37,946 nucleotides of DNA from Spongiactinospora gelatinilytica. Its GTDB lineage: Bacteria; Actinomycetota; Actinomycetes; Streptosporangiales; Streptosporangiaceae. The position numbers and the translations under genes are program-made. The DNA is taken from NCBI RefSeq assembly GCF_003236385.1, contig NZ_POUA01000028.1:1-37946 (forward strand), in the 5' to 3' direction. This document shows, piece after piece, positions 1 to 37,946 of the stretch (positions within the stretch are counted from its first letter, which is position 1; the number at the start of each line of letters is the position of its first letter). The notes under the pieces are model-generated. The model saw nothing but the letters and a program-made list of their open reading frames with translations, did no database searches and was not told where the DNA came from.

Positions 1-10
1 CTTCAGGGGG

Positions 11-919
11 TTATAGGAGGGGCGCGAACCGGTGGTGCAGCCAGCTCCGGCCCTCCTGGGCAGCGGCCGACCGCGTATTGCGTGTCTCGTCCGGGCCGTA
101 CCTCGCCGCGTGGAGGTTGTGCAGTGTCCAGGTGGCGATCAGCGCGGTGACCTGATCAGGTGGCGCGTCGTCCCATGTGAACACGCCCATGAGCAGCATC
201 TCGGCCTGCTGCGGGGAGTGCCCGGCCTGGATCAGCCGGAGCGCGAACATCACCGGCTCGATAAAGGCGGCACCCCGGGCGATACGAGACCAGTCCAGGA
301 CATAGACCTGCTCGCCATCCTCGCCGTCCGCGAACAAGAGCTTGCTGCGGCGCAGGTCACCATGCAGCAGCATGTCGCCGCAGTCCAGGGCGGCGGGCTT
401 GAGGCCACGTCCGAAGTCCAGGGCGGCGTCATAAAGCTCCCAGTCCGGCAGCTCGGGGTCGTTCAGCATCACCTGGCTACTGAGCAGCAGGCGGTAGATG
501 CTCTCCGACACCGGCGGGATGCTGCGATCGTTGTAGGGGGACATGTCCTCAGCGAGCACGTTCAAGGTTTCGGTCACTGCGGGGATGTCCGGAGAGCCGG
601 GGGTCAGGTCCGGGTGGCGGCCGTCGATGTACTCGAAGATCATCGTCGCCCACCCGTGGTCGTTACTCGACCACACCAGGGAAGGAGTCGGCACCGGCGG
701 CGACGGGATGACTGCCGCGGCCCACTGTTCCCGGACGGCCGACAACGCCGCTGGTTCGAGGGCAGGGCATGCCTTCAGGTAGTAGCAGCCGTACTTGGTG
801 TGCAACAGCGCGGCTGTCCAGGGCGCCCCTGTTGGAAGGGGGATGGCGGTGTGTACGCGCCCGAGATCGGTTTGCGCGTCCTCACGAAGCCTTCGAGGCA
901 GGTCCTGCCAGGTGGTCAC
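11..919 (-). CDS. APH-like phosphotransferase family protein
   Basis: About 302 aa. It resembles the aminoglycoside phosphotransferase/choline kinase fold. The Brenner-type catalytic loop is visible as HGDLRRSK (about residues 186-193), followed by a beta strand and VLDW (about 207-210) in the place of the metal-binding Asp. Family members transfer phosphate from ATP to small-molecule hydroxyls in the cytoplasm; the substrate here is unknown. The usual catalytic-loop Asn (HxDxxxxN) is replaced by Lys193, so activity may be altered or lost. I chose the GTG at 919 because GGAG lies 7 nt upstream; an ATG at 1057 would add 46 low-complexity Pro/Gly/His-rich residues. The gene is preceded by a hairpin-rich non-coding stretch. 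The family is fairly sure; an enzymatic role is uncertain. Confidence 0.7.
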   Translation of the reverse strand: MTTWQDLPRRLREDAQTDLGRVHTAIPLPTGAPWTAALLHTKYGCYYLKACPALEPAALSAVREQWAAAVIPSPPVPTPSLVWSSNDHGWATMIFEYIDGRHPDLTPGSPDIPAVTETLNVLAEDMSPYNDRSIPPVSESIYRLLLSSQVMLNDPELPDWELYDAALDFGRGLKPAALDCGDMLLHGDLRRSKLLFADGEDGEQVYVLDWSRIARGAAFIEPVMFALRLIQAGHSPQQAEMLLMGVFTWDDAPPDQVTALIATWTLHNLHAARYGPDETRNTRSAAAQEGRSWLHHRFAPLL

Positions 920-1092
920 TCGGTCGCTCCATGCGGATGAGGGGTGAGGGGGTGGTGCGTGGCCCCGGGCACGGCCGAGGATGTCGTGCCCGAGACCACG
1001 CGGCGGGTGCTGGCCGGCCGCAGAGGTGCCGCCTTGTGGGTGACCGTCCTCCGACACCGGATCGGGAAGGGCGGCCGGCCAGAGCCAGGGGT

Positions 1093-1136
1093 GGGTGCGG
1101 CCGGGCGGGGGACCTCTACCCGGCCCGGCCGCACCC
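1093..1136. repeat. Perfect 14-bp inverted repeat
   Basis: GGGTGCGGCCGGGC at 1093-1106 is the exact reverse complement of 1123-1136, with a 16-nt loop. An outer GCCAGGG (1084-1090) can alternatively pair with CCCTGGC (1134-1140). It lies in non-coding DNA upstream of the APH-like gene. No T-tract follows on either strand. Confidence 0.8.
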
Positions 1137-1220
1137 TGGCAAGGGCATGGGGTCGCCCGTTCCCCATGCCCGCGCGGCGAAGTGGCGTGGGCTCGCCGCG
1201 CTCCTGGAATGCCGGGGTGG

Positions 1221-1256
1221 CCCGGGCGGGCCGGGGATTTCCCCGGCCCGCCCGGG
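1221..1256. repeat. Perfect 16-bp GC-only hairpin with ATTT loop
   Basis: CCCGGGCGGGCCGGGG at 1221-1236 pairs perfectly with 1241-1256 across a 4-nt loop, ATTT. It is the most stable hairpin in the window. It could stop transcription entering from either side, as actinobacterial terminators often lack a U-tract. A protein-binding or RNA-stability role cannot be excluded. Confidence 0.85.
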
Positions 1257-1360
1257 GGTGCGTACCGGCTGGACCGGAGACGGCCGGTACACGACGCGGC
1301 GTTGGACGCCGCAGGGAGGACACCTGTTCTGTCCCGGCCGCCGCGCGCATGTGGGGGAAT

Positions 1361-1397
1361 GTGGGCGGGCCGGGACTACCGGCTCCGGCCCGCCCAC
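1361..1397. repeat. Perfect 13-bp inverted repeat
   Basis: GTGGGCGGGCCGG at 1361-1373 pairs with 1385-1397 across 11 nt. It shares the GGGCGGGCCGG core with the hairpin at 1221-1256, so the two may be related copies of one element. Confidence 0.8.
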
Positions 1398-1422
1398 CGG
1401 GGGCCCTGCGATCCCCCGTGGT

Positions 1423-1446
1423 ACGGCGCGGCAGCGACCGCGCCGT
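1423..1446 (-). terminator. Hairpin after the small gene ending at 1461
   Basis: ACGGCGCGG (1423-1431) pairs with CCGCGCCGT (1438-1446) over a 6-nt loop, 14 bases past the stop codon. A competing pairing uses GCGCGGCAG (1426-1434) with CTGCCGCGC (1448-1456). Position and stability suggest a U-tract-less terminator. Confidence 0.55.
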
Positions 1447-1460
1447 GCTGCCGCGCCTGC

Positions 1461-1745
1461 TCATGGCGTGGTCACCCACGCGTCCCCGGTCACGATCGTG
1501 GTCACGCCATCCTTACGGTGGGCGGTGACCAGCGTCTCGCCGTAGTCGTAGCCGACGCCGACACGTACCAGATGCGCCAGCCGTACCTGCCCCCGGCCCT
1601 CTGCGCGGGTGGCGAGGGCGTCCAGCATGGCCTTCTCCGCAGCGTCCACGTCGTCGGTCACGCCGCTCGCGCCGGACTCGACCTCCCAGACCACGACCGG
1701 AGGAACGGCGGAGCAGATGGGAGGGTCAAAGAGGAGCTGCGGCAT
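1461..1745 (-). CDS. Small protein of unknown function, copy A of a local paralog pair
   Basis: 94 aa. The ATG at 1745 has GGAGG 6 nt upstream. It is clearly homologous to the product of 2549-2836. Shared blocks are VVWEVESG / LVWDVEAG near the N-terminus, AAEKAMLDALATRAEGRGQVR in the middle, and LVTAHR...TVTGDAW.TTP at the C-terminus. There are no signal peptide, membrane segments or cysteines suggesting a cofactor. It overlaps the upstream gene (1726-2070) by 20 bases, so the two are probably co-transcribed with the methyltransferase fragment at 2070-2273. I do not recognise the family; it looks like a small cytosolic actinobacterial protein. Confidence 0.75.
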   Translation of the reverse strand: MPQLLFDPPICSAVPPVVVWEVESGASGVTDDVDAAEKAMLDALATRAEGRGQVRLAHLVRVGVGYDYGETLVTAHRKDGVTTIVTGDAWVTTP

Positions 1746-2070
1746 GCCGCACCTCCACAAGGGTGGGTGGGCCGGGGTTCAGCAGCGCGTAGTCGGCGGC
1801 CAGCCCTTCGGCCGCGCCGGCCACGGTGCCGCGGTGAACGTAAAACGGGACATCGGGCCGGAGGTGGCGCGGGCTGTGCCACCAGATCCCGTCGTCCTGG
1901 ACGACGGCGACCAGGCCGTGACACACGGGCACCAGCACCCTCTGGTAATCCACGATCAGGGTGACGTCGCGCACCCCTAGGTCGGTGAGCGCCGCGACGA
2001 GCTGCTTGGCGGTCGTGATGACCTTCTCGGATGGCGTGCGCGCCTGGTAAGCGGGCATGAACGGGTCCAT
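1726..2070 (-). CDS. Hypothetical protein, 114 aa
   Basis: Begins with an ATG overlapping the upstream stop (TGATG at 2072-2068), which suggests translational coupling; an internal ATG four codons later is an alternative start. The sequence has ordinary amphipathic character, with a helical N-terminal third (residues about 12-32) and hydrophobic strands such as VTLIVDYQRVLVPV. No domain is recognised and there is no signal peptide or membrane segment. Codon use fits the neighbourhood, so it is probably real. Confidence 0.65.
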   Translation of the reverse strand: MDPFMPAYQARTPSEKVITTAKQLVAALTDLGVRDVTLIVDYQRVLVPVCHGLVAVVQDDGIWWHSPRHLRPDVPFYVHRGTVAGAAEGLAADYALLNPGPPTLVEVRHAAAPL

Positions 2071-2273
2071 CAGCCACGCTCCAGCGGGCCGTAGGCGTTC
2101 AGATCGGCGATGCCGCCGAGAAAGATGGCGTTGCCGACGTCTTCGGCCGGAATGTCCGGGTCCTGGGCGATGCTCGCGTCGCCTATGGCCCGATCGGCAG
2201 GAAGGTTGTCCTTCCCGCCGAGCAAGTAGTCATAAATGCGGGCGACGTTCGGCTGGCTCATATCGAGCGTCAT
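2070..2273 (-). pseudogene. N-terminal fragment of a DUF574-type SAM methyltransferase
   Basis: 67 codons. The start PNVARIYDYLLGGKDNLPADR (residues about 8-28) is the signature N-terminus of the actinobacterial SAM-dependent methyltransferase family DUF574 (Methyltransf_19), whose members are usually about 260-280 aa. After about residue 32 the similarity fades and a stop follows, so the SAM-binding Rossmann region is missing. GGAG lies 6 nt before the ATG, and the stop overlaps the next start, so the fragment may still be translated. I read it as a deletion remnant; a functional short peptide is less likely. Confidence 0.65.
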
Positions 2274-2506
2274 AAGATGCTCCGTCCACAGGGCGGTGGG
2301 GCGGGATGAGAGGCGCGGGCGGATGATGATCCGGGGTGTGGGTCACCCGCCCGCGCGGCGCGGGGGCTACCTACCTCCCGCGCGGCGCGGCACGGCCCAG
2401 GGCGATCCGCGGGACCGCCGCGCAGCAGGGGTGGCGTGGGCGGCGCGGGCAGGGAGCACTCCTCGTACCCGCCCGCGCCAGGCGGGCCCCGGCTGGCCCG
2501 CCGTAC

Positions 2507-2545
2507 GGTACGGCGGCGCCCATGCCCGCGCCACGCCGCCGTACC
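2507..2545 (-). terminator. 12-bp hairpin after paralog B
   Basis: GGTACGGCGGCG (2507-2518) pairs perfectly with 2534-2545 across a 15-nt loop. The stem begins 3 bases past the stop of the gene at 2549-2836. There is no T-tract. The flanking 2340-2505 region has further GC palindromes: a 14-bp direct repeat CCCGCGCGGCGCGG at 2350-2363 and 2377-2390, and GGCGGGCC/GGCCCGCC at 2481-2502. No coding region was seen between 2274 and 2548. Confidence 0.6.
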
Positions 2546-2548
2546 CGA

Positions 2549-2836
2549 TCATGGGGTGTCCTCCCATGCGTCCCCGGCGACAGTGACGGTCTCGCCGCCC
2601 GCCCGGTGCGCGGTGATGAGGGTGGTGCCGTATCGGTAGTCGCCGATGCTTCCGCGAGGCGCGGGCACGAGCCGCGCGTACCGGACACGCCCGCGGCCCT
2701 CCGGATGGGAGCCGAGGGCTTCGAGCATCGCTTTCTCGGCTGCGGCGAGGGAGTCGTTCACACCCCCTCCTCCGCACTCACCCGCCTCCACATCCCATAC
2801 CAGGAGGAGGTCATCGTCGTGAGGAAGCGTGATCAC
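2549..2836 (-). CDS. Small protein of unknown function, copy B of a local paralog pair
   Basis: 95 aa, homologous along most of its length to the product of 1461-1745 (AAEKAMLEAL, EGRGRVRYARLV, TLITAHR, TVAGDAWEDTP). The best start is the GTG at 2836: GAGGAGG sits 7 nt upstream, and the resulting length matches copy A. An ATG at 2860 has no ribosome-binding site and abuts the inverted repeat at 2861-2884. It is transcribed away from the GntR gene and shares its control region, so it is a likely target of that regulator. No functional family is recognised. Confidence 0.75.
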   Translation of the reverse strand: MITLPHDDDLLLVWDVEAGECGGGGVNDSLAAAEKAMLEALGSHPEGRGRVRYARLVPAPRGSIGDYRYGTTLITAHRAGGETVTVAGDAWEDTP

Positions 2837-2860
2837 GGACTGCCCTCCTCGCTCGGGCAT

Positions 2861-2884
2861 CGTATTGGCCCATTGGCCAATACG
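2861..2884. promoter_or_regulatory. Perfect 10-bp inverted repeat, likely GntR operator
   Basis: CGTATTGGCC, then CATT, then GGCCAATACG: a perfect palindrome with a 4-nt centre between the divergent gntR-like gene (2918) and paralog B (start 2836). It is the only AT-containing strong palindrome nearby. GntR-family dimers bind such sites, so autoregulation plus control of paralog B is a natural inference. Confidence 0.65.
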
Positions 2885-2917
2885 GGAAGCAGCCAAAGGA
2901 CATGATGCGATCATGGA

Positions 2918-3328
2918 GTGCCGATCGACCCCGCATCCTACGCGCCGGCCTACCGCCAGATCGCCGATGACCTGCGCGAGCGGATAACGTCTCACGCTCT
3001 ACGTCCGGGCGAGCGACTGCCCGCTGAGGATCGACTTGCGAGCGAGTGGGGCGTCGGCAAGGACACCGTGCGAGACGCCCTACAGGTCCTGCGGGGCGAG
3101 GGCCTGATCCGCACAGTCCGGGGCCAGGGCTCGTATATCCGCGAGCCCGTGCAGCCGGACGTGGAGCGAATAGAGGGCCCGGCGCGTCTCCGAGTGCGGA
3201 TGCCGACGCCAGAAGAGCGGCGGCAATTCCGCATGGACGAGGGCGTGCCGGTGATCGTGCTCGATCGCAACGGAGCCGTCCAGGTATTCCCAGCCGACCG
3301 GGTGGAGATTGAGATCCCGTCGCATTGA
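2918..3328 (+). CDS. GntR-family transcriptional regulator (short)
   Basis: 136 aa. The N-terminal winged helix-turn-helix (about residues 8-72) carries hallmark GntR motifs: YRQIADDLRERI, LRPGERLPAEDRLA, VGKDTVRDALQVL and GLIRTVRGQGSYI. The remaining 60 residues are too short for a UTRA or FCD effector domain, which is usual for small actinobacterial GntR proteins. The GTG at 2918 is the only sensible start; the purine-rich AAAGGA is 17 nt away, so initiation may be weak. The perfect palindrome at 2861-2884 lies just upstream and is the likely operator. Confidence 0.85.
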   Translation: MPIDPASYAPAYRQIADDLRERITSHALRPGERLPAEDRLASEWGVGKDTVRDALQVLRGEGLIRTVRGQGSYIREPVQPDVERIEGPARLRVRMPTPEERRQFRMDEGVPVIVLDRNGAVQVFPADRVEIEIPSH

Positions 3329-3331
3329 GGG

Positions 3332-3565
3332 TCATGTGATCTCTCCGGTGGATTCCTGCTCAGTGAGCAGCCTGTCGAGCTCCCTGGAGGTCTCCGCGTC
3401 CACGCGCATGTCCGGCTCTCGTGTCCCGTGCCAGCCTGTGGGCCGGCAGCGGTCATCGAGACCCCGCCAGATCCGCCACTTCGGGTGGCGGGTCTGGAGC
3501 TGGCCGAGTTCGTCGTCTTCTTCGGCCGGCCAGCCGTGGAGGCTGTCCGTGTTCCGGAAGCTCAT
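3332..3565 (-). CDS. Small hypothetical protein, 77 aa
   Basis: Its core, with HPKWRIWRG and PTGWHGTREP (about residues 27-52), resembles small actinobacterial proteins often encoded beside XRE-type regulators; I know them only as uncharacterised. The C-terminus is acidic and helical (AETSRELDRLLTEQE). It lies 95 bases after the XRE regulator on the same strand and converges on the GntR gene with only 3 bases between the stop codons. No signal peptide or membrane segment. Confidence 0.65.
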   Translation of the reverse strand: MSFRNTDSLHGWPAEEDDELGQLQTRHPKWRIWRGLDDRCRPTGWHGTREPDMRVDAETSRELDRLLTEQESTGEIT

Positions 3566-3660
3566 GCAGGGGACTGTACGCCCGCAGGTGGATCAGGAAC
3601 ACGGACAGCGCGTCAGCTCTCGGTAGCGTTCAGTAGCGTGACCTGGACATGCTGTCCGGG

Positions 3661-4854
3661 TCACATCACCGGATCGAACGCCTGGACGACATTCCGCAGG
3701 GGGCCGGTGATTCGGCTCTTTCGTTCGGCCAAGTCCAGCGCCAGGCTCTTCGCGAATCCTTGATGACGGAACCACTCTGGACTCAGGCTCTGCGCCCGCG
3801 CCGTCACCTCCACCGCGTCATCGACCCGCCGCCGCTCCAGGAGAGAGCGACCGACGTTGAGCAGGTGACGGCCGTGCTGGACCGTGAAGAGACACCCACT
3901 GTCCACGGTGCGGGCGGCCTTGAGGGCGGCCTCTGGTCGGCCCAGCGCGGTCATGATGTGCGCCTGCTGTACCGCCACGTGCGAAGGTCCGAACGACACC
4001 CAGTAGTCGTGCCGGTCCTCCCCTGCGCGGGCGGCACCGGCCGCCGCGGTCCGCAGATAGTCCAGCGCCCGGTCCGCGTCTCCGCGTCCCCCGGCGGCCA
4101 CGGCCGCATGCAGGATCAGGCCACCCCACGCGGTGATCTGCTGCGGTTCTGCCCGGGAGATCGCGATCTCGATCTTGTCGGCCTGCGCGGCGGCGAGGTG
4201 CTCCGCTTCGGTCAGGCGTCCCTGGTGCAGCAGCACCCATGAGTAGGTGCCGTACATGGTGGCCGCCCGCCACTCGTCATCACCATGGCGCGCGGCGTAG
4301 ATCGCGCGCTCTGCGGCGATGGCCGCGGCATCGTCGCGGCCGGTGTGGACCAGGAGGCATGCGGCGAGCTGCCAAGCGTGCGCCAGAGGGCCCGCGGCGG
4401 CGACCAGGTCGGTGGCCTGGAGCTGACGGCAGCGGGCGACAAGATCGGGGAGATCGGCAGCGAGCACCCCGAACTCGCCCGCGAAATATGCGCCATAACA
4501 GCGCTCGACGAGCCGCCACAGCTCCTCGGACGTGGGCGGCTCTCCGTCGTGCGTCGGTGAGAACTCCGGGAGGAGATCGGGGGCGATGACCAGGTCCCGC
4601 ACGGTAAGGACCGTACCGCCGGGCGTGGGGTTGAGGCGGCTGCCCTTCCCGGCGATCATGCCCGGGTCCACGTCGAGCGCCCGCGCCAGCTTCGCCATGC
4701 TGGCCCAGCTCATGCTTTCGCGTACGTCGCGCTCCAGTTTCCCGATCAGGTCGGTCGAGACTCCGGCGGCCTCGGCGAGCTCCGCCTGTGTCAGGCCCCG
4801 TGCGTTGCGGAGGGATCGGAGACGTTGTCCGATGGTCGTGCTAGCGTCGTTCAT
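3661..4854 (-). CDS. XRE-family regulator with long C-terminal helical domain
   Basis: 397 aa. Residues about 7-65 form a Cro/CI-type helix-turn-helix: IGQRLRSLRNARGLTQAELA, then GVSTDLIGKLERD. The C-terminal three quarters are Ala/Arg-rich helices of tetratricopeptide-like character (for example ALDYLRTAAAGAARAGEDRH, SLLERRRVDDAVEVTARA), the usual build of actinobacterial regulators that sense a small peptide or molecule. A polypurine SD region lies just before the ATG. It is 133 bases downstream of the PIMT gene on the same strand, so it may regulate the peptide/PIMT pair. Confidence 0.8.
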   Translation of the reverse strand: MNDASTTIGQRLRSLRNARGLTQAELAEAAGVSTDLIGKLERDVRESMSWASMAKLARALDVDPGMIAGKGSRLNPTPGGTVLTVRDLVIAPDLLPEFSPTHDGEPPTSEELWRLVERCYGAYFAGEFGVLAADLPDLVARCRQLQATDLVAAAGPLAHAWQLAACLLVHTGRDDAAAIAAERAIYAARHGDDEWRAATMYGTYSWVLLHQGRLTEAEHLAAAQADKIEIAISRAEPQQITAWGGLILHAAVAAGGRGDADRALDYLRTAAAGAARAGEDRHDYWVSFGPSHVAVQQAHIMTALGRPEAALKAARTVDSGCLFTVQHGRHLLNVGRSLLERRRVDDAVEVTARAQSLSPEWFRHQGFAKSLALDLAERKSRITGPLRNVVQAFDPVM

Positions 4855-4891
4855 GGCCCTGCCCTTCCTGATGGCTTCGACATCCTCAGGC

Positions 4892-4914
4892 TACGGCGCA
4901 GGGCCCCCGCCGTA
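4892..4914. promoter_or_regulatory. TACGGCG/CGCCGTA inverted repeat upstream of the XRE gene
   Basis: TACGGCG (4892-4898) and CGCCGTA (4908-4914) form a perfect 7-bp inverted repeat 38 bases upstream of the XRE start. The same half-site occurs in the promoter of the peptide gene (6304-6318) with a different spacing. An operator role is conjecture. Confidence 0.3.
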
Positions 4915-4987
4915 CCAGGGATCGTGGAGGTCGGCAGCCGCCTCGCAGGCGCGCGCCTGCGATCACGAAGCCGCCGACGATGAACCC

Positions 4988-6118
4988 CTACCCGATCACC
5001 TGCTGTGGCGTGTCCAGCCACACCTGCTGCCCGTCCGGGCTGACCGTCATCCCGAACCGATCACGCCGCGGCTCGCCCCAGTCCACCCACCGGAAGTAGG
5101 CATCCACCGCCTCGTCCCACACCGGGCGGTCCCCGAGCTGGTACACCGGGAACTCCTCCGCGCCGGCCTTGTAGGTGACGGCCGCCCACTGACTCGGCGT
5201 CTCGGTATCGACCACCCACAGCCGATACCCATCGTCGTCGTCCTCGACGAAAGCACGCAGGCCGGTGATCGCCGCTATGGCCAGGTCCGCGCCGGGCGGG
5301 GCGTTGCCGATGGTTCGTGGGTCGATCCTGGTGGTCCTCCGCTGGCCGGTGCCGTCGTCTTTGTGCCAGCCGGGCATGCGCTGGGAGCGCATGAGCATGT
5401 AGGAGGCGAAGCCGGGGAACCGGCCATGCGCGATGCCGTCCGGGAGAACGACGAGCCGCAGGGTGTGGTTGGTGCCGAATTCCGGGCACCACGGCAGGAC
5501 AATCACCCCGCCCGGCCGGGTCTGCTCGACCCAGGCGTACGGCACCTGGCGGATGCCGCAGGTGACATGCACCCGATCGAACGGCGCGCGATCCGGTGCG
5601 CCCTTGGTGCCGTCTCCGACGACCAGGTGCGGCGTGTGGCCGGCGGCGGACAGGTTCTTCGCGGCCTGCTCGGCCACCGCCGCGTCCACCTCGATGCTGG
5701 TGACGTTCTGCTCACCGACGAGGTGGGACAGCAGGGCGGCGGTCCACCCGGTGCCCGTGCCTATCTCCAGCACCCGGTGCCCAAGTTCCAGCTCGAGCCG
5801 CTGGAGAAGGTCGGCGACGGTGCTGGGTGCCGAAGCCGATGAGGTGTAGTCGCCCGACAGGCTTTTCAGGTCGGTGGTGCCGTCGTCGAGCTGGGTGACG
5901 ATGCTGGTGTCGGAGTAGACGGCGTCCCACCACCCGTCCGGGTCGGTGTCGCGGTCGATCAGATGGGGGCGCGGTCGTGAGACGAGCCCGACCGGCGGAA
6001 TGAACTGGTCTCGTGGCACGGCACGGACCGCGGCTTTGACGCGGTCGCCGATATCTCCTTCCGGGTCGAGGCTCGCGATCAGGTGCTCCATGCGTTGACC
6101 GGTCCTGGCGTCGCTCAT
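4988..6118 (-). CDS. PIMT-like O-methyltransferase, RiPP-associated (imiditide type)
   Basis: 376 aa. The N-terminal half is a protein-L-isoaspartate O-methyltransferase fold: VRAVPRDQFIP (about 32-41), a substrate loop with SSASAPS (93-99), SAM motif I VLEIGTGTGWTAAL (116-129), an acidic residue ending the next strand in SIEVD (141-145), and a glycine-rich VVGDG (166-170). A housekeeping PIMT has about 210-220 residues; here about 150 are added, ending with DRFGMTVSPDGQQVWLDTP (353-371). A C-terminal extension of this kind marks PIMT homologs in RiPP clusters, which methylate an Asp side chain that then cyclises to aspartimide. The start overlaps the stop of the 48-aa peptide gene (ATGA). 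No ATP-grasp or lanthionine enzyme is nearby, which favours an imiditide over a graspetide or lanthipeptide. Confidence 0.8.
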   Translation of the reverse strand: MSDARTGQRMEHLIASLDPEGDIGDRVKAAVRAVPRDQFIPPVGLVSRPRPHLIDRDTDPDGWWDAVYSDTSIVTQLDDGTTDLKSLSGDYTSSASAPSTVADLLQRLELELGHRVLEIGTGTGWTAALLSHLVGEQNVTSIEVDAAVAEQAAKNLSAAGHTPHLVVGDGTKGAPDRAPFDRVHVTCGIRQVPYAWVEQTRPGGVIVLPWCPEFGTNHTLRLVVLPDGIAHGRFPGFASYMLMRSQRMPGWHKDDGTGQRRTTRIDPRTIGNAPPGADLAIAAITGLRAFVEDDDDGYRLWVVDTETPSQWAAVTYKAGAEEFPVYQLGDRPVWDEAVDAYFRWVDWGEPRRDRFGMTVSPDGQQVWLDTPQQVIG

Positions 6119-6261
6119 TTCTTACCGTCGCCGCCCTTCCCATGCTTTCCGGTGCCCGTGCGGTTCTCGTCGTCGTTGCTTCCGGTCCCTCCCGATTTCG
6201 GGTCAAGGGGCTCGTCTTTCGGGCTGTCCGGGTCCTCATGCGCGCCGTACTGGGGGTTCAT
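6115..6261 (-). CDS. Candidate imiditide (aspartimide RiPP) precursor peptide, 48 aa
   Basis: The ATG at 6261 is preceded by GAGGAGG with an 8-nt spacer, and the stop overlaps the methyltransferase start by 4 bp (ATGA), so the two are translationally coupled. The first half is acidic and proline-rich (HEDPDSPKDEPLDP, residues 8-21); the C-terminus is basic and glycine-rich (KHGKGGDGKK, 39-48). There are no Cys residues, so a lanthipeptide is unlikely. Asp45-Gly46 is the only Asp-Gly pair and the chemically easiest place for an aspartimide. The charge segregation fits charge-based recognition by the enzyme. Assignment rests on context and composition; I did not recognise a named precursor family. 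Confidence 0.65.
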   Translation of the reverse strand: MNPQYGAHEDPDSPKDEPLDPKSGGTGSNDDENRTGTGKHGKGGDGKK

Positions 6262-6299
6262 CTCGAGGACCTCCTCGCCTAGGTTTGTTGCCTAGCGTG

Positions 6300-6328
6300 A
6301 CAGTACGGCTACGCCGTAAGCCCGACAA
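6300..6328 (-). promoter_or_regulatory. Promoter of the peptide/PIMT operon with internal palindrome
   Basis: On the minus strand, TTGTCG (6328-6323) and TACTGT (6305-6300) are separated by exactly 17 nt, a good sigma-70-type match. The expected start near 6293 leaves a leader of about 32 nt before the ATG. A palindrome, TACGGC-TAC-GCCGTA (6304-6318), fills the spacer and overlaps the -10 box, a position where a repressor would block polymerase. Confidence 0.5.
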
Positions 6329-6383
6329 TGGCTTTCGCGTAACGACCCCTGCACCTGTGAGGAACGATGTCATGCGGGCCTCG

Positions 6384-6389
6384 TATCCT
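6384..6389 (+). promoter_or_regulatory. -10 box for a leaderless transcript
   Basis: TATCCT ends 6 nt before the ATG at 6396, so transcription would begin at or next to the start codon. No ribosome-binding site is present, which supports leaderless translation, common in actinobacteria. A clear -35 box was not seen. Confidence 0.5.
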
Positions 6390-6395
6390 GTCCGC

Positions 6396-6587
6396 ATGGG
6401 GCGCTGGATCAGCCATGACGGCCACGAGGTCGAGGCAATCGTGCTCGACTCGCGGCCGATGCTGCGTGTCCAGCGCTGGTACGGCGACGTCCGCTACCTG
6501 ATCGCCTACTGCACCAGCGTGCAGGAGGTGGCCAAGATCGTGGATTTGGCGACCCTCACCGAAGTCGATGCCGCCCCCGCGCCATAG
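6396..6587 (+). CDS. Small hypothetical protein, 63 aa
   Basis: The ATG at 6396 sits just after a TATCCT -10 box, so the message is probably leaderless; 37 in-frame codons further upstream are possible but would run through the promoter region. The sequence (GRWISHDGHEVEAIVLD, RVQRWYGDVRYLIAYC) suggests a small beta-rich cytosolic protein of a type common and uncharacterised in actinobacteria. It is divergent from the peptide gene and is followed by a strong terminator. It may be the last chromosomal gene before the prophage. Confidence 0.7.
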   Translation: MGRWISHDGHEVEAIVLDSRPMLRVQRWYGDVRYLIAYCTSVQEVAKIVDLATLTEVDAAPAP

Positions 6588-6594
6588 CGAAAGA

Positions 6595-6624
6595 CGGCCC
6601 CGGTCCTCGAAAGGACCGGGGCCG
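6595..6624. terminator. Bidirectional 13-bp hairpin terminator with CGAA loop
   Basis: CGGCCCCGGTCCT (6595-6607) pairs perfectly with 6612-6624 across the tetraloop CGAA. It starts 8 bases after the stop of the plus-strand gene and lies 54 bases beyond the holin stop, so it can end transcription from both sides and marks the chromosome/phage junction area. Confidence 0.8.
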
Positions 6625-6677
6625 AAGCCGCACGCCGGTGGCGCACTCGATCGGGGCGATCGAATTCTGACGTCAGG

Positions 6678-6899
6678 CTACCCCTGCGGCGTCTCCGTCC
6701 GCAGCCACGACGGCAGCAGCCGCTGAACCGCCGATAGCGCCATCACCCGGGCGAATCCACCCGCCACGGCCAGCGACGCCGCCACCCACGGCAGCGCCTC
6801 AGGGATGCCGGCCGCGCCGACGATCGCCGGCAACGCCACGGCGATACCCACGGCGGTCTGTACGGCGGTGCGGATGGCCCGCTTGTTCGCGTCGCTCAT
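6678..6899 (-). CDS. Holin-like small membrane protein
   Basis: 73 aa. The start is the ATG at 6899, which overlaps the endolysin stop (ATGA). After a short polar N-terminus (SDANKRAIR) come two hydrophobic stretches, about residues 11-31 and 35-58, joined by a short turn containing PEALP, then a basic tail with LPSWLR. Size, topology and position directly after the amidase are those of a phage holin, which permeabilises the membrane at lysis. There is no family-specific motif; the call rests on context. Confidence 0.7.
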   Translation of the reverse strand: MSDANKRAIRTAVQTAVGIAVALPAIVGAAGIPEALPWVAASLAVAGGFARVMALSAVQRLLPSWLRTETPQG

Positions 6900-7585
6900 G
6901 ACTTCCTCTCCACCAGTTCGCGGACGAGTGCGGTCAGCTCGCCCACCTGCCGCTCCAGGTTGCGGATCCGCTCGTTGCTGTTGAGCAGCAAGCTCTTGGC
7001 CTGCCACTCCGGGTTCTCCTTCGTGCCGAACGGCACTGGGATCTCGTAGGTCCACACGTCCTTCGCGCTCACGTCGTCATCCGCCTCCTTGGGTGATCTG
7101 CTGAACGTGCCGGTCTTGACCAGGCGGTACAGCCGGTCGCCGGGGCACGAGGTGCCAAAAAAATCGCGGTGGCCGCGCACGGCCGCGCCGAGGCCCTTGC
7201 TCATCAGCCAGGCCCGGAGCTGGCGGACGGCGTCGATCTGCTCGGGCGTCGGGTCCTCGTTCGGGCCGCTCATCAGGGTGACCGAGTACCAGTCGCGGTT
7301 GCCCGCTGTGGTGCCTTGCGCCGCCTGGTAGCGGCCCAGGCCACGGCCCTCCAGGATGTAGCCGTGCGGACAGGCCCCCCACGAGTAGCCAAGATCGCTC
7401 CAGCCGCGAGACGGGCCCATGTGAAACGCCCTGGTCTTCCGCCAGTACGCCAGGCAGGCGGAATGCGGCTTCCGGGCCAGGCCCTGATCGCTGCCGTCGT
7501 AGTGGATGGCGAGTCCGCGGCTTGGGCTGGCATGGTCGGCGGCGGACGGCGGCCAGCCGAGCGCTGCGCGCGTGACGAGCTTCAT
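6896..7585 (-). CDS. Endolysin, N-acetylmuramoyl-L-alanine amidase
   Basis: 229 aa. The N-terminal amidase_2/PGRP domain (about 1-155) cleaves the amide bond between MurNAc and L-Ala in peptidoglycan. Likely zinc ligands are His28 (AIHYDG), His139 (GHRDF) and Cys147 (TSCPGD); the 8-residue His-to-Cys spacing matches T7 lysozyme. Tyr67 in LGYSWGACPHG corresponds to its catalytic-site Tyr. The C-terminal part (about 170-229) has WTYEIPVPFG and a coiled coil (NERIRNLERQVGELTALVREL), probably for oligomerisation or wall attachment. No signal peptide, so release depends on the holin. AGGAGG precedes the ATG. Confidence 0.9.
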   Translation of the reverse strand: MKLVTRAALGWPPSAADHASPSRGLAIHYDGSDQGLARKPHSACLAYWRKTRAFHMGPSRGWSDLGYSWGACPHGYILEGRGLGRYQAAQGTTAGNRDWYSVTLMSGPNEDPTPEQIDAVRQLRAWLMSKGLGAAVRGHRDFFGTSCPGDRLYRLVKTGTFSRSPKEADDDVSAKDVWTYEIPVPFGTKENPEWQAKSLLLNSNERIRNLERQVGELTALVRELVERKS

Positions 7586-7594
7586 CTCGACCTC

Positions 7595-7960
7595 CTACAA
7601 GTCGCTGACCTTGCCGAGGCTGGCAAGATCACGCGCGGGCTTCTTGGTCAGGCTCCAGTCGGTCAGTTCGCCGGTCTGGGCATCGACGACCATGGTCAGA
7701 ACGGTGCCGGTGGGTGCCTTCGCATTGGGGGGTCGGGGGGCCATGTCGGCGGTGAAGTTGCCGATGGCCTGGACCACGTACGCGGCCTGGTCGGTGGTCA
7801 GCCGGGCGCCCGGCTGCGCGGCCTTCCTCGTGCTCTTCACCACCCGCATGGCGGGCTTCTGCTCGGCGTTGCCCTTTCCGAGCTGCGCGATGAAGGCGAG
7901 GAAGTTCGCCTTCAGATCGCTCATGCTCGGCGCCACAGGGGCGGCCTTCGCGGCGGCCAT
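7595..7960 (-). CDS. Hypothetical phage protein upstream of the endolysin
   Basis: About 121 aa with an Ala/Lys-rich N-terminus, then MSDLKANFLAFIAQLGKGN and a C-terminal half with VLTMVVDAQTGELTDWSL. The start is uncertain: ATG 7960, GTG 7936 (AAGG 8 nt upstream) and ATG 7924 are all possible. Its TAG stop is fused to the AGGAGG of the endolysin gene, so expression is linked. The Ala-rich start overlaps the end of the degraded secreted-protein gene. No recognised domain. Confidence 0.6.
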   Translation of the reverse strand: MAAAKAAPVAPSMSDLKANFLAFIAQLGKGNAEQKPAMRVVKSTRKAAQPGARLTTDQAAYVVQAIGNFTADMAPRPPNAKAPTGTVLTMVVDAQTGELTDWSLTKKPARDLASLGKVSDL

Positions 7961-8497
7961 GGGGCCGCTGCCGCATAGGTAGCGACCAGTGCTCGGTGCC
8001 GTCGCCGCCTACGTTGGGCTGGCTGGCCATGGTGTAGACGCCGGCGGTGGCCCCGGTCGCGTAGGAGGTGCCGACGGTCCACAGGCTCGCGCCGTTGTAT
8101 CGGTACCGCAGGTCGATGGACTTGCCGTGGTCCTCCACCTGGGGGTCGGTCGTCTCGGCGCCGACCTGGACGTAGATGCCGCCGTTCGCGCTCTGGTCCG
8201 ACAGGCCCACCGTGGTGCCGGCGAGGCGGATCCGCCCTCGATGAAGTAGATGGGATCGTCGTCGGTCCACATCCAGATCTCGTTCGTCGCGAAATCGCCG
8301 ACCGGGTCGGCGACGTGCAGACATTCGGTCCAGATGCCCAGGCCGACCGCGTTGATCTGCGGCGCGTTGATCGCGGTGTGCGCGAGCGCGTGGCAGTGGC
8401 TGCTGCCATTGCAGTCGGGATCGGCGCTGGCGGTTCCTGGAACGGTCAGTGCCGCCGCCAGCAGGGCCGCACCGATGACGGCACGTGACTTCTTCAA
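7921..8497 (-). pseudogene. Frameshifted secreted-protein gene
   Basis: TTG at 8497 with GGAG 5 nt upstream begins a signal peptide: KKSRAV, a hydrophobic core, then GTASA as the likely cleavage site. The mature start contains paired Cys/His (CNGSSHCHALAHT) and TECLHVADPVGDFATNEIWM. Near 8232, after FIEG, the sensible sequence jumps frame and continues as RIRLAGTTVGLSDQSANGGIYVQVG through SIDLRYRYNGASLWTVG to about 7990. A single missing base explains this. The natural C-terminus is unclear; the 7921 limit is one possible stop. It could be a sequencing error in an intact gene. Confidence 0.6.
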
Positions 8498-8648
8498 ATC
8501 GTCTCCCTGTATCTCGCGTGGGCAGGCCGGGAAGCCGTTTCGGGGCGGCCACGGCACAATCGAGGCGCGGAAAGTCATTTCGGCCTGTCGCGGCGGGGCG
8601 CGAGCGGCGATGCTTGGAACGTCCTACGAACCTTCACCAGGAGTCGCC

Positions 8649-9197
8649 GTGAGCTATTCGCAGCCGCCGCACGCCATGCCCGAGCAGGTCATCTGGGAGG
8701 GTGTTTCAGCCTCGCTCACGTCGGCCGCAACCGGCGGCCGGGTGGCACCGCGCTACCGACTGACGACGCACCACCTGTACTTCGAGCGGGGCCTGCTCAA
8801 GACCGACGCCCAGCAGGTCCCGATTCACGAGATCGTGGACATCGACGTCAAGCAGTCGCTCACGCAGAAGGCGCGCGGCGTCGGAGATGTGATCGTGCAT
8901 GTCCAGCGGCCGACCGGCCCCGAAAAGGTCACCCTGGAATCCGTCCACGATCCGCGGGCGGTACAGCAGGCGATCAACGCCGCGGCTCACCAGGCCCGGT
9001 TACGCGAGCAGCATGCCGCGAGGTACCCGATGCCCGTGCAGATGGTGCACACCAGTCAGCAGCCTCCTGCCGGCGGTCCGGGCATCGATGGGGATCTGGT
9101 GACCCAACTCGAACGCCTCGGCGCACTGGTCAAGTCGGGGATTCTCACGCGCGAGGAGTTCGATGCGAAGAAGGCAGAGATTTTGCGACGCCTGTGA
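8649..9197 (+). CDS. PH-like plus SHOCT domain protein (prophage cargo)
   Basis: 182 aa. GTG at 8649 with AGGAG 5 nt upstream. Residues about 12-100 resemble a bacterial PH-like domain (YRLTTHHLYFERGLL, VPIHEIVDIDVKQSL, GVGDVIVHV). The last 30 (LVTQLERLGALVKSGILTREEFDAKKAEIL) are a textbook SHOCT oligomerisation motif. It lies on the plus strand, against the late operon, and its stop abuts the stop of the next minus-strand gene without a spare base. That orientation suggests it is expressed from its own promoter in the lysogen. Function unknown; such proteins are often membrane- or stress-associated. Confidence 0.75.
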   Translation: MSYSQPPHAMPEQVIWEGVSASLTSAATGGRVAPRYRLTTHHLYFERGLLKTDAQQVPIHEIVDIDVKQSLTQKARGVGDVIVHVQRPTGPEKVTLESVHDPRAVQQAINAAAHQARLREQHAARYPMPVQMVHTSQQPPAGGPGIDGDLVTQLERLGALVKSGILTREEFDAKKAEILRRL

Positions 9198-9509
9198 CTA
9201 CTTGATGCCGAGCGCCAGGAGCAGCGCAGCGGCGACGATGGCGACGATGAGCGACAGGCCGGCGGAGATGAGCGCGGCCACGACCATGCGCCGGTCGGCC
9301 GTCTTCCGGTCACGCTCGGCCTTGAGCTCGTCTCGAAGCTGGGCGATGTCCTCCTGCATGGCGGACCGGTGCGCCTCATACAGGTCTCGGGTGACGAGGA
9401 TATGAATCGTCGTACTCAGCTCCGAGAAGCGCCGCTGGGTGTCCTCCACGAAACGGTTCAGTGTCCGGGCGACCTCGCCGATCGTCGGCTCTTCGGCAGG
9501 CATCGTCAC
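9198..9509 (-). CDS. Coiled-coil protein with C-terminal membrane anchor
   Basis: About 103 aa. GTG 9509 or ATG 9503 can serve; AGGAGG is 4 or 10 nt upstream. A helical, charged body (about 5-70, for example EVARTLNRFVEDTQRRFSEL and DIAQLRDELKAERDRKTADR) precedes one strong transmembrane segment at the C-terminus (VVAALISAGLSLIVAIVAAALLLALG). Similar anchored coiled coils occur in the lysis region of many actinophages and may be a second holin or spanin-like factor; this is inferred from layout. Confidence 0.7.
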   Translation of the reverse strand: MTMPAEEPTIGEVARTLNRFVEDTQRRFSELSTTIHILVTRDLYEAHRSAMQEDIAQLRDELKAERDRKTADRRMVVAALISAGLSLIVAIVAAALLLALGIK

Positions 9510-9589
9510 GCGGCCTCCTTGCGTCGGGTGTCCGCATGCGGACACGGGGGTGGGGTGAACCGGGGCACCGGTCGGCGCGTCTCAGAGGC

Positions 9590-9757
9590 GTGAGGAACAA
9601 CGAACCGCCCGTACGTGTCCAGCAGGTTGGCAGGAGCGTGACAAAACCGGCCTGGACGCCCGGTCAGATCCTGGCCGTAGTGCTGTCGTGTGGACTGCTG
9701 TGGCCCTGGGTGTGGCTACGGCGCCGGCGGGGGACGACGATCACGCGGCACCGTTAG
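9590..9757 (+). CDS. Small membrane protein, plus strand
   Basis: About 55 aa. One hydrophobic segment (TPGQILAVVLSCGLLWPWVWL) is followed by a very basic tail (RRRRGTTITRHR). The pattern resembles small actinobacterial membrane peptides. The start is uncertain: GTG 9590, or GTG 9638, which has AGGAG too close to be ideal. It runs opposite to the late operon and overlaps the tail of the minus-strand gene at 9754 by 4 bases. Probably prophage cargo. Confidence 0.5.
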   Translation: MRNNEPPVRVQQVGRSVTKPAWTPGQILAVVLSCGLLWPWVWLRRRRGTTITRHR

Positions 9758-9954
9758 GACTCGACGCTCCCCGAGACGACGGTCGGCGCGGTGTCGCCGC
9801 GCTTCAGCCGCTCCACCTCGGCACGAAGCCCGGCGTTCTCTTCGCGCAGTTCTTCGATCTTGGCCATCGCGGCGGCGGCCTCATCGAGTGCGGTGTTGCG
9901 CTGATTGGTGACTCTGGTCAGGACGCGGCCGAGGTCCACACTGTTGTCGTCCAT
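9754..9954 (-). CDS. Small coiled-coil phage protein, 66 aa
   Basis: ATG 9954 shares a base with the upstream TGA (TGATG). Residues about 10-50 form a strong heptad helix (ALDEAAAAMAKIEELREENA, then GLRAEVERLKRG). No membrane segment. Location after the tail-tip genes suggests a structural or assembly role, unproven. Confidence 0.65.
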   Translation of the reverse strand: MDDNSVDLGRVLTRVTNQRNTALDEAAAAMAKIEELREENAGLRAEVERLKRGDTAPTVVSGSVES

Positions 9955-10496
9955 CAGACCTCCCGCCCTAGCACGGTGGACAAGGCCATCCGCTTCTCCC
10001 CCATCCGTTTGCGATCTGGTCGATACGTGGCCTTCAGCGCTTCCAGGCGCTGATACGGATCCACTTCGGTTTCGGAGGAGACATCGGCGTCGAGGGTGCG
10101 CGCGAGCACACGCATACCAGGCTTGGGCCACGCGATGCGGACATGGTCGGCCTCGACCAAGGCGATTCGCTTCAGGTGTGCCTCACGGGCCTGCGCCGTG
10201 CTCTCGGCATTGTCGAGGGTCACTGGCCGCCCTCCGCGGAGCAGGTCACGCGCCGCCCCTGAGCTCGTCATCATCTTCGCGGGGATCTCCAGTTGAAGGA
10301 TCGCCACCCGCAGCAACTCGTCAATGTCGTCAGGATCGAGCCCATATTCGACGGCAAGATTCTCGAAAGTGATGCTCGGCAGCATGTAGCAGTGATCCGG
10401 GGCGTCCGGCATGGCCGGATCTCGCGTCCGGATCGTCCACATTTGCACACCTCCGTGTTCGGATACGTACGCGTCAACAACACGTCGTTCGATCAT
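9954..10496 (-). CDS. Hypothetical phage protein downstream of the tail-tip gene
   Basis: 180 aa from ATG 10496, which shares a base with the tail-tip TAA stop; GGAAG lies 5 nt upstream. An ATG four codons earlier is less favoured. The first half has strands plus SITFENLAVEYGLDPDDIDELL, which looks like a small helical unit; the middle is charged and the C-terminus basic (TYRPDRKRMGEKRMA). No domain recognised. Position suggests a tail accessory or chaperone. Confidence 0.7.
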   Translation of the reverse strand: MIERRVVDAYVSEHGGVQMWTIRTRDPAMPDAPDHCYMLPSITFENLAVEYGLDPDDIDELLRVAILQLEIPAKMMTSSGAARDLLRGGRPVTLDNAESTAQAREAHLKRIALVEADHVRIAWPKPGMRVLARTLDADVSSETEVDPYQRLEALKATYRPDRKRMGEKRMALSTVLGREV

Positions 10497-13400
10497 TATT
10501 GCTTCCATGTGAAGAATTGAATCTCGTATGTCACACCGGGCACGCCCTCCGTGGTACTGAAACTGAAGCCGCCGTTGCCGCGGCCTGACAGAGTCACACC
10601 ATGTGGGCCGCCGACATTGAACATCGTGGCTACTACGATCGCGTCACCGCCAGTAAATGTGAACCCGTAGCCGATGCTGCCTGTTGTGCCTGCCGGGAAC
10701 TGGACGCTGCCGCGTGTGAAAGCACCACCCGATCCAGGCGCGCCGAGCTTGCCGAAAAAGTCGAGCCATCCAGCGTCCACGATCTTTATGCCAAAATCGA
10801 TGTTGGAGCTTCCTGCCGGGCCAAGGGCTAGAGCCACTTGAACGCCGTCCATGGTGAGCGCGCCTTTTCGGTTGGCCCCGCCTGGCGCGGATCCGATCTG
10901 CATGGTGTTGGCCGACGCCACGTACGAGGTCCAGTAGTGGTAGTCAAAACTGTTCTCGTAGAGCCGGATTTCGGGATCGGCACCAAACGTTGGATTGATC
11001 ACGAGGCGCTTCGAGCTGCTATTGACCGTGCTCGTCAGCCGACCGACCATGTCCAAGTCTCCGCTGTTCGCGGAAAGGCTGAACGTCTGTGATCCGCCCG
11101 AGTTATAGCCGCGGATCCCGTTCAGGTCGATCTCGATCCGGCTGCCCGACGTCTGGGAGCGCAGGAGGAAACTACCCGAGGCGGAAATGTTTACCAGCTC
11201 GGCGTTGCCCGCCGAGTACATCCGAATGCCCGCCGCGTCCATCTCAGCGCGGGCGGATGGCGCCACCCCGGAGCGAAGAAAGAACGACCCTGAGGGCGAC
11301 AACGAAACAAGCTGCGTGCTGCCACTGAAAATCCGCAGGCCGTTGGCGATATCCAGCTCCACCCTTGTCCCGGACGTAGCCGAGCGAAGTGCAAAGGAAC
11401 CGCCGGCAAGCAGGGAGACCACCTCGGTCGTGCCACTGAAGATGCGCAGTCCCGATGCGTCGAGCTGGACTCGCGACCCGGACGCCGCCGAGCGCAAGGT
11501 GAAGGTTCCAGTGTTCGAGAGGGTCACCAGCTCGGCGCCGCCCGCGTTATAGCCGTGCAGGCCCGTCGCGTTGAGTTCGACTCGCTGCCCGCTCGCCGCG
11601 GTGCCGATGTTCGCGCCGAGGATCCAGTTCGAGCTGACCGTGCCCGCCGTGACCTTGGATACGCTTAGGTCGCTGATGTGCGCGTTGTCGATCAGCAGCG
11701 CCGTCACCGATGCCGCGTTCGAGGCGGGCGACCGGTTGCCGCTTCGGTCCACCGCGATGACCTTGACATGCCGGAGCGTCGTGTCCGGCTCGGGCACCGT
11801 GCCGACGGCGGCGATTTCAGCCTGGATCATCCCGGCGTTCGCCGCGACCTTGCCTCGCAGCGTCGTGGCATCCGGCGCGAAGCCAGAGGAAGAACCGACG
11901 TGGACCTCTAGGTGGTCGAGGTCGAGTTCAAGGTTGAACGTGCCGCCGCTGACCTTGCCGAGGGTGTGCGTGATCTGGATGGCGATCAGGCTCGCGGCGA
12001 CGACCGGCGGCGCGGGCGTGCTCGGCGGGATCGTGTCGGCTTCGGCCAGCGCCGATTCCGTGACCGACCAGGCGCCGGCGTTGGCCGAGGTGTCCACCGC
12101 GCGGATGCGGAAGTCGTAGACCACACCCGGCGACAGATCGCCGATGACGGCCTGGAGCTCGCCCCACGGTGCGTAGGCGGTCTCCCACTCGGTCGCCGGG
12201 CTCACGCCGTACGCGATCTCGTAGTGGTGGCCGTCCAGGATCGTGCTGCCGTCGGCGTTGAGCGGCAGGTCCCACACCAGAAGCATGCTCGCCCGCGTGT
12301 TGCCCTCGGCGTCCATGTAAACCGCCGACTGGAACGGCAGCACCCAGGGCACAGCGCCCGGGATCGTGCTGTCCGGGATCGGCCGCGGTCCGACGGGCTC
12401 GAAGCCCGTGCTCGTGAGAGAGCGCCCCAGCTCGCCCACCCCGACTGCCGTCGAACCCGTCTCCCACCGCACGTAGTCGGTGAGGTCGAGCCAGGTCCCG
12501 GACTGGTGCCGGTAGGCGACCGTCATGCCCTCGACGACCGGCCAGCTCGCCTCCACACTGCGCAGTGCGATCGGATTGATCCGCTGGCCGCGGAAGGTCA
12601 CCTCGTTGTCGAGGTCATACAAGCCCGCGTCGGGGTCGTAGACGTACACCATGTCGCCCGGCCGGAAACTGCCACGGATCTCGAAGTCCTCGGTGGACAA
12701 CCTGAGCGCGTTGCGGGTGCCGACGAAGCGGTTGAGCTGGAGCTGGGCGCGGGCCTGCGCGTTGCCGGTGACCGTGCCGGACTCGGACACGAGTCGTGTG
12801 CGCTTGACGGGCTGGCCGCGCAGGTCGAGGTACGGGTTCGAGGCGATGTTCGCCGCGCCGGTGGCGGTGGCGGCCCCCTCGCCCTCGGCGAGCAGCACGA
12901 CCCGCGTCGTGAAGTCCTCCACGTCCCGGCTGAGCTCCATTTCACCCGGCAGGCCGGTCAGGGCCAGGTCCCGGCCCTCGGCACCCTTGCGGACGATCAC
13001 GCATGTCGGCGTCGCGGCGTAGAGCTGCGCCTGGGTGCCCGCGTCGAGCGTGCCGTTGCCGTTGACCCGATACTCCGCGCCGAAGGTCGAGCAGACGTAG
13101 GCGAGCGCCTTGCGGCGAGACTCCCACTGGTGCCGGCCGGTGTAGGTGCCGGGGACGCTGTGCAGGGTGCCCTCGACGACCGCTGTGCCGGAGCCGAGGA
13201 TCGCGCGGATGCTGTTCGCGAAGGTCTGGCCGTTGATCGACAAGGGCGACTCGAAGATCTCGCCTTTGTCGTCGCCGTCGCCCAGCCAGAGCTCCATGCC
13301 CTGGCCGGCGATGGCCGTGCGGTCCTCCTCGTCGTCGCGCTTGGTGAGTACGCCGACGTAGCGGGCCATGGTAAGGAGCTGGTCGCCGTACTGCGCGGGC

Positions 13401-13525
13401 GCCACGCGGCCGGGAACGATCGCGACGTGGCCGAAGTACAGGAGAGCGTCGAGGGTCTCGCGCGGGCAGCCGTCGAGCTGGAGCGACCACGAGCCGAGCC
13501 CCTGGATGACCTCGTTCACGCTCAT
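10496..13525 (-). CDS. Tail-tip/minor structural protein with FN3 domain and beta repeats
   Basis: 1009 aa. The N-terminal about 380 residues resemble actinophage minor tail proteins of the siphovirus tip (LQLDGCPRETLDALLYFG, then a domain with repeated strands). Around 400-510 is a fibronectin type III-like unit (YEIAYGVSPATEWETAY, VVYDFRIRAVDTSANAG), possibly with a second after it. About residues 645-825 hold five 36-residue repeats, and the C-terminal about 150 residues form a beta-rich domain (GSIGYGFTFTGGDAIVV, YEIQFFTWKQ at the end). Probably the receptor-contacting component at the tail end. It overlaps the upstream gene by 4 bp. Confidence 0.8.
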   Translation of the reverse strand: MSVNEVIQGLGSWSLQLDGCPRETLDALLYFGHVAIVPGRVAPAQYGDQLLTMARYVGVLTKRDDEEDRTAIAGQGMELWLGDGDDKGEIFESPLSINGQTFANSIRAILGSGTAVVEGTLHSVPGTYTGRHQWESRRKALAYVCSTFGAEYRVNGNGTLDAGTQAQLYAATPTCVIVRKGAEGRDLALTGLPGEMELSRDVEDFTTRVVLLAEGEGAATATGAANIASNPYLDLRGQPVKRTRLVSESGTVTGNAQARAQLQLNRFVGTRNALRLSTEDFEIRGSFRPGDMVYVYDPDAGLYDLDNEVTFRGQRINPIALRSVEASWPVVEGMTVAYRHQSGTWLDLTDYVRWETGSTAVGVGELGRSLTSTGFEPVGPRPIPDSTIPGAVPWVLPFQSAVYMDAEGNTRASMLLVWDLPLNADGSTILDGHHYEIAYGVSPATEWETAYAPWGELQAVIGDLSPGVVYDFRIRAVDTSANAGAWSVTESALAEADTIPPSTPAPPVVAASLIAIQITHTLGKVSGGTFNLELDLDHLEVHVGSSSGFAPDATTLRGKVAANAGMIQAEIAAVGTVPEPDTTLRHVKVIAVDRSGNRSPASNAASVTALLIDNAHISDLSVSKVTAGTVSSNWILGANIGTAASGQRVELNATGLHGYNAGGAELVTLSNTGTFTLRSAASGSRVQLDASGLRIFSGTTEVVSLLAGGSFALRSATSGTRVELDIANGLRIFSGSTQLVSLSPSGSFFLRSGVAPSARAEMDAAGIRMYSAGNAELVNISASGSFLLRSQTSGSRIEIDLNGIRGYNSGGSQTFSLSANSGDLDMVGRLTSTVNSSSKRLVINPTFGADPEIRLYENSFDYHYWTSYVASANTMQIGSAPGGANRKGALTMDGVQVALALGPAGSSNIDFGIKIVDAGWLDFFGKLGAPGSGGAFTRGSVQFPAGTTGSIGYGFTFTGGDAIVVATMFNVGGPHGVTLSGRGNGGFSFSTTEGVPGVTYEIQFFTWKQ
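11060..11595 (-). repeat. Five tandem 36-residue beta repeats within the tail-tip gene
   Basis: Each unit follows the pattern G-x-R-[VI]-[EQ]-[LIM]-[DN]-x-x-G-[LI], then [FY]-[SN]-[AGS]-G, then [LF]-[VTS]-x-[ILS]-S, then G-[ST]-F-x-L-R-S. Copies begin RVELNATGL, RVQLDASGL, RVELDIANGL, RAEMDAAGI and RIEIDLNGI. Nucleotide copies are diverged. The pattern suggests a fibrous beta stalk. Confidence 0.75.
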
Positions 13526-14688
13526 CTACGTACCGCCGCTGTGGTTTCGGGCAGCGCGCCGATGTACTGGTCACGCAGGTGCGCCGCCTGATCGCCGGAC
13601 ACCGCGCTCCCCCCTCCCGCCACCACGCCCAGCCAGCAGTCCAGGACCGTCGTGCTGGTCTTCGTCAGGCCGCCGGCAGCGTGCGGGTCGAAGTTCCGCG
13701 CCGATCCGGCGATGGCCCGGTTCCCGTCCGCGTCGTCCGTCGGGCGGACCACATACGACGTGCTGTCGGTCATCGTCTCTGCGCTGGCCAGGTAGACGCT
13801 GATCGTTCCGCTGTCTCCACGCTGCACGTAGACCTCAACGGTGCGAGACCCCCTGCGCACCGTGAGGTCTACGGCGACCCGGCCGGGCGCGCGCGACTCG
13901 GTGAGCCGCAGCGTCGCCGCCTCCGGGTCGTTTCGGAGGATCGTCACCGACTCCCATGAGGTGATCGGCCCCGATCCGATGTCGATGTTCCAGACCTTCG
14001 GCTTCCAGCCGCCGGTGTAGCTCCCGACCTCCATCGACCCGGCGGTGTAGCTGCGCCTGGCCCTGACGAGCCCGTTGGACAGCTCCCACTGATCCACGTC
14101 CACCGCGGCCGTCAGCCCTGTCAGCTCGCGCGGCGGGTACCCCGTCCGGAGCCGGACCCGGCCGCGCAGGTAGTCGCCGACCGCACAACCCCACCGCGGC
14201 GACACCCCGGCGGGCACCTGCCGGTAGACGGTGATCGGCCCGTCCTCCCCGGTTCGGACCATCGTGCTCGCCGTCGTCGAGCCGGTGTAGTAGCCGTACG
14301 CGCCGATGGCGGGCGCGTGCCAGCGCTCGCCGCTCAGCGAGAAGTCGTTCGCTCGGACGGCGCCGGTGAGCCTGCTCTCCAGGTCGATCACGTTGTCTGG
14401 CCCGTGGCGCACGAGCGACAGCGACCAGTCCGCCCAGCCGGAGTACCCGGCGAAGTCGGTCAGGTTCGAGGAACTGGACGTCACGGTGTAGTAACCGTTG
14501 CGCTCGTCCTTCTGGCCGAAGAGGACGGCGACCAGCGCACCGCGCTGGCCCAGCACCGCCTCATGCCGGGCCAGCACCTCCCCGCGCGTGATGATCGGCC
14601 ATGCCTCCCGGCCGGACAGGGTCATCGCCGCCTCGCCGGTCTCGTCCACGGTGTGCGGCTCGGTCAGCGTGACGCGGCCGACGATCAC
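13522..14688 (-). CDS. Distal tail-like protein
   Basis: 388 aa, directly after the tape measure gene, with 4-bp overlaps at both ends. Its beginning (GRVTLTEPHTVDETGEAAMT) and strand-rich body (YYTVTSSSSNLTDFAGYSGW) fit the Dit-like/minor tail protein that caps the tube in siphoviruses. The C-terminal half is also beta-rich (TVEVYVQRGDSGTISVYL) and might bind carbohydrate. No catalytic motif seen. The call rests mainly on gene order. Confidence 0.65.
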   Translation of the reverse strand: MIVGRVTLTEPHTVDETGEAAMTLSGREAWPIITRGEVLARHEAVLGQRGALVAVLFGQKDERNGYYTVTSSSSNLTDFAGYSGWADWSLSLVRHGPDNVIDLESRLTGAVRANDFSLSGERWHAPAIGAYGYYTGSTTASTMVRTGEDGPITVYRQVPAGVSPRWGCAVGDYLRGRVRLRTGYPPRELTGLTAAVDVDQWELSNGLVRARRSYTAGSMEVGSYTGGWKPKVWNIDIGSGPITSWESVTILRNDPEAATLRLTESRAPGRVAVDLTVRRGSRTVEVYVQRGDSGTISVYLASAETMTDSTSYVVRPTDDADGNRAIAGSARNFDPHAAGGLTKTSTTVLDCWLGVVAGGGSAVSGDQAAHLRDQYIGALPETTAAVRR

Positions 14689-17600
14689 ATCTGCTCCCGG
14701 TCGAGGTTGCGCAGAACCTCGCGGATCTGTAGGCCGAGCCTGCGCGCCCCGGCGTCGTCACTGCGGAGATCGACGACTCCTTCCACGTTCACGGTGAGGA
14801 TGACGTTCTCGATGACGTTCCCCCCTCCCCGTCCGCCGCCCGCCGCCACGGGCGCTGCGACGGCCCCGGCGAGCATCTCGGCGGGTGCCGCGGTGGCCAT
14901 GGTTCCGATGACGCCGATCGTCGCGGCGGCGGCCATGCGGTCGGCCGCCGCGGTGACCATGCCGAGCGCGCCGTCCATGCCGGCGACGAGGCCGGCGGGC
15001 AGCATCTTCCCGATCTCCGCGAACAGCTTCGACGGCGATCGGATTCCCAACGCGTCTTTGACCCATTGCGGCATAATCGAGGAAAAGAAATTGTAGATGG
15101 CGTTCTTAAACCATTCCCACATACTGACCAAGCCGTTCCACAATCCATTGATGAGGTCACGGCCCGCATTGAATAGGGTTCCGCCGAGATTGCCAAGAGC
15201 TCCGGCGATCTGGCCCGGAAGATTTCGAAAGAAATTAAGCACGGTATTGATGCCGTCCGACACGGCGCGCCGGATCGCCTCCCACGCCTGGCCGAGGGCA
15301 CCGGTCACGCGGTCCCATGCCTCATTCCATCGATCCCGGATCGTGGACATGATGTTGGAGATAATCGTCCGCACGGCTTCGATGGCGTTGCCGACCAGCG
15401 TCCGGATGATCTCCCAGTTGCGCGCCACGCGCCCGGTGATTGCCTCCCAGGTGCGGCTCCACCAGTCCGAGATCGCTGTGACCACTCGGACGATCACGTC
15501 TTTGATGCCGTTGACAATACCGGTCACCCATTGGAGGGCTTTGTCGAACCACGCCTTTATCGCGTTGATCATGTCGGGGATGATCGAATGCCCGACGAGG
15601 ACGTCATAAAGCCACTTGAACGCACCGACCACCAGATTAACGACCCACTTCACGACCGTCGCAATAGCCTCAATGGCGGGAACAAGAATCGCGACAAGGA
15701 AATCGGCGAGCGTCGCCACAAGGCCGATAAGCGGCGGCAGAATGATATTGATGATCTGGATGAGCGGATCCAGGAGAGGCAGGATCGCGGCGATCAGGTC
15801 GGCGAATGACTTGACGAGCGGCATCACAGCGTTGAGCAGGCCACCGAAAAGCTTGGCGATCGTCTCGATCAGTGGTGACAGTGCCGTCGCCAGATCGACG
15901 ATCACGGGCAGAATCGCCTGGATGAGCGGCATGAACGCCTGAACCAGGTCCATCACGATCTGGATCAGCGGCGTCACGGCGGGCAGCAGCCCGACGATCG
16001 CCTCGACGACCTTGATGATCAGCGGTGCGAGGGCGGTCAGGGCGTCGGTCAGGCTCTGCCCGAGCGTGGTCACGACATCGACGATCACCGGCAGTAGTGG
16101 CGTCAAGGCGTCGAGAAGTTGCCCGACCGCCTGGACGAGGATCTGTCCGATCTGCCCTGCGACCTTGGCCACCAGGTCGATCACCGGGGTCAAGATCGGC
16201 AGAAGCTGGGCGATCGCCTCTGTGACCCTCAGAATGAACGGCGCGATCGTCTCAAGGGCCATGCGCAGCAGGTCGCCGACCACCTCTGCCAGGCGCCCGA
16301 TCGACGGCAGCAGTGGAACGATCGCCTTGAGCAGGGTGGACAGGACCGTGAGCACGGTGGTCCCGATCACCGCTGCGATCTTGATCAGGATCGGAAGGAG
16401 CGGCATCGCCGCAGTGACGAGCCCGGCGACCACGTTGGCGAGCTGGGTGAGTACCGGAGCCGCGGCGACCGCGACGGACAGTAGCGAGGCTCCCATCGTG
16501 GCCGCGAGGTCCGAGATCAGCGGGACAAGCGGCTGCACCGCGCCCAGAAGTGTGCTGATCGCGCCGATCAACGCGTCCCCCAGGATGCTCGCCACCTGGC
16601 CGACCACCGGCAGCAGAGGCGACATCGCCTGGAGGACCTCGCGCAGGATGTCGCTGAGCTGGCCAAGGAGCGGGGTGCCGGCCTGGACGATCCCCACCAG
16701 GGCGGGAAGGGCCGCCTGGGCGAGCTGGCCCAGCGTCGGCAGAAGTGGGGCAACGGCGGGTAGAAGCGCGCTCAAAAACTGGGCGGCGAGTTGCACTACC
16801 TGCCCTATCAGCGGCCCTATCGCGGCTGCGAGCTGGCCGAGTCCATCCACCACAGGCACCAAGGCGGGCGTCAATGTCCGGATCGCGCCGGTGAGCGCCG
16901 TGGTGATCACCGCTGCGAGCTGCCCGGCGATCGGCAGAAGCGGGGCCAGCGCGACGAGGACGCCGCTGATCGCCTGCCCGAGCGGCTGGAGGGCAGGGCC
17001 AAGTGCGGCGATCCCTGTCGCGAGCCCCGATAGGAGCGCCTGTGCCCCGGGCAGCAGAGCGGCGATCCCCTGGCCGAGCGCGACCACTGCGGGCATGATC
17101 GTTTGGATGCCGGAGGCCAGGCTGCCGATCAGGAGTACGGCCACCTCGGCAAGGAGCGGCACGAGTGGAGCGGCGGCTACGGCCACGCTGGTCAAGGCGT
17201 TCGCGATCGGGGCCAGCGCCGGGCCGATCGCGCCGATCCCTGCCGCCAAGGCGCTCCCGAGCGCCTGGACGCCAGGGAGAAGTGAGGCGATCGCCCCGCC
17301 GAGCTGGGCGAGCACGGGCCCGGCGGCAGATAGGATGCCGCCCAATACCTGCCCGAGCGGGGCTAGCGCCGGCGCGATCGCCCGTGCTCCGGCCGCGATC
17401 CCGTCGATCAGCGCGAAAATCCCGGGTGCCAGGGCGGAGATCGCCCCGGCCAGCCCGTTCGCGGCGGCGACGACCACCGGCCCGAACGCCTGCACCGCGG
17501 CCACCGCGACCTGCGCGAGCAATAAGACCAGCGGCGCGGCGGCCGACACGATTCCTGCTACCGCCTGTGCCAGCGGCAGCGCCGCCCGTACCGCGATGGC

Positions 17601-19274
17601 CAGTGCCTCCCCGATCGCGTCCAAAGCCGTGGCTGCGGCGGGCAGGAGAGCGGATACTGCTGGCCTGAGCTGGCCCAATACGTTCCCTACGGCGACGATG
17701 AGCGCCTGGAGGTGGGGCAGCAGGGAGGTGACCGCGGCCCCGAGCGTGACCAGCAGGGGTGCAGCCGAGGCCAAGCCGCTGGAGAGCGCGGCTCCCAGCG
17801 GGGCCAGGGCAGGGCCGATCATCTGCACCGCGGCCGTCAAGGCGCCGACCAGCGCGAGGACCCCAGGTGCGACGGCGGCCAGCGCGGGGATGAGCCCGGA
17901 GATCGCCGAGGTGAGCAGCGGGCCGACCGCGACCGCGAGCTGCGCGACCAGCGGCGCGAGCTGCGCGATTCCGGCTGCGATCAGGATGACGAGCGGGACG
18001 AGCGTGGCTCCGATCTGCGCCAGCGCCCGGAACACGGCGACCAGCGCCTCTTGGCCGGCCGTCGAATCGACCCACGCGTGCGCCGCATCGACGAGCTGGC
18101 CGAGGACGCCGAGCACGCCGGTCCCCGACGCCTGGACCGCGCGGAGGACACCCACGACGATCCCGCCGAGATCGCCCAGGATCGCGCCGAGCTGACGCAG
18201 CACGACCAGCGCGCCGTCCATCCACGCCACGGCCTGCCCGGATGCCGCGATCCGCGACATCCACTCGCCGAACCTCGTGGCCACCTCGGCGATCTCCGGC
18301 GCCAGCCCGGACAACCAGACCGCGCCGACCACACCGAGATCGCGCAGCCCGTCCAGCACCGGCCGGATCGCGGGTATCAGGGCGGCGATGGCATCGCGGG
18401 TCGCGCGGAAGACGGTCTCGACCGCTCTGAGGGTCTCTGCTGACCGGGCGAACTCCAGCGCGGCCAGTGCCGCCCGGCCGAACTCGGCGGCCACTTCCCC
18501 GATGCCGGTGTTCAAGACGTTCAGCAGCGGCAGCAGCGACCACATCTGGCCGACCAGCGGGCCGAAGATCCCGTCCTGGGCCGTGTCCTTCAGCCGCTGG
18601 AACGCCGGCGCCATCTGGAACAGCTCGTAGGCGACCTCGGAGGCCGACTGGCTGAGGTCTTTGGTGGCCTCCATGAATTTGAGGTAGTCGCCGCTGATCG
18701 CCGCGGCGAAGCCATCAGCGATCCCCGAGAGGCCCAGCTTCAGGGTGCCCAGAGCCGCGCTCCACAGCAGCGCGGCCCCAGGCAGCGCCGCCAGCGCGCC
18801 GGCCGCCGGAGCGAGCGCCGCGACCAGACCCGCAACTCCCGTCGTTGCGGCCGACGCCGCAGCCGCCAGCGCGCCGATCGCTATCCCGGCGCTCGCGGCG
18901 GCGGCACCGATGCGGGCCGCCGCCGAACCTAATCCCGCGAGCGCGCCCGCGGCGCGGCCCGCGATGGAGCCGAGGCCACCCAGCAGGCCCCCGATGCGCC
19001 CGACCTGTGACGCGAGCGAGCCGAGTCGTCCCGCCGCGCCGCCGGCGGCGGAGCCGAGGCCGGCGAACGCCGTCGCCGCCGAGCGGAGGCCAGTGCCGGT
19101 GCGCCCGGCCGCACCGCTCAGTACGTCGAAGCCGCCGCCCAGGCCGCGGAGCCGCCGGTCGGTGGCGTCGGCCTGGCGGGCGACACGCTCCAGGCCGCGG
19201 GTGGTCTCGTTGACGCCGCGATCGACGTCAGCGATCACCCCCAGCCGGATGAGCAGATTCTTGATCGTCGCCAC
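14685..19274 (-). CDS. Tail tape measure protein
   Basis: 1529 aa, the longest gene of the window, placed after the G/GT chaperones as in lambda-like phages. GTG at 19274 has GGAGG 6 nt upstream, inside the end of gpGT. The N-terminus is a coiled-coil/Gly-Ala region; residues about 170-1240 are long hydrophobic helices with repeating APLLPxLxQL and ALAPALAPLG phrases; about 1250-1450 include Trp-rich amphipathic helices (ISDWWSRTWEAITGR, NAIYNFFSSIMPQWVKDALG, then IRSPSKLF), common near the C-terminus of phage tape measures. It sets tail length and may help DNA entry. Codon use is like its neighbours. Confidence 0.9.
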   Translation of the reverse strand: MATIKNLLIRLGVIADVDRGVNETTRGLERVARQADATDRRLRGLGGGFDVLSGAAGRTGTGLRSAATAFAGLGSAAGGAAGRLGSLASQVGRIGGLLGGLGSIAGRAAGALAGLGSAAARIGAAAASAGIAIGALAAAASAATTGVAGLVAALAPAAGALAALPGAALLWSAALGTLKLGLSGIADGFAAAISGDYLKFMEATKDLSQSASEVAYELFQMAPAFQRLKDTAQDGIFGPLVGQMWSLLPLLNVLNTGIGEVAAEFGRAALAALEFARSAETLRAVETVFRATRDAIAALIPAIRPVLDGLRDLGVVGAVWLSGLAPEIAEVATRFGEWMSRIAASGQAVAWMDGALVVLRQLGAILGDLGGIVVGVLRAVQASGTGVLGVLGQLVDAAHAWVDSTAGQEALVAVFRALAQIGATLVPLVILIAAGIAQLAPLVAQLAVAVGPLLTSAISGLIPALAAVAPGVLALVGALTAAVQMIGPALAPLGAALSSGLASAAPLLVTLGAAVTSLLPHLQALIVAVGNVLGQLRPAVSALLPAAATALDAIGEALAIAVRAALPLAQAVAGIVSAAAPLVLLLAQVAVAAVQAFGPVVVAAANGLAGAISALAPGIFALIDGIAAGARAIAPALAPLGQVLGGILSAAGPVLAQLGGAIASLLPGVQALGSALAAGIGAIGPALAPIANALTSVAVAAAPLVPLLAEVAVLLIGSLASGIQTIMPAVVALGQGIAALLPGAQALLSGLATGIAALGPALQPLGQAISGVLVALAPLLPIAGQLAAVITTALTGAIRTLTPALVPVVDGLGQLAAAIGPLIGQVVQLAAQFLSALLPAVAPLLPTLGQLAQAALPALVGIVQAGTPLLGQLSDILREVLQAMSPLLPVVGQVASILGDALIGAISTLLGAVQPLVPLISDLAATMGASLLSVAVAAAPVLTQLANVVAGLVTAAMPLLPILIKIAAVIGTTVLTVLSTLLKAIVPLLPSIGRLAEVVGDLLRMALETIAPFILRVTEAIAQLLPILTPVIDLVAKVAGQIGQILVQAVGQLLDALTPLLPVIVDVVTTLGQSLTDALTALAPLIIKVVEAIVGLLPAVTPLIQIVMDLVQAFMPLIQAILPVIVDLATALSPLIETIAKLFGGLLNAVMPLVKSFADLIAAILPLLDPLIQIINIILPPLIGLVATLADFLVAILVPAIEAIATVVKWVVNLVVGAFKWLYDVLVGHSIIPDMINAIKAWFDKALQWVTGIVNGIKDVIVRVVTAISDWWSRTWEAITGRVARNWEIIRTLVGNAIEAVRTIISNIMSTIRDRWNEAWDRVTGALGQAWEAIRRAVSDGINTVLNFFRNLPGQIAGALGNLGGTLFNAGRDLINGLWNGLVSMWEWFKNAIYNFFSSIMPQWVKDALGIRSPSKLFAEIGKMLPAGLVAGMDGALGMVTAAADRMAAAATIGVIGTMATAAPAEMLAGAVAAPVAAGGGRGGGNVIENVILTVNVEGVVDLRSDDAGARRLGLQIREVLRNLDREQM

Positions 19275-19904
19275 CGATGTCCTCCCTGGTCAGGCCCCAG
19301 TTGGGGAGGAAGTCGGAGAACTTCGGCTTGCGGCCTTTGTCGCCGCTCAGCGCCGAGACGATGTAGAACGCGGTACGCGCTGCGAGGTTGTCGTCACGCT
19401 GCTGGCCGAGCGGCCCGGTCAGCCGCTCATAGGCCCTCCACTCCGTCAGCTCGCGTGATGAGATCCGAACGAGGAGCTCGGCGACGGGAAGTCCGAGATG
19501 GGCGGCGAGTCGGAAGTAGAACTGCCGTTCTGGCCGCCGTCGGAATTTCCCGCCAGCTCGTCCACGTCCTGATCGGTCATGCCGCTCAGCCTCTGCGCGA
19601 CCCTGAAGAGCCGCTCCAGTGCACCCGCCGCCTTCGAGCCCAGCTTGAGGACGTCCGCCGCGTTGAACATGGGGCTGCCGTCCTCGTTGATCGCGCACGC
19701 CGCGACCAATCTCGCCCGGACGTTCTTCAGGTTCACTTCGCGATTACCACTTCGGCCGCGCTTGAGCGACGCCTCCTCGAAGGCGTCGCGCTCATCGCCC
19801 CGAAGACCTCTGATGCGGACCTCGCCGCCCCATTCGGGTACGGCGACGTCCTCATAGGTGATGTCGTGGGCCTGCCAGATCTGGTCCTTGCTGAGTAGAG
19901 CCAT
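19228..19904 (-). CDS. Tail assembly chaperone gpGT (made by -1 frameshift)
   Basis: 225 aa predicted. Ribosomes start at ATG 19904 as for gpG, slip back one base on GGGAAAT (19551-19545) and continue in the frame giving FRRRPERQFYFRLAAHLGLP, SSRELTEWRAYERLTGP and FSDFLPNWGLTREDIGGDDQ. This T part is typical of siphovirus tail assembly chaperones (REWxAYxxxxGPLG). It has no start of its own, and its end overlaps the tape measure start by 47 bases. It recruits and coats tape measure during tail tube assembly in lambda; the same is inferred here. Confidence 0.85.
19446..19904 (-). CDS. Tail assembly chaperone gpG
   Basis: 152 aa in the zero frame. The ATG at 19904 has AAGGAG 10 nt upstream. 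Residues 1-115 are a compact domain (DITYEDVAVPEWGGEVRIRG, LRGDERDAFEEASL, RARLVAACAINEDG, LFRVAQRLSGMTDQDVDEL). The tail after the slippery site is Ser/Pro-rich (SSTSDSPPISDFPSPSSSFG) and looks like filler read past the shift point. It lies 17 bases after the major tail protein, as expected. Confidence 0.85.
   Translation of the reverse strand: MALLSKDQIWQAHDITYEDVAVPEWGGEVRIRGLRGDERDAFEEASLKRGRSGNREVNLKNVRARLVAACAINEDGSPMFNAADVLKLGSKAAGALERLFRVAQRLSGMTDQDVDELAGNSDGGQNGSSTSDSPPISDFPSPSSSFGSHHAS
19545..19551 (-). promoter_or_regulatory. Programmed -1 frameshift site GGGAAAT
   Basis: Read on the minus strand, G GGA AAT matches X XXY YYZ exactly in the gpG frame (GCG-GGA-AAT). Slipping by -1 gives GGC-GGG-AAA-TTC and joins the downstream T frame. 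The codons match the gpG register counted from ATG 19904. Confidence 0.85.
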
Positions 19905-19921
19905 GGGGGTCTTGCTCCTTC

Positions 19922-20410
19922 TTACGCTGGGATGACGATGTCTTCGGCGGGCTCGCGCACGATCGCGCAAGCGACCTGAAGGCGCCCGGCCTCTTCCTCG
20001 CCGACGTTGACCAACTTGGTGGCGGTCGTGACCCTCACGGGGAACACGTCGCAGAGACGCCCGGCGATGTCGCCGCCGGGCATGCGGACGATAAAGCCCG
20101 AGGTGTCGCGCGGGAACAGGGCCCTCGCGTCTACACCGGACGGGTCGAGATAGAACGTGATCGAACTGTCGTCTGCGGTGATCTTGCCGGGGATCCTCGC
20201 GACGAACCGCGAGTCACCGTCCGGCGTCTCAATCAGCTCGCCGGTGGTGCTCCATCCCTCGGTCGCCGCGACCTCGCGAGTCAGGTCCGTCCCGGCGTTG
20301 ATCTCCGCGCGGGTGATCGCCTGAATGTTGGCGACGCTCGGGCAGAAAAGCCACTTAGCTGTACCGGTCGGCCAATAGCGATCGACCGCGGCGATCGGCG
20401 TAGCGGGCAT
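19922..20410 (-). CDS. Major tail (tube) protein
   Basis: 162 aa, immediately before the chaperone genes. The sequence is beta-rich, with FCPSVANIQAITRAEINAGT, an acidic loop around ATEGWSTTGELIETPDG, then SRFVARIPGKITADDSSITF and FIVRMPGGDIAG, the pattern of actinophage tube subunits that polymerise into hexameric rings. Its ATG overlaps the preceding stop. Being a bulk virion protein, it should be one of the most expressed genes. Confidence 0.8.
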   Translation of the reverse strand: MPATPIAAVDRYWPTGTAKWLFCPSVANIQAITRAEINAGTDLTREVAATEGWSTTGELIETPDGDSRFVARIPGKITADDSSITFYLDPSGVDARALFPRDTSGFIVRMPGGDIAGRLCDVFPVRVTTATKLVNVGEEEAGRLQVACAIVREPAEDIVIPA

Positions 20411-20643
20411 TACTCATCCCCCCTGGTGCGCCGACCCCGCGGCGACTTCTCGGTTTCGGGCAAAGAAGAAGCCCCGGCGGCGGCCGGGGCTTGATCGGTC
20501 TTCTCAGGTGCGGGTGGATCCGGCGGCAGCTCCTCAGCGAGTCGCCAGCCCGCGCGCTGATGGTGGGACACGGCCTGCCGTGGCACGTGCGCCGACTGGC
20601 CCGGCAGGTTCGGGTGGATCATCTCCACGGTTTCCAGCTCCAC
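20410..20643 (-). CDS. Small phage protein, 77 aa
   Basis: Begins ELETVEMIHPNLPGQSAHVP, followed by AVSHHQRAGWRLAEELP. Short proteins with this 'HPxLPGQxxxVPxxAVxxHxxAGW' layout recur in actinophages and prophages near capsid or tail genes; role unknown. The second half is Pro/Ala/Lys-rich and disordered, and its DNA carries a terminator-like hairpin at 20469-20492. Confidence 0.65.
   Translation of the reverse strand: MELETVEMIHPNLPGQSAHVPRQAVSHHQRAGWRLAEELPPDPPAPEKTDQAPAAAGASSLPETEKSPRGRRTRGDE
20469..20492 (-). terminator. Terminator-like hairpin inside the gene before the major tail protein
   Basis: AAGCCCCGGC (20469-20478) pairs perfectly with 20483-20492 over a 4-nt loop. Reading on the minus strand, the stem is followed by CTTCTTTG, a T-rich run that is otherwise rare here. 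It could attenuate the operon in front of the tail genes. The bases also encode an Ala/Pro linker, so a purely coding origin is possible. Confidence 0.45.
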
Positions 20644-20651
20644 AGCTCCCC

Positions 20652-21158
20652 CTAGCTGGCTGCACCGACGACGACGATCTGATAGGTCACCCCGGACCCG
20701 GCGCCGGAGTTGGCGACGTGCAGCAGGTCGGCGGTGCTCGCGGTGACCGCGTAGCCGGTGGCGTCCGGGGCGAGCAGCGCGAGGACACCGCCGGGGCGCA
20801 CGGCGAGGGTGTGCGTGTCGGCGCCGAACGGGCCCACCCAGCCGTTGCTCGCCGCGCCACCGAGCACGACGTTGTTCACGTTTCCGACTGTTGCGGACAC
20901 GATCAGGGCCTTGACGCGGGCCAGGGTGATCGTCGCGCCGAACGGGTCGGTCAGTGTCCCGGCGAGGTCGATGTCCTCGCTGGCGGACGCGGCGAGGGTC
21001 CGCTGATCGGACCAGATGCGGTTCGCCTGGTTGAGGCCGGCGCCGTCGGTCAGGGTGACCTGCCGGCCCACGCTGAGCGGTGCGCTCGCGGTGGTCAGGT
21101 CCTGCGCGCTGGTCAGATCGGCCGCGAGCTGCACGAGCGCGCGCACGCTAAGAGCCAT
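20652..21158 (-). CDS. Phage structural protein, possibly decoration
   Basis: 168 aa. It has the features of a recurrent phage virion protein: DLTTASAPLSVGRQVTLTDG, GLNQANRIWSDQRTLAASA, EDIDLAGTLTDPFGATITLA, VKALIVSATVGNVNNVVLGG and GVTYQIVVVG at the end. Almost entirely beta. It lies between the gp10-like gene and the tail tube gene. Function is not established; capsid decoration or tail accessory are both possible. Confidence 0.6.
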   Translation of the reverse strand: MALSVRALVQLAADLTSAQDLTTASAPLSVGRQVTLTDGAGLNQANRIWSDQRTLAASASEDIDLAGTLTDPFGATITLARVKALIVSATVGNVNNVVLGGAASNGWVGPFGADTHTLAVRPGGVLALLAPDATGYAVTASTADLLHVANSGAGSGVTYQIVVVGAAS

Positions 21159-21177
21159 GGGTGTCCTCTCTCATCGG

Positions 21178-21627
21178 TCATCGGAAGCCCGCGCGCCGCG
21201 CGACCTCGTCCACGACCTCGGCAACATCGCGGTCAGCCGTCGCGAACCAGGGCCGGGCGCCTCGGACCAAGAACGGCCGCGCCCGGTGCCCGTACCAGCG
21301 GCCGTCCTTGTTGCCGAAGAACGGCGCCAGGAAGATGCCGTCTTCGTCGTTGTGCTCGTACGGTCGGGCGTGCGGCGCCTTGTGCCGGTTCACCTCGATG
21401 GCCAGGCCCGGGTTTCGCTGGGACAGGCCGATCTTGAGGCGGGTCGCCCGCGGGATCCGGGTGGACCAGGCCGCCCTCAATCGCACGCTGGCCAGGGCCT
21501 TGTTGCCGACGGACTTGAGTCGGGGCCGCAGATCCTGGCGGATCTCCGGCGGCATCTTGCCGAGCTGCCTGGCGAACTCGCGGATCTCGGCCGCGCCGTG
21601 GGTGTACGTCCGGGTCTTCCTGGCCAT
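21178..21627 (-). CDS. HK97 gp10-like head-tail/tail completion protein
   Basis: 149 aa from ATG 21627 (TGATG overlap with the preceding gene). The N-terminus has a long helix (AAEIREFARQLGKMPPEIRQ), followed by a basic region (DLRPRLKSVGNKALASVRLR) and a beta part, RPYEHNDEDGIFLAPFFGNK, then RARPFLVRGARPWFATADRD. This layout fits the HK97 gp10-like family acting at the neck or tail completion step. It lies between terminator and tube genes, as usual. Confidence 0.65.
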   Translation of the reverse strand: MARKTRTYTHGAAEIREFARQLGKMPPEIRQDLRPRLKSVGNKALASVRLRAAWSTRIPRATRLKIGLSQRNPGLAIEVNRHKAPHARPYEHNDEDGIFLAPFFGNKDGRWYGHRARPFLVRGARPWFATADRDVAEVVDEVARRAGFR

Positions 21628-22121
21628 CAGAACGGCCTCGTGAACGCCTCGACGTGGACCGTGAATCTGAGGACCGCGGTCGCGCCGTGATCGGTCTGGA
21701 CCTGGACGAGCTGGTCGGTGCTGATGCGTGTCCGGCCGACGACTCCCCCGAGCGTGCCGTCGGCGGCCAGCTCCGCGGCCAGCGCATTGACCATCTCGTA
21801 CGTGCGATCCAGCACCGGGAGCGGCTCGTCGTCGTGGCCGTGCCAGCTCGTGGCCAGGCACGTCACGTCGTAGGACTCCCGGTCGGGGGCCGGTGTCGCC
21901 TGCCGCTGGGTCCGGGTGCTGGTCACGGCCGCGTCGCCGGGTTCGCCTGTGAAGGCGATCAGGACCATCTCGTCCGAGTCCATCTGGCCGACGTTCGGCT
22001 GCCCGAGCACGACCGTCACCGGCACCTCACGGCCCCGGACGACCCGCGGCGGCACGGCCCTTTCGGCGGCGGCCACCAGCGCCCGCAGGCAGGCCGGGAC
22101 GGTGCTTACGGTCGGCTCCAT
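21627..22121 (-). CDS. Tail terminator-like protein
   Basis: 164 aa. The alternating helix/strand pattern (VPACLRALVAAAERAVP, PVTVVLGQPN, RESYDVTCLATSWHG, VLDRTYEMVNALAAELAADG, then VLRFTVHVEAFTRPF) resembles gpU/tail-terminator folds. Its position just after the connector and before the gp10-like gene supports this. The gene is preceded by a 100-bp gap that holds two palindromes. Confidence 0.6.
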   Translation of the reverse strand: MEPTVSTVPACLRALVAAAERAVPPRVVRGREVPVTVVLGQPNVGQMDSDEMVLIAFTGEPGDAAVTSTRTQRQATPAPDRESYDVTCLATSWHGHDDEPLPVLDRTYEMVNALAAELAADGTLGGVVGRTRISTDQLVQVQTDHGATAVLRFTVHVEAFTRPF

Positions 22122-22147
22122 CGGCCGTGTCCTCCTAGGGGTTCCGG

Positions 22148-22192
22148 GGTCAAGCTGGGCTTGACCTGGCAGAGGTCAAGCTGGACTTGACC
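22148..22192. promoter_or_regulatory. Two tandem palindromes, GGTCAAG-N5-CTTGACC
   Basis: Copy 1, 22148-22166 (centre CTGGG); copy 2, 22174-22192 (centre CTGGA). Each is a perfect 7-bp inverted repeat with a 5-nt centre, and the starts are 26 bp apart. They lie in one of the few non-coding gaps of the late operon, between the connector and terminator genes. They look like binding sites for a dimeric regulator. No clear promoter boxes were found around them. Confidence 0.55.
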
Positions 22193-22221
22193 GTCGATCG
22201 GCGAACAGGGCGCGGTCGGTA

Positions 22222-23043
22222 TCAGCCGACCAGGAGTCCTTCCTGGGGCCTCCTGTCGAGCCCCAGGAGCTGCCGCACCGAGTAGGGCAGCGCGTAGCTG
22301 ACACCGGGCACCACCTGCTCGTCGGCCGACAGCGACGGACGCCCGCCACCGCCGTTGAGCTGCGACGTCCGCCACAGGTGCCCAGTGAGCTCCAGCGCGG
22401 CCAAGCGGAAGTTCGCCGGAATCGGCGAGCGGCCCGCACGGTAGGTGACCCGCACCTGGCCGCGGGACCGCGTCAGCGTGAGCACCCCGGCCGCCCTGTC
22501 AAGGGCCCATCCGGTGGTCCCCGCGGCCGGGTCGGCGGCCGGTACGACGTCGCCGCCGGACAGCTTCACGACGGAGGTCACGGCGATCACCGGGCGCTCC
22601 AGGATCACTGTGCAGCCCGAACCCTCCATGCTGAGCGTGACCGGCGCGACATGGCCCATCCGGTCCGTGATCATGCGGCAGGCGGCCGAGACGAACCGCC
22701 GGAGCTTCGCGTCGTCGTCCGCGAGCCCGGTCTTCTTCAGGTGCTCTCGCGCGTCACTCAAGCTGACGAAGGTCACGGCCGCGGGCTGGACGTCGAAGAC
22801 GTCGTCGTACGCAGACCCGTTCGCGCCCGTCGCGGCCCAGTGCACGACGTGCAGCCCGGCCTGGACGGTCGGATAGTCGTGGTCGTAGACGCCGGTCTCG
22901 GTCGGCGCGACCGGCCCCACCGTGGTCACGGTCCCGTCCGGCAGGGTGATCGTCAGCGTCACCGCGCTGGCGTTCGCCGGGTTGCCGTCCGCGTCCGTGA
23001 TCGTGACACGCAGCGGGACGACGTCCCCGAGGTCGTAGCTCAC
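22222..23043 (-). CDS. Head-tail connector (gp6-like) with N-terminal Ig-like domain
   Basis: 273 aa. Residues 1-90 are a beta sandwich of the bacterial Ig-like type (DVVPLRVTITDADGNPANAS, GVYDHDYPTVQAGLHVVHWA). Residues about 93-260 resemble a gp6-like connector: a helical beginning FVSLSDAREHLKKTGLADDD, ACRMITDRMG, then a beta part and the helix LAALELTGHLWRTSQ. Fusion of an Ig-like domain to a connector is less common and could project from the neck. It overlaps the preceding repeat-protein gene by 4 bp. Confidence 0.65.
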   Translation of the reverse strand: MSYDLGDVVPLRVTITDADGNPANASAVTLTITLPDGTVTTVGPVAPTETGVYDHDYPTVQAGLHVVHWAATGANGSAYDDVFDVQPAAVTFVSLSDAREHLKKTGLADDDAKLRRFVSAACRMITDRMGHVAPVTLSMEGSGCTVILERPVIAVTSVVKLSGGDVVPAADPAAGTTGWALDRAAGVLTLTRSRGQVRVTYRAGRSPIPANFRLAALELTGHLWRTSQLNGGGGRPSLSADEQVVPGVSYALPYSVRQLLGLDRRPQEGLLVG

Positions 23044-24377
23044 CGCGCCTCCATCCTCGCGCCCACACGCGCCACACCCGCCATCGCCGTTCCACGACGG
23101 TCGGCCCCCGCCATGGATCCGCCGGTCGCCGCCGGCCCGGCGACGGCCAGCACATCGAGCCCGATCGCGGCGTCGGCGAGCGTCACGTCCACTGCCGCAG
23201 CGAACGCCTCGACGGCCGCCGCGTGCTCCTCCAGCCCGGCAGTGACGAGTACCGCCAGCGCCTCGGCCGCCGTACCGGCGTCGCCGACCACCGTCTTCTC
23301 GCCGCGTGCAAGCTGGTCCGCGCCGGCCGCGGTGTCGGCCATGGGCGCCTGCGCGCCGACGGCCAGCCCATCGGCCCCGGCCGCGGTATCGGCGAGGGGC
23401 GCGGCCACCGCGGTCAGCAGTGCGTCACCACCGATCGCCGAATCGGCGAGCGGTACGGGCACCGCGACCATCATCGCATCGCCGCACGCCGCGGCGTCGG
23501 CGAACGAACTGGTGCCGCTGACGCTCAGGCCATCCGCGCCCATGCCGCTCTCGGCGGCTGCCACCGCGGCGGCGGCCGTCAGCGTCTCGGCCGCCGATGC
23601 GGAGTCGGTCGTGCCCGCGGTCGCGGCCACCGCCACGGCGTCCGCGGCGGTGCCGGCATCGGCCCTCGGAACGGTGGCGCCGACGGCCAGGGCGTCGCCA
23701 GCCGCCGCCGTGTCGCCCACGGCGACGGGCGTGCTGTCGGAGGTGGTGCCACGCAACGCGCCGAGCCAGGCGGTGCGCCGGTCGCTGCCGGTGCAGGATC
23801 CGACCACCGCGCCGGTCGCTCCGGCCGTGGGCCACGAGCGATCGGCCAGACTCCAGATCTGTGCGCCGTCCTGCACCCGCCGCGTGAAGCCGGTCGGCGC
23901 CGTCCATTCGCCGCCCGACCAGTTCGTGCTGGCCCATACCAGTCGCCGGTCCGGGCCCACGCTGGTCACCTCGACGGGCGGGCTGGTGGTGATGGCGTCG
24001 GTACTCCAGGCGGAATCGGTGGGCGAGTCGAGCAGCAGGCCGGTGGCCGCCACGTCCCGGTACAGGACGGCTTGCGACTCCTGGTAACGCTCCTCGCTCC
24101 AGCCGAAGTCGTAGGTGCCGGTGTCGGCGGCGGTGAGCCGCTTGATCCACACGTACAGGCTGTGCGTGCCCGCCCCGTCCGAGATCTGCACCGGCGCGCC
24201 CTCGGCCGCGGCGAACCCGGGCAGCATCGAGGGAGCCACCGCCAGAGGCGGCCCGTCCATGAACATGCCGACGACGACCGCCATCCCCGCCTGCGCGCCG
24301 GGCGGGACCGGTACCGCTGCCTGAGTCGCGGTGGCGGCGGCGTATCCGCCGACGGCGAGGAACGACGGCTCGGCCAC
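23040..24377 (-). CDS. Repeat protein 1: structural domain plus 11 copies of an 18-residue repeat
   Basis: 445 aa from GTG 24377 (AGGGGG upstream). Residues 1-221 form a beta-rich domain (AQAGMAVVVGMFMDG, THSLYVWIKRLTAADTGTYD, then RRLVWASTNWSGGEWTAP), like virion-associated proteins of actinophages. Residues 222-419 are eleven repeats with exact 18-residue period, consensus D-[AST]-[AG]-x-[AG]-[AG]-[DE]-[AG]-[LVM]-x-V-x-A-x-x-P-[LM]-A. It is followed by a short basic tail. It is related to the next two genes upstream that carry the same repeat. No enzyme motif. Probably a capsid or neck fibre. Confidence 0.7.
   Translation of the reverse strand: MAEPSFLAVGGYAAATATQAAVPVPPGAQAGMAVVVGMFMDGPPLAVAPSMLPGFAAAEGAPVQISDGAGTHSLYVWIKRLTAADTGTYDFGWSEERYQESQAVLYRDVAATGLLLDSPTDSAWSTDAITTSPPVEVTSVGPDRRLVWASTNWSGGEWTAPTGFTRRVQDGAQIWSLADRSWPTAGATGAVVGSCTGSDRRTAWLGALRGTTSDSTPVAVGDTAAAGDALAVGATVPRADAGTAADAVAVAATAGTTDSASAAETLTAAAAVAAAESGMGADGLSVSGTSSFADAAACGDAMMVAVPVPLADSAIGGDALLTAVAAPLADTAAGADGLAVGAQAPMADTAAGADQLARGEKTVVGDAGTAAEALAVLVTAGLEEHAAAVEAFAAAVDVTLADAAIGLDVLAVAGPAATGGSMAGADRRGTAMAGVARVGARMEAR
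23121..23714 (-). repeat. Eleven 54-bp (18-aa) repeats in repeat protein 1
   Basis: Units begin DTAAAGDALAV, DAGTAADAVAV, DSASAAETLTA, ESGMGADGLSV, DAAACGDAMMV, DSAIGGDALLT, DTAAGADGLAV, DTAAGADQLAR, DAGTAAEALAV, EHAAAVEAFAA and DAAIGLDVLAV. Spacing is invariant at 18 residues. The copies are diverged in DNA, so selection acts on the protein pattern. Confidence 0.85.
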
Positions 24378-24385
24378 AGCACCCC

Positions 24386-25699
24386 CTACAGCGGTCGGGC
24401 CGCGGCCACCCCGCGCCGCGGGCCCCGGACGGTCCAGTGCCGGCGCGGTCGCCCGACCGGCCCGACGTCGCGATCCCGGACCACGGCCAGCACGTCGCCA
24501 GCGGTCGCGGCGTCGGCCACGCTGATCGGCGTGACCTCGATGGCCACGAAGCCGTCCCCGGCGACGGCCGCGTCCGCGAGGGTAAGCACGGTGGTCACGC
24601 CGAGCACATCGGACGCGCCGCCCACGTCGCCCGGCGTGGCAGCCACGCTCACAGCCACGGCGTCGGCGCCGAACCCCGCGTCCACGCCCGGCCGGAGCTG
24701 GCCGCTCAGCATGGACTCGGCCGCCGTACCGGCGTCGCCGAGGACCACCGCGGCGGTGGCCGCAACCGCATCCGCGCCGGCCGCCGCGTCCGCGACCGCA
24801 ACACCCGCGTTCGCGCCGAGCACCTCGGCCCCGGCCGCCGAGTCCGGCAAGCCCGTGGCGACCGTCACAGTGATGGCATCCGCAGCGGTCGCGGCGTCGG
24901 CGGTCGCGGCGGCAGCCGCCACGGTAACCGCGTCGGCCGCTCCAGCGCTGTCCGCCGGGCCGGCCGTCGCGGACACGGCCACGGCGTCGGCGGCGATTGC
25001 GGCATCTCCCGCCGGGACGGCCGCGGCGAGCCCAATGGCGTCCGCGCCCTGGCCGACATCGGCGATCGAGATCGGCGTCTCGCCCGAGCCAAGCGAGATG
25101 GTGAACCCGAGCCGGGCGAAAAGCGTGCCTGACGCGACAAAGTTCGCATCGCTCGTGGCATCACCCGTGACGAGCTGGCGGTATGCCCCTGCCACGATCG
25201 TGTAGCCGTTCGAGTGGGCATCGGCGCCCGCAGGCTCGGTGAACCCCGCAGGTGGCGTGAAGGTACGGCCGGTCCCGTTGCCATTCCCGGCGGCGAAGCG
25301 GATCTCCAGATCCGACGTGCTGGTGGGCGTGATCCCCGGCGTCGTCACATTGGTGCCGCTCCCAGCCATGGAAAAGGCTGTAACGGCAGGCAGTCCGGCG
25401 TCTTGGATACTCCACAGGTGTGCCACGCCGTCGGCGTTCGTGCCCTGTGTAAGGGCCAGGTTCCCGGACTCGCTGCCAGTGGCCTCCTTGACCCACAGCT
25501 TGCCGCGCATGTTGCCGGACGAGGCGTCCACCGCCAGCAGCGGGGCACCGAAACCGACAGGGTTCGCCATGTCGGCCAGCTCCCCGATGTCGGCGAACTG
25601 AGCCAGGACGAGCACGTCCCCTGCGGCTAGGGTCGGGTAGGCGATGTTATAGCTGGCACCGTTGCGGGTCGCGGTGGTACGAGCGCGCAGCGACGGCAC
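24386..25699 (-). CDS. Repeat protein 2: structural domain plus 11 units of the 18-residue repeat
   Basis: 437 aa; the GTG at 25699 has no strong SD and lies 8 bases after the previous gene. Residues 1-213 are beta-rich (AGDVLVLAQFADIGELADMA, FGAPLLAVDASSGNMRGKLW, then TSDLEIRFAAGNGNGTGRTF, GYTIVAGAYRQLVTG), like phage surface lectin-type domains. Residues 214-413 hold the repeat, for example DAAIAADAVAV, DSAGAADAVTV, DAATAADAITV and DAGTAAESMLS; one unit has 20 residues. It ends with a basic tail (RPRRHWTVRGPRRG) shared with repeat protein 3. Likely a virion fibre component. Confidence 0.7.
   Translation of the reverse strand: MPSLRARTTATRNGASYNIAYPTLAAGDVLVLAQFADIGELADMANPVGFGAPLLAVDASSGNMRGKLWVKEATGSESGNLALTQGTNADGVAHLWSIQDAGLPAVTAFSMAGSGTNVTTPGITPTSTSDLEIRFAAGNGNGTGRTFTPPAGFTEPAGADAHSNGYTIVAGAYRQLVTGDATSDANFVASGTLFARLGFTISLGSGETPISIADVGQGADAIGLAAAVPAGDAAIAADAVAVSATAGPADSAGAADAVTVAAAAATADAATAADAITVTVATGLPDSAAGAEVLGANAGVAVADAAAGADAVAATAAVVLGDAGTAAESMLSGQLRPGVDAGFGADAVAVSVAATPGDVGGASDVLGVTTVLTLADAAVAGDGFVAIEVTPISVADAATAGDVLAVVRDRDVGPVGRPRRHWTVRGPRRGVAAARPL
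24461..25060 (-). repeat. 18-residue repeat array in repeat protein 2
   Basis: Eleven units, ten at 18 residues or ending partial, and one of 20 residues (DAAVAGDGFVAIEVTPISVA). The consensus matches repeat protein 1. Confidence 0.85.
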
Positions 25700-25706
25700 A
25701 ACGCGC

Positions 25707-26003
25707 TCAGAAGATGTTCACGGGGCCGGAGTAGAGCACGGGCGTCTCGGTGACCGCGGTGACCCGCACCCACATTTGCCACAGCCCGTCCGTCAGGGTC
25801 ACGGTGCCTCCGGGCCCTACCAGGATCCGCGCGTCCGCGCCCGCTGGGGTCAGGTTGGCCCATTCGGCGGTCTTCCAGTCACCGCTCCCGGGCTCGTCGG
25901 CCCGCACGAAGGCCACCTCCACGGTCTCGATCCCGAGCGCGCCGCCCACCCATGCGTACACGTACTCGCGGCTGAGGCTGGAGATCGACAGCGCATCGTG
26001 CAT
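25707..26003 (-). CDS. Small hypothetical phage protein, 98 aa
   Basis: The ATG at 26003 has GGAGG 7 nt upstream; GTG 26009 and ATG 26006 are too close to it. Strand-rich (EYVYAWVGGALGIETVEVAF, VTLTDGLWQMWVRVTAV, then TPVLYSGPVNIF). It lies between two repeat-protein genes and overlaps the upstream stop. A similar short beta protein type is common beside phage tail or head fibre genes; it may be a fibre adaptor. Function unknown. Confidence 0.65.
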   Translation of the reverse strand: MHDALSISSLSREYVYAWVGGALGIETVEVAFVRADEPGSGDWKTAEWANLTPAGADARILVGPGGTVTLTDGLWQMWVRVTAVTETPVLYSGPVNIF

Positions 26004-26005
26004 CA

Positions 26006-27211
26006 TCACACCTCCAGCGGCACGTCAGTACGGGGCGGGCGCACGCTCCAGCTATGGCGAGGCCGGTCCGCCGACCAGGCGCGGCGCGGGGCGCGCACCG
26101 GCCATGCCCTCCGCGGTGGACCAGGGTCGCCGATCTCCCGCACGATGTAGCTCTGCACCGCCAGGGCATCGCCTGCCGTCGCCGCGTCGGCGAGCGCCTT
26201 GCCCACGAGCTGCGCACGCTCGACCGCGTCGGCCGCGACCGCCGAGTCGGCGAGCGGCAGTGACGCGGTGATGGACAGCGCATCGGCACCGGTGCCGCCC
26301 TCGTTGAGCGCCACGGCGGCGCCAGCCTGGAACGCGTCCACACCTGCGCCCGCGTCGGCGACCGGGACCGGCATGCCGCTGCTGATCGCCTCGCCGGCCG
26401 TGGCGGCGTCCGCCAGCGGTGTGATCGCGGCGATCGCGAGACTTTCGGCGCCTGTGCCGGAGTCGGCCACGCCCAGGCCTGCGGCGACGGCCACACCTGT
26501 GCTTGCCGCGGCGGCCTCCGCGAGCGCCACGGTGGCGGCGGCGGTCAGTGTGTCGGCCGCTGATGCTGAGTCGGTCGGCGCGACCGCGGTGACGTCATCC
26601 GGATCCGGCTCCTGCGTGACGCCCGCTCCGCCCGAAAGGGTGCGCCCATTGCCGCTGTCATCGGTCGTCGATGGCCCATCGAACCGGTAGTACGCCGCCA
26701 GGCCCGCGGTTCGGACCGGGGCGTACTGGGTGGCCTCCGTTTCGAGCTCGTCTGCGGTGAGCGTGGCCGTCCAGATCTTCAGTCCGGCCATGCAGCCGTT
26801 GAGCCACGCACTCGTTCCGGACAGCCACTCGCCGATGCTCAGGCTCGCCGCGTTCGTCGAATGGGAGATGCCCCAGAACCCGCTGGAGAACTCGCTGGAG
26901 AACGCGGTCGCCTCGTAGGAGATTCTCACGTTCGAGGCGTCCACGGTCGCCGCGACGTAGCACCACTGCCCCACGTTGGTGTTGAAAGCCACGGGGGGTG
27001 TGGTGTTCTCGGTGTAGACGCCGACTTCACCGGCGGCGTTGATCTCCAGCGACAGGTAGTTGCTCGCCCCGTTGTGGATTACCCACGGCACTACGCGGGT
27101 GTTCCGGTCAACGGAGATCTTGATCCAGCAGGCGACCGTCAGGCTCGTCCGGACCCCCAGGCCCAGGGACGCCGTGTACCGCTGGCCAGGGCCACTGAAC
27201 CGGATCGCCAT
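26006..27211 (-). CDS. Repeat protein 3: LamG-like lectin domain plus 18-residue repeats
   Basis: 401 aa. Residues 1-213 are a concanavalin A/LamG-like jelly roll: SLTVACWIKISVDRNTRVVP, WCYVAATVDASNVRISYE, GCMAGLKIWTATLTADELET, then LAAYYRFDGPSTTDDSGNGR, features of a sugar-binding domain. Residues 214-357 hold eight repeats, such as DSASAADTLTA, DSGTGAESLAI, DAATAGEAISS and EGGTGADALSI, one with 20 residues. The basic C-terminus repeats PRRAW, PRRAW and PRHSW (about 365-385). Probable carbohydrate-binding virion fibre. Confidence 0.75.
   Translation of the reverse strand: MAIRFSGPGQRYTASLGLGVRTSLTVACWIKISVDRNTRVVPWVIHNGASNYLSLEINAAGEVGVYTENTTPPVAFNTNVGQWCYVAATVDASNVRISYEATAFSSEFSSGFWGISHSTNAASLSIGEWLSGTSAWLNGCMAGLKIWTATLTADELETEATQYAPVRTAGLAAYYRFDGPSTTDDSGNGRTLSGGAGVTQEPDPDDVTAVAPTDSASAADTLTAAATVALAEAAAASTGVAVAAGLGVADSGTGAESLAIAAITPLADAATAGEAISSGMPVPVADAGAGVDAFQAGAAVALNEGGTGADALSITASLPLADSAVAADAVERAQLVGKALADAATAGDALAVQSYIVREIGDPGPPRRAWPVRAPRRAWSADRPRHSWSVRPPRTDVPLEV
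26141..26572 (-). repeat. 18-residue repeat array in repeat protein 3
   Basis: Eight units, seven complete, beginning at residue 214, the same place as in repeat protein 2 and close to residue 222 in repeat protein 1. Confidence 0.8.
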
Positions 27212-27240
27212 GGACGTCTACCGATCCGGGCGTTAGATGA

Positions 27241-27864
27241 TCAGGTCCACGAGAGGGTCGCAGTGGCCGTCCAGACCTGGCCGGACGCCTTGGTGCCCTG
27301 GTTCGACACCGCTGCGTTGAGCAGTGGCGCGACCTCTGTCGCGCCGTCCGTGGTCCCGAAGTCCACGCCGAACTTCTGCCATGCGAAGTTCGCTACGCCC
27401 GTTCCGAAGGTCGCCGAAATCGTCAGGGTCGTCGTAGGCGGCCCGGCGCCGGCCCCGATCGTGCCCACTCCTGCGGCGGTCTTGAAGTACTTGTTCGTGG
27501 AGCCGGTGAGCGTGGTGTCCGCCGTGGTGACTGCTGTGGTCCCGTCACCCACACCGATACGGGTATGGGTGGCGTCCATGGCCTGGGTCGAGCCGGTGCC
27601 GATCAGCAGGTTCAGGATCCGCGTCCACCCCGCCGACAGGATCGCGTTTCCCAGGTGCTCCGTCGTCTGGTAGCTGGCCACGCCCAGCTTGCGGAACACG
27701 TGGCCCCCGGGCGACACCAGGCCCGACTTACGTCGCACCCAGCCGACCGCGTCGGCGTCCCATCGTTCAACCTGCCACAGCGTCGTCCCCCGGCCGGAAT
27801 CGGTCGGCGCGAGCCGCACGCCCACACCCACTCCCTCAGCAGCCGTACCCGCGTCAATAATCAC
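27241..27864 (-). CDS. Phage structural protein with a single N-terminal 18-residue repeat
   Basis: 207 aa; GTG 27864 preceded by GGGGGA. Residues 4-21 (DAGTAAEGVGVGVRLAPT) match one unit of the repeat found in the next three repeat proteins. The body (SGLVSPGGHVFRKLGVASYQ, AGWTRILNLLIGTGSTQAMD, then RIGVGDGTTAVTTADTTLTG, TLTISATFGTGVANFAWQ) matches a type of uncharacterised phage virion protein encoded near head or tail fibre genes. Possibly the base protein to which repeat fibres attach; this is inference. Confidence 0.65.
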   Translation of the reverse strand: MIIDAGTAAEGVGVGVRLAPTDSGRGTTLWQVERWDADAVGWVRRKSGLVSPGGHVFRKLGVASYQTTEHLGNAILSAGWTRILNLLIGTGSTQAMDATHTRIGVGDGTTAVTTADTTLTGSTNKYFKTAAGVGTIGAGAGPPTTTLTISATFGTGVANFAWQKFGVDFGTTDGATEVAPLLNAAVSNQGTKASGQVWTATATLSWT

Positions 27865-27888
27865 GCGTCCCCCTTGCTCAGATCACCG

Positions 27889-28770
27889 TTAGGCCGGCGC
27901 CAATGCGCGCCGGACGCCGTCCTCGATCGACACCGCCGGCCGGTAGATGCCGAACATCCGGGCCGGGTCACCGACCCGATACGCCACTCCGGCCGGCGCG
28001 TCCTCGCGCAGTTCGACCCGCGGCCGGTATCCCGCCTCGGCGCACACCATCGCGGCGAGTTCGCGCATGCTCGTGCCGATTCCTGTGCAGAGGTTGACCG
28101 GCTCGCGCACATCGGCGTCCACCACGGCCAGCGCGCCGGCCACAAGGTCGTCGATGTGGATCCAGTCGCGGACCTGCTCGCCGCTGCCCCAGATGACGAA
28201 CGGGTCCTCGCGGCGTCGTGCTCGCGCCACGAACGCCCCGAAGGGCCATTGCTCGCCCTGGCCGGTGCCGTAGCCGGAGAACGGCCGCACGATGTGCACG
28301 GCGAGCCCGGCCTGCGCCGCGGCTGCGGCCATGCGCTCGCCGGTGAGCTTCGTCCACCCGTATGAGGCATCCGGAGCACCGATGTTGTACCGGTCGAACC
28401 GGATCATCTCCTCGCGCAGGTCCATCGCGGCGGCGAGATCGTCTTGCAGGTCGATGGGGTATGCCGCGCTGCTGGACAGGTACAGCACCCGCCGCTGCCG
28501 GGTGCGCACCGCCCAGGTGAACATCGCGGCATCCAGCGCCAGGTCCCGCGCGAGGTTCATCGGCAGTCCGTCGATCGCCGCCCGATGCGGAGCGGTCGCC
28601 GCCGCATGCACCACCAGGTCGAACCGGTCGCGCTCCTCGCGGTACAGGTCGTGGGCGTCGCTGCCGTGCGCGACATCGACCGCATGCACCGACCAGCCCC
28701 GGTCAGACAGGGCGGCGAGCATGTGACGGCCGACGAACCCGGCGGCGCCGGTCACCAGCGCGGTCTTCAT
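27889..28770 (-). CDS. NAD-dependent epimerase/dehydratase (SDR family)
   Basis: 293 aa from ATG 28770. The Rossmann motif TGAAGFVG lies at about residues 7-14 (Gly-x-x-Gly-x-x-Gly type), LSSSAAYP contains the catalytic Ser region, and YGWTK gives the Tyr-x-x-x-Lys pair. The C-terminal part (SGEQVRDWIHIDDLVAGAL, EPVNLCTGIGTSMRELAAMV) is usual for sugar-nucleotide epimerases/dehydratases. It should alter a nucleotide sugar for the two neighbouring glycosyltransferases. It overlaps the methyltransferase gene by 4 bp, placing it in the capsid operon. Substrate unknown. Confidence 0.85.
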   Translation of the reverse strand: MKTALVTGAAGFVGRHMLAALSDRGWSVHAVDVAHGSDAHDLYREERDRFDLVVHAAATAPHRAAIDGLPMNLARDLALDAAMFTWAVRTRQRRVLYLSSSAAYPIDLQDDLAAAMDLREEMIRFDRYNIGAPDASYGWTKLTGERMAAAAAQAGLAVHIVRPFSGYGTGQGEQWPFGAFVARARRREDPFVIWGSGEQVRDWIHIDDLVAGALAVVDADVREPVNLCTGIGTSMRELAAMVCAEAGYRPRVELREDAPAGVAYRVGDPARMFGIYRPAVSIEDGVRRALAPA

Positions 28771-29324
28771 CGAACCCCCCAGATGCCGAAGCAGTACGGC
28801 AGGCCCTGCGGCCGGAAGTCCGCCGTGGCGTAGACGTGCAGCGTCCACCCGGCGGCGGCGAGCATCTCCTCGATGTCCTCGCGCGACCAGGCCCAGTAGT
28901 GCTCGGGGTTGTCGTCGTCCCAGGCGTCCACGGGCGTCGAGAGCACCAGCATGCGGGCACGGTCGCGGATCCGGCCCAGCACCAGCATGGGCGCGTCCAC
29001 GTGCTCAAGCGTCTCCGAGCACACGAACAGGTCCACCTGCGGGATCTGCATGATGGTGTCCTCGATCGGGCCCTGGAACCGGTAGCCGGGCGCGATGTCG
29101 CCGAAGTACTTCGCGCCCGCAGGGACCGCGGACAGAATCGCGCCGTTCCCACACGACAGGTCCGCCGCCGCATCGACGCCGTCCCCGGCCATCCACCGGG
29201 CCACCGCGACGGTCACGTCCACGCGCAGGCGGTGATCCCGCCACCGGCGATGGTCGTGCGGCGTGCGGTAGAGGGCTTTGAGCTCGGCGTCCGAGTAGGC
29301 CGGACGCAGGCGCTTCCTGGTCAC
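28767..29324 (-). CDS. Class I SAM-dependent methyltransferase
   Basis: 185 aa. Motif I is AADLSCGNGAILSAV (about residues 53-67), then VDLFVCSETLEHVDAP (about 97-112), typical of Methyltransf_11/23 small-molecule methyltransferases. The C-terminal WSREDIEEMLAAAGWTLHVY is usual for sugar or lipid-type enzymes. Sitting between a glycosyltransferase and the epimerase, with overlapping ends on both sides, it probably methylates a sugar of the phage-encoded glycan. DNA methylation is unlikely, as no target-recognition part or DPPY-type motif is present. Confidence 0.8.
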   Translation of the reverse strand: MTRKRLRPAYSDAELKALYRTPHDHRRWRDHRLRVDVTVAVARWMAGDGVDAAADLSCGNGAILSAVPAGAKYFGDIAPGYRFQGPIEDTIMQIPQVDLFVCSETLEHVDAPMLVLGRIRDRARMLVLSTPVDAWDDDNPEHYWAWSREDIEEMLAAAGWTLHVYATADFRPQGLPYCFGIWGVR

Positions 29325-30055
29325 TTCGGTACCGCGGCGGCGGCCTGGATCACGGCGAGGGTCTCACGGTGGCCGTGCTCGCTCATGTACGCCTCGAACG
29401 CCTTCCGGTCCTGGTCGTAGACCTCGCGCGCATTGACGCGCCGGTAGCCCGCATCCCAGGCCGCGGTCCCGGCCACCGGGTGCAGGTGCTCGACGACCAC
29501 GTTCCGCAGGTAGGTGATGCATGCGGCCGCCTGACCGAGCCGCAGCCAGTAGTTGTCCACGTACATGTGCCGCAGGGTCGGCGGGGCCATGTGCCCGAGC
29601 GCCCGCACCACCGGCGTGCTGATCGCGACCTGCGTGGGCAGGCGCACTCCCTGGACCAGATCGTTGCCGTACACGAAGCCGGGCAGGCTACGCAGAGCGG
29701 TCAGGTAGGCGGCATCCCAGCCGCGCGTACGGGGACGGTGGTCATCCCCCATGAACCCGATCGCCGTCGGGGCGTCGGCGGACTGAAGCCAGTCGCGCAC
29801 GGACGCGTTGAGGGCCGCCACCATGCCGGTGGGCGTCGCCTCGCAGATCATGACGCTCGCCCCCGTCCCGAGGACGGCCTTCGAGTACGCCTCCAGCGTC
29901 GGGTCATCAGCATCGACGGCGAACCACAAGCGGGTATCGGCTTCACAGGTTTCCGCGAATGCGGCGATCAGCTCTACGGCCGACCGGGGTCGTCCCCGCG
30001 ATGGGACGATCACGACGAGGTCAGGCGCCTTGGGTGACACGCTCGCCAGCGGCAT
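29321..30055 (-). CDS. Glycosyltransferase, GT2-like (A)
   Basis: 244 aa. The N-terminus VVIVPSRGRPRSAVELIAAF is the start of a GT-A fold; TRLWFAVDADDPTL and FMGDDHRPRTRGWD supply the acidic metal-binding site. The later part is aromatic (MYVDNYWLRLGQAA, HLHPVAG). It overlaps the end of the neighbouring glycosyltransferase gene by 35 bases and the methyltransferase gene by 4. It probably adds a sugar to a virion protein or to a cell envelope acceptor. The start could also be a GTG near 30040. Confidence 0.75.
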   Translation of the reverse strand: MPLASVSPKAPDLVVIVPSRGRPRSAVELIAAFAETCEADTRLWFAVDADDPTLEAYSKAVLGTGASVMICEATPTGMVAALNASVRDWLQSADAPTAIGFMGDDHRPRTRGWDAAYLTALRSLPGFVYGNDLVQGVRLPTQVAISTPVVRALGHMAPPTLRHMYVDNYWLRLGQAAACITYLRNVVVEHLHPVAGTAAWDAGYRRVNAREVYDQDRKAFEAYMSEHGHRETLAVIQAAAAVPK

Positions 30056-30800
30056 CGCTCACCGCCCCGCCCTCGGCACCGGCGCGGTAGGGCGCCTCGA
30101 ACAGCCGGTACTCCTCCTCGCCCAGCCAGATCTGCTTGTGATGCGAGGTCGGGACGCCAGTGTGCACGAAGACAGGGAGCCCGATCTTGTTCAGCCGGTA
30201 GCAGAAGGAAAGGTCCTCGCCGACCGGCCGGCCGTCCGCGAAGTTCACGGGGTCGAACCAGGCATCACCCGCGTCGGCGCGCACCTTCTCGGCCGCCGAC
30301 CGGTGAATCAGCAGGCACGCGGCGCCCGTGCCCGCGACCTGGGTGAGCGCGTTCGGCGCGTAGTCGCGCCGCACGTGAAAGCCGAAGGTGCCCTTCGGGT
30401 CGCGCCCCCAGTCGTAGATCGTCGGGAAGGGCCGCACCTTCCAGCCGCACATGCCGTCCGGGGCCACCTCCCGCAGCCCGAAGCACAGCGCACCCACCAC
30501 CGGCCGCTCCGCCGGGTCGGCCGCCTCGACCAGGCGGTCAACGGTGTCCGGCAAGAAGCCCATGTCGGAGTCCACGCACCACAGCCACTCGGCGTCCGAC
30601 CGGTCGAGAAACTGCTGGACGATTTCGTTGCGGGCCTGCACCAGGCCGCCCGCGCCGCAGCGGAATTGCAGCACTCCCGCGCGGATCACCCGCGCATGGT
30701 TGACCATGTCGTGGGAGATCAGCTTCATCAGCGAGTCGGAGAAGCTGTGCGAGGTGACGTTGGGATGCAGGTAGGCGCCCAGGACGGTGCCGTTACTCAC
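30021..30800 (-). CDS. Glycosyltransferase, GT2-like (B)
   Basis: 259 aa from GTG 30800, which overlaps the stop of the small upstream gene; AAGGAC is about 10 nt before it. VQARNEIVQQFLDRSDAEWL, then WCVDSDMGF with a DxD metal site, then FPTIYDWGRDPKG, VAGTGAACLLIH and VGEDLSFCYRLNKIGLP are all GT-A family traits. Followed closely by glycosyltransferase A. Function is inferred: glycan building for the virion, or lysogenic modification of the host surface. Confidence 0.75.
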   Translation of the reverse strand: MSNGTVLGAYLHPNVTSHSFSDSLMKLISHDMVNHARVIRAGVLQFRCGAGGLVQARNEIVQQFLDRSDAEWLWCVDSDMGFLPDTVDRLVEAADPAERPVVGALCFGLREVAPDGMCGWKVRPFPTIYDWGRDPKGTFGFHVRRDYAPNALTQVAGTGAACLLIHRSAAEKVRADAGDAWFDPVNFADGRPVGEDLSFCYRLNKIGLPVFVHTGVPTSHHKQIWLGEEEYRLFEAPYRAGAEGGAVSDAAGERVTQGA

Positions 30801-31035
30801 CCGCAGGGCCGTCCTTCCGGGCCGGCTTACGGGTCTGCCGCCGCTCACCGGGCGCCTGGGTGGCCCGCTCCACCACCGGTGCGGTCCGCTGCGGCGACTG
30901 CGGATCCTCGGCGAAGAGCGCCGGATGGGCCTTGACGAACGGGTCATCGGCGGGCCACTGCTGGTCAGTGTTCAGGTGGACGCGGCCTCCCTCCCACCGG
31001 ACGACCGCGACACAGGTCGGGAAGACGTAAGCCAT
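30793..31035 (-). CDS. Small phage protein after the capsid gene
   Basis: 80 aa: MAYVFPTCVAVVRWEGGRVH, then LNTDQQWPADDPFVKAHPAL. Small proteins starting in this way are common next to the capsid gene of actinophages; the second half is Pro/Arg/Lys-rich and disordered. AGAGG is 6 nt before the ATG. It comes directly after the capsid-proximal hairpin. No enzymatic motif. Confidence 0.65.
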   Translation of the reverse strand: MAYVFPTCVAVVRWEGGRVHLNTDQQWPADDPFVKAHPALFAEDPQSPQRTAPVVERATQAPGERRQTRKPARKDGPAGE

Positions 31036-31072
31036 CAGGAACCTCTCTCCTCGGAGGTGGCGGGTGGTGGTG

Positions 31073-31104
31073 CCCGCCGGCCGACCACCCAGGCGGCCGG
31101 CGGG
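31073..31104 (-). terminator. Hairpin after the major capsid gene
   Basis: CCCGCCGGCCG (31073-31083) pairs perfectly with 31094-31104 over a 10-nt loop, 17 bases past the capsid stop. No T-tract. It may partly terminate or protect the capsid message from 3' decay, so raising capsid over downstream products. Confidence 0.5.
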
Positions 31105-31120
31105 AGTTAATGCGAAACCG

Positions 31121-32581
31121 CTACTGGTTTTGAAGGAGCCTGAATCCGGCAGTGTTGATCACGTCGGCGCCGACTCGCGCCCAGGCGTACCAGGCGCGCT
31201 GGCCGATCGGTCGGTTGTTGGTGTTGCCGAACACGTGCGGAACGAGCTCGACGCTCATGCCCGCGCGCTGGGCGATCAAGTAGTTCTTGAAGTCGCCCAG
31301 GACCACCAGGTTCGCGGCGCCGGTCGTGGACGTGAAGTCGTCCATGAAGTCGTTCTCGTAGTAGTTCTTGCCGAACAGCTTCGGGATCGACTCCTGCGTC
31401 AGGTTGACCGAGAAGTTCGAGCCGCCGGACCCGCCGGAGCCGAACTGGCGGACCTCGTTCATGACGTCTGTGCTGCTCATCCACGACGGCATGCGGTTGC
31501 GGTACTTGATCGGCAGAGCATCCCACAGCTTGTAGATGTCGACCGCGCCGAACACGCCGTCGGTGGTGACGGTGACCTCACTGGCGGGGGTGGCGTCGAG
31601 CTTAGTGACCACGCCCGTGGGCTCGTTGGTGCCGGAGCCGGTGGTGAGCTTTTGCGCCAGAAGCTCGCGGTAGCCCTCGTCCAGCAGCACGCTCATCTCC
31701 GACGCGAAGCCCGGGTAGTCCATCCCGACCTCGATCGTGTACGGGATGTAGCCCTGCGCCTTGTGTGCGGGCACGGTGGGCTGCGCCAGGGTCGGTGAGT
31801 CGTCGCTGACCTCGGCCGACTCGGGGTCGAACGACCAGGACACGCCCGCGCTCGACACACCCTTCCATTCGTCGTTGGTGATCGTCTCCACCCTGGCGAG
31901 GTTCAGGATGTCGTTCGGGCTGCCCTGCGCCACGAGCATGATGGTCGGGTCGATCAGCACCGGGACGCCGAAGCCGCCGCCCGGGTCCGAGCCGATCGAC
32001 ATGGCCCGGTACTCCTCGTACACCTCCACCGCGTGCTGCTCCTCCGGAGTCAGCACCGGGTGAGCCCGCGTGATCAACTTCATGAACGCGTTGCGGTAGT
32101 GCTCGGTCTCCGTGATCAGCAGACGGCGGGCCACGTGCGCGCCGTTGCAGTCGCGGGTGCGGGTGCGCAGCACCTTGATCGCGCGCGCGAGCTGCTCGTC
32201 GTCGGCATGCTCCGTCAGCGAGGGGTCCTCCAGCGCCTTCAGCGCCTTGTCGCGCGCCTTCAGGTCCGGCAGGGCCCGCACGTCGGCGCCGTCCCACGGA
32301 TCGACGCACTGCATCACCTGCACGCCGCGCACGTCGAGGTTGCCGTCGCCGGCCTCGGTGGTGCCGCGCGCGGCGAACCCGGCCACCGCGCTCCGCCGCC
32401 GGTCCAGGTCGGCCTGGCGAGCGCGCTCCTCTTCTTGGAGCCGGAGCTGCTCGGTGCGCTGCTCCTCCAGCTCGGTCCAGCGGGCCTGCTGCTCGGCGGT
32501 GAGCGCCTCGTCGCCGGCGGCCTCGTGTAGTTCGCGCATCTCGGTCTCGATCTCACCGAGCCTGCGCAGGATCTCGTCCAT
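31121..32581 (-). CDS. Major capsid protein, HK97 type
   Basis: 486 aa. Residues about 1-70 form a coiled-coil delta domain (RRLGEIETEMRELHEAAGDE, EEQRTEQLRLQEEERARQAD) that acts as an internal scaffold and is normally removed by the prohead protease. From about residue 200, GGFGVPVLIDPTIMLVAQGS, SEMSVLLDEGYRELLAQKLT, GSGTNEPTGVVTKLDATPAS and YENDFMDDFTSTTGAANLVV show the HK97 fold. The order protease-capsid supports it. GGAGG is before the ATG, which shares a base with the protease stop. Confidence 0.9.
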   Translation of the reverse strand: MDEILRRLGEIETEMRELHEAAGDEALTAEQQARWTELEEQRTEQLRLQEEERARQADLDRRRSAVAGFAARGTTEAGDGNLDVRGVQVMQCVDPWDGADVRALPDLKARDKALKALEDPSLTEHADDEQLARAIKVLRTRTRDCNGAHVARRLLITETEHYRNAFMKLITRAHPVLTPEEQHAVEVYEEYRAMSIGSDPGGGFGVPVLIDPTIMLVAQGSPNDILNLARVETITNDEWKGVSSAGVSWSFDPESAEVSDDSPTLAQPTVPAHKAQGYIPYTIEVGMDYPGFASEMSVLLDEGYRELLAQKLTTGSGTNEPTGVVTKLDATPASEVTVTTDGVFGAVDIYKLWDALPIKYRNRMPSWMSSTDVMNEVRQFGSGGSGGSNFSVNLTQESIPKLFGKNYYENDFMDDFTSTTGAANLVVLGDFKNYLIAQRAGMSVELVPHVFGNTNNRPIGQRAWYAWARVGADVINTAGFRLLQNQ

Positions 32582-33492
32582 CAGGACGCCTCCCTGGTCA
32601 GGAACGAATAGCGCTGCGCCCTCAGCCGGGCGTCGCGCTGCGAATGGGTGAGACCTGTCGCGTGGTGCACTACCGGGGTGTCCGGCGCGTCGGTCGGGGT
32701 GGTCGCGGCCTCGTCCGGCGTGGTGTCCTGCCTCTCGTCGGCGACCGGCTGCGGGTCGGCGGCGGGCGGGACGGCCTCACTGTCGGAGGTGCGGAGTCCG
32801 TGGCGGGCACGGAAGTCGGTGAAGCCGCGCACGAGCGCGTCATGGCGGCCGGAGTCGCGGGTGCGAAGCTGCTCGCCGTACCAGTCGGTGAGTGCAACGG
32901 CCGAGCGCATGCCAGCGGTCGCCGCATGGCTGGCGGGCCAGGTGACCGGCCCGCACTCGAACAGGCGCACCTGTAGGACGCTGCGCTCGGGCAGGCCCTC
33001 GGGGTTGTGCTCGGACGCCTCCGGCTCATGAACCCAGACGTCCTCCATCACGTTGAACATGAAGCTGGAGCCGTATCCCCCCGCGCGCAGGCCCGGGATC
33101 AGGTCGCGGTTGTAGGAGGTGTCGAGCAGCGGGACCTCGGCCCACACGCCGTCGGTGCGCTCCTCCAGCAGCTCGGGCACGCCGAGGATCTTCTGGTCGA
33201 TCTGGTAGTCGTACCCGTGGTTGAAGAAGATCTTCACCCGGTCGCCGCGCTCCTGGATGGTCTTGGTGAACGTGCCGGGCAGGACGCGTTCCAGAAAGCG
33301 GCCCTCATGCCAAGAGTTGATTTCGTACCACACGCCGAACGCCGAGAAGCGCAACACCATGACCTGCTCCCCCGCGCTGTCGGCGCGGGCCTCGGCGTTG
33401 GGGGCGGAGTCCAGTCCTTCGGGTTCTGCGGCGGCCCGCGGATGGAGGCTGACGGGCGCGGCGTTCGCCCGCACGGTGATCAGATGCTTCAC
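32581..33492 (-). CDS. Prohead protease, HK97/S78 family
   Basis: 303 aa. It has EINSWHEGRFLERVLPGTF, then FFNHGYDYQIDQKILGVP with His92 as the likely catalytic His, and GGYGSSFMFNV with Ser142/143 as the nucleophile region, the pattern of herpesvirus-like assemblins. It cleaves the capsid delta domain during maturation. The first 40 residues look unstructured (repeats of Ala/Pro/Glu) and may be a removed propeptide. The C-terminal about 80 residues are acidic and disordered, possibly acting as scaffold. Confidence 0.85.
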   Translation of the reverse strand: MKHLITVRANAAPVSLHPRAAAEPEGLDSAPNAEARADSAGEQVMVLRFSAFGVWYEINSWHEGRFLERVLPGTFTKTIQERGDRVKIFFNHGYDYQIDQKILGVPELLEERTDGVWAEVPLLDTSYNRDLIPGLRAGGYGSSFMFNVMEDVWVHEPEASEHNPEGLPERSVLQVRLFECGPVTWPASHAATAGMRSAVALTDWYGEQLRTRDSGRHDALVRGFTDFRARHGLRTSDSEAVPPAADPQPVADERQDTTPDEAATTPTDAPDTPVVHHATGLTHSQRDARLRAQRYSFLTREAS

Positions 33493-34907
33493 TGCTGCTC
33501 TTCCTCCTCGTCGGGGCCGGTGCCTTCGTCGTCTGCGGCATCGTCCTCGGGTTCGTCTTCGGTCTCGTCGGACTGGCCGGAGTCGTTCGGCTGCTTGAAC
33601 TTCGTGCCGGGTGGCTGAAGCTGCACGCTGAGCAGGCCGGTGTGCACGAGCAGGCTGGAGTCCTGAGCGGCGACGGCGGCCTGCGCCGACTCGGCGGTGA
33701 ACCCTTCGCGGACGAGGTTCGCGATCGTGGATGCCTGGATGGAGAAGATCTGCGCGGCGTCCTTCTGGTCTTCTCTCAGGAAGCTCACGTCGCGGTCGTC
33801 GTACCAGAGCTCCGCGCCCGGCCGGGGCGGCAGCAGGCTGGCCAGCGACCCGGCCGCGTTACGCCACAAAGGCCGCAACGTACCGTCGCCGAAACGCCGT
33901 CTGGCCTGCGCATAGTTGGAGTACGTGGCAGATGATAGCCCCTCGGACAGGCCCACGATGACCGGCGGCACACCCATGGCTGCGGCCACGCGCGTCTCCC
34001 CCAGGGCCTGGATGGCCTTGTAGGACATCTCCTGGAAGTTGCTGCCGACGGTCTTCACGTCGGCGCCGCCGCCCAAGTACAAGGTCTTGAAGGCGTTGAG
34101 CGCCCCAGCGTGACCGGCCTCCATTACGGCCTTGAAGCGGGCGAATGCCTCCGGCGTGACCGACGAGTCCATCGTCACGACCATGTTCGGAGAGGCGCCG
34201 TTCTCGAAGAACTTCAGCTTGTGGGTGGTGGCCGCCTGGTCTCCCTCGATGTCGCGGATCACCGACTGCAACAGCGACATGCCGCGATAGGAGGCGATCG
34301 GGTCCGGCACCGGCGCGTAGTGGCAGACCTCCTCGGGCAGCAGCACCTGCGCCTGGCCGCCCGGCGGCTGGTAGATGTAGCCGATCAGCTCGGAGTCCAG
34401 GTCGAACGCTTCCAGGTCGGGATTCTCATACGAGCCGAGCACGATGGTCACCCAGTCCGGCCGCATGCGCACGATGCGCTCCTGGCCGGCCGCATTCCGG
34501 CGCCGCGTTGCGTAGAACCCGCCGGCCAGCGTCGAGTCCTGCTCCATCCGCGCCAGCAGATCACCCGTCGAGCCGCCCAGCCACGGCCGCTCCAGCAGCC
34601 CGAGCTCGGGGGCGCCGAACAGCGCCCCCAGCCGACCGCCGCGGCTGAAGCCTCGCCACTGAAAGCGCGCCTCGGAGAAGACCAGCAGCCGGGCGAGCAG
34701 GCACGCGAACACCACACCCGACCGCTTGTAGACGCCGTTGACGATGCCGTCGAAGTTGCCCTCGACGCGCTCCTGGCCGCCGGTGACCGTCCCGTAGAGG
34801 CTGGCTCCGAACGGGCCGTCGGCGAACAGGCTGAGGTAGTCGTCCCACCCGAAGCGCCGCTCGAAGCGCTCGGCATGCCTCGCCGTGACCCTCTCCAGCA
34901 GGCCCAT
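33489..34907 (-). CDS. Portal protein
   Basis: 472 aa. HK97/SPP1-like portal: YKRSGVVFACLLARLLVFSE, VLLPEEVCHYAPVPDPIASY and RGMSLLQSVIRDIEGDQAAT, then TSYKAIQALGETRVAAAMGV-type text (about 260-300) followed by PPVIVGLSEGLSSATYSNYA. The C-terminus is acidic and disordered (DEEEEQQ). The dodecameric ring carries DNA packaging with the terminase. It overlaps the protease gene by 4 bp and shares a base with the preceding small gene. Confidence 0.9.
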   Translation of the reverse strand: MGLLERVTARHAERFERRFGWDDYLSLFADGPFGASLYGTVTGGQERVEGNFDGIVNGVYKRSGVVFACLLARLLVFSEARFQWRGFSRGGRLGALFGAPELGLLERPWLGGSTGDLLARMEQDSTLAGGFYATRRRNAAGQERIVRMRPDWVTIVLGSYENPDLEAFDLDSELIGYIYQPPGGQAQVLLPEEVCHYAPVPDPIASYRGMSLLQSVIRDIEGDQAATTHKLKFFENGASPNMVVTMDSSVTPEAFARFKAVMEAGHAGALNAFKTLYLGGGADVKTVGSNFQEMSYKAIQALGETRVAAAMGVPPVIVGLSEGLSSATYSNYAQARRRFGDGTLRPLWRNAAGSLASLLPPRPGAELWYDDRDVSFLREDQKDAAQIFSIQASTIANLVREGFTAESAQAAVAAQDSSLLVHTGLLSVQLQPPGTKFKQPNDSGQSDETEDEPEDDAADDEGTGPDEEEEQQ

Positions 34908-35134
34908 CAGGGGCCGGCCGCCCGCTGCTCGTACGCGTCCGGCGACGTCGGCGCCCAGACGAAGTAGGAGGCGTCGGACTTGGCCTCAGCATCCCGCCAC
35001 CGCGTCAGGAAGTCACCGATCTCGTCGAGGTGGGAGCCGTCCTCACGGGCCGTCCAGGGCCCGAACGCCTCGGACTCGCAGCCGCTGGCGCCATCCCACT
35101 CGATCGTCACGAAGACGAGCGGGGTCTCGCTCAC
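34907..35134 (-). CDS. Small hypothetical phage protein, 75 aa
   Basis: Sequence LVFVTIEWDGASGCESEAFG, then PWTAREDGSHLDEIGDFLTR, is mixed beta/alpha and acidic. Ends overlap both neighbours (ATGA and TGATG), so it belongs to the packaging operon. No similarity recognised. Confidence 0.6.
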   Translation of the reverse strand: MSETPLVFVTIEWDGASGCESEAFGPWTAREDGSHLDEIGDFLTRWRDAEAKSDASYFVWAPTSPDAYEQRAAGP

Positions 35135-35364
35135 CGCCGGCCGCCCTTCACCGGCCGCGAGCGGGCCGCGTCACGCCAGCCCTCGCCCGCCGCTACCCAC
35201 GCGATCGTGAGCCCCAACCAGACCTTGCTCACAGTCCAGCCGAGCACGTACGGGATACCTACTAGGAGCGTGACCAGTAGCCGCGCCAGCCTGCGCAGAC
35301 CGGCGCGCACGTCGCGCCGCCGGGCCTCCTGCGAGATCCGCTCCACGGGGATCGTCAAAGCCAT
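35131..35364 (-). CDS. Small membrane protein between terminase and portal
   Basis: 77 aa from ATG 35364. A basic amphipathic start (ERISQEARRRDVRAGLRRLA) leads into one or two hydrophobic stretches (RLLVTLLVGIPYVLGWTV, VWLGLTIAWVAAGEGW), then a basic tail. Function unknown. An ATG at 35394 is possible but lies within the terminase end. Confidence 0.6.
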   Translation of the reverse strand: MALTIPVERISQEARRRDVRAGLRRLARLLVTLLVGIPYVLGWTVSKVWLGLTIAWVAAGEGWRDAARSRPVKGGRR

Positions 35365-35375
35365 CGCCGCCCCCC

Positions 35376-36902
35376 TCACCCGAACTGCACCCACGGCTCA
35401 GGCGCCTCGTCCTCGACATGGCCTTTTGTCGCAAACCCCCACGCGGCGCTGGTCACCGCGACCAGCGACGAGATGTCCACCGCCGTGGTCAGGGCGTCCC
35501 ACGCGTGCGCGGTGCCAAGCTTCCGCGTCGCAGCCCCGGCCACCGCGGCGTCGAGCGCCGGATGCGGCCGGACACGCGCGCCCGGATCGCCCTCCTCGGG
35601 CATCACAGCGTCCAGAAGCTGGCCGAACGCGTGCGCCACCTCGCGCGCCGTCGGCTTGGTGATCTCCAGGGTGGTGACCTCGCGGGTCTGCGGATCCTCG
35701 ATCCGGACCGCCTCAAGGTCGGCGATCAGCGACCCCGCGGGGCCGCCTGCGTCCACCACCCAGGCGACCGGATCCCACCGCTTCTGAAGCTGCGCGGCGC
35801 GGTCCGGTACCCACCGAGTGCCCGGCCGGTAGTCCACGACCTCCAGGTGCAGCAGCCCATCAGCGCGGCGGCCCGCCGTGGCGATCGCCGCCCAGCTCCG
35901 GTCCGGGCTGACGTGGATCGCGAACGCCACCCGGCCCACGGCCTCGGACTGCTCGTCGGCGACCGCCCGCCACCGCTCCTCGGGGATGACCGTCCACTGG
36001 CTCGCCTTGTCGGTCGGCCAGTTCCCCACCGATAGGCGCTCGCGGTCGAAGCCCGTAGGCGACATCGAGGTGTACTCGCGCTGAACGTGCTCGACCGAGA
36101 TCCGAATGCCGAGACTGGGATTCGCCTTCGCCCAGCTTGCCGGGTCGTCGCGGTCGTCGTGGTCGGTGCAGGTGATAGTGCCCTCGGCGTCGCGCGCGCA
36201 CTGCTCTGTGTGCGGGTCGATGCTCCATTCCAGGTACGTCAGCGCGGGATCGTCGCCCGCGATGCCCCGGCGGCGCACCGCGGCGAGTTGCTCGCACGGC
36301 GCAATGGCCTTGTCCGCGGCCGATGATCCGTACCACGCCTGCGGGTTGGGCCGCGCGGACATGGTAGGCATCTGCGCGTCAACGGCGGTCGAAGGGAGGT
36401 TGAACGCCTCATCCCAGATGTTGAGGTCGCCACTGAAGCCCCGGCCGCTGCCGGTCGAGCGGGCGATGACCCGGAGACGCTGGCCGGTCGTGAGCTCGAT
36501 GCCCTCGTCGCCGTGCGCCGTCACGATCTTCCGGACCCGCCGTCGGAACTCGTCCTTGCCGTCGATCAGGAGCCGGATCCGCCGGAAGAACTCTTGCGCA
36601 CTCTTGAACTCGTGGCACGAGTACATGATCAGCCGCTCGTCGAACAGGAACAGGCCGGCGAGCACTCTGGCCTCGAAGATCGCGCCCTTGCCGTTCTGGC
36701 GCGCTACGACCAGGCCGGTCTCGAACGACGTCCACCGGCCGTCACGCCGCTCCCCCAGGGCGTCGTCGAGTACCAGGCGTTGCCACGGATCCAGCACCAG
36801 CCCGGCCGTCTCGGCGAGCTCCGCCGCGTCAGCCCCCGATGACCGGTACGACTCCGGCACCCATCGGATCCGCGGTGTCTGCTCGCCGATCAGCTCAGGC
36901 AC
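35376..36902 (-). CDS. Terminase large subunit
   Basis: 508 aa from GTG 36902. Walker A VARQNGKG (about 66-73) and Walker B LNIWDEAF with the acidic pair D164/E165, preceded by the coupling region STGSGRGFSG. The C-terminal nuclease half includes FAIHVSPDRSWAAIATAG and VAWVVDAGGPAGSLIADLE, acidic residues for two metals. It cuts concatemeric phage DNA and powers packaging into the portal. An upstream frame extension would read through the small subunit gene and was rejected. Confidence 0.9.
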   Translation of the reverse strand: MPELIGEQTPRIRWVPESYRSSGADAAELAETAGLVLDPWQRLVLDDALGERRDGRWTSFETGLVVARQNGKGAIFEARVLAGLFLFDERLIMYSCHEFKSAQEFFRRIRLLIDGKDEFRRRVRKIVTAHGDEGIELTTGQRLRVIARSTGSGRGFSGDLNIWDEAFNLPSTAVDAQMPTMSARPNPQAWYGSSAADKAIAPCEQLAAVRRRGIAGDDPALTYLEWSIDPHTEQCARDAEGTITCTDHDDRDDPASWAKANPSLGIRISVEHVQREYTSMSPTGFDRERLSVGNWPTDKASQWTVIPEERWRAVADEQSEAVGRVAFAIHVSPDRSWAAIATAGRRADGLLHLEVVDYRPGTRWVPDRAAQLQKRWDPVAWVVDAGGPAGSLIADLEAVRIEDPQTREVTTLEITKPTAREVAHAFGQLLDAVMPEEGDPGARVRPHPALDAAVAGAATRKLGTAHAWDALTTAVDISSLVAVTSAAWGFATKGHVEDEAPEPWVQFG

Positions 36903-37158
36903 GGTTCGCCCGACGGGTCCGCAGCTCGTCGATCGCGTCCTCGGCCGGTTGTCCGGCGGCGACCCGCTCCAGCGCCTCCAGCGTCGCGCGCAGCTCCTTG
37001 TGCAGCATCGCCGCCGCTGTCGGGCGCACGCCGTCCACACCGAGCCGTACCGCGATGTCCAGCGCGGCCATCGCCAGCGTGCTCTTCGCATCGACGCCCA
37101 GCCGCCGCAGGTCCCCGCGGACCGATGCCACCAGGTCCACGCGCACGCTGCGCGTCAC
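36895..37158 (-). CDS. Putative terminase small subunit
   Basis: 87 aa from GTG 37158, GGAG 8 nt upstream, overlapping the HNH stop (GTGA). All-helical: SVRVDLVASVRGDLRRLG, STLAMAALDIAVRLG, TAAAMLHKELRATLEALERV. It lies just before the large terminase and overlaps it. Size and composition fit the short small subunits of actinophages; there is no recognisable DNA-binding motif, so the assignment is positional. Confidence 0.55.
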   Translation of the reverse strand: MTRSVRVDLVASVRGDLRRLGVDAKSTLAMAALDIAVRLGVDGVRPTAAAMLHKELRATLEALERVAAGQPAEDAIDELRTRRANRA

Positions 37159-37781
37159 GAGGCCAGCTCCAGCCGCCCGCCCTTGCGGCTGTTGCACACG
37201 AAATGCGCGAGCTGCACGTTCGCCGGCGTGTCATCGCCGCCCGCCACCACCGGTACGACGTGATCAATCGTCGGGGCCCACAGCTTCGGCCAGACGAGCT
37301 TCATGTCCACCGGATCGCGGCAGATCTGACAGCAGAAGCCATCCCGCTCGGCGATCTCCACAAGCGTGTACGGCTCCGACGCCACACGGGCGAGATCGAG
37401 CCGCCGCCGCCGGTTCTTCCGCCGCCAGTGCTCAAGGTCCCGCAACGCCTTCCGGACGACCCGGCAGCGATCGCACAGCGCAACGACACCACACGTGGCC
37501 ACTGCAACTAGGCAGTCCTCGCACGCGCGGAGCGGGCGCGGTGCCTGGCGCGCCTCGGTGATGGCACGGAGGCGAGCCTCACGTTCGCAAGCTGATGAGC
37601 ACGTCCGCCTTCGATGACCGCCCGTCCAGGCGTCGAACTCCAGCCCGCATGTAGTGCACGGTGCCTTGCTCGCAGCCCGCCGACACGGTCGGCATTTAAG
37701 ACTTCCCGCCGGTAGCGATGTTGTCCCCGACCAGAGCAGCTTGCCGCAAGACGAGCACGGCGTGTCCGGCCTACGTGGCAT
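37155..37781 (-). CDS. HNH endonuclease
   Basis: 208 aa. The N-terminal half has several Cys-x2-Cys pairs (CSSCGK, CRPC, CTTCG, CEDC, CDRC), probably structural zinc knuckles. The C-terminal HNH core reads CCQICRDPVD, TIDHVVPVVAGGDDTPANVQ, then AHFVCNSRKGG, with the first catalytic His in IDHV and the Asn of PANVQ. HNH proteins next to terminases assist cos cleavage in HK97-like phages. GGGGAG is 5 nt before the ATG. Two hairpins lie upstream. A homing endonuclease is the alternative. Confidence 0.85.
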   Translation of the reverse strand: MPRRPDTPCSSCGKLLWSGTTSLPAGSLKCRPCRRAASKAPCTTCGLEFDAWTGGHRRRTCSSACEREARLRAITEARQAPRPLRACEDCLVAVATCGVVALCDRCRVVRKALRDLEHWRRKNRRRRLDLARVASEPYTLVEIAERDGFCCQICRDPVDMKLVWPKLWAPTIDHVVPVVAGGDDTPANVQLAHFVCNSRKGGRLELAS

Positions 37782-37800
37782 GAGAACTCCCCAGGCATGC

Positions 37801-37858
37801 GGAAGCCCCGGCGCCTGGGGGCGGCCGGGGCTTCCTTCCCGCCGGGATCAGCGGCGGG
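37801..37858. terminator. Two hairpins upstream of the HNH gene
   Basis: GGAAGCCCCGG (37801-37811) pairs with 37825-37835, and CCCGCCG (37838-37844) with 37852-37858. The first is followed on the plus strand by CTTCCTTCCC-like pyrimidines. This may be a terminator of the region beyond the right edge. No gene was identified in 37782-37946; the packaging (cos) site could lie here, unproven. Confidence 0.45.
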
Positions 37859-37946
37859 CGACTACAGGATGTGATGTAGCGGACGGTGACGAAGATGGGC
37901 AGAAGCGAGTGGCGCTCCGGCTCGCATCACGGAACGTGACGGCGAA

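Follow-up and report, generated by a model that had tools for sequence, protein, structure and literature searches.

An imiditide-class precursor and methyltransferase gene pair, probably carried as prophage cargo, in Spongiactinospora

Our analysis of a 37,946-nucleotide stretch of Spongiactinospora gelatinilytica DNA (contig NZ_POUA01000028.1, hereafter the window) points to an imiditide (type I pamtide) gene pair, a small peptide gene and a PIMT-type methyltransferase gene, that probably travels as prophage cargo and whose peptide is predicted to be methylated at Asp31 and converted to an aspartimide. The pair adds a member to a known class and stands near the founding example; what deserves attention is its setting, and the prophage, which goes beyond what a first-pass annotation of the same letters had described, is the surprise. 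The features on which the argument rests are as follows.

3661..4854, minus strand: XRE regulator with a TPR-like part, next gene downstream of the methyltransferase (phrog_5823, E 9e-93; 94% identical in S. rosea)
4988..6118, minus strand: PIMT-type peptide aspartyl methyltransferase (PAMT), 376 aa (Pfam PCMT, N. maritima identity, phrog_13505)
4991..5383, minus strand: C-terminal domain of the enzyme, residues 246-376, varying between sister species (pLDDT 92; PDB 1DL5)
5069..5089, minus strand: WxxxGxP motif, residues 344-350 (WVDWGEP), located by alignment, the motif being that of the review PMC13001092
5228..5245, minus strand: acidic loop EDDDDG, residues 292-297, aligning near DEDGD of the N. 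maritima enzyme
5747..5761, minus strand: SAM site GTGTG, residues 120-124, invariant in 13 sequences
6115..6261, minus strand: predicted imiditide (type I pamtide) precursor, 48 aa, whose relatives precede relatives of the enzyme
6169..6171, minus strand: codon of Asp31, the likely modified residue (Asp in 32/32 aligned precursors)
6270..6276, minus strand: ribosome-binding site GAGGAGG, from the sequence
6680..6902, minus strand: holin-like small membrane protein at the end of the late region (phrog_4316, of unknown function)
6896..7585, minus strand: phage endolysin (phrog_1493, E 2.8e-36; Amidase_2)
10496..37091, minus strand: phage tail, capsid, portal and terminase genes of the late region, from profile matches

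The precursor gene (6261 to 6115, minus strand) encodes MNPQYGAHEDPDSPKDEPLDPKSGGTGSNDDENRTGTGKHGKGGDGKK*, its ATG follows 8 nt after the GAGGAGG, and its TGA stop and the ATG that starts the methyltransferase gene share the ATGA at 6115-6118. This is the two-gene layout of an imiditide or type I pamtide, a small precursor adjoining a PIMT homologue. The first-pass annotation had described the 48-aa peptide with its GAGGAGG, the ATGA overlap with a 376-aa PIMT-like methyltransferase, a C-terminal extension of that enzyme (which ends DRFGMTVSPDGQQVWLDTPQQVIG) and Asp45-Gly46 as the sole Asp-Gly of the peptide, and all of these are borne out. The net charge of the precursor (K/R minus D/E) is -4 over the first 24 residues and +4 over the last 16, and as it has no Cys it lacks the two CxxCxGxG motifs of a cysimiditide (type II pamtide). 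An ATP-grasp, LanB/LanC/LanM or lasso enzyme had been reported as absent from the adjacent genes, and no match to any of these was found among the neighbour ORFs scanned from 11 to 10508 (the libraries differed between ORFs, and ORF 9754-10131 was left out), neither a primary RiPP cyclase nor the ATP-grasp ligase of a graspetide cluster with a PIMT being seen there.

The methyltransferase matches Pfam PCMT (E 2.1e-32) and PHROGs family phrog_13505 (E 3.2e-109), and over 374 positions it is 59% identical to the enzyme of a Nonomuraea maritima CGMCC 4.5681 locus (L024) which we take to be, very probably, NmaM. In the founding species, N. maritima, NmaA and NmaM are likewise two genes, precursor then PIMT homologue, and together with the alignment of the two precursors this identity upholds the imiditide class proposed earlier. 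Across an alignment of 13 relatives GTGTG, W344 and P350 are invariant and the Gly of WxxxGxP nearly so. The AlphaFold model of the enzyme (mean pLDDT 92) has as its best PDB match the Thermotoga PIMT 1DL5 (E 1.2e-21), and the enzyme thus carries the extra C-terminal domain with WxxxGxP. An extra domain of the 1DL5 type is described for RiPP-associated PIMT enzymes in the main text of PMC10787088 and PMC13001092, and the latter also describes the WxxxGxP motif of this domain and the role of the acidic loop of NmaM. A search for defence systems returned a partial mad2 match (enzyme residues 97-213) and otherwise helix-turn-helix matches of the XRE regulator; with just these matches, we rejected a link to defence.

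Scanning genome contigs with the enzyme gave 45 loci, and 32 precursors were aligned, from 22 of these loci, from three Spongiactinospora genomes (6), from the window and from viral sequences (3). The column of Asp31 is Asp in all 32, as compared to at most 20 in any column of 60 sets that were shuffled and realigned, and an ungapped D-x(5-7)-G-x-H occurs in 24 of the 32 (1000 shuffles: mean 2.3, maximum 8), counts that are not of independent events since start codons were set by eye, acceptance was partly by likeness and close relatives are included. The first-pass annotation had named methyltransferase homologs without a conserved small peptide upstream as evidence against it, and here the outcome is mixed: 22 of the 45 loci do have a precursor, and the remaining 23, truncated enzymes, two unrelated methyltransferases and loci without a visible precursor among them, gave none that was accepted. 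When a profile built from 29 cellular precursors, the window's among them, was run on 8,777 small ORFs from 57 viral loci, 6 matched at E<1, one of the six being that of the S. rosea locus (L107), itself in the profile, and relative to the start of a methyltransferase gene all six end at -3 to +27 nt; a phmmer search of the same 8,777 ORFs with two precursors (L028, L030) gave no match at E<=5. That relatives of the peptide precede relatives of the enzyme, and that the six profile matches fall at methyltransferase starts, supports the idea that the pair is more than a chance arrangement.

Judged by conservation, Asp31 is likely the modified residue. On the reading we favour, the ribosome would make the 48-aa peptide and the methyltransferase together via the ATGA overlap, the C-terminal domain would probably hold the peptide by charge (acidic loop to basic tail), and the PIMT domain would methylate Asp31 on its side chain; attack on this ester by the Glu32 backbone amide would then form the aspartimide ring, which would hydrolyse to isoAsp and Asp. 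Asp-Glu is, to our knowledge, not an aspartimide-prone pair, which counts against Asp31, whereas Asp-Gly is the classic one. This is what speaks for the site chosen in the first-pass annotation, Asp45-Gly46 of the basic tail, where such a pair is present once in the peptide. However, Asp fills the Asp45 column in 15 of 29 precursors, and Asp31 aligns with Asp28 of the N. maritima precursor, which is followed by His; we therefore rejected Asp45 and regard an imiditide pair modified there as quite improbable. In NmaA the modified Asp is directly followed by His (PMC13001092) where the n+1 residue of the window's peptide is Glu, and a second Asp-His of the N. maritima precursor at 39-40 leaves some doubt on the site. 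The acidic head and basic tail, earlier taken as signs of a possible new subtype, follow a published pattern, as most type I precursors have conserved acidic residues N-terminally and a basic C-terminus (main text of PMC10787088).

A different reading, in which the enzyme is a repair PIMT or belongs as methyltransferase to a graspetide (ATP-grasp) system, with the peptide incidental, draws on its best NCBIfam match, TIGR04188 (ATP-grasp system methyltransferase), and on an ATP-grasp-like gene that adjoins a paralog on another contig (C209) of the window's genome. We consider it highly improbable, since the TIGR04188 match (309.5 bits) falls under the cut-off of 380, no ATP-grasp match was found among the neighbour ORFs scanned, the ATP-grasp-like gene on C209 has its own methyltransferase alongside, and the precursor is conserved (Asp31 in 32/32).

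The imiditide pair lies beside phage genes. On the minus strand, from about 6.7 kb to the end of the window, are endolysin, tail, capsid, portal and terminase genes, and the holin-like protein is 58-61% identical to a gene of the phage Alderaan annotated as holin. A genome that we take to be Spongiactinospora rosea keeps the window's order, terminase to endolysin, holin, pair, XRE and GntR, with identities of 97% (terminase), 92% (endolysin), 88% (holin-like protein), 76% (precursor), 76% (methyltransferase), 94% (XRE regulator) and 94% (GntR). There the element measures 83,632 bp and splits a Tad-type ATPase gene, the first half of which lies at C1:438561-439391 and the second half from 523024; the first half is followed by a serine integrase gene (439424-440821) with Resolvase and Recombinase domains. 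Joining the host flanks at a shared GA gives GEVRGQEVTDLLQALNTGHEGG, an open frame as in a related Spongiactinospora genome (G002), in which the ATPase gene runs unbroken through the junction point. The enzyme gene of S. rosea (512361-513503) is within this element, the pair being about 9.5 kb from its right end, and in this species the pair thus lies between both ends of an integrated phage element. The S. rosea prophage may be decayed, as its terminase gene has one in-frame TAG. The 957-contig assembly of the window's own genome yielded no match to the integrase or to the C-terminal half of that ATPase gene, and we therefore infer the containment of the window's own copy from synteny.

Two other candidates for the integration system of the element were rejected. 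The sole PF00589 match among those listed on C1 stands at 900 kb, and the integrase found is a serine recombinase, which together dismiss a tyrosine integrase. A tRNA as attachment site was likewise dismissed, as scans of the window and of five S. rosea pieces, which span C1:443-540 kb, showed none. At the other end of the window, an ORF at 11-1057 has, by eye, a kinase-like HGDL...LDW stretch and no Pfam or NCBIfam match at E 0.001; a 38% relative of it was found within the S. rosea element.

Related pairs are also borne by phages isolated as particles. A tblastn search of 50,697 phage records with the enzyme gave 12 records, 8 of which cover at least 80% of the query; these 8 represent five Streptomyces phages (three listed twice), phages of Streptomyces venezuelae, at about 40% identity. 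Both of the two examined, Austintatious and Alderaan, have a small annotated gene ahead of the enzyme gene; its product contains MSGKHGGGSGSGSGGSQQDDSS and has a basic end. The two genes, gp24 and gp25 in Austintatious and HQ601_00033 and HQ601_00034 in Alderaan, sit between lysis genes and an HTH repressor. No integrase annotation is present among the 53 Austintatious features or among 42 of the 50 Alderaan features, and Alderaan is termed virulent in PMC9239200, which also presents RNA-seq from an infection with this phage. The WxxxGxP of the Austintatious enzyme reads WNGRSRP, without the Gly. As the Austintatious peptide does not match the precursor profile at E<1, and the Streptomyces phage peptides gave no phmmer match either, we treat the phage peptide as a candidate precursor, backed by its position, its head, an Asp and its tail.

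IMG/VR yielded 3 loci when searched with the one protein and 55 when searched with the alignment. In 14 of these 55 (L107-L110, L114-L120, L122, L124 and L147, L107 being the S. rosea locus) a small ORF whose head reads [GA][KAQR]H lies near the extrapolated enzyme start, ending -13 to +27 nt from it (+66 in L124). L115 and L119 are as long as isolated phages, and in L112 relatives of phage early genes and Cro lie to one side, with relatives of holin and tail genes to the opposite side; a provirus in a collection of this kind may bring host flanks with it, which makes cases close to a contig end weak. Peptides with two CxxC-type motifs, cysimiditide-like, stand directly before the methyltransferase in L132, L149 and L156, and other peptide types would be missed as the small-ORF listing was filtered by composition. 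In L149 and L156 such a pair stands between a repressor relative and an endolysin relative. The XRE-TPR regulator has relatives in five of the 55 loci (L112, L117, L118, L120 and L127), besides that of S. rosea, at a distance of about 1.7-3.3 kb upstream of the methyltransferase; it is conceivable that this regulator belongs to the pathway and senses the peptide.

The pair could instead be a chromosomal one alongside which a phage integrated by chance, a reading that gains from most relatives not being beside such phage genes and from the element ends not having been found in the window's genome. The position within the S. rosea element and the related pair on phages isolated as particles both argue against it, and we regard it as unlikely. 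We consider it about as likely as not that imiditides and cysimiditides are recurrent actinophage cargo, often placed between lysis and immunity genes. If they are, the function of the peptide should be sought in phage biology, such as lysogen fitness, phage exclusion or harm to competitors of the lysogen. Given the apparent carriage of the pair by a phage, its modified peptide would most likely serve the lysogen or the phage.

Whether and how aspartimide chemistry yields biological function remains undiscovered according to PMC13001092, and a related pair on phages of Streptomyces venezuelae ATCC 10712, a laboratory host, would open this question to simple phage genetics. The occurrence of the enzyme family in phages is already recorded, without a RiPP reading, as phrog_13505 carries the PHROGs label 'methyltransferase'. 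A RiPP cluster borne by a prophage has a precedent in sublancin of SPbeta, from which the window's pair differs in chemistry and in phage. SpaA/SpaM of Streptomyces sparsogenes resemble the pair by description, not by sequence, with a linear precursor of about 45 aa that has an acidic head, a basic tail and a conserved Asp, and a PAMT with a C-terminal domain (main text of PMC10787088). Cysimiditides share the enzyme family and the two genes (main text of PMC13001092 and PMC10787088), whereas the window's peptide is without cysteine. The word 'phage' does not occur in the main text of PMC10787088 and PMC13001092; as the founding imiditide paper and the supplements, with their tables, lay outside the literature search, phage-borne members may stand in the tables of the imiditide and pamtide papers. 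Literature searches for pamtide with phage and for Austintatious found none, that for imiditide with phage found a review of RiPP applications (PMC11048544), and a broader one found only the papers already cited and a lasso peptide review.

Most relatives of the pair are chromosomal. The window's pair adjoins phage genes; at the N. maritima locus L024 the view took in 3 kb of surroundings. The enzyme has 7 matches at E<=1e-40, counting fragments, in each of the three Spongiactinospora genomes, and the 35 ORFs around five paralogs in the window's genome matched 15 families once each, an integrase among them, none of which is described as capsid, tail or terminase; imiditide pairs therefore occur both with and without nearby phage genes. 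Plasmid records matching the enzyme number 529, all below 60% identity, and 80 of these match over at least 80% of the enzyme. A conserved third gene was rejected, as none of the best 25 of 102 Pfam families matched more than 3 of the 92 flank ORFs of 21 loci (L010-L030), ORFs that are part of a selected set of 146. At least 2 flank ORFs of these loci match endolysin-type profiles (best 25 of 73 families), and some of the loci may thus also neighbour phage or host amidases.

Three further observations concern the relatives and the enzyme itself. On contig C209 of the window's genome (L086, 6609-8404) a paralogous methyltransferase (47-49%) stands beside an ATP-grasp maturase-like gene that matches TIGR04187 at 236 bits (cut-off 350), and this locus is likely a graspetide cluster. 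Saccharomonospora phage PIS 136 (L094, 7698-10243) has pieces of a PIMT, followed some 1.8 kb further along by a small protein that carries two CxxC motifs; this may be a disrupted cysimiditide pair in a further phage. Finally, the C-terminal domain of the window's enzyme is identical to that of S. rosea at 83 of 131 residues versus 209 of 245 for the preceding part, and DNA identity to S. rosea drops to 61-67% at window 4950-5400, which codes for this domain, compared to 77-79% in the precursor region and 82-98% in the flanking bins (up to 6000 and down to 2400); the recognition domain of the enzyme may thus have been exchanged.
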